This document shows positions 1 to 64,000 of a stretch of 64,000 bases of DNA, one piece after another. The stretch's first letter is position 1. Every line of letters begins with the position of its first letter. The translations under genes were made by a program, and so were the position numbers. The notes beneath the pieces were generated by a model. It saw only the letters and a program-made list of their open reading frames with translations. It was not told the DNA's origin and did no database searches. The stretch is from Haliclona indistincta. Its lineage: Eukaryota > Porifera > Demospongiae > Haplosclerida > Chalinidae. The stretch covers positions 5,995,152-6,059,151 of the forward strand of contig OZ024784.1 of assembly GCA_964017065.1 (NCBI GenBank), given 5' to 3'.

Positions 1-308
1 GGAAAACAATTCAATTCTGGGACAAGCAGGTATTAAATTTCTTCTAAATATTTTCACGGTTGCATTACCTTCTGCAGGCTCATTATAACATGTGTTTACC
101 ACAAAGACCAGTGGAAATATAATTAATAGTTGTATGTACAATTGGAAAAGTAATATTTGAAAAGATTGCTTCACCCTCGTGGTACTTTCTTTCTGGACAA
201 TTCTGGTCGATCGCTGGCAGTCCTGGTGCTTTGCTATACTAGTGAGCATATGTTGTGTAGAGAAAAGATCGCGTGATTATAGCCGTGTGATTGTTATTTC
301 TAACAGCT
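1..308. other. upstream region of the DnaJ gene
   Basis: No coding exon or RNA gene was recognised. Short open frames here start at non-ATG codons and resemble nothing known. It probably holds the promoter and 5' UTR of the DnaJ gene that starts at 309. Confidence 0.4.
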
Positions 309-3067
309 ATGCGATGTACCGTGATTATGAGACATTGCAGTGTTGCACTGTGTGGCGGCAGTAGACAGCGAGTGCTGCAGCATGCACAGGCTCAACACTT
401 GTCAGCTACTCACAGGAGAGGTCCAGTGAGTTTCAGTAGGAGAGGAGGACACTGCAAACTGTTGCATTCAACAGGTGTGTTGAAGATGTAGGTCGGTGAT
501 GAAAGTCTTGATGATGCAATTTTTCATCATCGTTAGCTAGTGTATGGAAGGAAGACTACTATAAGGTGCTGGGTGTACCACGAAATGCAGATCAGCAGGA
601 GATAAAGAAAGCTTACTATGAGGTTTGAATTTCTTTACTTTTGACTGTTGTATTATTTTCTTGTAGTTAGCTAAGAAATATCATCCTGATCGCAACAGAG
701 GAGACTCTGATACTGCTAAAAAATTTACTAAAATCGGAGAAGCATATGAGGTGATTGCAATGCAATGATCTAAAACAGAGCTAAACCTGTAATGCTTTAG
801 GTACTCAGTGATACAGAGAAGAGAAAAGCGTATGACTACTCTGGTTTCTCAGATTATTCAAGTAATGGAGGGGCCAGTGGGTTCACCTCGTCCCAGGCTG
901 AGGAAATATTCAGACAGTTTTTTAGAGGTGGTGATTTCGGAGGATTCAGCTCTTTTATCAATGGACAACAAAGTACCGGTAATCCCAACCAAGTGAGTGG
1001 TGACTTTATCTGGCTTGCACTGGTCTTTACTCTTTTGTTGTATTTTTTAGCTAATATCACTGACGCTAACATTCATGGAGGCAGTGAGAGGCTGCACAAA
1101 GGAGGTAGCACTGAGAGTACAGGGACTCTGTGATCGGTGTGGAGGAAATGGTGGAGAGCCAGGTACAAAACAACGAACCTGTCCCTACTGCAAAGGATCT
1201 GGACAGGTACACTACTCTGATTGTTATAATTCAACCTTTATCAACACTAATTTGCAGCATCCTCATGACATGCACTACATCCCAGGTTGAGGAAATATTC
1301 AGAATATTTCCTCGGCCTGGGATAGTCCAACAATAGTCTTTTGTCAGTATTTCATACGTCTCTCATCAATATTAACTGGCAAATGTACATCACACTGTTC
1401 ATAAAGCATAATGTGATTCTGTCATGTCACAAGCAATGTGTTGATACAGTCTTGAGTTCAATAGACAATTCTAGCAATGATTCTCATTCACTTTCAGGAA
1501 GTATTCAACACTGGATTGTTTCACATGCAGTCCACATGTAGGCACTGTCATGGTCAGGGCAAGATAATCTCTCGACCATGTAGTGCATGTCGAGGTACAG
1601 GCACCACTACACGTGTGCAGAAAGTCAATGTACAGGTGCCTGCTGGTGAGAAACCAACCAGTGCGTACAACTGTGTAACACTTTCTTTGTGTAGGTGTTT
1701 CGGACTCACAGACAATTCGTGTACCTGTCGGTCACACAGAGACCTATGTACAGCTGAAAGTGCAAGACAGTGAAACATTTACACGTGATGGATTTGATGT
1801 CCATTCAGACATATCAGTCAATTTCACCCAGGCAATTCTAGGAGGATCAATACGTGTGCGTGGTTTGACAGGAAACATTGATGTCAAAGTGAGGATTGCA
1901 AGCAACAGTTGGTGACTAGTATGTGTGTGCAGATCCCAGCAGGAATACAGAGCCATCATCGAATACGGTTATCCGGTCGCGGTATCCCTCGTCTTGATGG
2001 ATATGGCAATGGAGACCATTACCTCAATATCAGAATAAAAATACCACGGTGAGAGGTTCTGTCAGTAATATCTATTCAAGAATGCTTAGCTGCAGTGTTG
2101 AGTATTGTTATGCCTCGGTGGGCGGAGGCATACAGTAGTCTGTGTGTGTGTGTGTGTGTTTGTACGCAATGCGAATTTCAGCAACCGCGTGGTACTAAGC
2201 ACTGAAACTTGCAATACAGGTAGATCTCAATAGTTTATGAAAACAAAATTTAACAGATTTGTGATTAAAAGCTTTGTTTTCGAGTTATGGTGTAATTTGC
2301 TTACCTAAACAGCTGTTGCGAATGCTCGGGCCTACTCCATAGACAAAATTGTTTACAGATGGCTACAGTGCAACTTGAAGACTTGATCTGTGATAGTACA
2401 GCTCACACAAACCCATAGGCAGCAGTGAAACTAGCAAGCAAGCGTCTTCGAGTTCACTAGCTGCTCAGACAGGTGACTGGGAGTGAACAGTGTAGTTACA
2501 GTCACGCTCAGCTACATCTGAGCATTATTTCGTTTGGCTGTTGTACAATAACTTGTATAGCTGCTAGATAGCTGTCACTCATGAATCAGCACCTACACAG
2601 CTCTGTTGCAATGATCTGCTGCTTTGCCTGCATGCTCCGTGAATCTGCTGGTCACTTCTACTGCAGCTTGTATGCTTCCATGGTACTGCTTTGATTCTTC
2701 CATAGATCTACTGCGTGCATACTTGCTGTCTTCAGCATCTACTGATTGCATGCATGCTAACATACATGCAACTCCACTGAGTCATCTGCACCTTTGGTGC
2801 TTTATTTTATCTGCAGGAGTTTGTCTGTGGATGAACGTAGATTGATTGTAAACTATGCTGAGATCGCAAGAGATGCTGATGGCACTGTGAATGGTGTAGA
2901 GGAAGGTCAGTGACTGGATGTGCATACCCGCTCACACGATTGGTTCACTGTTAGGCAGAAAGGAAGAAGAAAACAAAAATAAGCCAACTGAACACAAAAA
3001 AGGATTTCTGCAGAAGCTGAAGGAAGTATTTTGGACTGAGGACGAGGAGCCTTCTAAAAAGAGCTAA
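309..3067 (+). CDS. DNAJA3: mitochondrial DnaJ co-chaperone (DNAJA3/Tid1 type)
   Basis: Type I Hsp40 that would stimulate mitochondrial Hsp70 in the matrix. Ten exons: 309-474, 537-622, 667-750, 801-992, 1051-1206, 1498-1645, 1695-1888, 1933-2048, 2817-2905 and 2955-3067, giving 447 aa. The N-terminus is Arg-rich and ends LLHST, as in a mitochondrial presequence. A J domain follows ([11 protein letters not shown], with HPD in KKYHPDRN), then a Gly/Ser/Phe-rich stretch. The zinc region has four CxxCxGxG motifs ([32 protein letters not shown]). The C-terminal substrate domain contains [20 protein letters not shown] and the tail reads [11 protein letters not shown], like human DNAJA3. ATG 309 was chosen; ATG 327 in the same frame is an alternative start. 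The long eighth intron (2049-2816) carries a dispersed repeat. The gene is tail-to-tail with UFM1, with 86 bp between stop codons. Confidence 0.93.
2111..2450. repeat. dispersed repeat with ATGCCTCGGTGG terminus inside a DnaJ intron
   Basis: A stretch starting ATGCCTCGGTGGGCGGAG is followed by a GT microsatellite and then CTGAAACTTGCAATA and TTCGAGTTATGG segments. These blocks recur in the same order, reverse-complemented, at about 21900-22256. The two copies therefore belong to one dispersed family. The far end of this copy is not clear; 2450 is an estimate. Confidence 0.6.
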
Positions 3068-3153
3068 CAGACTTTCACATACTTTTTCACCAATAATATT
3101 ATTAATGAAGATGGCTGAAAATAATATCAGATAATACAAATTGTATAAATTTG

Positions 3154-3697
<544 letters not shown>

Positions 3698-3907
3698 GGC
3701 TCGTCGTCCGGCCCGGATATAGAAGACGTGACACGGATCGGATCGCGGATATGGAAGACACAAAAGTTCAATATTTTTAAAAGGACAACAACGTTCGCAT
3801 AATTAGGTACATGTAGCTCAAATAAAGCAAGCAGTGCAAGTTTGTTATGGTTTGCTGTTCGACTTGGCTTTAGATAAAGTAGTGTGTCCAGCTAGGAAGA
3901 GGGAGAT

Positions 3908-4659
3908 ATGAGGGGGGTTCTTTTGGTTGCCGCTATTATCTTTACTTCGCTGGGGAGCTGTGAGTAACCGCATGAGCTAAATGTGATATATACTCGCTTT
4001 ATTACTCATTGTATAATTTTTATATATGCGTTCTTTTTCACGTCCAGGTTTATCTCAGGCCATAGTTCCTCAGAACGTGTGCGAAAAGAATAATGTAGAC
4101 TGTCCAGGTCCTGAGAACAAGCGATACGAGACTTACTGTTGCCTGGCTCGCAACGAATATGGCGGCGTAGTGCCATACTGTTGTAATCCATATGTGGGGT
4201 AAGTACCATGTACGTGCATCATGTCACGACTGTGATCTTTAAACTCCACATAGACTCTATATTGGACTAGGTGTGGGTGTACCACTACTCTTGGTGATTG
4301 TAGTTGCTATTATCATGCTCTACGTGTGCTGGTCTTGCTATCATCGTAAGCAGATGCGTTACCTCACACGTGTCTATGTAACTCAGACTGCTGTATCTGC
4401 TGAACTGTCTGCTGTTGATAACGAGGCACCACCTTCCTACACGCCTGATGATGACAATAAACCAAACAGTGGGCGTGGTCTACCAATATACACTGAAGAT
4501 GATCCATTTCCTGACTCGTCTCATCCTCCGCCACTTTATCTGAATGAGGATTGTAGAACAAGTGAACAGCACCAGGAACCAACAGAGGGCGAAAGAGCAA
4601 GTGAAGATAACTCCACCACCGAGGAAACGACAGCTGATGATCAACCACTGATCACATGA
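3908..4659 (+). CDS. Shisa/WBP1-like Cys-rich single-pass membrane protein with PPxY motifs
   Basis: Three exons (3908-3959, 4048-4198, 4254-4659) give 202 aa. A signal peptide (MRGVLLVAAIIFTSLGS) is followed by a short Cys-rich ectodomain (VCEKNNVDCPGP, TYCC, YCCNPY). One membrane span (about residues 70-92) precedes an acidic, Pro-rich tail. The tail contains APPSY and PPPLY, which fit the PPxY motif bound by WW domains of Nedd4-type ligases. The CxC..CC..CC layout plus cytoplasmic PPxY is typical of the Shisa/WBP1/VOPP1 adaptor group, so a role in trafficking or ligase recruitment is likely. The exact orthologue is not recognised. It starts 210 bp from the divergently transcribed UFM1, so a shared promoter is possible. 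Confidence 0.72.
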
Positions 4660-4829
4660 TGATGATGACTCATTGACCAAATCTGATTTGTCCAAATTTT
4701 GGGCCCATATTTGTCACATTGTTTTTTATTGCAGCTTGTTACTGTGCCATAGGAAGTTATGTTGCTTTCACAACACTGATTTTATTCAATATTTTATTCA
4801 ATTTATTAAATATTTGACTCATCATTATG

Positions 4830-5677
4830 CTAAATTTTTGTGGCTATTACGCACCAGTTATCTCTATCATAATACTCTTCTTCTACATGAGCACTACTGA
4901 CATGTGCCTCAAATAGTTTGCTCAATTCTCCACTACAGAACACATGGTAATAGCGTTGGTATGTACGATATTCTAACTGGTTTAGCTTGTCTGACTGATT
5001 TGTGGCAGCTTCGCAACTGCAGAGGTTGTCTGTTGCACAATTTTGGTCCTGATCAAGCTTTTCTGATTTTTTTTCGAGTAAATATTTAGGTTGTAAATGC
5101 CAGTCAACCATCACATCTTGCTGAACGAACTAGAGAAGAATTAATCAATGCACTGTAGTAAACATACCTTTCTCCTAGTCTGCTCCAATGCCCACACATA
5201 GACAAGCATGGAGCCTCCTGGCCTCACAATACGAGCCAACTCCTGCAGTGCATGAGCTCGTCGCTGTTCACTGGCTAAATGATGAATGACGGCTATACAG
5301 ATCACAGCATCGTATACTCCACTACGATAAGGCAGATTGAGACCATCACACACAGTGACCTCATGACCTCTGGTGTGAGCTATCCCAACCAGCTCATGAC
5401 AGATGTCACTGCCAATCACCATCAATGAATGATTTACACCGAGATATTTTCCATTACCACATCCTGCATGACATAACAGCTGTTCTAATGAACACATACC
5501 ATTTCTCACTCACTGACCAACATCAGCCACCAAACTTCCCACTGGAAGATCGAGGAGAAACTTGGCTACCCGTGGCCACGGTTTGTATCGTGTGTCACTG
5601 AAATGCGGTGCTATCTGAGAGTAGACTCTGTGCACGTGTTCTCGCTCGAGCTCTTCCACTGCCACGCCCTCCTCCAT
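4830..5677 (-). CDS. TRMT9B: TRM9/TRMT9B-like tRNA wobble-uridine methyltransferase
   Basis: SAM-dependent class I methyltransferase of the Trm9/ALKBH8 family, which methylates carboxymethyl groups on wobble uridine. Exons 5518-5677, 5168-5463 and 4830-5129 (minus) give 251 aa. The N-terminus reads [20 protein letters not shown]. Motif I is [12 protein letters not shown]; other family landmarks are [62 protein letters not shown] and NWCVIATK at the end. There is no AlkB or RRM domain, so it matches the stand-alone Trm9/TRMT9B form rather than ALKBH8. It is divergent with KLHL8, with 93 bp between start codons. Confidence 0.9.
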
Positions 5678-5770
5678 TCTGGACTCTAGATCTATTCTGA
5701 TTAGAGCGCGCCTCCTGTTAATGTTATTGCCCCCAGAACTAGACCTAGAACTAGACTGCTGGTGGCCACT

Positions 5771-8700
5771 ATGAATGAGAACTCGAGCGAAAACGAGGCC
5801 TCAGAGGAGATTACAAAAAAGCAGAGTAAGTTTGCATTATAAAACTTCATAACCGTTGCGGCTTACCTTCTATTTTACAGAAGATGAGTCACAGACCTCC
5901 TCTTCCGGACAACAAGGGGAACTGAACCTTGCTGGAGACATGGGAGCAAAAGAGTCACAGCTGTTTACTGCCCGTGACCACCCTACTGAAGCGCTGGGAG
6001 AAATGCGAGTGATGAGAGAAGACAAACGGCTGTGTGACATAGTGCTACTCGTGCAAGACCGCAAGATATACGCTCATCGTCTTGTGCTGGCAGCTAGCAG
6101 TCGCTACTTCCGGTCTATGTTTGCAGGTGACATGTTAGAAAGCAGGAGCACTGAGGTGGAGCTAAAAGAAGTGGAGGCAGACGCTATAGAGTTACTGGTC
6201 GACTTTTCGTACACAGCCAAACTCGAGATAACGGTTAACAATGTGCAGTCACTGATGACTGCCTCCTCTTTGTTCGACTTCCCTGCAGTGTTTGAGGCTA
6301 CTGCAAAGTTTCTCACTGGACAGCTACATCCTTCAAACTGTCTTGGAATTAGGAGCTTTGCTAAAACTTACGGCAGTGATTCTCTGGTGAAGGGTGCGTC
6401 ACGCTATTTCAGGATTCATTTTATAGATGCAGTCAAGAATGAAGAGTTTCTTGGGCTGCATGCTGATGTGCTGGCTGACCTAATAGACAGTGATGATGTT
6501 AATGTCCGATCAGAAGAGGATGTGTTCAAAGCAGTGGAAACATGGTTTCAGCACAATCCAGAAGATCGCAAACAGAGTCTACCTATTCTACTGACACATG
6601 TGCGTCTTCCTCTTCTCTCGCTTGGATTCTTGAAGGCACGTGTTGAGACCATACCTTATGTTAAGAAAAGTCTTGAGTGTCGCGATCTTGTTGATGAGGC
6701 TAAGAATTTTCATCTTTTTCCGGCCGATTTCTGGCAAGCTAAGTCATCGCGTCTTCAACCACGGAAGTCGACTGTCGGTATTCTATTTGCTATTGGTGGG
6801 CGTGGTGCAGTTGGCGAGCCATTTTGCAGTGTTGAGTGTTTCGACTTTCGCACAAATCAGTGGTATGAAGGACCTGAGCTGAAGTGAGAGCTGATTGTTT
6901 GTCTTGCTTTTTCATTTAGTTTATTGTCTGTAGGTCTCGGAGACGTCATGTGGGTGTTGCATGTTTGAGTGGAAAGCTGTATGCAGTTGGTGGTCATGAT
7001 GGAAACCAACATCTCAACACTGTTGAATGCTATGATCCCAAGAGAGGAAAGTGGGAGTATGTTCAGCCCATGAAAACACTGAGACGGGGAATAGCTGTTG
7101 GTGTCTTAGGAGGACCGATGTATGCTGTAGGTAAGAGCCAACATGTTGTGTCAACTGTGTGTGTGCTCTCAATGTTGAGATTAGCTGTCTTGTGTTTACA
7201 CATACACAATGGAATTGATTGAGCCGACACTATCTTTTTAGTGTGCGTAATGTGTGCACATGTCATAGTGGGGCTGTGGGTTATGTAGATGTCCAAACTA
7301 TACACAAAAAAACAAGATTTATAATGACATTACCTTACTTGGGGGCAAAATAGTACCAACAAACTACCTGAATCAGTTCCAAGAAATACTGATAGTGTGA
7401 TCAGCAGTGCTTGGCTAGTGCATAATGATGACCATGTTGTTTATGTCCGGCCAAATGCAAGTTTGAATACCTCATTATATCAAAGAGAACTATTCATACC
7501 ATAGTTTAATTGTTTGTGTTACTACACTGCAATGCCCCTCGGCACATAGCAAACAAAACACTCAATATTCAAGTCATAGAGAAATGTTACAGCCTTCTGC
7601 AACGACAGTTGCAGAAGGCTGTACATGTAGCTATTCTGAGCTGTTAATTTATTCTTAACATCTTTTCTGAATAAGTAGTCTAACTGCTGACCCAATTATC
7701 GATACAGCAATTTTCCAACACTTTACCGTCAAGCGTTGCACGCATGCATGTCTCAAAACTCTGCTTGTGAGGTGTGGATATCAGCAGAGACATCATAAGT
7801 TGATATCTACCGCTTCCTTCTACATGTACTGTGATTTGAGCTGCCTCGGCTGTGACAAAAACTCTGAGAGCCGTATCTGTTTTTCTTCAGATCACAGTGT
7901 ATGTTGAGAATTGATTATTGCAAATTCTTGGGAAATTGCTGTAGGTGTGAAGAGGGTCAGTAGTTATAATTATTGTATGGGGATATAATTTGAAACACTC
8001 ACATCCTCACAGGTGGATTAGATGATGTGAACTGCTACCGTACTGTTGAGCGTTATGATCCACAGTCAGATGAGTGGACAGAAGTTGCCTCACTCAAATC
8101 CCCACGAGGAGGTGTAGGTGTGGCAGCGCTATCAAACTACCTGTATGCTGCTGGCGGCAATGATGGGAGTGCTTCTTTGCAGACAGTGGAACGGTACGAC
8201 CCACACACTAACAAGTGGACTGAAGTGGCTCCTATGGCAAAGAGAAGAGCCGGAGTTGGTCTGGCAGCTCTCAACGGATACCTATATGCTGTTGGTGGCT
8301 TTGATGATGCATCACCCTTAGACACAGTGGAAAGGTATGACTAATAATCTTGTTCTAAATTTCAACATCAAAATAATTATTTTACAATTTTTGATGAACT
8401 TTTTATAGTGAAATAATATTGCAATGGAAAGGTAATACCGTATTTCTTCTAAAGATTCGGCACCCCTTATTTTTCGGCATGTTGTCGCTGAAATGTGTAC
8501 TAAACCTCCAAATTTCGGCAAGTGCTTTGGTTCTTCGTCACGGTAAGTCAACAGCCCGACGTGAAAAGTCCTGTGCTTCATGGAAAAGAGCTGTAGATGC
8601 GTTCTCATTCAAAATACGTGCTCGTCGCCACACCTCCAATTATTCAGTGCTTTTGGAACTTCTGCCACAATTACTTCCAAATATTGGGCAAGCAAATCTG

Positions 8701-9138
8701 AAATTATTTATTTTGTGCCGAATTTTTAGAAGAAATACGGTAGTTATTGCCTTTCCAAGGTATTTTATGTTTATCCTAGTAACAAAAGTAACCTTTTACA
8801 AGAAGCACTGGACATTACTTTTAATTAATTTTTTGATTTATTTTCTACACAGATATGATCCTACGACTAACACATGGCAGTTTGTACAATCAATGAATGT
8901 GTGTCGCGGTGGTGTTGGTCTCACTACTCTAGGACGATACCTGTTCGCTGTTGGTGGCCACGATGGCAAGGCTTACCTTCACTCAGCTGAGATGTATAAC
9001 CCAAAAATAGACAACTGGGAGATAGTGTCCTCAATGAAGACTAGTCGTGCAGGTGCTGGTGTGGTTACTCTCTCAATGGCTAACCTGAGCACATCAGACA
9101 GTGTCTCATTATCACCAGAGTCATTTTGTTCATTGTGA
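5771..9138 (+). CDS. KLHL8: BTB-BACK-Kelch protein, KLHL8 orthologue
   Basis: Substrate adaptor for a Cullin-3 ubiquitin ligase. Exons 5771-5825, 5881-6883, 6934-7130, 8013-8334 and 8853-9138 give 620 aa, the same length as human KLHL8. The BTB domain includes [20 protein letters not shown]. The BACK domain runs to about residue 300. Six Kelch blades follow, each with a GG pair and Tyr/Trp spacing (for example [54 protein letters not shown]). The last blade and the short tail after RAGAGV match KLHL8 better than other KLHL proteins. Intron 3 (7131-8012) holds a 16-bp perfect hairpin, and intron 4 (8335-8852) holds a TA-target MITE. Confidence 0.92.
7588..7623. repeat. perfect 16-bp stem hairpin in KLHL8 intron 3
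   Basis: TACAGCCTTCTGCAAC is followed by the tetraloop GACA and then the exact reverse complement. No further family copies were noticed in the window. It could be the remnant tip of a foldback element or a structured intronic RNA. Confidence 0.8.
8436..8742. mobile_element. TA-target MITE (mariner-like) in KLHL8 intron 4
   Basis: A 303-bp element (8438-8740) lies between TA dinucleotides. Terminal inverted repeats start CCGTATTTCTTCTAAA and continue to ATTCGGCAC, with one mismatch over about 26 bp. There is no coding capacity. TA target plus short inverted repeats suggests a Tc1/mariner-derived MITE; no autonomous partner is visible here. Confidence 0.8.
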
Positions 9139-9394
9139 TTGCCTCTCTCCTTAATGTGCTTGTTTGTGCCATACCAGATGTACTATGCTCGTCAAATTTT
9201 GTAAGCATTGATAAATAGTATGTGATAATTCATACACCACTTCATTCCCAAAAAAAATTATTGAATTTGACAAATCTAGCCATACGTACATGTAATTCTT
9301 CACAGTACACTACATGCATAACTAATATGTTTCAGCTAGTTTGTTCACACAATATTCCAGTCAGCATCCCGTCGGAAACAACTTGGCGACTAAC
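9139..9394. other. convergent 3' flanks of KLHL8 and UCHL3
   Basis: 256 bp between two convergent stop codons. AT-rich, with no gene seen. It presumably holds both 3' UTRs and polyadenylation signals. Confidence 0.5.
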
Positions 9395-11077
9395 TCATTG
9401 AGCAGCTGCCAAAGCAACTAGTGTAAAATGAAGCTCATCAGGATCTCTTTTCATGAATTCCTGACACACACGTGCAGCATCCTATGCATGACAACATATC
9501 TCAATTACCTGACATTATTATAAGTACGACTCACATTGAGAAATGTTTCTGGAGTTGTCTTGCCATGATTAATAGGACCATCTTTTCTACCATCTAGAAA
9601 TGTCGGTACAACTGAAGATACTAAAATAATGTTGGACATTACCTAGTTCATAGATGTGACCGTCCTTATGAACTACTGATACAAAATGAAGATTGACATT
9701 TTCATCTCGTGATGGAGGCTGAAAAATTAAGAATCAGTGACAAATCTCCAGACAACAAAAAGCGCTTACAGCTGTATCACCATCTTGTGCACTTGCTTCG
9801 TGTGCCTCAGATATCTCCTACAAGGAGAAAAAAAAAATTAATCCTTCGAACCGGATTCGAACCAGTGACCTATGGATTTCTAATTGGTGCCAATTAACCC
9901 CTACAGTCCACCGCTCTACCAACTGAGCTATCGAAGGATCTGAATTACTGCTACAGCACATGCTACTTTATACTAACATCATCATCCTGAAGATACTGTC
10001 CACGTTCCTCTGGAGTCATATCTTTTGTCTTCTGGAAAAACTTCTTTAAGTATCCTTCATCTGCAAGAAAACAAAAATTTACAGGGAAAAAATATATGCA
10101 TCACTAACTAAAGGCTAAAGCATCCGTATTGTTTCCTAATGCGTGTAGCAAGCCAACAGTACCACAAGCATTGCCAACAATTTGCTTCATGTAGTACACA
10201 TTAGGAGAAACTACCTATAAAACAACAAGAATAAGAACTGTAGAAATCGTAATGGTATGAAGTACTTGTTTGTCTTGTTTCACACGGGTTGACTCCTCTT
10301 CTTTGTACTTCTCATACTAATTATGATGACAAAAACAATGAAATAACATAGCATCTGCATACTACCGCATAGCGGGAAATTTTCGCGGGAGAAAATTTTC
10401 ACAAATTTCGCGAATTATAGGCTATTCGCAAAAATATTATCCGCGAATGTCTTGTTTTTTGTTGACAAAGATAGGGCAATAGCGCTGATTCGCGAAATAT
10501 TGTTCGCGAAATGCTCTATCTCGCGCATTCGCAAAAACTTTCTCTCGCAAAAATTTCCCGCTATACGGTATGCTTTCATACCATCAATGCAGTCACTCAC
10601 CTTCTCTGTGATAGGAAAGAGAAGAAGCAGAGCCACGCATGGTTGTGGTATCATCATCAACAGCTCAGGATCGAGTCCATACACATCATAGAATTGGTAG
10701 TTTGGTTGTAAACCAAGCCCACTGACATACTGTGTAAATCAATAATGGCATTATAATTTTTCTAAATAGTAATAATTTATAATAATAATTATTATTATTA
10801 TATATTAGCCGTCATGTGAAATGAGCCAGCTTCCACACGTGACATCAGACGTCACCATGGTCTGTTCCTTTTACATGACTCACACACATTTCTACAATTG
10901 CCAATTGCAATCCAATATATTATTATACCTTGTTCATCACCTATAGTAAGAGGATCGAGAATTATAATAATAGGAGAGCTTTGTTCAACAACAATGTTCA
11001 CTTTGAAATAATTAACTTACATCAGGATTTGCTTCCAAGGGTAGCCACTTAGATTTTTTGTCTCCCTCGTCTGCCAT
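9395..11077 (-). CDS. UCHL3: ubiquitin carboxyl-terminal hydrolase L3
   Basis: Cysteine deubiquitinase that trims small adducts from ubiquitin C-termini. Ten minus-strand exons: 11021-11077, 10929-10940, 10601-10729, 10266-10316, 10109-10214, 9978-10060, 9770-9817, 9643-9718, 9535-9593 and 9395-9481, total 235 aa (human 230). It reads [10 protein letters not shown], then [26 protein letters not shown]. The catalytic region is [17 protein letters not shown], with oxyanion Gln and nucleophile Cys. His in NLHFVSVV and Asp in [14 protein letters not shown] complete the triad. The end reads [19 protein letters not shown]. Exon 2 is a 12-nt microexon encoding VMNK. Intron 6 contains a tRNA-Tyr and intron 3 a MITE. 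Confidence 0.95.
9842..9937 (-). tRNA. tRNA-Tyr (anticodon GTA) with a 23-nt intron
   Basis: Read on the minus strand, the 5' acceptor strand CCTTCGA pairs with the 3' strand TCGAAGG. The D arm is TAGCTCAGTTGGTAGAGCG, the anticodon GTA is at 9902-9904, and the T arm is GGTTCGAATCC. An intron of 23 nt (9878-9900) sits one base after the anticodon, the usual place for eukaryotic tRNA-Tyr. The gene lies inside intron 6 of UCHL3, on the same strand. A box and B box sequences look intact. Confidence 0.95.
10363..10570. mobile_element. TA-target MITE in UCHL3 intron 3
   Basis: A 204-bp non-coding element (10365-10568) lies between TA dinucleotides. Its ends are inverted copies of CCGCATAGCGGGAAATTTT / CCGTATAGCGGGAAATTTT and stay similar for about 40 bp. 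The interior is rich in TTCGCGAA-like palindromes. It is distinct in sequence from the KLHL8 MITE but of the same structural class. Confidence 0.8.
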
Positions 11078-11159
11078 GCTGAATGAAGTCTAAGTTTGTA
11101 GTAAGCTTTGGACTCTCGGCTTGGAGCAAAGTGGGTGTGTCAAGTTACTTCTCTTATTA

Positions 11160-11962
11160 ATGCGCATCGACCACATGGCAATAACGAGCCGCTTGCTAGT
11201 CTGTTCCTGCTGCAGTAACATTGCAAGAACAACTTTACTCGCTTCTCAGTTGAAAAGAAGTCCCCATGATTTGTTTCGCTCGTCACCGACTTTTGAATGC
11301 ATTAATGTGCCTGAACGTTGCTACTCCACACCCGCTCGCCAAGCTTCAATATCTATGACATTCGAAGAGTACAGAAAAACAAGAAAGTCACTTAAAGTCA
11401 AAGCTAGAGTGGCAGGAATTCCATTGGCGTTCTCAGGAATAGCCATGTCGTCAGCACTCCACCTTCACTTTAACCCTCGACTAATGGAAATGACACCAGA
11501 AGAAGTTCAACCCATTTTGTGAGTAATGCCAGGTTGTGTTGCCATAATAAATGTTGTTTCTTGTAGTGGGATGGATCCGATTATGTTTGCTGCTTTATGT
11601 GGTGCTGGCAGTGGCATCCTTGGGTTTGCATTGGGTGGAACCTTCTTCACTGCAGTGTGGAAATTAGTAATGAGAGAAACTGCTCGTCAGGTAGACGAGG
11701 TGAGAACAACCACTAAATGAGAGGGCACAATACTAGTTAGTTGAAGTGACAATCTTTCCTTTAGTGGGAGGCAAATTTTCTTGATCGACTGCAAAAGCAC
11801 AGATTCTCTGATCTCAACAAGTATGAGGATGACTACTATGGAGAAAAAGTGATGACGCTCAGTGACTACCGCCAGTGGGTAAGACAGCAACACAAGAAGA
11901 GAGATCGGATTGCAGCAGCTGAGGCTGCCAGCAAGGAAGAGGGAGAGAAACCTTCTAGTTGA
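11160..11962 (+). CDS. PAM17: Pam17-like subunit of the mitochondrial presequence translocase motor
   Basis: Exons 11160-11518, 11567-11699 and 11765-11962 give 229 aa. The N-terminus is basic and Ser/Leu-rich, as in a mitochondrial presequence. MTFEEYRKTRKSLK leads into a first membrane segment (about AGIPLAFSGIAMSSALHL). FGMDPIMFAALCGAGSG leads into a second segment with a Gly-rich face. The C-terminal signature DDYYGEKVMTLSDYRQWVRQ matches the Pam17 family. In yeast Pam17 is an inner-membrane TIM23/PAM subunit that helps couple the channel to mtHsp70. The first ATG was taken as start; ATG 11175 is an alternative. It is divergent from UCHL3, with 82 bp between start codons. Confidence 0.85.
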
Positions 11963-12404
11963 CAGAGACCTGTAGCATGAGTGGTTGTATGTTCATTTAC
12001 TCTTTCAAATTTTTTCAGTGTGTATTGTGATTTGTGAATCTGTTGTGAGTAGCCAAGTACACGTAAAATTGGGAGATTTTGTGGTTTGTGTGTTAACACG
12101 AGAGCAAAATACCAATCGTTGGCAACACTCAGTTAGTTAGCATTTACTAGTACACACGATGATTATAACCAGTGTTCGCACACACTACAGTTCCTGTTAT
12201 AAAGTATTAACTGCTGTTAGTTCTTTGTCTTTGCATTGGGTCACAGTGTTTTAAAAATTAAGAATAAAAAATAGAATATTTTGTATGTTACAAGCGTTTT
12301 GTGGTGAGAATGCAATATCCTTGGTAAAATAGATTAAAATAGATTCTAAATGGTTCCATTAACAATCTGCAGAAATTATAAAATGTTACTGTAATACTTA
12401 AAGT
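11963..12404. other. convergent 3' flanks of PAM17 and the ankyrin-PH gene
   Basis: AT-rich, no gene seen. It contains AATAAA-like strings (for example AAGAATAAAAAATAG near 12260) that could serve as polyadenylation signals for PAM17. Confidence 0.45.
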
Positions 12405-15400
12405 TTAAGCAGAAGCATAGTACGTCACCTTAGCTGCTTGATCACTGCCCAGGTAGAGCAGCAACTGTAGTCCATTTAACCAGGTCTTGAAATCCTCAGA
12501 AGAGAGAGCAACCAGATTGAGGACTCTACAGTATATATGGACAGCATAAATACTACAGAGATGTGCAAATAGAATAACCTGGTACTGGTGAAAATAGAGA
12601 ACGAAAATTTGTGTTTTCTCATTGGATCAAAATCCTTTCTATGTAGTATAGTAGGGCTAGCTGAGGATCTGACTCCAACCAATGTATCTAACAGTGAGCA
12701 AGGAGTATGTCAGCTTGACCAAGTATCATCATCATACCTGATTTTGTATCCTTGCTGTGAATGTATCTGCTCTCTATCGACTTGGACCAATATACCTGCA
12801 TAGAGCGATTCAAATCAATGCGCAATTTAATTTGCTGTTAACTCACTCTCATTGTGACGGGATCTATCCAGAAGAAGCGAGGATGAAGTGGACCCTTTCC
12901 TTCACAGGTAAACTTGTTGATCCATGCTCCTGTGTTAGTGGACTGTAGAAGGTAGAGTAAGATAGATAATGGTGAGTGAGTGAGTGGGTGGGTAAGTGAG
13001 TGAGTGAGTGAGTGAGTGAGTGAGTGAGTGAGTGAGTGGGTGGGTGGGTGGGTGAGTGAGTGAGTGAGTGAGTGAGTGAGTGAGTGAGTGAGTGAGTGAG
13101 TGAGTGAGTGAGTGAGTGAGTACAATAATGCAGACTAGAGAGGACAAACACATGCTATGTGTTATCTGCTGTGGTTGTAGTTATATGAGTACTATCTAAC
13201 CTTAACATGTACCAGCTGCTCCTCAGTGAGATGCTCTACAGTGACCTCTCCACTTCCTAGTGACATTCTTTCCTGAAGAACCCACATTTAAATTACACAC
13301 ACTAAATGCTGCTACCATGCAGCATTCAGACAGTTATATACCTGTTGTAGTAGAGTTTTCACTCCAATTGAGTCTACATCACCAAATGAAAGCACACGAT
13401 GATATGGCCTGCCACCACTGCAAGAGAAGAAGAGAGGTATGAATACTACAGTACTGCAGTAATTCTGCAACACTGCAGAATCTATAAGGCCATTCTACTG
13501 CAGTATCTATGCTACAAACACCTGCTGTTTAGTAAGCTAGAATAATATATCTTGCAGTTGCTGCAGTATTGTAGCTGTATCTACTATAATAAAGCTATTA
13601 GGGCTGCTACTAGCCATACACTATTGCAGTAGAGCATAGCACACTATAACTCACAATCCACCAACAGAGCTTGCTGTTGATACAGTAGCCATTATCAGCA
13701 CAGCAAGTCCAGTAGTAGCAGAGGTGTCTAGCTATCAAATGCTCGGAGTGTGTCTGTCAGCAGTCCTTAACTAGCTTCACACTGACGCTAGCACTATGCT
13801 AGTTGTGTCTATATACACCCACAGGCTAGGATGATCGTCTTGGGAGATAGTGTCAACATTGTGGTTGAATTGTGGCAACCCACACTAATTAAACTAATGT
13901 AACATGATCAATTCACATTGGCACAGTCTGCTAGTCATCACTGGGTGTGGCTGCACATAGCACAACAGATGTGTTAGTTTTATTATGAGATTTATTATTA
14001 TTGTGTGCTGTGTTTTAACACAATTACATTATTAGTGCCTATTCCACTAATAGCAGTAATTGTTGTGTATTCTATTGGCTATGTCTGTAGGTAGGTGTGA
14101 CACTCTTGGCTACAGTGAAGTGAGTACTACATGTTATGATATGCATTAGGTGGAGAGGAACTAAACAGAGACAGTAAGGCATCTATTCTCAATAGTATGC
14201 ACACTCATCATAGATTGCATTCACCAGTACACGAGCCTCTGTAGTATTATTCATTTTATGGCTGACTTGAGTGAGAAATGGTACACTTGATAGTATTGAT
14301 AAATTAGTTCTCATCATTTATAATACAATACTAAGGTCGTGAGAATCCACTGGTGCGTTTAACCACTAAACACCATACACGTGCTCACATTACCAAATAC
14401 TACATAACTCCCTCATTGACCTATACTCACATGTCTGCACTCGTCTCGTCTCCCATATTCATGCTCTGACATAGAAGCAGTGATATGTAATGAAATCCTT
14501 TCTCCTGAGCATAGTCTAGAGCTGTCCGATCACTGGTGTCTTTAATGTCGGGATCGGCTGGTGACGAAATGAGTGGGTTGGTAAAGAGGAAGGGTGAGTG
14601 GGTAGATATACAACACAAACCTCCATTGGCTAGCAGACCACGCACTGCCTCAGGATTCTCACACACAGCAGCCCAGTGAAGAGGAGTACGCCTGAAGCAA
14701 TGTCATAACAGCATACTGTTACAACAAACACTGCCATAATAACATACTATGACAACAGTAACAACACACTATAACAACAATAACACAGACGCCAGAAGTA
14801 CCTGTTCAGGTCCAGATCATTCACACTATTAGGACGAACAGCAGCTATCATCTCTACTGCCTTAGCACAGCCCTGCTCAGCTGCTTGATGCATTACTGTT
14901 TTACCCTTGTAGTCCCGAGACTGGGACGACTCTGGACATATGAGAACCTAAAGAAAAGTTTATGAGCAGAGTGTGCGATGATAAATACACAGCGCACATG
15001 TAGTGCCCCATACTCGTGTTTCTGTACAGACCAATGAACCGCTCTCATTCCATCAATGTCTACTAGTGATGTGTCTAAACAAGAGTAAGAAAATTAACAC
15101 CCTCTTTGAATAGGTATGTACTGACTAGGTGCATGTCAGTATTACCTGCTCCTTTCTGTCTCAACATCTGCACATTATCTGGTCGACCATTGTAAGCTGC
15201 CCACATGAGAGGTGTCATGCCTGCTTTGTCTTTAACATCAGGATGAAGACCTGGAACCTAGTGGACAAAGATAGCTAAGAGACAATTAACCCAAACACTC
15301 TCACTTTGTCGAGCAAGATTTCAATACATTCTGAGTTTCTATTGTTTGTACTCCAGTGAAGAGCTGTTCTGCCTTCACTATCCTGTAGTATTAGTAGAAA

Positions 15401-17350
15401 CTAGTTCACTGTGTTATTAAAAAGGCTCACTTTTATCATTCCATTGCAGCCCAGGCTGAGCAATAGAGCAATCATTTGAGCAGTACCAGAATAAGCAGCG
15501 TCGTGCAGAGAAGTGCTTCCATCTGCATCAAGGATCATACCACACACATACAACACATACTCAGTTGCTCATACCTGCTGCTACAGCATTGAGATTAGCA
15601 CCAGCCTCGATCAACATCAACACACAGTCGTAGTGGCTGCCATGTACAGCATGCATTAGAGGAGTTCTTCTCTCCTCATCAACTTCATCGACTCCATCAT
15701 ACCAGCACAACCTGTAGTAGTACAGTGTAACACTATGCATTTACTGGGTCTGTCTAACTTGCGACTGCCGATCACTCTCTCGACGGGATCTTGTTTCGGA
15801 GGAAGGCTTGAAAGAATCTCTCTCAGAGCCTTCTTGTTTCCACTGCCTGCTGCATAGTGAATAGGCCGCATTCCTGGAGATCCACCATGAGTGAAGTTGA
15901 CATTAGCACTGTCAAGAAGCTCAGAGGTGCCTCTCACTGCTATAAGATGTATGTTGCCTGTTTGATCGTGTCGCTGTAGGCCCTTGTAGAAGGCAGGATT
16001 GAACTGAAGCTCATCTGTAGCTTCTTGCTCGTTGGACTCATACTGCTGAGGTGGCTGTCGTATTGAATCATACAGAGAATCATTGACTTTGTCTTCATCT
16101 GCAGCAGCTGACATCATTTGCACTATGTCACTGGTGTGGCTGGCACTGGAAAAGTCTAGCTTTGCAACCACAGTTGATAGAGGAGAAGCAGCAGGAGACA
16201 CTTCAGGCTCTTCATAAGGATTCTCACGTGGTTTCCGTTGCGATTTCACTTTCATGACCTTGCTATAGAGAGGTTCATCGGTTGGAGCTGGTTCTTCTGC
16301 AGCTGTTGGATGAGGCTCAACCTTTACCACTGTAGTGTCTACTGAAATAAAGTGTGAGACAGAGTAAGGGGCAGAAAATGACAGAAAGAACAATCTTACA
16401 TGGAGCATAGTTTGTATGCTTCTTGGATCTTTGTGAATGTGTTGGAGCAGATTCTGGTCTTCCATTTTCCTCATTCTTCAGTGTTTTGGTAATCTTCTTG
16501 AGCGATGGGCTACCATCCAGCAGGGATGACTCACTGCTTGCCTGCAGTGACTGCTTGCGGTTTTCTTTACCAATAGCTTGTGCATTGGCAGTTTTAGGTG
16601 TTTTGGTAGTCATCATTTTTTGTGGGCTAGGAACAACCTTATTATAGCGTCTAAGAGGTGTCATTCCCCTCCATGGGCTCCTGGTTGTACCTGCTGCTGG
16701 TGGATACTCTGAGCAAGACAGTGAGCATGGTGATGATTGCAGTGTTCACCTTTACTGTTTTCTTTCAAACCAGCAGAAAATAGTGAGAACAGCTGCTTTC
16801 GTTGCTGGTCAATATCATCTTCACTTGCCTCCACAACCTTGTGTCAATTATAATACTTGCATAATTATTGTTTGGGATTACCTTCACTGACGTTGTTGCT
16901 GCACTGTCAGAACCTATACAGACACAAGCACACACACAGTTAAACTACTAGCTGCTATATCGTACTAGCAACTACTACCTTGTGAATCAGTCTTCTCATC
17001 CAAGTCAATGTGATAAGATACTGGAGAACCAACAGGTGATGAAAGCTGCTGTTCATTTTGCTCTTCAGTTGACAGCCATGCTTTGGCAGGTATTTCAACC
17101 GGCTCTCTTTCAACCTGGTCTCCTGATCGTCGCTTATTTTCTTTATCTCCAAATTCACCCTACGTTGTTTGACTAGACTATGAGCAGTCTATCACTACAA
17201 ATTTCCTACCTCTTTTAAGATTTCATTCTTGTTTTCGTCTATCGCTGTCTTCTTTAATAAATCCTCAATGTTCTGCCGTGATTCTGATGGCATTACTCCT
17301 GGTGGGAGCGGGAGAGGAGGGCGGATTGAGTCCTTGCTTTTGCTCGCCAT
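12405..17350 (-). CDS. ankyrin-repeat protein with C-terminal Mcp5-type PH domain
   Basis: Twenty minus-strand exons give 901 aa: 17210-17350, 16979-17159, 16882-16913, 16750-16837, 16400-16708, 15759-16341, 15575-15711, 15431-15522, 15305-15382, 15146-15257, 14998-15074, 14802-14947, 14621-14691, 14431-14557, 13342-13417, 13201-13272, 12847-12942, 12738-12795, 12579-12687, 12405-12525. The first ~350 residues are low-complexity and Ser/Pro/Lys-rich. About eight ankyrin repeats follow (HYAAGSGNKKALREIL, RTPLMHAVHGSHYDCVLMLI, GRTALHWSTNN, MTPLMWAAYNGRPDNVQML, RTPLHWAAVCENPEAVRGLL). The end is a PH domain (GAWINKFTCEGKG, HPRFFWIDPVTMRVYWSK, then SSEDFKTWLNGLQLLL) like the cortical-anchor Mcp5/Num1 PH type, which binds phosphoinositides. 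Ankyrin units recall inversin. The orthologue is not recognised; a membrane-tethered scaffold is inferred. Confidence 0.8.
12972..13122. repeat. (TGAG)n microsatellite in an intron of the ankyrin-PH gene
   Basis: About 150 bp of tetranucleotide repeat, with some TGGG units, between coding exons ending at 13201 and starting at 12942. The long THSL-repeat reading frames on the minus strand are only this repeat translated. Confidence 0.95.
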
Positions 17351-17951
17351 TTTACTGCAGTCCAGTATAGGTGGGGCTGCCTAGCATGCGCGCGCGAAAA
17401 CAACTTGTTGATTCAAATTTTCCAGACACGTGAGTATATTCACCAATAATATACTTTTATTCATTAGAGTCTTTTTCTTGGCTACCCAATACAGGGTTTG
17501 TGTATACTGTACAGATATGCTACGATCAGTAATGATCACGTTTTTGTGGATACTGCAGCTGCAGGTAATTTGAATCAAATTTGGCTATGCTGACCAATCC
17601 ATCCAATAGACAGAGAGAAAAAGCTGCATACCCGGGACATTACCTGGGAAAGTACTTTAAAAATGAATATATACACTATTTATTATTCATGATTATGAAT
17701 CATTTTTTACAGTGTGCATGCTGATGCTGCAATGCTCCACGTGTGCCTACATGAGACCTTCGACTCAGTGCTAAAATGAAGAATTTTGTTATGTAATACT
17801 GAAACAGAGTACACAAAGAGAATTGAATTTTTATGAAAAACAATGAAAGTAGTAAAAACTCTAGTTGACAAACTATTTTCATGCATGTTTATGCAACCTA
17901 CATGTGTGTGAAAGGGAAGTGCTAATACATGTTGACTATGATCTACCAATA
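17351..17951. other. spacer between the ankyrin-PH gene and beta-trefoil gene A
   Basis: 600 bp with no convincing exon. The first ~50 bp upstream of 17350 are GC-rich and probably promoter. The part near 17951 is AT-rich and likely the 3' UTR of gene A. Confidence 0.45.
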
Positions 17952-18571
17952 TTATTTTTTTATAATTATTTGAAAAATGTCAGCTGCAGCCACTTTCTTG
18001 TCATGCTTATTTCCCAGCAAGAATTGACACTCTTGTTTAGGACCGCACCAGACGTAGAAGTACAAGCTTTGACCATTTTCATCAGTTATGTACAAGTGCT
18101 TTCGACTGCTATCATTACCAGGAAGGTCTTCGTACTGCCACCAAACAATGCTGTTGCTAGTTGACTGCTGCAGGAAAAAATTGCCATAGAAATGATCACA
18201 CAAATTAATTTTCACTCACATTTCCATCTACAGTCAAATTATTGGTATGAGCAGTAATTACTCGATTAGGAAAAGCGCTGCTGGTGAACTTCACTTTGCT
18301 GTCACACCATTCCAAATTAAATTTATCTGCAAAAAGAGAATATGCAGTCTTCTATGTAGTCGTATTAGGCTCTCTCTTTATTCTCACATTGACACTCGTC
18401 AAGGTTAGCACCGCCAGTAGCCAAGATGAGTTGACCGTTTGTGCTCATTGCCAGGCTTGAACCCATATTTCCGGTCCTCTCCAAGTTTACCACTTGCAGT
18501 GGAAGATCATCACCGTCAAGTGCGACTCGTTCAGGAGCACAAAAAATGTTTGCTTCGGTTGGTTTCGCCAT
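17952..18571 (-). CDS. beta-trefoil-like small protein A (candidate IL-1-fold ligand)
   Basis: Exons 18388-18571, 18220-18326 and 17952-18167 give 168 aa. No signal peptide is visible (MAKPTEANIFCAPERV). The body is a series of short hydrophobic beta-strand-like units: VVNLERTGNMGSSLAM, GQLILATGG, YKFNLEW, VKFTSSAFPN, RVITAHTNNLTVDGN, HLYITDENGQSLYFYV, CQFLLGNKHDKK, DIFQI. Length, strand rhythm and lack of a leader suit the beta-trefoil cytokine fold (IL-1/FGF), and residues 75-87 closely resemble the IL-1 family signature. B and C are paralogues with the same three-exon layout and the same intron phases (1, 0). Fold and ligand role are inferred; an intracellular beta-trefoil protein or a lectin is possible. 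Confidence 0.7.
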
Positions 18572-18731
18572 CTGATCTGATGTGCAACAAATGTACCCCG
18601 ATCCCTTATGTCGCACGTTTATGTCGATCCCTTATGTCGCGCGCACGTTTATATCGATCCGGGCGTGGCCTTTTAACTTGTTATTTTTTATTGCACATGG
18701 ACACACACTGCTATACAAGCTACAAACCTAG

Positions 18732-19300
18732 CTAATTACGAGTTAAAGGAGTAATCTGGAACACATCTTCCATCTGTACTTCCTTGTCCTTGCTGTTCCC
18801 CACCATAAAGGTGCTTTTGGCTACATCAGCAACATCAACAGTTACATAGAAGTACAGTTTTTGCTCGTTCCCATCTGTAATGTATAAATGCTCTTTGCTG
18901 CGATCGCCGATATAGCCGCGATTCCACCAAACTTTGCTTCCAGATTCTGCAGACTATAAAAGAAACAAAACTGCAGACTGAGTCAAGAGAACACACTCAC
19001 ACGTCCATCCACTGTCAGATTTATATCGTGAGCAGCAATCTTAAGTTCACTGTGTGCACAGCTAGTGAATTGAACGAGCCCATATTCGTCGTATAACATT
19101 TCAAACTTATCTGTAATAATTCAGAATTGGATGTGTTCGTAAGGTCCTTGTTAGTACTCACATTCATCCTTTGTGATATCGGCACCCCCAGGAGCGAGAA
19201 AAAGTTTTCCGCTTTTCTCCATTCCCAAATACGATCCATCGTTTCCGGTTCTCTCCAGGCACACTTTGATTTCAACAGTCTCCTGTGATCTTCTCGCCAT
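18732..19300 (-). CDS. beta-trefoil-like small protein B, head-to-head with receptor R1
   Basis: Exons 19162-19300, 19001-19110 and 18732-18953 give 156 aa. It is clearly paralogous to A: CLERTGNDGSYLGM, GKLFLAPGGAD, YKFEMLYDE, VQFTSCAHSELKIAAHD, INLTVDGR, VWWNRGY, HLYITDGNEQKLYFYV, TFMVGNSKDKEVQMEDVFQI. No signal peptide. ATG 19300 was used because the in-frame extension upstream starts at GTG, not ATG. The start lies only 135 bp from the start of receptor R1 on the other strand, so the two must share a promoter region. Gene A follows 160 bp downstream on the same strand. Function is not known; see the ligand-receptor finding. Confidence 0.72.
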
Positions 19301-19435
19301 CTCGGATAGTTGCACTAATGTCTGCAGCAGCTTGAGCCCCACCTTTTTATCCTTGTAGAGTAATGAGGGGGAACCCCGGGTGGGATCCCTACCACTACGT
19401 CATTTAATAAACAGTCAAGGAAAACAGAGAAGCTG
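19301..19435. promoter_or_regulatory. bidirectional promoter of gene B and receptor R1 with a kB-like site
   Basis: 135 bp separate two divergent start codons. GGGGAACCCC at 19368-19377 fits the NF-kB consensus GGGRNWYYCC on both strands. GGGATCCC follows at 19383-19390. No TATA box is obvious. The kB match could be chance. Confidence 0.5.
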
Positions 19436-21481
19436 ATGATGACTGCGCTGTTGTTCTATTTGATCATCCCAGGTTAGTACGTGTCTCCTGGATTGTTATT
19501 CTGTCATACACACGACGCATGCACTGATTTGTAGTCCTTATCATTCTCTACACTAACTCAGGACTTCTAGGGATTCCGCACCTAGTGATCTGTACACCCA
19601 CGCAGCAATCCAGCAATCAAGGTCTTTGCAAATGTCATTTAGAGCACTATTCAAATCTCATGCCCAGCCGGCAGACGGGCACTAACATCACATTATGGGT
19701 TTCATTCACGACTGAAAGGATCTTACAGCATCAGCAAGATGTCTACTGGACTTATCACATTTCTCCAAGTGCGAGTTTTCCTGGAAGCCTAGATCTAGTG
19801 GACAAGTCACAGCTTCTGTACAATGCAAGTCTGACCATCTTCTTAAATGTCACAACAGATGGTAACACATACTTTGGCCGTTATAAACTTCTGGTTTGTA
19901 ATAAGACATTGCAGACATTCAATGTACAAAAGCAAGATCCGTGTGCTATTCAGGAGCAACTGATAGTTGGCATCAACACCTCTGCTGTTATACCAACTCT
20001 CAATAATGAAAATGTGTCTCTTCTTTGCATCGTTCATGGTTACTATGGTCCCTGGGTCAAATGGGATGGTCCAAACTGTTCCAGGGATCAATGTTGGACA
20101 ATCAGCTTGTCCAACTATTACATTGACTCGAACTGTACCTTCTACAGCATATTGACGATCACTGATCCAACCACCGATGATACTGGATTGTACAGCTGCA
20201 GCCTGTCTAAATCATCCTCTCTTACAACAAACATAAGTAAGCAAAAATACACACTAGAAATAATTATGATTATCAATTTTTACAGCTATTTTCAAATTAC
20301 CACAAATAATGCCTGACATAAATACATATTTGCGGCACAACCAAGCAGATCAATTGAACGTGACGTTCACAATACAAGGGGTACCTGACTATGTACACCC
20401 TATAACGACAATAACGAACAGCTTGGATGTGAAAACACCTTGCAACTCAGCATGGTGCAGCATTATCATTGAAAGAGTGCCTTACCAAAATAAGACATTG
20501 ATTAAATTCATTGTCGATGGTGGACGGCTACATCCTGACAACTACACATTTCAAGTGTGTGTCAAGTTGAACAACAATGTATCATCTTTGTATGCTGAGA
20601 GGTACAACCAGAATCCAAACTGCACAACCAAACATGTAAACATATACAAAGGTGATAACTATTTTGCATACCAACTGTCAGTAATTATCACAATGTGTTA
20701 TACCAACAGATGAATTTGTAACGATCGTCACTGCAAGTTCAGTTGGTGGTACTGGCATCATATTAATACTACTAGCAACCATCATCCTTCTAGCGGTGTC
20801 AATCCGTTGGTATAGAAGACGACCACTGTATAGAAGAATTCAAGTTCGTCCTCTATCTGAAGAGGACATAGACAAGGGTGAGAAACATGTCAATACTTTC
20901 ATGAAATTTTTTCCTCTCTGATACTAGACTGTGGATCCTGCAAAAAGATTTTCATCTTAAACGATGACAGCACTGATGGAGAAACACGAGACCTGTGTGA
21001 TATCCTCAACAATTTATCTGGAAAAGCTGATGGAAAGAGTAGAGCATACAAATGTCATTGCATACAGGATATGGACAGAATGATTGATAACTACAGCAAC
21101 TGGGTTGTTTCTCAAATAAAGGAATCAACAATCGTGCTACTTGTCTGCTCAGACAAAATGCATGAATGCCTCATGCAAGTAACCGGCCCCAATAATTTAT
21201 ACGTTACAACTGGAGTTCTTTGTGGAATCACCATCTTTAATGCTATAAAACAAACAATTGGAAAGTTCTCTTTGGTATCATTAAACCGAACCACAAATTT
21301 ACACCAAGTTCCAACAACTTTAGCAGAGAGGAAGCATTACGTGATAAATACTGACGAATTGTGTGCACGTGAAAGACTGTGTGCTGCTGAAGACGAGCTT
21401 CAAGCAGAGATGGAGAAATACATAGGCAGTGCAGCAGGAAAGGATTTGAACAGTTTGCTAGAATATCTTCATCATATGTAG
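19436..21481 (+). CDS. Ig-like receptor R1 with cytoplasmic STIR (TIR/SEFIR) domain
   Basis: Five exons (19436-19472, 19562-20236, 20286-20651, 20710-20877, 20928-21481) give 599 aa; all introns are phase 1, as in Ig-superfamily genes. Signal peptide MMTALLFYLIIPGLLG. The ectodomain has three modules. The second is a clear Ig (VSLLCIVHGYY, WVKWDGP, DDTGLYSCS). The first and third (about 14-120, 238-355) are Ig/FN3-like, with many N-glycosylation sites. Membrane segment about 364-391, followed by basic WYRRR. The tail (416-599) begins KKIFILNDDSTDGETRDLC and has WVVSQIKESTIVLLVCS and GKFSLVSLN, as in SEFIR/TIR folds. Classical TIR box 2 (RDxxPG) is absent. Known sponge Ig-TIR receptors have this architecture. 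The ligand is unknown. Confidence 0.82.
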
Positions 21482-22384
21482 ACAATTTCAAACAAATTTC
21501 AAACACTGTGTCAGTAATAATAATTCATATTTTTATTTACAAAAAAAACTCGAGTCCTATTGTTTTTTTTTTGTTTTTTTTTTAATTTACACTGAAAGTT
21601 ACAGTGAGGTAATCCCAATAGCTAGAGCTAATACTAAGGGACACCTAAAAGAAAAAAACAAAACAAAAAAAACAATAAAAATAGCACCTAAGGTGCAGAT
21701 GCCTCGGTGGAATGACACTATCCACCATTCCACAAACACAGCAACTGCAGATGCATGTACATGTATACAGGATTTTTGTACAGCAATCAACACAAAGCAG
21801 TGCTTTAGTTATGCAATCAGAAGCCAATCAGTGCTAACCACAATTGAACTGGGCGTGTCTACAGCCTTGTTTATAGCACAGCACACGCATACCACGAGCG
21901 AGATAGCTTCCATAGCTTGCTTACACGATTTGTCTGGACCTGCGCTGCTAGCCTGTAGTAAATTTCTAACCTATCAGCTTCTAGGCAGTCAACTGTGAAC
22001 AGCTTTGCCTTTGGAGAAGTCCAGATCGCCAGCAACGGTAAACAAAGTAGGCAAATCACGCCATAACTCGAGAACGAAGCTTTGTATCGAACTTTCGCTA
22101 GTTCACATCCGAGATAATACCGAGTTCTACCTCTATTGCAAGTTTCAGAGCTCATCGTTCAGCGTGCGCTGCAAAAATAGTGTAACAGACAGACTGACTG
22201 ACAGAACGACAGACAACGCGATTACAGTATGCCTCGTGGCTCCGCCCACCGAGGCATAATAATAATAGCGACAAAACAAAGAAACAAATGTAAGATAGTT
22301 TATGATTTGAGTCTTAAAGTATGACAAAGTAGATGAATGCACAATAACACTAGGTAAAGATTGTTTTTGTTTGCCTATTTTTTA
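21482..22384. other. R1-gene C convergent spacer
   Basis: Poly-T and poly-A tracts around 21540-21680 are followed by a dispersed repeat. Nothing coding was recognised. Confidence 0.5.
21698..22256. mobile_element. non-coding element with ATGCCTCGGTGG inverted ends
   Basis: The left end ATGCCTCGGTGG (21698) and right end CCACCGAGGCAT (to about 22256) are inverted copies. The right half matches the repeat in the DnaJ intron at 2111 in inverted orientation, including TCGAGTTATGG-like and CTGAAACTTGCAATA-like blocks. No open frame of note; a MITE-like family. Confidence 0.65.
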
Positions 22385-22935
22385 CTAAATAATTATTGGT
22401 TCCACTTTAAACTTTCCTTCATCATCAAGTAGAGTACTCTTCTTCTTTAATTTTAGATTATCACCCTCAATGCAAAGATACAAGTCCTCTCCAGAACCAC
22501 AAACCTTGAGATAAAGTTGAGAATAACCATCATTCAAGTCATTCTTGTACCAAACAGACAAATAGTTGCTACCACTCTATAGCGAGAAAATAATGTAATT
22601 AATAATATTTATAGAGTAATTGATAATATAGACTCACAACAATATTCCCATCTACTGTGCCAGAATTAGGGTGACCTGTAATATACAACTCTGTATTGGG
22701 CACACTCTGGATCTTCAAAGGTAAAGGCGGCTCAGAATTTTCTTGAAGTATAAACAGAAAAGTGTCTGCATGTGGAAAATATACTTTTCACACAAGTGTA
22801 CTTGTCTCACTCACATTTAGCTGGTTCAATGTTTCCTGAATTCGCAACTTCCATAGAACCATCACTATTCATGACCAGGTATGACTCTTCATTTGGTCTT
22901 ATGCGCGCCTTGTATGTTATACCTATCAATCCCAT
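22385..22935 (-). CDS. beta-trefoil-like small protein C, head-to-head with receptor R2
   Basis: Exons 22815-22935, 22638-22765 and 22385-22576 give 146 aa, with the same exon count and phases (1, 0) as A and B. MGLIGITYKARIRPNEES lacks a signal peptide. Strand-like units are SYLVMNSDGSMEVANSG, YTFLFILQE, LKIQSVPNTELYITGHP, GTVDGN, YLSVWYKND, SQLYLKVCGSGEDLYLCI, DNLKLKKKS and GKFKVEPIII. It is more divergent than A is from B, but it shares the Y-x-F at the start of exon 2 and TVDGN at its end. An upstream 5' UTR exon is possible because an acceptor-like TTTACAG lies before the ATG. The start is 50 bp from a near-perfect 871-bp palindrome. Confidence 0.68.
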
Positions 22936-22985
22936 CTTTGATCGCTTTGTAGCACAAGCATCAAACACTGTAAATTCACAGTAAT

Positions 22986-23856
22986 TAGAGTAGATTATCT
23001 ATAATCGGTCAACATGTATATTCGTACGCTATTGCCAGCAAAACCAACGCAGCTAAGACGGTGTCTGCCACAGCAAACTATAGCCACTTGCATGTGTAGA
23101 AGACACAGCAAACCGTTAGCTCCAGCGTCCTTCCTGAAGGCGACAACAAACAATAATAGACACGTGTACGAATTTCCCTAAGATCGGTAGAATCTCTGTA
23201 TTTTCGTTTCACCACTCGCTACGTCCAACGAAGTAGAGGAGCTGGCTAATTTGGTGCTGCTAGCATACACCCATCCTTGTGCTAAACGATGACCAGCAGA
23301 AGTAGCCGAACACTCTCCTTGAACACAAGAAAAACGCGACAACATCACCCCCGCTGACCCCTCAAAGATCGTCATCAACAATACAGTAAAGTATTGTGCT
23401 TATGGAGAGTCATATTAAAATTATAATAATACGTTTCCATAAGCACAATACTTTACTGTATTGTTGATGACGATCTTTGAGGGGTCAGCGGGGGTGATGT
23501 TGTCGCGTTTTTCTTGTGTTTAAGGAGAGTGTTCGGCTACTTCTGCTGGTCATCGTTTAGCACAAGGATGGGTGTATGCTAGCAGCACCAAATTAGTCAG
23601 CTCCTCTACTTCGTTGGACGTAGCGAGTGGTGAAACGAAAATACAGAGATTCTACCGATCTTAGGGAAATTCGTACACGTGTCTATTATTGTTTGTTGTC
23701 GCCTTCAGGAAGGACGCTGGAGCTAGCGGTTTGCTGTGTCTTCTACACATGCAAGTGGCTATAGTTTGCTGTGGCAGACACCGTCTTAGCTGCGTTGGTT
23801 TTGCTGGCAATAGCGTACGAATATACATGTTGACCGATTATAGATAATTTACTCTA
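22986..23856. repeat. 871-bp near-perfect palindrome between gene C and receptor R2
   Basis: Left arm 22986-23406 and right arm 23436-23856 are each 421 bp and are reverse complements with about four mismatches seen by eye. A 29-bp AT-rich spacer separates them. The arms contain no gene and no obvious target-site duplication. Both arms point outward into a gene start: C on the left (ATG 22935) and R2 on the right (ATG 24099). Confidence 0.93.
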
Positions 23857-24098
23857 TACATAATTATAAACACAGTCAGTCATCACGTACCTTGATCAGA
23901 AGTACTAAAAACCGTTAAACTATACTTGACTTATATAGGGTTGCTGCTGGTTCCAGGGGCCTGGTCTTGACATCATCAATCACCACATTTGGTTTCGGTG
24001 TTCAGTGTTTTTACAAATGACCGCCATCGCGCGCCACGTGGCTATTATCACGTGAGCACACTTTTAGTTCTGCTTAGCAGCAAGCTACTAATGAAATC

Positions 24099-27000
24099 AT
24101 GTCCTTGGCTAAGTGTATCATTTTTCTTGGTGAGTTACGTAGACCAAATAAAATCGTTATTGATGATGCATGACCGTCTTCAGGTTGTATTGCCCAACTT
24201 GCCCTTGGCAGTATAGGGCAGCATTGTAACTGTAATGGTGAGTCTTAGCAGACTGTGTTGCTTGCTACACACTCGCGATCTTCTCTCAATTCAGTGTCGA
24301 CTCTCAAGATTTTAAAAGGCATAAATGATTACACTCCAGCAGTTGTCCTTGGAGCCAACTTCTCAATGAAGTTAAATTTTAGTGTAGATTGCACTGGTGC
24401 TCCTGTCATTTCTTGGAAACAGACAACTGGTGGTACTAATATACAGATAGCAGCAACAATGCTCGGTGATAGTGTGTACATGGCTGAGCTAGCTATCACA
24501 AACACTAACCGTTCTACATACGGAACATACAGAGTCAGTTTCTGCAATACGCTGCTAAACGTGTTCACAGTATTTTCGCTTAGAGAAGGTGATTGTATTT
24601 GTGTTAACACCTGTATGACAATGTTTTCACCAATCCTATAGAATGTGATACCACCACGTTACCTCCTGTCCCTGAAAACATCACCATGCCACTAGTTGTA
24701 CCAAACTGGAACGACGGCTCCTTTCGATCTGTCAACTTTTCTTGCATGTATTATGGTATTACTGATCCATCTAAATATCTACCTTCATGGAATTACACTC
24801 AACCCAGCCATGTTCCAAAACCCTTGTCAATAGACAGCTATGACATGAGACTAGTAGACAAGTGCCATTTTCTGTCATCAGCAGCTGCTAGTAAGCCTGG
24901 AAGATACACCTGCTTTGCTATGTCTTACAGTCGAAGATTCAACAAAAGTATCAGCACTCAGTTAAGTAAGTGAATAATAACAATCACATCCATTTACTAC
25001 TACTCATTTGTAGCTTTTATAGATTTTCCTGAAGTGCAAAATAACCATCAACTGGTCAGTGCTGTCAGTAGCACAGCAGTTGTAACACTCAACTGGATTG
25101 TAACAGGTTATGATAATTATACAATACCTCAAGTGATCGTAAACAGCACCCTACCACTCAGTAAACTTACCAATTCTAGCAATCTCACTATACAAAGGTC
25201 TGAAGTTGGTTTTGCCCAGTACACAGTTAGTCTAATACTATCACATCTTCCTCTTGGAAAACATCAAATTCAACTCTTTGTGCTTCTGAATAATAAAACT
25301 GTTTCGAACATCCGCAGCTATAACGACAAACCAAACGCAAGTGCTCCTACCACCATAACTGTAGACACCAACCAAGGTGAGTAGAGGTCAAAATGTGGTG
25401 GTGTCAGATGTTGTTAGGGAAAGTCACAGGGATTATCCCCTTACAAGTACTATGTATACAACCAAGCTGTGGTGATTAAGGTGGTGGTGCGCCAGTTTAA
25501 TGAGATTCATAACTTTACAAGTGGCTTTATTTTCCAGCAATAGTATTTTGTACAGGCGTGCTCCAGTATGCATTGTGTTTGTCTATCGATATACATCGAT
25601 TATAGCAAGTTTCAGTCACGAAGTGTTAGCTAACGTGGAGCAGCGAGCTCGCCCAGTATAGACCGGTCTGTGGCTGCTATCTCCAGTTTGGCTTGCTTGC
25701 TCCCGAAAGAACTTCGTTTACAGCTAACAAATTCCAGCGCGCACAGATGTACAGAGCGATTTTTCGATACTCCTTTGCTAACGCGGCAAAACAGCAAACC
25801 TAGACCAGAAAAAATTCCTTAACAAAAAATCTAGATCGTATTACGGAAATTCGCTCTGTACGTCTGAGCGCAAGGTGGCACTGCATGCTGCTGCGCTTGA
25901 AGCGCGTCGATCTATTGCTCGACAGTAGAGATAGCAGCCACAGACGCTTCATGTATTATTTCCCCCATACTGTTATGTAAATCGCTGTAGTTATAAAGTC
26001 TAGTTATTAATAAAACACACGTTGCGTGGGTGTTGAATATTAACTAAGTGCACCGCCACCTTAAGGTGATGGGTAAACAGTTCGCCCAATTAATATTCAC
26101 AAAAATTTTTTTATGCACTGTGCAAAATATGAAGAACACGCTAGAGCGCTGTGAAGGCCATCAATGAAGATGCTAAGCCTAATTAATATTCACAAAAATG
26201 TTTTTATGCACTGTGCAAAATATGAAGAACATGCTAGAGCGCTGTGAAGGCCATCAATGAAGACGCTAAACACTGTTCTTTCTCTCTTGAGCTATATTCA
26301 ACGCTGGGTACTACGCAACTCGGCGACAGCAGGCACAATTGGAGTGATACTAAACTGCAAAACGGCGTGCCACTTTTCGCGCGCGCTGTAACAGTGTCGC
26401 TACAGAGTCCATCATCTACTGATGGGTTAGCATCCTCCGGAGGGCAGTAGACTATTAACTTGGACGTCTGGGCGACTGGCTCTGAGTAAAACGCAAAATA
26501 GTCTTGAAACGCTCGCCATTTTACAGCCTTTTCACGACATTTCGACCCATAACTTACAAACAAACAAACTCTCAGCCAAGTTAATAGTCTACTGCCCTCC
26601 GGAGGATGCTAACCCATCAGTAGACGGTGGACTCTGTAGCGACACTGTTACAGCGCGCGCGAAAAGTGGCACGCCGTTTTGCAGTTTAGTATCACTCCAA
26701 TTGTGCCTGCTGTCGCCGAGTTGCGTAGTACCCAGCGTTGAATATAGCTCAAGAGAGAAAGAAAAGTGTTTAGCGTCTTCATTGATGGCCTTCACAGCGC
26801 TCTAGCGTGTTCTTCATATTTGCACAGTGCATAAAAACATTTTTGCGAATATTAATTAGGCGAACTGTTACCCGTCACCTTAAGAACACATGTTAGGAGT
26901 TGAAAATTATCTTACTGTAGGCAAAAATGCTCATGTAAATAAGTTGTTGTGCATGTTACTAACTTACTTTTCTCCTGTACACAGTGGAGCCTTGGAAAAT

Positions 27001-30000
27001 TGCAGTATATGCTGTTGCTGGTGTTGTTGTCTTCATCGGTATTAAAATGTTGGCAATTGTGACAGTAATTTTTTTCATTAAAAAGAGACCAGCAATAAGT
27101 GGAAAAGGATTCAATAAATTGAAAGAGGATCTTTCTGAAGTATCAGTACCAGTTCCTAGAATAGGTATGTCACGACTTGTGTAACTTTGTATGATGGTCA
27201 ATAAAAAACACTGGAAATGCAGTTAGGTCGAATCCTTCCTTAACTTTTGCACAATGGAAAAACCGCCTTCACGCTGAAAACAAAAGCACTACTTTCCAGT
27301 GTTTCTTCATTGTTACTCATGAAAAATGTCAGGAGTTCGGCATAGTAAATGCACTGTATAGCTGTACATTTCATCAGAGTATGAAAGTCAGATTCTACAA
27401 TAGGAGCCGAAGGTGTATTGCAGCCCATAACTAAAGACTAAGGTATTAAACTGCCGTTTTTGACATACTGAACTCTTGGTATTAGCCAATTATACACAAA
27501 CTGTTGATAAGACCTAAGAGAACAATCACATAGCTGCCTAAACTTCGACTGAAGGACACCTCTCTACACGTAAAATGGGTAATGGAACATGTGGGATAGA
27601 TCATGTGATCTCCCGTTAAAAATCTTTGGACTAAAACTCTATTAGCACAAGGATTGCTCAATAAAGTTGGTAAAGTGATGAACCTGGAAAAGGTCAATTT
27701 TTTTCCAGCAAGCCTAGCACATTTAGTCTAGGCCCTGACTAAGATTTGTATGCATTTAATTTAGGAGAGGATAACTCAACTGTTTTAGGGTAATTTGACC
27801 CCAAGGAATAAGATGTGATATGTGCCAAATTGTCTATCCGCTGCGAAATACCCGAAAATGACCACGCCCTTTTTATCGGCAGTGTCAATAACAATAATAT
27901 TTGCTCTATCTTCTTAACCATTTTAGTAACCTACTTTCTGGCAACTGTTCTAAGGTATATTGTAAGATTCTGATGGTTTGAAAACAGTACAAGTACAGGG
28001 TATTACCAACAAAAAGACACAATTTATTAACTTGAGGAGTCACTTAATATAAACTTAGGCAGTATTTAGTATTACAAACATGATGTCTACAAAAATTAAG
28101 TCATTCAGTGATAGGGTTTTTGCAGGAGCTACTTTACACTTGCAGTAGATGTGTATTTGCAACACTTGATTCCAGCTACCCTGCAGCGACATGTCCATTC
28201 TTGTGGGCACATTTACCACATGTACCACATTTACCACATCAGGAAGGTCTTCAGGCTTGGAGGTAACAACTATTAAATTTCTTTGTGAAACCATACGACA
28301 TTTCTAAACCATCTTCAAGTGGGGCTTGTATCCACAGCTGTTGTAATTATGCCATTTGAACATGCTTTCTTGCATTGGCTGATGTGCAGGGAGTTTTCTC
28401 AAAGTCCATTTTGAGGGAATTGCTATTAAAAGCAGCAAGACGCAAGTCATCAAATGTTTCCAAGTCTTTTGTTGGCTTGAGACACCTTACAAGACAATTT
28501 CTGCCGTCTGTATCTTCCGTGTCTCTGTCAGCTCTGAGTTGTTAAAGACTTAAAGTTCTGTATCAGTGCACGGTTAAATTGTTGTGGATAGCTTTCATTG
28601 CTGCATGGTTCATAGAAATCTTGCTAGTTGTATCACATCCAGTCAGAGCACGGAGTGCAGGGAGACACCTTTTAAGCTTGTCACCGGTGCCGTAGTAAGG
28701 TTTCTCAAGCCAACAAAAGACTTGGAATCATTTGATGACTTGCGTCCTGCTGCTTTTTTAATAGCAATTCCCTCAAAATGGACTTTGAGAAAATTCCCTG
28801 CACATCAGCCAATGCAAAAAAGCATATTCATAATTACATCAGCTGTGGATACAAGCCCCACTTGAAGATGGTTTAGAAATGAAAACTGAGTCATATGGTT
28901 TCACAAAGAAATTTAATAGTGCCTGGTATTGTTACCTCCAAGCCTGAAGACCTTCCTGATCCTTGTACATGTTGTAAATGTGCCCACAAGAATGGATATG
29001 TCACTGCAGGGTAGCTGGAACCAAGTGTTGCAAATACAGCAAGTGTAAAGGAGCTCCTGAAAAACCCTACATGTATCACTGAATGACTTAATTTTTGTAG
29101 ACATCATTTTTGTAATACTAAATACAGCACTCCTCAAGTTAATAAATTGTGTCTTTTTGTTGGTAATACCCTGTATTTGTACTGTTTCCAAACCATCAGA
29201 ATCTTAAAATTAAACTCTTTAAGGTGGCGGTATACCCGTTTTTATGAATATTAATGAGCGACTTTCTTTTATCTGCAGCCCGTGACAGAGCAACGCTAGC
29301 AGCGTGAAACTCGCTCTGATGCATCAATGAGTGTGTCTCAATGTATAATGCAGCTTGAAACGTTGCACAATATTCTACACCAAGGAATAATGTAGGAACA
29401 ATCGACATCGTACGGATACGCATTTTTCTAGCCAAAAATCTCTCCTGACTAACCGTGCAGCAAAGGTTATCAGCTGAAATTCGACTCTTATAAACCATTT
29501 CTAGGTGCTGACGAAGAGTTTTCTGAATTTACTTTTTCTCATTTTAAGAAAAACACTTTTACATTCTAAATCATGGCTGATTTTGCAGTGACGTCCATGT
29601 TTGTCGATGCATAGAACAGCTACGTTCAGCGTGGGTCAACAAAACTCTTCGTCAGCACCTAGAAATGGTTTATAAGAGTCGAATTTCAGCTGGTAACCTT
29701 TGCTGCACGGTTAGTCAGGAGAGATTTTTGGCTAGAAAAATGCGTATCCGTACGATGTCGATTGTTCCTACATTATTCCTTGGTGTAGAATATTGTGCAA
29801 CGTTTCAAGCTGCATTATACATTGAGACACAATCATTGATGCATCAGAGCGAGTTTCACGCTGCTAGCGTTGCTCTGTCACGAGCTGCAGATAAAATAAA
29901 AGTCGCTCATTAATATTCATGAAAACGGGTATACCGCCACCTTAAAATAGAGATGTTCATGCATTTCTGAAAGGTGTAGCCATTTTTTGCAGTGACTATT

Positions 30001-31060
30001 GGTTTTGGAACACATCCCAATACATTCCTTAGGGTCATATTACCTTAGAGCAGTTGCTAGAAAGTAGGTTACTAAAATGGTTAAGAAGATTGAGCAATTA
30101 TTGTTATTGACACTGCCGATAAAAAGGCGTGGTCATTTTCGGGTATTTCGCAGCGGATAGACAATTTGGCACATACCACATCTTATTCCTGGGGTCAAAT
30201 TACCCTAAAACAGTTGAGTTATCCTCTCCTAAATTAAATGCATACAAATCTTAGTCAGGGCCTCTACTAATTAAAACTAGCAGTTTTCTGAACAAAAAAA
30301 GCAGAAATCTCCTTGCTTTTGAGCTTAGTTCAGTGAAAAGGTGAAGTATGGGACAGTGCCAGATTTGTCATCCTGCATCCTTTAGAAATGTTCTTGTATC
30401 GTCAATAAAGGTTTATAACCAGCGTGCATTATTGCAATAATTTACTACTGCAGCAGTGACGTTTAATAATTGTTGACCTTTTTTGAATTGTTGACCTTTT
30501 TTGTTTGTTTTTTCTCAGTTTATGGAGATGTGGTACTAATCTATCATCTTGGAAATGGTGAAGATAAATTGTTTTATGATGACATAGTCAGACTGGCAGA
30601 CATTTTATCCTCTACCAGAGGAGACAGGACATTTAGGTTTGATGGTTATTGTCGCGGTGATGTCGGAGTTCACTGGGACAACAAAGTTGCCGAGTGGATC
30701 AAAAATGCTGAAATTGTGTTGCTGGTCCTAACCCCTGAACTGAGCCACCGTCTTACCGCTTCAGATACGCCAGCTCCAATCTCAATGGTGTGTGGATCAG
30801 TCGGCTCTCGGGTTATTTCCAATTTTGCATCAGATATAATTCCGGGATCTCGAACTTTCATTCCGATATTCTTAAACATGCGAATAGACAAAAAGTTGAT
30901 TCCTGCGAGTTTAATATCTAATGAGCACTATGAAATCGATCTAAAGACTATTCCAGTCGACATAAACACCACTGACAAGCTCCAGCATTACATTAATGAG
31001 AATCAAGCCAAGACATGTGGGTTGATCAATCTATTGAGACGTTTAAATGGAGACGTGTAA
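24099..31060 (+). CDS. Ig-like receptor R2 with cytoplasmic STIR (SEFIR/TIR) domain
   Basis: Seven exons (24099-24129, 24184-24237, 24295-24588, 24642-24965, 25023-25376, 26985-27164, 30519-31060) give 592 aa; all introns are phase 1. The ATG at 24099 was preferred over in-frame-looking ATG 24091 because only it joins exon 2 in frame, giving signal peptide MSLAKCIIFLGCIAQLALGS. Three Ig-like modules are each encoded by one exon (residues 29-126, 127-234, 235-352), for example VDCTGAPVISWKQ and KPGRYTCFAMSY. Membrane span about 356-384. The tail (413-592) reads YGDVVLIYHLGNGEDKLFYD, then VHWDNKVAEWIKNAEIVLLV and RTFIPIFLNMRIDKKLIP, which fits SEFIR better than canonical TIR. Introns 5 and 6 are loaded with foldback elements. 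Confidence 0.83.
25476..26064. mobile_element. TTAA-target MITE 1 in R2 intron 5
   Basis: Element 25480-26060 is bounded by TTAA on both sides. Ends are GGTGGTGGTGC and GCACCGCCACC, inverted. Internal inverted segments include GTCTGTGGCTGCTATCTC and its complement. No coding capacity. A TTAA target with these ends suggests a piggyBac-type MITE. Confidence 0.75.
26061..26883. mobile_element. TTAA-target foldback MITE 2, sharing its TTAA with MITE 1
   Basis: Element 26065-26879 with TTAA on both sides and ends GGTGA(T/C)GGGTAA. It folds back on itself over about 290 bp, with a loop near 26450-26580. The left arm carries an extra tandem copy of about 75 bp (26090-26250). Mirror-image ORFs of 68 aa at both arms are palindrome artefacts. 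Confidence 0.8.
27730..30263. repeat. 2.5-kb imperfect palindrome filling R2 intron 6, with a nested MITE
   Basis: Ends AGGCCCTGACTAA and TTAGTCAGGGCCT are inverted. Long matching stretches include AGTTGAGTTATCCTCTCCTAA-type ends, the CGAAATACCCGAAAATGACC block, and the TATTACCAACAAAAAGACAC block. The turn lies near 28490-28690. The right arm is interrupted by a separate 719-bp element at 29223-29941 and has about 110 bp absent from the left arm. Confidence 0.85.
29219..29945. mobile_element. TTAA-target foldback MITE 3, nested in the palindrome
   Basis: Element 29223-29941 between TTAA copies. Ends GGTGGCGGTATACCCG are inverted, and arms of about 300 bp mirror each other around a loop near 29510-29650. 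Mirror ORFs starting MVYKSRIS in both arms are artefacts of the symmetry. Its ends relate it to MITEs 1 and 2. Confidence 0.85.
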
Positions 31061-31493
31061 TTCGTTTTGTCTTTTGTGTACGATTGTTTTGCGTTAACTT
31101 CTTTGTTAATGAATTTTTGTATTCAACAATAAATTGACAACATTGATGACAGCATCCAAGCTAGTAGTCACCTTGGTCTTTTCAATTGAGAAACTTCAAG
31201 CTGTTACACAGACCTCACTTGTGGGTGAGGGGATTAGTGAATTCATGAACTGGGTATTCCTATTTAGTAGTGATTACTATGCTCAGTTCCACAAGTATTT
31301 GGCAGCCATTGAGCTATATTTGTCACTGTTATGCACATTTTAAATAAACAAACTTCTCAACCCAATAGCGCTATATACCGTGTAATGTAAAATTTAATTA
31401 TTGAAACATAGTTATAATTTATGTATGTGCAGTATTGCATGTAATAAGAAGAGTTAATTGCTGCTGGCTCATATTCACTTGATGAATCTCATC
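31061..31493. other. convergent spacer after R2
   Basis: Contains 3' flanks of R2 and of the orphan membrane gene. 31226-31305 resembles 43800-43876 (shared AATTCATGA and GTGAT(T/G)ACTATGCTCAGT), a dispersed repeat. No gene seen. Confidence 0.45.
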
Positions 31494-33227
31494 TCACACA
31501 GCTGGTTCTTGTAGCTCGCCTTCTATTAGTTCATGTAATTTTCCCACTACTGCATTTAATTTCTTCTTGGTTGGTTCATCAGGCAAATCAAAAGCTCCCT
31601 TTTTGATGATAAATCCAAACACAGCAATGATAATCGATGGAATGTAAGCGGCAAAGTTGCTATAAGCTAGCAGCTGGTGGTGCTCACTCCTGGCAACCAC
31701 AAACTGATAAAGCAGAATCAAGCAAACATAGGTTAATGGCAGCAGTGCTACAAGCACCATTCCAAGCGATAAATGTAGAAATGTCCCAACACAAATTAAG
31801 CATTTGTTACACCAGCCATGGTTACATGTACATGTAAAGGTAGTATTAATAATAGAACGATGATTTACAACCCATTCTTTTACACTGCAGAAGAAGACAG
31901 CAAGCACAATAGTAGTGCTATAAAACAAAGCAACATGAAGGGCAAGCAATGACGATGTATCGACTGGGTAAGCAAATAGAAGAATAATTGTGGGAGCAAA
32001 GCTAAGCACTAGAATACCAGTGAAACCAGACAGGCTAAATACAGCAATAAACCCAGCAATATGTAAAACACACTTCTGAAGAGCTGGGATTTTCTTATCA
32101 AACTTAAAGTACAAAGCACTGAAGAATGTCACTACCAGGAGCCAGAATAACAGAGCAAACATAAATCCTGTCTTCATGCGATCGAACTCATTGATATACC
32201 TTGAGAGTTGATGGAAAGCAATACTCACAGATATGATTGTATAGCCAGCACATACGGTAGTAGCTCCAGCAAGAGTTAGTTTGTTATAGGATACCTCTTT
32301 ATCTGGTGTTTGAAAAAGATCTCTTATTATTTTGAAAAGAAGTGGTATTAAGATTGGCGCCAATGTCATACCAAGAACAAACCCGATTGAGTAAGTAAAT
32401 TTAAGAATTCCTCTGCCATATTGGGCATCGGGAGAGAAGTCATTCACTGAGCTAGTATAATTTTGAACAGAAGTACAATCTAGTGTAACACCTTTATCAT
32501 CTGCAGTGGCAAAATGGTAACTTTCCCTCTGTGAAACTTTAGCAAATGCTCTCAGCTAAAGAAGAGATCAAAAATCAACTATTATTTCAAATGTAAATTA
32601 TCCCACTGAACACTAAATGCTTTTCATTGTGAATCTATCACTTACCCATTGGTTTAATTCTCCCAGAGCCTGTTCTATTAGTTGTGTTGTTGGATAACAA
32701 CCAAATCTGGTTAAATCAACATCCAGTACCAAATCAAGTGAAGACAAACTTTTTGTCCCATCCCACAAAAGTGATTCGATGTCAAAATTATTAGACAAAT
32801 AGGGAAGACTTTCTGAGATCTGTAGTAACCAGAAAGGTTGCTGAAAGCGAAGATGATTAATAATAACAGGATGAAAGATCAAATATATATCTCGGCTAGT
32901 CCACCCAAATGTGTAGATGCCATCTTGAAAGCAGACTGATTCATTGCTACCAGGACAAGATTCTGTTTGATATGACATGTCAATAGAAGATGTCATGTTG
33001 AGTTTATATGTGACTTTCAGAAGCACTGGTGATATTTGTGTGTAAGGATAGAAGACTGATTGCAAAAGAAAGATGTTGTCTCTCTCACTTGTGTTATACA
33101 GAGCACTCCGAAAAATTTTGAACAAAGTAGCACAGTCCTGCTGATAAGGCTCACTGATGTTGCATTGCGACTGTGCACAGCTCACAATGATTGAAGTGAT
33201 CAAAAGAGAACCCAATCTGTTTACCAT
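31494..33227 (-). CDS. orphan multi-pass membrane protein with N-terminal ectodomain
   Basis: Two exons (32646-33227, 31494-32555) give 547 aa. A signal peptide (MVNRLGSLLITSIIVSCAQS) is followed by a ~220-residue ectodomain with several N-x-S/T sites and Cys (NISEPYQQDCATLF, SCPGSNESVCFQDG, DLTRFGCYP). About eight hydrophobic segments follow, from LKFTYSIGFVLGMTLAPILI through FAAYIPSIIIAVFGFII. A Cys-rich connector (TCTCNHGWCNKCLICVG) sits between the sixth and seventh. The cytoplasmic C-tail is short and charged. No family recognised; it has neither GPCR motifs nor clear channel signatures. It lies tail-to-tail with receptor R2. Confidence 0.7.
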
Positions 33228-33774
33228 TCTCCAGGCAATTTCTATGGTATAAGATGAAATAAGACAACATGAATGAAGGTTTTAGTCAAATCATAAGCTC
33301 CAATTTCCACACATTACATTTGGATATTGGTTTGAGATTATTATTTTGTGCTCGTGAACACTTTCAGATAGAACTATGATCTCTAGCATTGCCAACACTG
33401 TAAAAATGTACAGTGCATTCATTTTTCTGTTAGTATGTCAAGTTAGGCTTTTAGTATAGGTTTACAGGGTTACATGCGCGCCGTGGCATGACTGCACCTA
33501 TTGACTGCTCATCGAACAGAGGTTTTAATTGTGTGCTTTTTATTAGTGTGCAAGACACGCCTATAGGTGCTGTAGTAGCCAGCTAAAAGCTATCCACACA
33601 TGATGTTGTCTAGATTTTTAAGAAATTTAAGAACAGCATAATAATTATTATGTAAAGGCTTGTTTGCAAATGCAGTTAGTCCAGCCACTGACGTTAGAAG
33701 CATGCATGTCCTTTTTGTCACCAGTGTGCCATTCTTACATAATTATAGTCATACATTTAGCACAAACAGGATTA
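33228..33774. other. upstream region of the orphan membrane gene
   Basis: No exon or RNA gene recognised; likely promoter and 5' UTR. Confidence 0.4.
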
Positions 33775-33929
33775 CATGTAGCATAGCCTCGTCCCCTGCC
33801 ATTAATTTTCGCAACGAAACGAACGAATAAGCGAAAATTAAGCGAAAATTAAAATTTTCGCTCTTCCATTTTCGTTCGTCCGTTTCGTAAGCGAAAAAAA
33901 TTGGCCTGGGGACGAGGCTACATGTAGCA
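33775..33929. mobile_element. 137-bp MITE with perfect 9-bp target duplication
   Basis: Element 33784-33920 starts TAGCCTCGTCCCC and ends GGGGACGAGGCTA, inverted. It is flanked on both sides by CATGTAGCA. The interior is a GCGAAAATTAA-rich foldback. The 9-bp duplication and TAG...CTA termini match the element at 37422. Confidence 0.9.
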
Positions 33930-34104
33930 CTACAAGGAAAATGATTTTCCGACTACAATCATAACAAACTAATATTTGAAGTGGCTACTATAATCATTTT
34001 TCATAACAAGAACCACAAAAATGGCTTACCTTAAAAACTCTGAGTAATTGCAATTCAAAGTTGCTCTGGAATCAGACAAGATTTTCAGAGTGCCCAAAAG
34101 TAGG

Positions 34105-34900
34105 GGTGCAACACAGCTCAATTGTCAGGTAACCATCTGATAAACAAAAAGAGGTGGTTACAGTGTGCTATCAGGGCTGCAAACCAACATAGCTCAATTG
34201 TCAGGTAACCATCTGATAAACAAAAAGAGGTGGTTACAGTGTGCTGTCAGGGCTGCAACCATGAATAATGTACCAGTGCCAGTTCAACATCACTTCAAGC
34301 AGCCAGCACCTGGCACTACTGGACTAGTGCACAGAATACATAACTTTTCCCACAAATGGCAGATGAACTTGCTTGAGCAGTTCAGCTTCATAAGTTTCAA
34401 GCAGCTGAAGAAAAAGTAATTGATAATTAGTAATTGAAAAGTAATTGATTGAAAATTAATTGATCGTGCTTAGGCAGCGTTTACACTTTGTTAAGCTCGC
34501 AGCTCCACGATAGCTAAAACTACCAGGAGTCCATAATCCGTCAATTATGGACTCCTGAGTCGGTGACACTAACAAATTTAAACTTGCATTGATCAATGCT
34601 CCATTGATAGGTAAACTAACTGCATACTGAAACACCATCTATCCATTACTAAAAGTAGCCATTTGCAAAGTCATTAAATTTAAACCAAATTCTTACACTG
34701 AGAGCCCACTGAGTATAGGGCTACTTCTATCAACACAGCTGTTATAAGATCCATTGTTAGGTTACCAACTGATAATTAAACAAGAGGTGGTACAGTCTGC
34801 TGATATGCCAAAACAAGAGCAGCAAAGCATGAATACAATGACATTGAAACATAAGCCCTCCTGTCTATGCAGCCAATACTTGGACTAGTGCACAGGATAT
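34105..34900. repeat. tandem and diverged copies of the upstream region of the 34902 gene
   Basis: A ~75-bp unit (TCAATTGTCAGGTAACCATC ... GGTGGTTACAGTGTGCT) occurs twice in tandem at about 34115-34175 and 34190-34250. A diverged third copy is at about 34755-34805. After both the second and third copies comes GGACTAGTGCACAG(A/G)ATA. The block 34110-34345 thus looks like an older duplicate of the 5' flank of the gene at 34902. No other gene is seen here. Confidence 0.65.
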
Positions 34901-34901
34901 A

Positions 34902-36005
34902 ATGGATCAAGAAAGTCTTCTAAGTGTTTCTGTTAACAGCAGTTATCAAACTATTTCTACTGACAACATAGGAAATGTGCAATCTAAGAAAGAATGGAAT
35001 GAAGCCTTGGATGAGTATGATCCTCCAAAATCAGCAGTGGTCTGGATAGTATGGCTGTTAGGTCAACTTGTTGTCTCAGTTCTACTGTTGATGCTGTCTG
35101 GATTTCATTTTGGGCTGGTACGATACCATCAGTGTGATTCTTACAATGTCAGCAACTTTACTAACACCAACAGTAGTAACTCAACTGGTCGCCCTACCTG
35201 TGGATTCACTGCCACAGTATTGGCACTTGCTATAATAGCATGCATAGTTAGTGTATTTGATGCTGCAATGAGCTTGCACTATCTAACTCACAAAGTCTTG
35301 GACAAGCCTGAAGACAATAATCAATGCAAAAATGGAGCTGAACGATTGTCCTGCTTTTCTAGTTCTAAAAAATTTCCTTCTAACACATTAAGAGTGTTGT
35401 ACTGCTGGATACTGGTGCATGTCATCTTGATATTTGTTGCTGCTAATACTTACAAATGGTCATGGGAAACTGATGAGTTGAGTGTGCTTACCAACACCGC
35501 AATATTCTTCTTGACCACTACAGTGTACTTGTTGCTAATAGTTACTATGGTATTGTGGCATGGGTGCTGTTACACTCTGGGCAGCTGTTGCCAAATATGG
35601 CGTGAAGAAACAGACGACAATGCACAGAACGTTAATTTATTAGTACCTGTGGTGAGACTGAGCGAATTATTTAGCAACCTCTGGAAAAAGATAGCAGCAC
35701 CATTGATGACTGCAGGACTGATTATATCAAACACACTGTGTATGGCAGTTACTCTCATCGTATTCTTTTGCTCTAAACCCAACCCTCACAAACGTGATAT
35801 TGGTTTAGCCTTTGTATTGGTGTACGTCATTGTAACTTCTACTTTCTGGTGGTCTATGCTGGCGTGTTGGTACTTGTACTTTGATCCTTCCAAATGTAGC
35901 AAGACAAAGTCCATTGCAATTGCAATAATTTTTGCAGTAATAATTATAATAACCATTCTATTGGGAGTGATAATTCCACTACTCATTGGATTTCTTGCGG
36001 CATAA
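34902..36005 (+). CDS. orphan seven-span membrane protein
   Basis: Single-exon gene, 367 aa. Seven hydrophobic segments are visible: VWIVWLLGQLVVSVLLLML, TVLALAIIACIVSVFDAAM, VLYCWILVHVILIFVAA, FFLTTTVYLLLIVTMVL, AGLIISNTLCMAVTLIVFF, FVLVYVIVTSTFWWSMLAC and IAIIFAVIIIITILLGVIIP. An N-glycosylated loop (NVSNFTNTNSSNSTG) lies between spans 1 and 2, and Cys-rich loops follow spans 2 and 4. No DRY, NPxxY or other GPCR hallmarks. Lineage-specific protein of unknown role. The first exon may be preceded by a 5' UTR exon. Confidence 0.7.
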   Translation: MDQESLLSVSVNSSYQTISTDNIGNVQSKKEWNEALDEYDPPKSAVVWIVWLLGQLVVSVLLLMLSGFHFGLVRYHQCDSYNVSNFTNTNSSNSTGRPTCGFTATVLALAIIACIVSVFDAAMSLHYLTHKVLDKPEDNNQCKNGAERLSCFSSSKKFPSNTLRVLYCWILVHVILIFVAANTYKWSWETDELSVLTNTAIFFLTTTVYLLLIVTMVLWHGCCYTLGSCCQIWREETDDNAQNVNLLVPVVRLSELFSNLWKKIAAPLMTAGLIISNTLCMAVTLIVFFCSKPNPHKRDIGLAFVLVYVIVTSTFWWSMLACWYLYFDPSKCSKTKSIAIAIIFAVIIIITILLGVIIPLLIGFLAA

Positions 36006-36184
36006 TTTCTGTATTAAGCAATACTACAAACTTTTAAATTAACTCTGTTACTTACCACAATGTGTCTTGCCTGTAACTAGTTATAGCTTCTTTGCAATTG
36101 TATTTTTAAGACATAAGGTTTTCCATTATTGTCAATCAAGCTACATAACCTCTACTTATCTCACTCTCAAATTATCATTGCCGC
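36006..36184. other. 3' flank of the seven-span gene
   Basis: AT-rich; no feature seen before the transposon begins at 36185. Confidence 0.4.
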
Positions 36185-37223
36185 TGTAATGGAGATATGT
36201 GTTCCCCCTGATTTTCTGTTTCCCCGAACAGATATCTCCAGCCACGCCCTCGGAGATATGTGTTCCCCCTGATGAATTAAAACGCAGTGTTATGTGTTCC
36301 CAGCAAATTAGCACACGTGCGCGAATTGCTAGTCTATTTTTATCAGGACAAGTGTAGTTCTCTTCCTTCATCGATATGGCCATTGCAAGGTCAAGGAATT
36401 GTAAGTGCTCATGTGCATAATAAAGAAAATTTCTACCACTATTAATTTTATCAACTCTGTGCAAATACGCAGTCCACATATGCCCAACTACTACTGCAAG
36501 AGACATTCTCTGGCACGAAGTAAGTTTTACATTATAGTATTAGCTATGTTTATGTAGTATTCAAACAAAATTAATAACTTTAAATTATTATGTTATATAA
36601 TAGGCAATGATTACTATCATCAGTGGCAAGTTTAGAATTTCTATGGAAGAAATTCATGGCTGCTGGCTACTTGCTGTTGCTACCTGCAGTCTTTATGGCA
36701 TAACATCAGTAACACAGATCGACTACATGACATTACTTTATGAACTGGTGGTGACTCATCATAATAATTATCGCACTCTTTATAGAGAGTAGATCTTCAT
36801 AATTACAGATATCTATACTGCTTGAAATAGCTCTGCATGCATTAGTAAACTAATCATGTAGAGGTAATACATGCACAAGATCGATCAGCAGTCACAAGTG
36901 CAAGTGAGACACTGTCACTCTGCCAGGGGGCATCACAAAGCTACCATTGAAAGCTAAATGCTCTAGATCTTTAGACTATTGTTTAGAGCAGTCATTCGCC
37001 GTGCAATCGAAGTCTCTCCTGTGAGTAGTCTACAATGAGCTAGTACTCACGCATGAATACGCGCTCGAGCGAGTGGGAAACACATATCATCGGGGAAACA
37101 CATATCCGCGTGGGGAACAGATATCACTGCTAATTCATCAGGGGGAACACATATCTCCGAGGGCGTGGCTGGAGATATCTGTTTGGGGGAACAGAAAATC
37201 AGGGGGAACACATCTCCGTTACA
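36185..37223. mobile_element. 1.04-kb non-autonomous DNA transposon with ~90-bp inverted ends
   Basis: Ends TGTAA(T/C)GGAGAT are inverted and the match runs about 90 bp (GTTCCCCCTGATTTTCTGTT, CCAGCCACGCCCTCGGAGAT, CCCTGATGAATTA). CCGC flanks both sides and may be a 4-bp target duplication. Internal ORFs (up to 116 aa) resemble nothing known, so it is probably non-autonomous. Confidence 0.82.
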
Positions 37224-37412
37224 CCGCTCGGCGATGATTAATGTTTCTTTCTTTGGGACTCTAGCGTGTGGCCAGAAAGGCTTAGTTTTAGTAAGTTAGC
37301 AAAATTTGATTGCTAGAACACAAAATTTTTGGCGATTGGTGCAAAATTGTTACGTGACTCTCTCCTGGCCGCGCCTCGACCTCTCTTGTAGATCTCAAGA
37401 AAGATCAACAAG

Positions 37413-37967
37413 ATGGATCGGTAGTCTCGCGGGCCAGACGTTCTGGGGGAACGTCTGGTCACTAAGGCCAGGTTTCTGTGAGCGACGCCAACATTCCGGC
37501 GCGCCCTCATAAGCAATCAATTGCGTGGGTTTTCACGTGACCACGGGGCGCGATTGCGCATGAAGCTGTTTACAGAGCTTTTTAGCTGCCAAAACTGGCG
37601 TGTTCGTCGTGAAAAGTCTTACAAGCGACGGCTAATACCTGCTACTCGTTGTTCTCGATGCTGCTGACGGTATATTGTACATGATTCATGTTCACGCAAT
37701 GGTTCTCTTGTTGTCTCATGACTGCTCCAGCGATCATGAACATCGCGATTGTAGCCAACCAGGTTGGTATTGCTCTAGGAAGAGTTTTAGCATGCTAAAA
37801 GCCTGTTAACATGCTACACGCTTGCTAACTAGACTGGTGACGTCGACTAAAACACGTGATTTCAAGCGTGACGTGTCGTTTGTTTACATTCCATTGTGCC
37901 ACGAAAACCTGGCCTTAGTGACCAGACGTTCCCTCAGAACGTCTGGCCCGCGAGACTAATGGATCGG
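37413..37967. mobile_element. 537-bp MITE inserted at the start codon of the DUF4470 gene
   Basis: Element 37422-37958 starts TAGTCTCGCGGGCCAGACG and ends with the inverted copy; the terminal repeat is about 55 bp with one mismatch and itself contains a hairpin (CCAGACGTTC...GAACGTCTGG). It is flanked by perfect 9-bp duplications ATGGATCGG at 37413-37421 and 37959-37967. The interior has no coding sequence. Confidence 0.93.
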
Positions 37968-40900
37968 AAACAGCCTTATTACTTGCCTTCGCGCATGATA
38001 GACTGTGGCCAGTTTTCCTTCTACTACGCCTACGGTAATAGAGCAGCTGAAGATATGCTCGAGTACGTACACTCTGAAGACGAGAAAGAACCGACAATCC
38101 TATCACTCGGGTGCGGGGACCCTCGTTCTTTCTTTTACACGATCTGGAAGCACTTTACACCTACGCTTTCTGAGAGTCACTTCTTTGGAGCTCGTTTTAT
38201 CTTCAACGACATATCTGGGGGAATTCTTGCTAGAAACATCCTCTTCATTTACTTGGCAATGAAGATTCCTCCATGGACTCAAAGGGAGGCAGCCAAGCAG
38301 TGGATCTCAAGCATGTGGGCAATCTGGTACTGTCATGAGCTGCTACCGATCCACGAGGAGACGCTTAAGGAGGCTCTTGCAACCCTATTAAAGCTATCTG
38401 ACACCATGAAGTTGTGGAAAGAATCTCAGCATGCTATTTCACATATCGTCAGTTTCACAGATGATAGCACACTAGCAGCAATCAGAAGAATGTGGGAAAT
38501 GTGGCTTTCCAAGTCATTCAAATTGTCTAAATCTAACAAGGTGAGAATGCTCATGAATGAGCTGAACTTTGTAAATATTGTACAAGACTGGTTTCGGGCA
38601 ATTGGACTAACCACTTACATGACAAAAAAAGTAAAAGATGCCATGTCTGCTGAGTTTGCTAAGTGTATGCCACAATACCCTAGTATTTATGCTGAGGAGT
38701 GTTTGAATATTCCATACTCAACTGATCTCAAGGTGGTTAATCCGACATTGTTTGAACGAGAAGATGGTGCGTATACACTGCCAGGATCTACTCCATTTGT
38801 ATGCTTCCATCACGGTTTTATTTTTTCCAAGTCACAAATTCAAAAATTCATGGGCAGTGAATTCTCTCAGCCGGCAATGATAGTGGAAGACGGTGCATTT
38901 CTGGAGCATCCTTTTCTGTCTAACAGCGTACAGCAGTTTAGTATGTGGGTGTCATCAGCAGCTGCCACCCTCATAGGCCAAGTATTTCAGCAAAAACAAA
39001 AGATTTCGCTAACATTTAATTGCTCCGACTGCCTTGTTTTTTGTGAAGAACTCAGAAAGAAGGGCCTTTTTTTTGATACCATTTTCAGCTCGAACCTTAT
39101 AGATTATTTACCACCACCTATTCTTGTACTGGCTTCTAAGCCACTGCTAAAGATAACAGGTTACTTGTTGACAACTTCATTTCACTATAGAAGAGTTTTC
39201 TCCTCAGCTGACCAATATCTGTCTGAAATTTTTGGTTGCAGTCCTAGCTCACTTCCATTGCTATTTGGAGTTCGTTGTGTTGGCCATGAAGGTGAGTATG
39301 GCGATAGTGCATCGATTATACCGATACCGATTCAACTGCAAAATTTATTAACAAAAACAAACACTATACTGGGAGTGCTCTGCCACACAGACAAAATTCT
39401 CTTTTGGCAGAAGATAAATTCACAACCTTTAATAGTGAGCTCCTTGATTGACTCTCCACTTTCTGTCCTCCTACACAAAGCATTTCATGCTCAAATAGTT
39501 TATTTCAATAGAGCGTGTAGTGATACACCAGTAGTAATGTGCACAGAAGCTGCTGTCCACTCAGTTTTGTCGTTCGTCTCCCAGTTCGATGCTGATGTGG
39601 ACATCAACAGTCACTTGTTTTGGGAGGATTTCTGCACCCGTATACAAAGCAATGCCGCTCTTCGTCCATTTTTGGTTCATATCCAGACACAAGCAATACT
39701 ACACAAACTTCATTTTCACCTTGACTTGACATACGACAACTGTCCGTTCTGTCTTAAGCAGCCACTAGAAGAACACATCAGCCAATTCTCTATTGAGTTT
39801 GATCCTCTTTCTATGGACAAACGCATTCCTGATCAAGGTGTATTTCCTGTGTTTGTTGTCTTTATTCACAAAGCAAGAGTGCTGATTAATTTTGATCAGC
39901 TTGAGTCAACTGATCACATTGTCGATTCTGCTCAAGGTGTCAAGTTGGCATGTGGAAGTATTCAACTGAGGTTTTTCTTTCCAGTTCGCTTCGTGAAACA
40001 AAACTACTTTTATACAGTTGTGCGTTATGTAGTTCCAGAGGGAGAAAAGTATGTAGCACCTGTTGCCACTTTGTCTGGAGAGCTATGCCAGATAAAACTT
40101 CCGTATCAGAAAGACTTATTCTACTTTAAAGAAGCAGGTACTGACCGTACAAGAAGCATTCATAGCAGCCTAGGCTATGTTCTCGGTCATTTTGGTGATG
40201 ACAACAATATGCAAACTATTCTGTCTCTAAATTCAAAGCCTCTTTCTACTAAAGCTAAAATAATCTTTGAGCAACCTTTGCCATCCTTAGTTAAAGTAAG
40301 TTGTGGCAAGTACAGCCTCACATTGTCCCTCCCTTACCCAGTTGCAGTTGTAGATCAGGTAACCCATGGAGAAATAGCTCAAATTTTCTTTTTACGCAAA
40401 ACAAGTCGTGTTTATGATGAGAAACGAGCAGTAATTTCTAACCCTAGCCTTTTAATGATGCTACCTAAAGCTGAGCTACCTTCAGATGACCTTTCAAAGA
40501 TAAGTGACATGCAATATCCAAAGAAAGAAAAACTGTTATTAAAAGGAATTACTAATTTTGACGAGTTCAAGACAAAATTTCCCACATTTCCTGTTTCTGT
40601 TCAGGTTAAAATTCTTATTTCTTGGTTGTTTCAATCTGGGAACACTTTTATGACTTATGCACCTTCCATGTTTGCTGTTTCTGAAGATGACAGCCCATTT
40701 GTCTATCTACTAATCCACAAACAAGCAGTAGACGTACAAAGATGCAGTCCAGTGCTAGAAGTCTTTTACATATTTTATGACAACATTATTTCTGAGAAAC
40801 TTGAAAGAAAGATGTATTTGCTTATACAGGACATGGAAACCTCTGCTGAATCTTGTGCAATAGCACCTATTGATGTAGACACGTGGTTAGAATTGAAGAA

Positions 40901-41480
40901 GGTGTTGATGTACTTTGCCCGTCGTACTCTACCTTCTTCAAGAAACTTGCCATACCTACTGAGAAAGCATAGTTTAGAAAAAAGGTTTACACGAGCTATT
41001 GTCTACCCTCTCTACTGTGACCAAGATGTTGTGTATGAGAGTGTAGATCCTCAAGTAGCAGAATGGGACATGCCTGCCTCTTTTCTAACTTCTTCCACTT
41101 CTCCACATTCTACTGCTCCTTTGTCTACTGTTAAGAAGATTGCAGCGTTACCAATACGTATCGAGAAAGAATGTAGCTACTGTTCTAAAAAGTCAGACAA
41201 GCTGAAAAAATGTACTGGTTGTGGTGTGACTTGGTATTGCGATAGACAGTGTCAGTATGGTCACTGGAAAAGCCACAAAAAAGCTTGCAATCCAACAGTG
41301 ACGAAAGTTCTTAAGGCAAGTGCAACCAGTGAGGTACCAGCGGTTGCAAAATGCTCTAACTGCAACAAGAAAAAAGTAAATCTAAGAAACTGTAGTGCCT
41401 GTCAAATCGTAGCTTACTGCAGCAAAGAATGTCAGAAGATTGACTGGCCAAGACACAAAACTGATTGTAGAAAGCAATGA
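37959..41480 (+). CDS. DUF4470 protein with two C-terminal MYND zinc fingers
   Basis: Intronless, 1,173 aa from ATG 37959. The open frame continues upstream only into transposon sequence, so this ATG, inside the target duplication, is the start. Near the N-terminus YAYGNRAAEDML, ILSLGCGDPRSFFYTIW and FNDISGGILARNILFIYLAM match DUF4470, a fold with a methyltransferase-like GCGD motif. The middle ~900 residues are unrecognised. The C-terminus has two MYND fingers: CSYCSKKSDKLKKC..CGVTWYC..CQ...H...C and CSNCNKKKVNLRNC..CQIVAYC..CQ...H...C. MYND modules usually bind proline-rich partners. Animal DUF4470-MYND proteins are mostly uncharacterised; some DUF4470 relatives are axonemal assembly factors. 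Confidence 0.82.
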   Translation: MDRKQPYYLPSRMIDCGQFSFYYAYGNRAAEDMLEYVHSEDEKEPTILSLGCGDPRSFFYTIWKHFTPTLSESHFFGARFIFNDISGGILARNILFIYLAMKIPPWTQREAAKQWISSMWAIWYCHELLPIHEETLKEALATLLKLSDTMKLWKESQHAISHIVSFTDDSTLAAIRRMWEMWLSKSFKLSKSNKVRMLMNELNFVNIVQDWFRAIGLTTYMTKKVKDAMSAEFAKCMPQYPSIYAEECLNIPYSTDLKVVNPTLFEREDGAYTLPGSTPFVCFHHGFIFSKSQIQKFMGSEFSQPAMIVEDGAFLEHPFLSNSVQQFSMWVSSAAATLIGQVFQQKQKISLTFNCSDCLVFCEELRKKGLFFDTIFSSNLIDYLPPPILVLASKPLLKITGYLLTTSFHYRRVFSSADQYLSEIFGCSPSSLPLLFGVRCVGHEGEYGDSASIIPIPIQLQNLLTKTNTILGVLCHTDKILFWQKINSQPLIVSSLIDSPLSVLLHKAFHAQIVYFNRACSDTPVVMCTEAAVHSVLSFVSQFDADVDINSHLFWEDFCTRIQSNAALRPFLVHIQTQAILHKLHFHLDLTYDNCPFCLKQPLEEHISQFSIEFDPLSMDKRIPDQGVFPVFVVFIHKARVLINFDQLESTDHIVDSAQGVKLACGSIQLRFFFPVRFVKQNYFYTVVRYVVPEGEKYVAPVATLSGELCQIKLPYQKDLFYFKEAGTDRTRSIHSSLGYVLGHFGDDNNMQTILSLNSKPLSTKAKIIFEQPLPSLVKVSCGKYSLTLSLPYPVAVVDQVTHGEIAQIFFLRKTSRVYDEKRAVISNPSLLMMLPKAELPSDDLSKISDMQYPKKEKLLLKGITNFDEFKTKFPTFPVSVQVKILISWLFQSGNTFMTYAPSMFAVSEDDSPFVYLLIHKQAVDVQRCSPVLEVFYIFYDNIISEKLERKMYLLIQDMETSAESCAIAPIDVDTWLELKKVLMYFARRTLPSSRNLPYLLRKHSLEKRFTRAIVYPLYCDQDVVYESVDPQVAEWDMPASFLTSSTSPHSTAPLSTVKKIAALPIRIEKECSYCSKKSDKLKKCTGCGVTWYCDRQCQYGHWKSHKKACNPTVTKVLKASATSEVPAVAKCSNCNKKKVNLRNCSACQIVAYCSKECQKIDWPRHKTDCRKQ

Positions 41481-41740
41481 GATATTACTACATTATGTAT
41501 AGTTACATTTTTATACCTCTCTATTTTAAGTACTAAATGCTTTCCAAGATAGAAACTTACATTTTAAAAATTACTTACTGTATAGGAGGTATTATTATTT
41601 GCTAGGTAACATTAATTTTAGCTTAATAATTGTACTCTTTTCCTCCACTGCTGTATTTTTGATCTCCAAATTCTCTGATTTTGCTTCCACTAGTACATGA
41701 TTGTGTACTTGTATGAAGCATGACTTTTGATGGTCAACAG
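41481..41740. other. 3' flank of the DUF4470 gene
   Basis: AT-rich; no gene seen. Presumably 3' UTR. Confidence 0.4.
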
Positions 41741-42525
41741 ACCTTTTCGCTAAAGAATGCAATTATTATTGATTGCCCATAAACTTGCATCCGGAGTAGT
41801 TTAAGCCCCACCTCCTAGCAAGTTCTAAACCATCGCCATACATTTCGAGCGTTTTTTATGCGCTGCAAACTTACACTGTTCTGGTCGTATCTTCTAAAAC
41901 AGCGCTACTAAGTAAAACTAGAATCATCAGGCTATCACATGGTACTGAAATCGCGAGTAGCAGCTAAAGTAAGGCCGAGTAATAGCTCTGTAAAGAAGAT
42001 CATTATAAAAAACTATAAAAACTATTATTTCTTCAATGATGCTTGTGGAGAGATGCCTCTACAAAGTAGCCACCAACGCAATTCTGGAACAGTGTATGTT
42101 TCCAAACGTCTGCAATCTAACATTGCACCAGGAATATCTTCTTCTGATAGTGTCACAGTCCTTTCAGCCATATCTAATATTGATTGCATGAGTCAACCTG
42201 CATTGTACGTGTGTGAAATTAAAAGCATATGTGAGCCTCCACCAGCATTACAATACACATGCTAGAATGCCAAGAACTCGGCCAAGAATAACTTACGTGG
42301 TCTTCTCTACAGTACCATGTGATAGCCTGATGATTCTAGTTTTACTTAGTAGCGCTGTTTTAGAAGATACGGCCAGAACAGTGTAAGTTTGCAGCGCATA
42401 AAAAACGCTCGAAATGTATGGCGATGGTTTAGAACTTGCTAGGAGGTGGGGCTTAAACTACTCCGGATGCAAGTCTACGGGCAATAATTGAATGGGATAC
42501 ATTCTTTCGCTTATAACGAAAAGGT
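41741..42525. mobile_element. foldback element F1 (ACCTTTTCG ends)
   Basis: Ends ACCTTTTCG and CGAAAAGGT are inverted. Arms of about 200 bp (for example CTTGCATCCGGAGTAGTTTA and ATCATCAGGCTATCACATGG) mirror each other around a ~350-bp loop. The loop ORF (108 aa) resembles nothing known. Confidence 0.82.
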
Positions 42526-42910
42526 AATACGTATGCGGCTTGCCAAGATGTCATTTATCTCACAATTATACATTCACAAAGTATAATTATACTCACAAAG
42601 TCTCAAATTTAATTTCTTGATTTTGCTGCCTTAGTAAGAAGTGAGCCCCATCAGATGATTTAGCATGTGTCTGAGCAGCAACTCAATGTACGTACACACT
42701 GTGTCAGACAATTAAAAAAGTTGAAAACTTCAAACTGAGCTAGTGCACTCATAATATAGGCACAAACACAGAACCTTGGTGTTATAGGTATGTAATTACA
42801 TGTACATTATAGAGGATGACTGATTATTCGCTTATTTTTAATCATGGATATCATCAATCGGCTAGCACTATAATTATAGCTATTCTTGAAGAAAATCAAA
42901 GTGAGGCTGA
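42526..42910. other. spacer between two foldback elements
   Basis: AT-rich, no gene or repeat recognised. Confidence 0.35.
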
Positions 42911-43775
42911 ATAGACCTTTTTACCCAGAGAGCTAAAGAATGCAATAATCAGATAATTTACGTGACGTCACGACTGGAGTACATTCTTCCGCCATTTTGC
43001 TACGTTAATACATTGTGGCAATGGGAGAAACAGCGTTTTGTGTAACTGTGTAGCTCTGCAACGCGGCCGAATATTCTAATTCTACTGATATCCATGGAAA
43101 GTTGAAAACTTGCTCTACACAACCCTGAAGAAAACGAGCAGCAAACGCATCCAGACGCCGAGTTACAATGCTGGCAAACAAGTAGGTGGCGGTCGTAATA
43201 ATGGCTGTTTGCTAGCACGCACAGCTGATATCACAGTCATTGCCGTTTGTTAACTAGTGTGCTGTCATGGCTGGATAGTATTCGATTAGAATGGACGACG
43301 ATTAGGACTACAAGTTCGATAACATGTCCTCTTCAGATAGGTTAACCACACCTTTGCCGATTACAAGCACTGCCGTGTTTCAGTCGTCGTCCATTCTATT
43401 GAAACACTATCCACCCATGACAGCACACTGGTTAACAAACGGCAATGACTGTGATATCAGCTGTGCGTGCTAGCAAACAGCCATTATTACGACCGCCACC
43501 TACTTGTTTGCCAGCATTGTAACTCGGCGTCTAGATGAGTTTGCTGCTCGTTTTCTTCAGGGTTGTGTAGAGCAAGTTTTCAACTTTCCATGGATATCAG
43601 TAAAATTAGAATATTCGGCCGCGTTGCAGAGCTACACAGTTACGCAAAACGCTGTTTTTCCCATTGCCACAATGTATTAACGTAACAAAATGGCGGAAGA
43701 ATGTACTCCAGCCATGACGTCACGTATAATTATTGATTACCGCAACATTCCAGCTCTCAGGGTAAAAAGGTCTAT
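42911..43775. mobile_element. foldback element F2 (ATAGACCTTTTTACCC ends)
   Basis: Arms of about 370 bp are inverted copies, with a loop near 43300-43390. Ends ATAGACCTTTTTACCC / GGGTAAAAAGGTCTAT. The left end shares CTAAAGAATGCAAT and ACCTTTT with F1, so F1 and F2 are related. No coding sequence. Confidence 0.85.
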
Positions 43776-44351
43776 TGATACACAAACCTCACGTGCAGAG
43801 TTAGTTAATTCATGAGCTGAGTAATGCTATTTAGTAATAGTGATGACTATGCTCAGTCCCATGAGTATCTGATTCCAAAATAATTTGTACCACATAGATA
43901 AGCTGCTTGACTACATGTAGTTATATATATATCTAACAATGCTTATACCTCTTCTGAGTACACCACTGTAACACACCAATTAGCGAGCAATAACAAGCTT
44001 CAGGAATGTTGTTACTACAGTGAGTAGCGAATCATCGATTGAGCACGCGTGGGTGTGGCTACACGTTTCAGCATTAGCAAAATAGTGTTCACTGCCAAGC
44101 GCCACTGTACACAAGTTGATAGAAGAGTTGTACTGTGAAGCGGGAAGCTTGAAAACGTCTTTCTAAGGTGAACTCATTGCAGCACATAATTATTGTTGGC
44201 GCTGTAAAGCTACTGTGAGATACAATCGACTGCTCCGATTCTTAACTGCGCTTCTACCTAAGCTTGCCGTGAGTGCTGAAACGGCCATGTCAAGAACATT
44301 CTACAGATAACACAATCTTAAGACGCAGCGCAGTGAGTGATCTAAAATACC
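43776..44351. other. upstream region of the giant cadherin
   Basis: 43800-43876 is a diverged copy of the repeat at 31226-31305. The rest probably holds promoter and 5' UTR; no gene seen. Confidence 0.4.
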
Positions 44352-47300
44352 ATGCACGAATTGTTCTGGGCTTCTTGTCGCATGCGACTACTGCGAACCG
44401 CAGCATCTCTGTACCTGGCGTTATTAGCCAGCTCTTTAATACACACAGCAACACAGGCCAGTGCTTCTGTCTCTTATTTACAAGTTAAGCCTGGAGACCT
44501 TGTGCAAGGAGCAAATCTGACGCAAGTGTTTGAAGATGTCGAAGGCTCTCTTGCTCTCAAGTTACAACAAAGTGGTTCACGCCCTCCTTCTCAAGAAAGT
44601 TGCCCACAAGATGTTTTTACGGTAATACAAGAGACCAGGCACTTGCACCTACTCAAGAGTATAAATACAAGTGCCTTTGATCAACCTGTCTGTGTCTCAA
44701 ATGGCACTGAACACCTCTCTGCTGTGGAAACATTTGCTTGTTTTGTGATTGGAGAAGGTCCAACGCTCTCCTACAGCACTACTATTATCATTCATGTTCT
44801 CCCTGATCTCCAAAATCTAGAGATCACCTTTCCTCTCTCCTCATACACTGCCACCGTTGTAGAAAATCAAACAAATGCTCTCGTTGCTATCCAAGAGGAT
44901 TTCAGGGCTATCACTTCTCCTGTTGAAGGCCTTGCAGCAGTGCAATATGAAGTACTTAATGAAGCATCATGCTTCACTGTTCTTATAGAAACAGTTGGCT
45001 GTGATAACCACCCAAAGGTTTTGACAACCAAACCACTGCAAGCCAATAGCAGTGGGACTGAGCATATCATAACTATACAGGCATTCTTGGGGCCTCATTC
45101 TGCTTTAGCTAACATATCTATTGAAGTCATTAACACAAATTTGCATCCTCCTGCATTCCACAATCTACCGCATAACTTGACTATTTCTGAGAGCGCAAGT
45201 ATTGGTACGATTATCTACAAACTGCAAGCTACTGATCTAGACAATGGTGTGAACGGTAAGGTTAGATACCGTCAAACCAACCCTTTGTCTTCCCAGGGAT
45301 CACCCACTACTATCAATCCTGTCACTGGTGAGTTGTATCTGGTTTCTCCACTCAACTATGAAGCAATAACTCAGTTGGATATCACAATCGTCGCTTTTGA
45401 CTTGGCTGTATATCCCATGTCTGCCACCACAACGTTGACCATCTTTTTAACAGACTCTAATGAGCAATCTCCAGTAATAACTATCACCAATCAGCTTCAA
45501 CCTGTTCTTGAGAATACTCCTACTGGCACACCTATAGCCTCTGTTTTAGTTACTGATGAAGATTCTTCAGATTTTTCCCTTTCCTTGGCTTCACGATACT
45601 GTACAAACTGCTTCACATTAGATAATGAACTCATACACGCTAATGGAAGTCACACATATGATATCCTTGTCAATGGAATTCTCAACTATGACCCAAATGG
45701 TCTTGTACTAGTGCTTGTTGCTAGTGACAACGATGACAATCCTCGGTCAACAACAGTGACACTCAAAGTAGACTTGCAAGACGTGAATGAGAGGCCTTTC
45801 TTTCCTACAACTCAAATCTTGGCTTCTGTCAGGGAGAAAGATCCTGTAGGTAGCCATGTTGTTGTACTGCAGGCACAAGATGAAGATCCTGGTAGTAATG
45901 GTGACCTCAGCTACGCTATAGCATCTGGCAATGAACTAAACTGGTTTAGTATCAATCCTCAAGTCGGTCTGATTAAACTGAATAATCAAGTTAACTCAAC
46001 AATAGCAGAATCAGTCACACTAGAAGTGACTGTGCGTGACGGTGGATCACCACAGATGATGCAGTCAGCAACTGTAATCATTGCCATCAATGACTTGGAT
46101 GATCACTCACCTGTATTCAACCAAAACGAATTCTACGTAACTGTACCTGAAACATGGAACCATTCTACTCCACTATTCGACTTCACTGCCACTGACATTG
46201 ACACCGAATGCAGCGGAGCTATCACGTATGCAATATTTAACTCTGAGCCTCCAATTTTTACTATTGATGCAGTATCAGGCCTTTTGTTCCTACGACCTGG
46301 ACAATCCCTTGATTACGAGTCAGTCAGAGTAGCAAGAGTTATGGTACGAGCAAGAAGTCAAGGAGACAATCCAAATGCACTCGCCGATGCTACACTAGTT
46401 CTTAACATCACGAACGAGGACGATAACTCACCTGTTTTGGATCCTCCTGGTTGTCCGTGCTGGATTACTGAGAACCAACCAGCTCCGGTATCTTGTCCTC
46501 CTCTTACTGCCCATGATCCAGACTCAGCGAACAGCATCTTACAATTTAACATTGTCAGTGGAAATGAATTGGGGAACTTCATTATTAATTCTTCCACAGG
46601 AGTGGTGTTGACTACCAGTGCTCTAGATCACGAAGTGCAAGACAGCTATGCTCTTACGATCTCAGTTCAAGATGACGCAGGACATACGTCAAATGAAGAG
46701 ATGATGCAAATAGTTGTCATTGATGTCAATGATGCACCTATTCAATTCATGTATTCAAGTCCTGCGCAGTTATCTGTACCGATTGATTTGCCCGTTGGAG
46801 GTCTAGTAAACAGCCTTTCTGCTCCGCAAAAAGATGCAGGCTATAATGCTCTTACTCTCTACAGCTTTACCCAACAATGCACGGCGGTGACATGCAGCGC
46901 TTTCACTATAGACCCATTGTCTGGTAATCTGTATCTCAACCAAGGTCTTCAAGCAGGTCAAACCTTCAGCTTTACTGTAAGAGCAATGGATTTGTTGAAC
47001 AATAGTGAACAATCAGAGCTGCAAGTCACTGTTACTGTTGACGGGCCTAAAAATCTTCCACCACAGTTTTTTATTGCTGTAGATCAACTACATATCCCAG
47101 ATAACTTAATGACAGGTGCCTTAGTATTTAAAGCAAATTCATCTGACTCTAATACTGTTCAATACTCGATCGTTAGTGAATTATTCTCAATTAATTCGGC
47201 CAATGGAGACATTACTCTCACCAATGTGCTGACGAGCATGGCTGGAGAAAATTTTGTGCTTAATATTTCAGCAACAGATGATGGTTCTCCAATTTTGACA

Positions 47301-50300
47301 TCTTACATGACGCTACATCTCATGGTCTATTCTTCAAGCATAGATTCAGAATTGGTTCAGAACCCTGGTGTCGGTGTGTGCCATTATGTCGGAACAGTAA
47401 TGGAGGGAACTACTGGCTCAGTACAGCTGCTGACACTGGCATCAACAATCAGTGGTAATAGTATTCAATATTCTATTCTCGACAGTGAATTCTCCTCTAC
47501 TTTCCAAGTTGAGGGCAACATTTTAAGAACTACGTCAGGAAATGGGCAAGTCTTTGATCGTTCAGCTAGAGAATCTGTTTTCATTGTACTCAGAGCGCTG
47601 TACAGCCCTAACTTTCACTTGTGTGCTGTGTCAATCGCCATAGCTGACATAAACAACAATGGACCAGTCTTTTCGTCATTTTTATATTCCATTGAAATTT
47701 ATCATGTCACTCCAATTGGGTCTTCGATCTTCCAATTTACCACCAGTGATGAGGATATAGGCAGTAATGCACAAGCTAACTACATGCTCAATGAAACATC
47801 TTCCGTCTTCAGTTTGGAGCAACAGACTGGTATACTGAGAACACAAGTAATGCTTGGTCTCGCACCTCAGAAACACACTATCACAGTAATAGCAAGCGAT
47901 GCTCTGGATGCTACAAAGACTGCTATGACGACGCTCACAATCACAATACTAAACACTGTCAACATGGTTCCTTTCTTTCCAATCAGCGCCAGTACAATAC
48001 CCATACCTGAGACAGAGCCTTTAAATGTCTTACACAACTTCCAAGCTAATGATAACGATGCCGGCATTCATGGAGAGATAAGATATTGCATTGCATCTGG
48101 TAACATATTCAACAACTTTGTGATCGGTCCCGACGGAGAGTTGGAATTGTCTCAGTTTGCACGTCTTGACTATGAAACTCAACCACACACTCGCAATCTT
48201 GTTGTGGTGGCTTATGACCCTAGCCCAAACCCAGAGATGACTACCTCACCAATCAAGTTTATCATCACAGATAGTAATGATGAACCTCCAACATTTCTAA
48301 CACAAGGCTACACAGCAGTTGTAAAAGAAGGTACTCCATCGTCTACACCTGTTCTGCGGGTTATGGCAACTGACAAAGATGAAGGAACTAATGGTGAACT
48401 GCGCTATTCTTTCTCTTCTGATTCTCAATATTTTTCAATTGAAGCGATGACTGGGCAAATTAGCACTAGCAACAATCTTGGTGATTTGAGAACAATAGAA
48501 TCTTACATAACACTGACAGTTCTTGCTAGGGATCAAGGGAGCCCATTCTTGTCAGCTAACGCAACAGTTAACGTCACAATTCTTGATCGAAATAGTATCA
48601 GACCAGTTATTATCAGTCATCCCAGCAGTGTTTCCATAATGGAGACCACCTTGCCGTTTACTGAATTCACAAGAGTGAGAATAATGGAAACTAATGCAGA
48701 CATTGACTTAAACTCTGAGGTCAGATTGTGGATCAGTAATGGTAACAATGATGGCACGTTTTTCCTCAATGAAGTAACCGGAGGACTCTCTCTTACGAGA
48801 AAACTTGATTATGAAGAAGATACACATTCATTTACACTTACAATCGAAGCTATCGATTTAGGAGCACCAGATCAGTTAGATGCCATACCTGAACACTCTC
48901 TGACTGTTATGCTGACTAATGTAAATGACAACTATCCTGAGTTCACTAAAACTGTCTACAACTGCAGTTTAACCGAAGGAACAACAAGTTTCACAATCCC
49001 TTGCAAAGTGACTGCAGTTGATGCTGATTTGATCCAAAACACAGTTTCGTACTCAATTGTAGGTGGAAACTTAGGAAATACTTTTGAAATTTCATCCACT
49101 AGTGGCACTGTTAGTGTAGCCTCAGGAAAAGAAATAGACCATGAAACAGTTTCTCAATACAGCTTGATCATTCGTGCAACAGATAATGAACCAACTCCAT
49201 TATCCAGTACTGCAGTAGTTATTGTTAGTGTTCAAGATGTTGGTGACTCTATGGCTGTTCTTGAACCACAACTTCTTGCCCTCACATCAAATGCTCGAGC
49301 TTTGATCAGTAACATCACAATATCCGAGAACACACCAACTAGCACTCTTTTGTTCCATGTACATGCTGAAGACATGGATAACAACAACTTTGGTCAGGTA
49401 CAGTACGATCTTCTGTCCATCAATACTCCGTTTGAAATAGGTGTTGATAATGGAGGAATTTTTTTGACAAATAAATTGGATTACGGGACAGCTTCATCTC
49501 ACACATTCGAGGTAATAGCAACTGGACTTGGAGGGCCGGGGTCAGCGATGTACACTGTCCATGTCATTGATGTTGACCAAAATTCTGACCAGCCATATTT
49601 TCAAGCTAACAGTCCTGTGCTTTTGCAAGTGTCGCGTTCGACACCTGTTGGTACATATCTTACTACTTTGACTGCAAACGATAGAGACACTGGAAGAGAT
49701 GGCACAATCAGTTACTACATCATTGGTGGGTCTGGATATGGCTACTTTCAGATCAACTCAACTTCAGGAGAAATATTCTCTTCCTATCCTTATGGAGGTG
49801 TCACTGCTGACCACCTTAGCATTTCTGTGGCAGTTTATGATGCAGCTTCTAAGCCAAAAAGCAACAGCTATGAGATATCTATCATTCTCGTGGAGAATCC
49901 TCATGCTAAACCATTCTTTGTCTCCCCTCTTTTTACAGTAACCATCTCAGCGACAGATGCTGGCAAAATTTTCGGTTATGTTTCTGCACACAGAAATGGA
50001 GAGATAGACACGAACATTACATACTCCATCCAGTCTGCTTATCCTCTTCCTTTTGCAATTTCTAACACAACAGGAGCTCTCAGTCTGGTCACTACTTTAG
50101 ATTCTAGTGATATTCTCGTGTATAACTTTACTGTAGAAGCTGCAGTTCAAGGAACTACCAGCACAACTAGTGCATTAGTCATTGTTCACGTGTTTGAAGA
50201 AACACAGTTACGACCAGTGTTTCCAACTGGCATTGACTTCAACTCACAGGTGTTTCAGAGTGCTTTAACAGTGAACTTGACTGTTGCAAGAGTATTTGCA

Positions 50301-53300
50301 ACAACTGTGACTAGTGTAGAAAACTTCATGTTTGTCTATGAACTTCAAACTGATGGTCCTTTCTCCATTGTGCCATCTACTGGTGAAATTTATCTAACTG
50401 GCAATCTTGCTAGTATGACAACCTATCAGCTGACAGTGACAGCAAGTAATGCAAATGGTTTTAATAATCAAAAGAACGTCACAGTGACATCTATTCCACA
50501 GTCAAATCCAAACACACAAGCTCCTACTTTCTCTGCTACAAGTTATGCACTGAATGTTTCTGAAGATACTGATGTTGGAACTAGTATTTTCTCATCCAAT
50601 GCTACTGACGATGATAGTACTGATTTATTCTACAGCTTCACTAAGGCTGAGACAACTCCCTTAGCTCACAGAGACTTTGCCATACATCCTAACACTGGAA
50701 AAATTTATGTGGCACACACCCTGGACAGAGAAGACCAGGCAACTTATACGATTGTTGTTGAAGCTTGGGATGGTACGAATGCAGCTGTTACGACACTGAT
50801 GGTGACAATTACTGATGTCAATGACAACATTCCTTCTTTCATACACCAGCAGTCTGAATTCAACATCAACGAGGACTCCTCCATCGGATTTATGGTGGGT
50901 TCTGTTCAAGCAGAAGATCCCGATGAGAATCCTAGCGGTCTCACGTATTATTTTGCAGACTTTCGAGATCCCATGAGTGAGAATCTTTTCAACGTCACTG
51001 CCAACGGTGATATAATTGTCGCAGGATCATTAGACAGAGAGAAGCAACCTGTTCATGTTTTGACAGTAGCAGTCAGAGATTGTGGCAGCCCACCGTTGTT
51101 AAACTACACTAGAGTCACAATCAATATTGAAGATGCCAACGATAATATACCTGAAATAGTCTCTCCTCTGCCTCCCATTGTTGTCTCTGAAGACGCAGCT
51201 GCAGAAACTATTGTGTTCTCTCTCTCAGCTTTCGATCCTGACCTAAATGAGAATGGAACGGTTGAGTACTCTCTTCAACCAAACTCTCTTCCTTTCAGCA
51301 TCAACTCTACAACTGGTGAAATCACTGTTACAGCAGCACTTGATTATGAGACAGCACCATATCATATTCTGAGCATAACTGTGCAAAATGTGAACGGACA
51401 GTCATCAAACATTCAACTGAACGTCAGTGTGCTCAATATCATTGACACGAATCCTTCACTGTATCAGACCGAGTCTGTACAGGTGGCAGAAAACTTACCT
51501 CCCAACACATTTGTTGTTGCAGTGGCTGAGCAGAACCCTCCTCATCCAGTTGCATACAGTATTACAGCTGGTAACACACACAACCACTTCTACATGGAGC
51601 CATTTTCTGGTATCGTCCGTACCGCAAGACCACTCGACCGTGAATCTATAGCTTCATACTCTCTCACAGTACGTGGTTCATTCGACGAAGCTCATTTTAG
51701 TGACTTTACAGTTTCTATTGAGACAACAGACGAGAACGACAATCCTCCTGTTGCTGGTGTCACCACTTTCAGTTTTAATATTCCTGAGAACACAGGCCTA
51801 TCTAATCAACAAGTGTTTCACTTAAATTTCACTGATGCAGACGTTGGTACAAATGCTCAGATTGTCAGAGTAGAGATATTGGATCCTGTAGCAGCTGCCT
51901 GGTTCCGTATTGATACAGATGGGGAAGCAACACTACTGAAACCACTTGATAGAGAGATGCAATCTGTTTACAATTTTGAGACTGTAGTGATCGATGCTGG
52001 AACTCCACAACAACAGATATCTTCTATCTTCATATCAGTGATGGTTGAAGATTCTAATGATAATTTCCCTCAATTCTCAGAGGATGAGTATCGTGTGGTT
52101 ATCAGTGCTCCTGTTCTGGTAAACACATCCTTGTTTACTATTTCAGCCAACGACAGAGATGAAGGTGTTTATGGCACTGTTGAATACTCACTTGCAGCAG
52201 GGAATAGTACAGGCCAGTTTGTGGTAGATACATCAACTGGTGTTGTAAGCATCATTGACAACTTTGACCTCCAACCGTATTACAACCTGACAGCGATCGC
52301 TACTGATGGTGGTGGACAACAAAGTACAGTAAATGTCTATGTGGCAGTCAAATACTGCAGCTTTGCAGAACTCACAATATATCCTTCAGTCTACAATTTA
52401 GATGTAGTAGAAAACATTACAATTGGTCATACACTGGTCTCTCTGAATATTACCGATTTTGGTCAACCAGGGACTTTTGAATACATGATAACAACACCAA
52501 ACAGTTTCTTTGGTATCACCACGAGTGGTGATATATTCGTCTCAAAACAACTTGATCGAGAAATGCAAGCAACTCATAGAATTGCAGTGCAAGTTCGTGA
52601 TACTTCATCATCAACACTGAGGATAGCCCAGGCTAACGTCATCATTGCTGTATTGGATATTAATGATAACAATCCAGTCTTCTCAATGAGTGCATATGCA
52701 GCAATCGTTGTTGACACAGATGAAGCAGGAAAAGAAGTGATCAGAGTAAGAGCAAATGACCCAGATATGGGCCCAAACAGTGAAATTTCTTATCATCTAG
52801 TCCAAGATTCCCTAGATTACTTCTCAATTGATAGCTTCAGTGGTGTAATAAGAATCAAAAGAGAACTAAATCCAACCATTATGGACACTACACTAGAACT
52901 GATAGTCAGCGCAAGAGATGGTGGTCACCCTCAGCTCTCCACCAATGTTTCTGTGCAAATAAACATCGTCAACTCTAATGCACCGAATTTCTCTCAACCA
53001 CTCTACTCTGTTGACATCTCAGAATCAGCTGATAGACATGATTCAGTTTTAACAGTGCAGGCTACAGCAAAAGACCAAAATTCAATACTTATTTACAGCA
53101 TTGAAACCAATGATCCACTGTTTCCACTTGCTATCACCAATAATGGAGAAATCACAGTGAATGATATCGGTCTCGATTATGAGAGGACTGCACTGTACTC
53201 ATTTGGTGTTCGAGTTACTGATACCACCACTAGTCTGTCTGCACAGGCTTTAGTGCGAGTCAACGTGCTCGATTTTAATGATGAGTCTCCATCATTTTCA

Positions 53301-56300
53301 GAAGCACTCTATCAAATTACAGAAACAGAAAATGCATCAATTGGTCAAATTCTTTTGACTACTACTGCCAGTGACCAAGACTCACCTCCCAATGCTCAAC
53401 TTACCTACTCTCTTCCGGCAAACTCATATCCAGGCCTGTTTGTGATCAATTCACAGGACGGTACAGTACGTACCAATGGTACTCTGGATTATGAAATGCA
53501 TCAGTCTTATCAGTTTGTGGTACAAGCAGTGGACAGTGGATCTCCTCCTCTCACTGGATCAGCCACCATTAGAATCACTCTAACTAACATCAATGACAAT
53601 CCTCCTGTCTTCAGTATTCCCAATCCACCAAGTGTGTCTGAGAGTTCTTCGCCGGGTACAATAATAACGTACATACAAGCATCAGATCCAGATGGTGACT
53701 CACTAACCTATGGCCTCTTTCCGAGCATTGGCTATGAGAATTTTCAGATAGGCAGTGATGGTCTACTGAGGTTGGATTCTACCTCAGTATCTCTCACAGA
53801 ACCTGAGTATAAACTAAACATCTCGGCCTCAGATGGTGTACATGTCACAACTTCCATTGTAACAGTCACCATTATCGATGTCAATGACCATTCTCCAGTG
53901 TTCAATTCTACTGTGTACAATGCAACTGTAGTGGAGAACTCTCCAGCAGGAATATACCTCACGACTGTGTTTGCGTTTGATGAGGACAGAGGCACAAATG
54001 CTGAGATCACATATACTGGTCACTTGACCCAGTTCAATGTCAACTCAACTACAGGAGTTGTGACAACTGGTAGCTGTGGTAGCTGCATTGACAGAGAAAC
54101 CACACCGGTCTATAACCTCTTTGTTGTTGCTCGAGATGGTGGGTCTAGAGCCGACTCGGCTACAGTGGTCATTACTGTTTTGGACGAAAATGACAACAGC
54201 CCAATGTTTTTACAGGATTCCTATGCTGCCAGTGTCTCAGAAACTGTTGAATATCAAACTTCGATACTACAAGTGAGAGCTAAAGATGCTGATAGTGGAC
54301 CAAATGGAAGTGTGTCTTACAGTATCGATGGAGGAACTAATCTGTTCTCTATAACTACAACTGGATGGATACAGGCAATTGGAAATCCTGATTTTGAAGT
54401 AGCACAGCAACATGTTTTGCAAGTGGTTGCTATGGATATGGGTGATCCAAAGCGGCAATCCAATCCGGTGCAAGTCACAATCCATGTTGTGAATCAAGCT
54501 GATGTAAACCCAACATTTCTAAATTCCACTTACAATGCTTCTATACCTGAAAATGCTACTTTTCACACTGTAGTATTTGAGACTCAAATAGCAACTTCAG
54601 AATGTAGTACTCCACCACAGTATTCAATTGTACAGCAGATTTCAGCTTTTTCTATTGGCAGCAGTAATGGAGTTGTAACAGTCATGTCTATCCTCGACAG
54701 AGCAGAACAAGATCTTTATTCATTTCAGATTGAAGTTCAATGCTCAATATTAGATTCCTCAAATCAACTCATGACTCTCTTTGGGTTTGCTCAAGTGAAC
54801 ATAATGATCGAAGATGTCAATCAACCACCAGAGTTTGATCCACTTGTTTATATACAATCAATAGAAGAGAACTCACCAGTAAACACTACCCTAGCCAGTA
54901 TTATGCTACAAGTTAATGATGATGATCTCGGAGAGAATGGACAGATTAGGTTCCGTATTAGTGATAATGATGAGTCCGTTCCTTTTGACATTAGGTCTGT
55001 GTCTGGTGTGTTGTTTGTAACTGGAGAACTCGACCATGAAAGTGACCCCAACTACATCTTCAAAGTAGTGGCATATGATTTAGGAACTCCTTCATTGGAG
55101 AGTGAACAATTTGCAACGATAATTGTTATAATTCAAGATATAAATGATCAGCCTCCTCGATTTGTCTGTGAACAGACCAACTCGTCTGCTAACTCGACAT
55201 GCGTTTTCTTCACAGAGATACCAGAGAACAATGCAGTAGGAGAGACAATCATAACATTGATGGTAACCGATGCAGATGAGCAGTCCAACATATCTTACTC
55301 CATCAACTCGCCTGACTTTAGCGTTGATCCTAGTACAGGAGCAGTTCAAGTAGCACTGTCGCTAGACCGAGAGAAGGTTGACTACTTCAGCCTGAACGTG
55401 ATAGCTAATGACGGCATCTTCATAGCAAATGCAACACTTAACATCAACATAACAGATGTGAATGATAACTCACCAGAGTTCACACAAGAAGAGTATACTA
55501 TCACACTGACTGAAAACTATCCAGTCGATGTACCATTCATCAATGTGTCTGCTACAGACTTGGATGTCACCGATTCTGTCATTACTTACTCTATTCTAAC
55601 AAGTCCACTCAGTCCTAATGTGTCTATAAATCCATCAACTGGACAGATCAGTTTCACGATACAACCAGATCGTGAAGTTACGCCCACTATTGAATTGCAC
55701 CTGCGAGCAGTCGATCAAGGTGGAAGAGATGACCAAGCTACATTAGTCATCACTCTTCTTGACCAGAATGACGAGCCTCCGGTCTTCTCAATGCCTGTTT
55801 ACACAGACACCATACCTGAAGAACTTGAAAACAGTGTAGATTTACTGCATGTTTCGGCCACTGATGATGATGAAGGAATCAACAGAGTGATAATATACTC
55901 TTTAGCAGAGGATTCTCAGCAATATTTTCGAATCAACAATGCTACAGGACTCGTGTCATCCAAGGGGCCTGTAGACAGAGAAGTGAATCAGTACTTCATG
56001 CTCACTGTGATCGCTCATGATTTGGGGAATGTGAGCTTGTCGTCACAAGCTATAGTGAATATTACTGTATCAGATATTAATGACAATCCACCAGTTCTGA
56101 ACAGTTCATCGTACACTGTTTCAATTTCTGAGGAAGAGCCTAAAGATGTGAGGGTAGTCACTGGTGAAGCATCAGATGCAGATATTGGAATAAATGCAGA
56201 GCTCTTGTACCAACTTTCGGGCAATAACAGTGATGATTTTCAAGTTTCTTCTTCTGCAGAAGGAGAATTCTCAATATTCACAAATCGACTGCTGAACTTT

Positions 56301-59300
56301 GAAGTCACTCAACAGTACCAGCTAACTCTGATAGTTGTTGATGGTGGTAGTCCTATTAAAACAGCTAGCGCACAAATAAATATAAATATCATTGACGCCA
56401 ATGACAACAATCCTGTGTTTAACTTAGCCAGTTACATGAAGACCATTTCTGAAGACATTCCTCTTCAAGCTACAGCTTTGACAGTGACAGCCACTGATCT
56501 TGATGGGACAGACACCATCATTTACTCATTCCTAAATCCAGGAGAATTTCCAGAGTTTTCACTCGATAGCACCACAGGAGACATTGTAGTAGTCCAGTCG
56601 CTTGACTATGAGACTAGAACACAGTACAGTATTCAAGTGACGGCTAGAAATGAGAGACCAGGAGCTAACACAGCTACAGCATCTGTGATGATCGTCTTGA
56701 ATGATGTGAATGATAATCCACCAGTTATTGCATGTGATGTGGCTACTCCTGACGGAGAACAGTGTCGTCGAACTATATCTATTCTGGAAAACACACTGGG
56801 TTCTATCATCTTAGCCAATTTTACAGCTACAGATGCTGATTCGGTGACCAATGCTAATGCAATATCATTCACAATTGAGTCAGGAGCAAGACCTGGATTA
56901 TTTCAGCTGACACCATTCGGACAGCTCTCAGTGCTGACCTCCTTGGACAGAGAAGAACAAGCTAGTTATCTTCTAGTCATCACAGCATCTGACAATGGTA
57001 GCCCATCACTCACAGGAACAGCTTACGTCACTATTGAAGTGCAAGACATCAACGACAATGGTCCCGAGGGAGGTACGGAAACCATCTTCATCTACCACTA
57101 TGCTGGCAGCGCTAATCCTACCACAATAGGACAAGTTTCAGGCAATGACCCAGACATCATCAATGAACACAGGTTTATCACTAATCAAGAGAATATGCCT
57201 GATCTATTGGTAGATGAAAATGGTCTAATAGTCACTACAAACACTCATCTCAGTCCCGGAGACTATAGCTTCTTGGTCACTGTGACAGATACACTGTTTG
57301 ATGGATCAGTACTCTCTGCCACTAGCAACGTTTCCATCATTGTAAGAGATATTAGTGACGTTACATTGACCAACAGTTTTATTATGCTGCTTACTGGAGA
57401 CAGTATCAGCGAATTTCTAATGAACAACCTAGTTAAACTGAGACAAGAGATAACCAAAGTTCTCAAAGACTCGGTCACAAACTTTAGTGAATTTTATGTA
57501 TTTGCTGTGAATCGTTCTGAGCTAAGAAGTGGAGTCCTGGAGGTGTCGGTGGTTGCAGTTCCTTCAGACGGCCGCTATGTACAGCCCGACTTAATACAGC
57601 ATCTAATTCACCTCCACCAACAGCAGATCGAGGCCGTCACAAATGTCACCATTTACACAGAAGACTTCACTCCATGCAATAATGAGCCTTGTGCTGCCAG
57701 TGGAGTTTGTTCAAGTGAGATACAATACTTGCCTTCAGAAAACTTTGTCAACACTGACATGGTCACTTTGCTTGGTCTCCAGAAAACATGGAATGTGAGC
57801 TGTTCTTGTTTCCCTGGCTTCACAGGTCAAAATTGCTCTGTTCAAAGACCTAGCTGTGTTAATGTTACCTGCTTAAATGGAGGACGCTGTATTGAAACTG
57901 ATTCCATCACTGGTTGCAGCTGTCCTTATGAGCACGTTGGAACAAGATGTGAAATAAAAAGAAACCCACCTGATCTCTGCAGAATAACAACTTGCGGCAA
58001 TGGAGAATGCACTTTTAGTGAGTCAGGTTTCACTTGTACTTGCCCGTCTGACTATACTGGCAATACCTGTACTACTGAAACATCTCAAAATTCTGGCGGC
58101 TGTTTTGTCAATCCTTGTCGTCATGGTGGTACATGTGTATGGGACAATAGTGAGCAGACAACATACACTTGTCAATGTCCGCCTGGTTATAGTGGAATGG
58201 ACTGTCAAACAAGACTGTACGCTGAAACCTGTGATTCATCTGTGGCAGAGGAAAACTGCCAGTGTGTATATACAGCTAGTAAAGGTTTGTGTCAATTCAC
58301 TCAAGTGTGCAAAATGGACTCCTGTGAAGACACACAGTCATGTATTCAAGAACAAAGAACTTTTACTTGTGTGGATGATTGTCAACCCAATCCATGCAGC
58401 AATGGGGGCACCTGTATTCGCCAATTTCCAGGATATTTCTGCAGTTGTCGTGACGGGTTTGATGGTCCTAAATGCGAGCTGACAACAGCTACCTTTACAG
58501 GGTCAACTTCAGTACTATTTCCCTCTGTACCGTTGAGAGGCATGGAAGAGATAACACTAGACTTTATCACAGAGCAGGAGAATGGTTTGCTGTTGCTAGC
58601 TGGAAGATTAGACAACGATACAACTGACTATTTTGAACTGAACATTTTCAATGGAAGTCTCAGACTGATGACGTCACTTGGAGGAACCTCCCTGAATCCT
58701 CTCACTATGACCAGCTTCGTGTCAGACAGGCAGTGGCATACAGTATCTATAAAATACACCACCATGGTTAGTTAATAATTTGGGGAAAAGTTGTCTAATG
58801 ATTACATTTCTTTTCTACTATAGAATGTAGAATTGTTACTGGTCACATATGAGCCATATCTTTATGAAACCAAGATCACGCAGGTCTTGAATCACTAGTA
58901 AGCTCTCTTGTGCACTTTGTGTACTATACATTAACCATTTTTGTCATTATAGCTTTCTTGATGTAAACTCTCCAATGGCAGTGGGAGGAGCTCCAGAAGG
59001 CACTTCATATAATCACATACCAGCCAATGCTAACAAGTATGTTGGCTGCATTCGTAATCTTGTTGTCAATGGCAACACGCAAGACTTCTCCAATGCTCTC
59101 ATTCGTGACCAAGTGACCACTGGATGCAGCAATACTGATCGACATTGTAGCTCTGATTCATGTGCTTATGGAGGAAAATGTACTGGTCTGTGGAGTTCAT
59201 CTGGCACAGATAACTTTGTGTGCGATTGTCCACCATCACAAGCTGGGCTGACATGCAGAAATCGTAAGAGATTTTGCATTACTAAACTGCAATCCAAAAT

Positions 59301-60961
59301 TAACCAAAATTAATATTAATTTCTATAGCTTCTATATCTGGCTCATTTGACGGAGCAATTTCTATTCAGCTGACAATATCCACGCAACGAACAAGAGCAT
59401 TATATTCTACTGGCTCTACATCACTTTCTCTGTCCTTTAGCACAGCTGCAAGCAGTGGAATTATACTACAGTTTGGAAATGATGAAAGCATGGAATTTGC
59501 CGTTCTAGAGGTGAGTGAATGAAAAACTTTAAAAAAATATTTAGTCTACGGTGCCACTTACCTTCATAGATCACCAATGGCTATATCCAGTTTCGATACA
59601 ATTTAGGAGGAGGCGAAGCTGTGGCAAGACAACACACTGTCATGGTCAACAATTCCTATTTCCATAACACCACTGTCACTCGTCTGGGTCAATCGGTCAC
59701 ACTACTCATCAACAATACTTACATAGCTACTGCTAAGAGCCCCTTCAGTACACCAGCGCATGGTACACTTGACATTGACAACACCATGGTCGTCATGGGA
59801 GCAAGCCTCCTGAACACAAAGCACTTCCAAGGTTGCATAAGAGGACTTAAAATTGATGGAAATGATGTTCCTTTCAATGGACAAAATGAACACTTCATTG
59901 CTCAGCCAATGGGAAGTCAATCTGTCAACCAGTGTTCAGAAACTTTACCAATACATTATACTCTTCCATCACTGTACATTGTGATAGGAGCTGTGTTTGG
60001 TTCTCTAGTAATCACTTCTATCTTAGTGCTAGTGACATGCAAAACAGCCGATTATTTATACCACCGAAAGAGGAGAGTTTTTTCTCCCAGTGGCAGGGCA
60101 CAGAGCTTTGTCTTTGCTCCTCAAACACAAAGTATCACTGATCGTGACTTCGAAAGAGTAGATGGTAACCTGACCATCCCAAACATGCATGAAGGACATG
60201 AGCTAGCACAATCAACACCTCCTTCACCTTCTCCCTCAATTCCAACAATTGCTGAATCTAATCTTAATGACCCACCATACGCTGTTATTCCAGACAAACC
60301 AGTTTTTAAGCCAAGTCCTGCAAAGACCAGACCAAAATTTGTTCCAGTGGTTCACAATCATAAGACTGAATTATCAATACCAGAACCAGAGCCTCAACCA
60401 CAGCCACACCCAAGAATGCGTCATGCTTCAATTGGTGGTGAGTCTTTGATCTCAGTGACTTCGTCTGCAATGCACCGAGATCGCAAGGAAGTGGCACAAT
60501 TTGTAAAAACAAAAATGAAGGCAGTTAACAATGAACTCTTTGAGATTAATTACGATGAGGTTGTCGTTTTCAAAGAGGAAGGGCCAATTGAAATGATGCG
60601 CTCTTCCTCAGTAGCTTCTCTGCATGAAATTGTGGAGGATTTTGAATCTGAACAACAACTGGCTCCACTTACGGACAGATTTAACTCATTATCACAACCA
60701 CAATACTTTGCAACTGATCGAACAACACCCAAAAGCAGACACAGGAACTTAATCACTAGGCCCTTTCCCTCAGACACCATGTCTTCTTTATCCCAGCCAC
60801 CAATCTTCGACACTAAACATGTAACCCCAAGAAGTAAGCGCAAGCAAATGGTGGACCAATCTCTTCCCCCTCCTCCAAACTATGAAGAAATCAAGCATCT
60901 GATGCATCAGTTTCAGAAACTAGCAGGCGATGATGAAGTCAAGGAAAGAAGACTAGTGTAG
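44352..60961 (+). CDS. giant Fat-like cadherin
   Basis: Five exons (44352-58766, 58824-58897, 58953-59263, 59329-59510, 59570-60961); 5,457 aa from ATG 44352, or 5,447 aa from ATG 44382, which starts closer to the signal peptide (LLRTAASLYLALLASS). About 40 cadherin repeats follow, counted by linker motifs such as VIDVNDAPIQF, ITDVNDNIPSF, LTNINDNPPVF, IEDVNQPPEF and IIDANDNNPVF; several linkers are degenerate. Then EGF-like modules (CLNGGRCIETD, CRHGGTCVWD, CSNGGTCIRQFPGYFCSC), laminin-G, another EGF (CAYGGKC), a second laminin-G and one membrane span (SLYIVIGAVFGSLVITSILVL). The ~300-residue tail has Pro-rich stretches and PPNY near the end. Architecture fits Fat/Fat-like cell-adhesion and planar-polarity cadherins. 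No beta-catenin-binding motif was recognised. Confidence 0.9.
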
Positions 60962-61136
60962 CAAAATGCCCTATGTAACTACATCCTCACTTGGATATCA
61001 CTTGTTGTTTTTTACCGACCATAAACATATCTATTATTTAATGCAGTCAAATACGTTAAAGCACACCATCTGATTTTATTATGTGAATTGCACTGTTAAC
61101 AAAATTAATTTTATACAACATAGCATCAAATTAATG
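60962..61136. other. convergent 3' flanks of the cadherin and EBP-like genes
   Basis: 175 bp, AT-rich, no gene seen. Confidence 0.4.
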
Positions 61137-62039
61137 TCAATGCTTCTTATTTTTCTTCACCGGTGAAGACCGAAGCAGCACGTAACCGAGATATAGAGAA
61201 GCTAGAAATGGAACCAGCAACCAAACACCATTGGGTATCATAAACAGCAGCACTATTTCGGTCCAACTAAGATGACTGAAAGGACTGGTGGTAGTTGTCA
61301 GAGGAGTGTAGAGCAAATGGTAGATGACAGTTTTCCAGAATGTCATGATGCAGACAGCAAATGACAGTAGTACACCCGCTCTTCTTCCTGTCCACAACTG
61401 CATGATTGGGTGAATGTAGAATAGATTATACACAGGAGCTGACATTATACTAAAACTACATTATCCTTTACTACAGCAAAACAGTTTCCAAGCATTAGCA
61501 TGTTATCCAACCAAACTATTGTGTTCATTTTGTCCCCCCCCCTGACGTACAACAGTGAGTAAATGCATTTACTAAACCATGAATAGATGATTGTAAAAAC
61601 AGCTCCATCACTACAGCTGCTTACCATTGGTACAGCAATAAGGTTTAACAATATTTCAGCTAAATTACATCTGGATAGTAGAAATTGTTAAATATGTTAA
61701 CCAAGGCAGCCAAAAGTGACAAGCTTACAGTGATTGAGCTATACAAAAGGCATCTTCCATGTCTCCATAACGTGTGTCCACTTCAATGTATAGTGTGTCT
61801 ACAGTGAAAGAACCACACCAAGTGAAGTAGATAGGAAGAGGGGTGGGGCTGTGCGTTCCCTTACATGGTTTCCATAAATAATGAAGATCTCCTCCAGGAA
61901 GCGAACGAGGACGCAACAGAACAAACCCAGCGTCCCAGGCAACAACAATTGTGGAAAGAAGCAACCAAGCACACACTAACCTTAAAAGAAGATATGGTGT
62001 AAAGGTCACAACGACGGAAACTTACTTTTGGATCGCCAT
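61137..62039 (-). CDS. EBP/EXPERA-like multi-pass membrane protein
   Basis: Minus-strand exons 62026-62039, 61865-61980, 61729-61798 and 61625-61670 join in frame. The last exon, about 61137-61455, reads MSAPVYNLFYIHP..., but I could not find an acceptor in the right phase, so that junction is open. A short missed exon, or a sequence error near the C-homopolymer at 61535, could explain it. Landmarks: WDAGFVLLRPRSLPGGDLHY, KPYTLYIEVDTRYGD, AQSLCNLAEILLNLIAVPM, RAGVLLSFAVCIMTFWKTV and LLFMIPNGVWLLVPFLASL. These match the emopamil-binding-protein-like (EXPERA) group, whose best-known member is a sterol isomerase. The catalytic activity of this branch is unknown. It starts 190 bp from cadherin 2, divergently. 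Confidence 0.65.
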
Positions 62040-62228
62040 TGTACAGCTCACGTGATCTTACGAGTGAACCCGCGTAACTCAATGCCGACATTCTTCACAT
62101 TCTTGTATGTCTTGAAGCCAACGTGATCTCCCCACAGCGGCAGTTTTGTTGATCAAGCGCGGTTTGCAGAGAGGGACCATTATTGACGCTTTCTGTCAAG
62201 CCAGGTTGCTTTGATCGGGTCAGATATA

Positions 62229-64000
62229 ATGGCGAGCTCCGTCATGCTAGCATTACTGATGATCTTCACGGTGTTCAGTCAATCCTGCAGCACATCGACG
62301 CAGTGGCAGTTTAGCTTTTTGGAAAACACAGGCGCAAATTATTTTGTTGGTCGAATCACAATAACTGGCAGTAGCGACTTCAAGTAAGCACACGACTGCA
62401 CAATAGAACTAATGCATGAGTTGACTAATCTTATAAACTAACCGTTAAAGTTTGTTGCAGCCTGCAGAACGAGAGTACTCATGATATTTATTTTTTATCG
62501 TGCAGTTTTACTGATCCCACTGGACTGTGCCAGAAATACTTTACACTGATGTCGAATGGAGAGATACAGACCGATGTGGACATCGATAGAGAAGCAGTGG
62601 TAAACGCAACACACGACCATTCGGATCAGATCGAGTGTCCAGTAAAATACAGATCAGAAAACAATAACATGCAGACAGTCGTGGTGCAAATAACAGTCGA
62701 AGATATAAACGACCAGACTCCGCGCTTTTTCGGATTGGCTTCACCTGTACACCAGCTAAATGTCTACGAAAATGTTGCTGTGGGACAACCACTTGTATAC
62801 TTGGCTCCAGACGATCAGGACGAAGGCCCAAATGGAACCGTTCAATTCCACATTACCGGTGGCAATGTGTTGGGTCTCTTTAGACTGGATCTTGCCATTG
62901 GGGACGATTCTCAGTCTCCGGAAAGGATACTCTACCTTGCTCAACCTCTGGACCACGAAAATCGTTCAAGCTACAACCTCTCGCTCACTCTCTCAGATAT
63001 GGGCAGCCCACCCCTCACAGCTATACAGTACATAGTGATTAAAGTCGTCGACGTGGACGACCAATCGCCAATGTTCCCTGCTAGCGAAATCACCTTTGAT
63101 GTTCCAGAAAATCACCCACTGGGTTCGATGCAACCGTTTGGAAATGTCTCTGCAATAGATTCCGACTCTGATGCAAACAATATAGTATTTTACTATTTTG
63201 ATGAGACCGGTATCGTAGAAAATGCAGACCAATACTTTGGCGTCACATCAGTTACTGGCGAATTGTACCTACTCAAAAGACTAGACTATGAAATGAGCCC
63301 AGCTATACGGACATATACATTTGGTGTGATAGCTCGTAGTCAAAGCAGTCTTCAGGGAGCAACAGTAACCGTTACTGTCCATGTCAAGGATGCAAATGAT
63401 GAATCACCCCAATATGTATTGGAAGAACATTTGGTTCAAAATATCACAGAAAACCAGGACAACAGCACCATACTACTGATAGTCAGAGACAGAGATATTA
63501 GTTCAACAGACAACAGAATTAGTAGTATTCAATTACAGCTTGAGCCCAATGTCGCCCACAGTGAACCAACCAACGAGCTCGTAGTACCAAACTCAGGAAT
63601 ATCACGATTGAAGTTTAATATTACTCAGCCTCTCGACAGAGAAAAGACACCAGTAATTCTGGCAACCTTCATACTTACTGATAGTGGGACACCTTCACTC
63701 ACCTCAGTCATTAATGTCACCATCAATGTGGAGGATATAAACGACAATGCTCCGCAATTTAACCAATCATCAAGCGTGTCCATTTCGGAGGCAACTGCTA
63801 TCGGTAAAGAAGTGTTACAATTGTCTGCTGAAGATGATGACAACGAGAAGAATGGAACAATTCGTTATAGCATAGTAAAAGTCACTCCGTCAGAAGCTAC
63901 TGCTTGGTTCACACTAGATGAAGTCTCTGGATTACTAACATTAAGCGCAACTCCAGATTATGATGTAGCAGCCAATGTGCTTATTGAAGTAAGAGCTGCA
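62229..64000 (+). CDS. second cadherin, 5' part (runs off the window)
   Basis: Exons 62229-62383 and 62506 to beyond 64000; 550 codons are visible. Signal peptide MASSVMLALLMIFTVFSQSCS. Cadherin repeats are marked by linkers VEDINDQTPRF, VVDVDDQSPMF, VKDANDESPQY and VEDINDNAPQF, with internal LDRE/LDYE motifs and several N-glycosylation sites. About four and a half repeats are present. The window ends within a repeat, so membrane and cytoplasmic parts are not visible and the subfamily cannot be assigned. Two long cadherin genes in the same orientation, with only the EBP-like gene between them, may be an old tandem duplicate. Confidence 0.88.

Follow-up and report, generated by a model that had tools for sequence, protein, structure and literature searches.

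Small trefoil-like genes adjoin Ig-SEFIR receptor genes in two clusters of the Haliclona indistincta genome

In the genome of the sponge Haliclona indistincta, we found a family of small genes whose products resemble beta-trefoil proteins above chance and which lie next to receptor genes with an Ig-like ectodomain and a SEFIR-type tail. This adjacency occurs in two clusters, and all four detected Ig-SEFIR receptors (R1–R4) adjoin a small-family gene. From sequence, we tentatively read the two clusters, of which this locus is one, as products of a pair that duplicates as a unit, made up of a leaderless FGF/fascin-like trefoil ligand and an Ig-SEFIR receptor, and we give this reading somewhat less than an even chance. 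The wider proposal is that an early-branching animal has kept and copied, as a linked unit, a leaderless beta-trefoil cytokine and a receptor with Ig ectodomain and SEFIR tail, combining elements that in vertebrates belong to separate systems, IL-1/FGF and IL-17 signalling. It is possible, if doubtful.

Gene structures in the window

The window (the whole 64,000-nucleotide stretch that was analysed) contains three small genes (A, B and C) and two receptor genes (R1 and R2):

17952–18571, minus strand: gene A, small trefoil-like protein of 168 aa; exons 18388–18571, 18220–18326 and 17952–18167; relative P0002
18732–19300, minus strand: gene B, small trefoil-like protein of 156 aa; exons 19162–19300, 19001–19110 and 18732–18953; relative P0001
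19301–19435: spacer separating the B and R1 start codons, 135 bp
19436–21481, plus strand: gene R1, Ig-like ectodomain, one membrane span and SEFIR-type tail, 599 aa; exons 19436–19472, 19562–20236, 20286–20651, 20710–20877 and 20928–21481
22385–22935, minus strand: gene C, small trefoil-like protein of 146 aa; coding exons 22815–22935, 22638–22765 and 22385–22576; from gene model and genome search
22986–23856: palindromic repeat between C and R2, 871 bp
23891–23937, minus strand: putative untranslated first exon of C, with TATA box at 23931–23937; from sequence signals alone
24099–31060, plus strand: gene R2, Ig-like ectodomain, one membrane span and SEFIR-type tail, 595 aa; exons 24099–24129, 24184–24237, 24295–24588, 24642–24965, 25014–25376, 26985–27164 and 30519–31060

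The first-pass annotation of this DNA had described three small paralogues with identical exon layout, and the gene models bear this out: each gene has three exons separated by GT-AG introns at matching positions, with intron 1 in phase 1 (interrupting a Tyr codon in 3 of 3 genes) and intron 2 in phase 0. Identity to A is 46% for B and 28% for C, and other contigs carry exons related to A, B and D (a further member, described below). Over 10 residues near the start, the highest Kyte-Doolittle mean was 1.18 in A, 0.41 in B and 0.98 in C, versus 2.49 in R1 and 2.43 in R2. As judged by hydropathy alone, none of the small proteins has a strongly hydrophobic N-terminus, consistent with the absence of a signal peptide proposed earlier. 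The two receptors also agree with their earlier description as paralogues with a signal peptide and a single membrane span, as each has such an N-terminus and one strong span. They splice cleanly, with every intron in phase 1, and are 20% identical to each other.

The head-to-head arrangement of B and R1 across 135 bp was reproduced by the gene models, and that of C and R2, given earlier as about 1.2 kb, measured 1,163 bp from ATG to ATG. Most of the latter gap is the 871-bp palindrome, without which it would be about 292 bp. This repeat has at least 71 matches in the genome, many at 97–100% identity, and splice signals suggest that it was probably inserted within an untranslated intron of C.

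A second cluster and other receptors in the genome

A second cluster, located 0.28 Mb away, contains receptors R3 and R4 and small-family genes D and E. R4 was detected from its sequence, and only afterwards were D and E noticed beside R3 and R4. D is directly upstream of R3 and E directly upstream of R4, each on the same strand as its receptor (head to tail), and D shares intron positions and phases with A, B and C. The earlier suggestion that the pair was duplicated as a unit fits these data, since the small genes travel with the receptors (4 receptors and 5 small genes in 2 clusters). Because the matching intron phases and the paralogy are accompanied by an arrangement that recurs in the second cluster, chance adjacency is unlikely. 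Shared divergent control, also proposed, does not hold as a general rule because the pairs of the second cluster are head to tail.

Three other TIR/SEFIR receptors were examined in the genome and none had a small-family neighbour. Two Ig-TIR receptor genes were found on C10, and the flanks inspected (some 6 kb upstream, 1.5 kb downstream) contained no small-family gene.

Receptor tail and ectodomain

The tail had been taken as the counterpart of the TIR domain of IL-1 receptors, an assignment that we replaced by SEFIR (the IL-17R/Sef/Act1 type) on the basis of the R4 score and the R2 match. The R4 tail matched Pfam SEFIR at 2.8e-10, over the cut-off, versus 0.0033 for TIR_2, below it, and a TIR of the IL-1R type was rejected on these values. 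R2 matched the SEFIR exon of R4 at 7e-9 and had no Pfam TIR match. The R1 tail was 28.8% identical to the same exon, and its own SEFIR score (0.022) was below the Pfam cut-off. In these three receptors, a SEFIR domain follows one membrane span, as identified by Pfam in R4 and through the R4 exon in R2 and R1. An AlphaFold2 model of the R2 tail had a pLDDT of 46.

The three Ig-like modules described earlier were not confirmed by Pfam. Module 2 matched the ig family over the cut-off in R4 and Ig_3 under the cut-off in R1 (1.3e-4), and an Ig match was also seen in module 2 of R3; R2 gave a weak I-set match (0.09). Module 3 had no Pfam Ig match in R1 and R3. The AlphaFold2 model of the R4 Ig1-2 exon (pLDDT 35) was too poor for use. 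In a protein-database search with R1, 7,992 candidates were scored and none was listed at E≤1, and R2 searched against solved structures gave nothing, or weak unrelated matches.

Fold and family of the small proteins

A profile of A–D was compared with 138 templates, using 200 shuffles, decoys and 62 other queries. Ranks 1–4 were taken by fascin trefoils 3 and 1, FGF1 and an FGF alignment; these scores were reached by 0 of 200 shuffles, and the 62 other queries were far below the A–D profile. This observation agrees with the beta-trefoil-like character suggested earlier for A, B and C, and the small proteins are probably leaderless beta-trefoils that resemble those of FGF and fascin more closely than IL-1. 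The resemblance centres on a single hairpin of the G-x-YL-x-M type. Several comparisons count against the assignment: two further fascin trefoils ranked less well (8 and 19 of 138), a secreted FGF-like protein of the same genome ranked 21, a cadherin decoy ranked 5, and the masked A–D consensus matched 3msw, an uncharacterised solved structure, at E=0.0063. Other solved-structure searches with B and with the A–D profile gave nothing, or weak unrelated matches. No Pfam family was over its cut-off for A–D. B scored 14.6 bits against Pfam FGF (E=0.032), below the curated cut-off of 24, and A, C and D had no FGF match. A weak match of B at C2:2.80 Mb was dropped, as it sits in an apparent ABC transporter frame.

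The IL-1 label given earlier to A, B and C was not sustained. No Pfam IL-1 match was found in A–D, and the IL-1 templates ranked 14 (IL1B), 20 (IL-1 alignment), 66 (IL1RN) and 121 (IL36RN) of 138, with the first two scores reached by 3 and 8 of 200 shuffles, respectively. Neither Pfam nor the profile comparison with shuffles and decoys supported IL-1 homology of A–D. A whole-genome IL1 search also found nothing; its controls were equally silent, so this is no proof of absence.

A possible ligand-receptor pair and its alternatives

If the co-duplicated pair is a ligand and its receptor, the small protein would be released unconventionally or when cells are damaged and would bind the ectodomain encoded by the neighbouring gene, and the SEFIR tails thus gathered might recruit a SEFIR-Death adaptor. 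SEFIR and Death frames are present at C2:6.21 Mb and form a candidate for such an adaptor, beside a caspase-domain gene resembling MALT1. Counting against this reading, the second cluster has its pairs head to tail, E is apparently frame-disrupted and no SEFIR exon of its own was seen for R3.

The best-surviving alternative, which we consider rather unlikely, is that intracellular fascin-like or lectin-like trefoils have no joint function with the receptors beside them and were copied with them through segmental duplication. The missing signal peptides and the fascin trefoils among the best templates are as expected under this explanation, and a single block has clearly been copied to give D/R3 and E/R4, whose receptor exons are 88% identical; block duplication by itself would also copy neighbours, which counts against joint function. 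However, adjacency was kept between the two clusters even though their receptors are only about 20–33% identical and gene orientation differs, and the three other receptors examined lack such a neighbour.

It is improbable, though conceivable, that the pair serves in recognising self or microbes. The small protein would then be a soluble, lectin-like recogniser, or else a marker that the adjoining receptor reads, and would co-diversify with that receptor. Close linkage and rapid divergence point in this direction: dN/dS was, as a point estimate, 2.5 in exon 3 of D/E (61 codons) and 0.68 in the Ig1-2 exon of R3/R4. However, E may be decaying, and decay would raise dN/dS on its own.

Two further explanations have very little probability. 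A true IL-1 cytokine/IL-1 receptor pair would account for leaderless small proteins and an Ig-like ectodomain, and the best IL-1 alignment lies on the IL-1 signature stretch, with no more than 3 of 200 shuffles scoring above IL1B; against it are the SEFIR tail, the template and Pfam results above, and the location of genuine Ig-TIR genes elsewhere in the genome, without small-family neighbours. Equally improbable is a Sef-like brake, in which the trefoil would be an FGF-type ligand and R1–R4 would modify an FGF receptor without signalling alone; A–D do resemble FGF, and Sef (IL17RD), which carries a SEFIR tail, acts to restrain FGF receptors (PMC7805053), but the genome has separate FGF-like genes with a leader.

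Comparison with known systems

Like the vertebrate IL-1 family and its receptors, the locus combines small proteins (some 150 aa) that lack a leader with an Ig-like ectodomain, one span and a tail of the TIR/SEFIR superfamily; it differs in having SEFIR instead of TIR, a weak resemblance of A–D to IL-1, and adjacent genes for the putative ligand and receptor. The receptors of FGFs are of the Ig-kinase type, and fascin is a cytosolic protein with four trefoils. A–D have their closest profile resemblance to these beta-trefoils and, unlike fascin, are of single-trefoil length. A SEFIR domain (over the Pfam cut-off in R4) is shared with IL-17 receptors, Sef and Act1/CIKS. However, the R1–R4 ectodomain looks Ig-like, whereas that of IL-17 receptors is described as fibronectin-III-like (PMC6321704), and within this genome the C9 gene comes closer to the IL-17 receptor plan. 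Sponge Ig-TIR receptors share the Ig-like ectodomain, single span and superfamily tail with R1–R4 but carry TIR, and the two C10 examples have no small-family gene nearby.

In Spongilla, a structure-based FGF ligand candidate is reported (PMC10176882), which, like the genes described here, is a sponge trefoil-type candidate ligand that sequence search missed. Unlike for A–E, the available part of that paper mentions no linked receptor. According to a review (PMC9020223), IL-1-type receptors predate their ligands and no invertebrate IL-1-like sequence is known. A paired trefoil ligand/receptor locus was not found in the accessible portions of open-licence PubMed Central papers. Whether signalling by trefoil ligands through receptors of the TIR/SEFIR superfamily dates back to the origin of animals can be tested directly with a candidate ligand and receptor that are linked in an early-branching lineage, and gene adjacency itself names candidate partners for each pair.

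The genome was also searched with a silicatein fragment, and some exons were 60–73% identical. The active-site residue of silicatein is Ser; the two silicatein-like exons that were read and one cathepsin-like exon had, in place of Ser, Cys at the active site.

Gene structure and receptor type

The assembly comprises 144 Mb in 46 contigs, with the window on contig C2 (5,995,152-6,059,151), and models of the three small genes (A, B and C) and the two receptors (R1 and R2) were assembled one exon after another. All three small genes are on the minus strand, with three coding exons apiece and GT-AG introns, the first in phase 1 and interrupting a Tyr codon, the second in phase 0. The predicted proteins (168, 156 and 146 aa, respectively) showed neither a hydrophobic N-terminus nor a strong membrane span, in agreement with the first-pass annotation, which had described three leaderless paralogs with matching exon layout. 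R1 (five exons, 599 aa) and R2 (seven exons, 595 aa) are on the plus strand, every intron is in phase 1, and a hydrophobic N-terminus and strong membrane span in both predicted proteins bear out the signal peptide and span proposed earlier. Of the three Ig-like modules also proposed, the Ig-like character of the ectodomain stands and the count is uncertain: R1 matched Ig_3 (1.3e-4) and SEFIR (0.022) in Pfam, both below curated cut-offs, and R2 gave a weak I-set match and nothing else.

When used as a genome query, R2 found exons at C2:6,298,058 (7.0e-9) and C2:6,213,615 (9.6e-5), and a genome search with the SEFIR family matched the same two places and contig C9. The exon at C2:6,298,058 is part of another receptor, R4, whose ectodomain contained an Ig match above cut-off and whose tail scored 2.8e-10 for SEFIR. 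On these matches the receptor tail is SEFIR, a domain related to TIR yet distinct, and not the TIR tail of IL-1 receptors. The TIR family itself matched eight places; in the two that were inspected, both on contig C10, TIR exons adjoin Ig-like exons (called by Pfam for one and by eye for the other). Ig-TIR genes of sponges are described in published accounts (PMC12909245, PMC6208332). The C9 gene had a SEFIR domain and a weak FN3 match under cut-off.

A second cluster and the pairing of the two families

A second cluster, with R4 and a further receptor, R3, was located ~0.28 Mb from that of the window (R3 start, L020:4632; R4 start, L021:954). R3 and R4 were 88% identical across the Ig1-2 exon; identity between R1 and R4 was 33% there. 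D and E, two more small-family genes, share the strand of R3 and R4, respectively, and lie upstream of them; ~0.85 and ~1.1 kb separate their ends from the receptor start codons. D has three exons, with intron positions and phases equal to those of A-C. E was 87% identical to D in exon 2 and 77% in exon 3, and may be a decaying gene, since its first exon (L020 7920-8083) matches the small family in two frames. R3 has an ectodomain and membrane span; the sequence between it and E yielded no SEFIR exon, and R3 may be truncated or decoy-like. For the recent copies, dN/dS, calculated without significance tests, was 0.68 in the Ig1-2 exon and 0.29 in module 3, and for D/E 0.59 in exon 2 and 2.5 in exon 3 (61 codons). 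Besides, a glutaredoxin-like gene, recognized by eye (L020 2467-3008, minus strand), is head to head with D, and a fragment of it (L020 7511-7783, minus strand) precedes E, showing that the copied block started within this gene.

R4 was identified by sequence, R3 beside it also by sequence, and D and E then from the flanks, so that 2/2 receptors found by sequence (R3 and R4) had a small-family gene in their flanks. Genome queries with B, C, D and the R4 Ig exon returned members of the two clusters and near-chance matches. A profile of A-D, searched against 4,666 frames from 14 stretches, among them the flanks of the two Ig-TIR genes on C10 (~6 kb on the upstream side, 1.5 kb on the downstream side) and of the C9 gene (both sides), found exons of A-E, with a best E value of 0.12 beyond these. 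A small-family neighbor was thus present for 4/4 Ig-SEFIR receptors versus 0/3 other receptors, a comparison set covering two of the eight TIR places plus the C9 gene, with a profile that includes D, itself found by position, and that a very divergent trefoil gene would escape. The finding of D/R3 and E/R4 upholds the view that the pair was copied as a unit. Shared control of the pair had been proposed; because cluster 2 has its pairs head to tail, the pairing at large cannot be put down to a shared divergent promoter.

In the window, start codons of B and R1 are 135 bp apart and those of C and R2 1,163 bp, as had been noted (135 bp and about 1.2 kb). The C-R2 gap contains the following element:

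Window 22986-23856: nearly perfect palindrome of 871 bp, its two arms (421 nt each) 99% complementary

It had at least 71 genome matches, many 97-100% identical, and is therefore a repeat that spread recently; without it the gap is ~292 bp. A TATATAA motif and a splice donor in the gap suggest that C has an untranslated first exon. Two further sets of long inverted repeats are in R2 introns (window 26076-26869 and 27723-30270).

Fold of the small proteins

B matched Pfam FGF at 0.032, under cut-off, and a Pfam scan of A, C and D returned no match. In a first shuffle test with A-D, FGF and fascin were reached by 0/40 shuffles and IL-1 by 7/40. A later profile of A-D plus exon pieces of two relatives (P0001 and P0002) was compared with 12 trefoil templates, human sequences among them, and 126 decoys (ranks of interest in the table).

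Ranks of templates among 12 trefoil templates and 126 decoys
1-4, fascin trefoils 3 and 1, FGF1, FGF alignment
5, cadherin decoy
6, FGF2
8, fascin trefoil 2
14, IL1B
19, fascin trefoil 4
20, IL-1 alignment
21, secreted FGF-like protein from the same genome
66, IL1RN
121, IL36RN

Column shuffles reached the four best scores in 0/200 cases, IL1B in 3/200 and the IL-1 alignment in 8/200, and 62 other queries scored at most 21.1 against the three best templates. A masked consensus matched an uncharacterized solved structure, 3msw (0.0063). The best alignments were centered on a single G-x-YL-x-M hairpin, and hence support the fold and do not cover the whole protein. On these profile comparisons the small proteins are probably beta-trefoils; that part of the earlier reading is likely to hold, with resemblance to FGF and fascin, and the IL-1 type is not supported, as FGF and fascin fill the first four ranks.

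Elsewhere in the genome, a tandem array of single-exon FGF-like proteins with a leader by eye (L030, L031, L034 and L035; C4:1.76-1.77 Mb) was observed, and the one member scanned matched Pfam FGF at 4e-4, under cut-off. The sole above-cut-off FGF match of the genome search (L029, C8:7,137,831-7,137,992) had no known receptor nearby.

Database searches found three exon-level relatives in ENA contigs: P0001 matches B exon 1 (61% identity across 31% of B), P0002 matches exons 1-2 of A and reads through their introns, and a D-type exon 2 is matched by P0003 (E=0.14).

Interpretation and possible signaling

The locus is best described as a linked candidate ligand and receptor, duplicated together. 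The earlier interpretation was right in spirit; its IL-1 name is wrong, because IL-1 membership is unsupported and the tail is SEFIR. One account states that IL-1-like sequences are unknown in invertebrates, though receptors exist (PMC9020223); others report that an IL-17 gene was not found in Amphimedon (PMC8353272), an FGF ligand in Spongilla from structure (PMC10176882), action of Sef upon FGF receptors (PMC7805053) and human ligand genes no closer to their receptors than by chance (PMC1309615). Searches of open-licence PubMed Central papers turned up none on a linked trefoil and Ig-SEFIR pair.

The leaderless small protein might be released by an unconventional route or through damage and would then bind the ectodomain encoded by the neighboring gene, whose SEFIR tail would recruit a SEFIR-Death adaptor. 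A candidate adaptor is suggested by SEFIR (1.3e-6) and Death (1.8e-11) matches in adjacent frames of one strand at ~C2:6.21 Mb (L018, C2:6,205,001-6,215,000), if these frames form a single gene. Next to them is a frame with a caspase domain (3.1e-18), which together with Ig-like frames reads by eye as a MALT1-like gene, again if joined, suggesting a possible adaptor pathway close to the receptors.

Two other open frames were observed in the window:

31494-32552, minus strand: hydrophobic 352-aa frame behind R2, no match in Pfam
44346-58772, plus strand: one 4,809-aa frame with 37 cadherin stretches and further matches to EGF and laminin-G; a FAT-like cadherin of giant size, mostly within one exon
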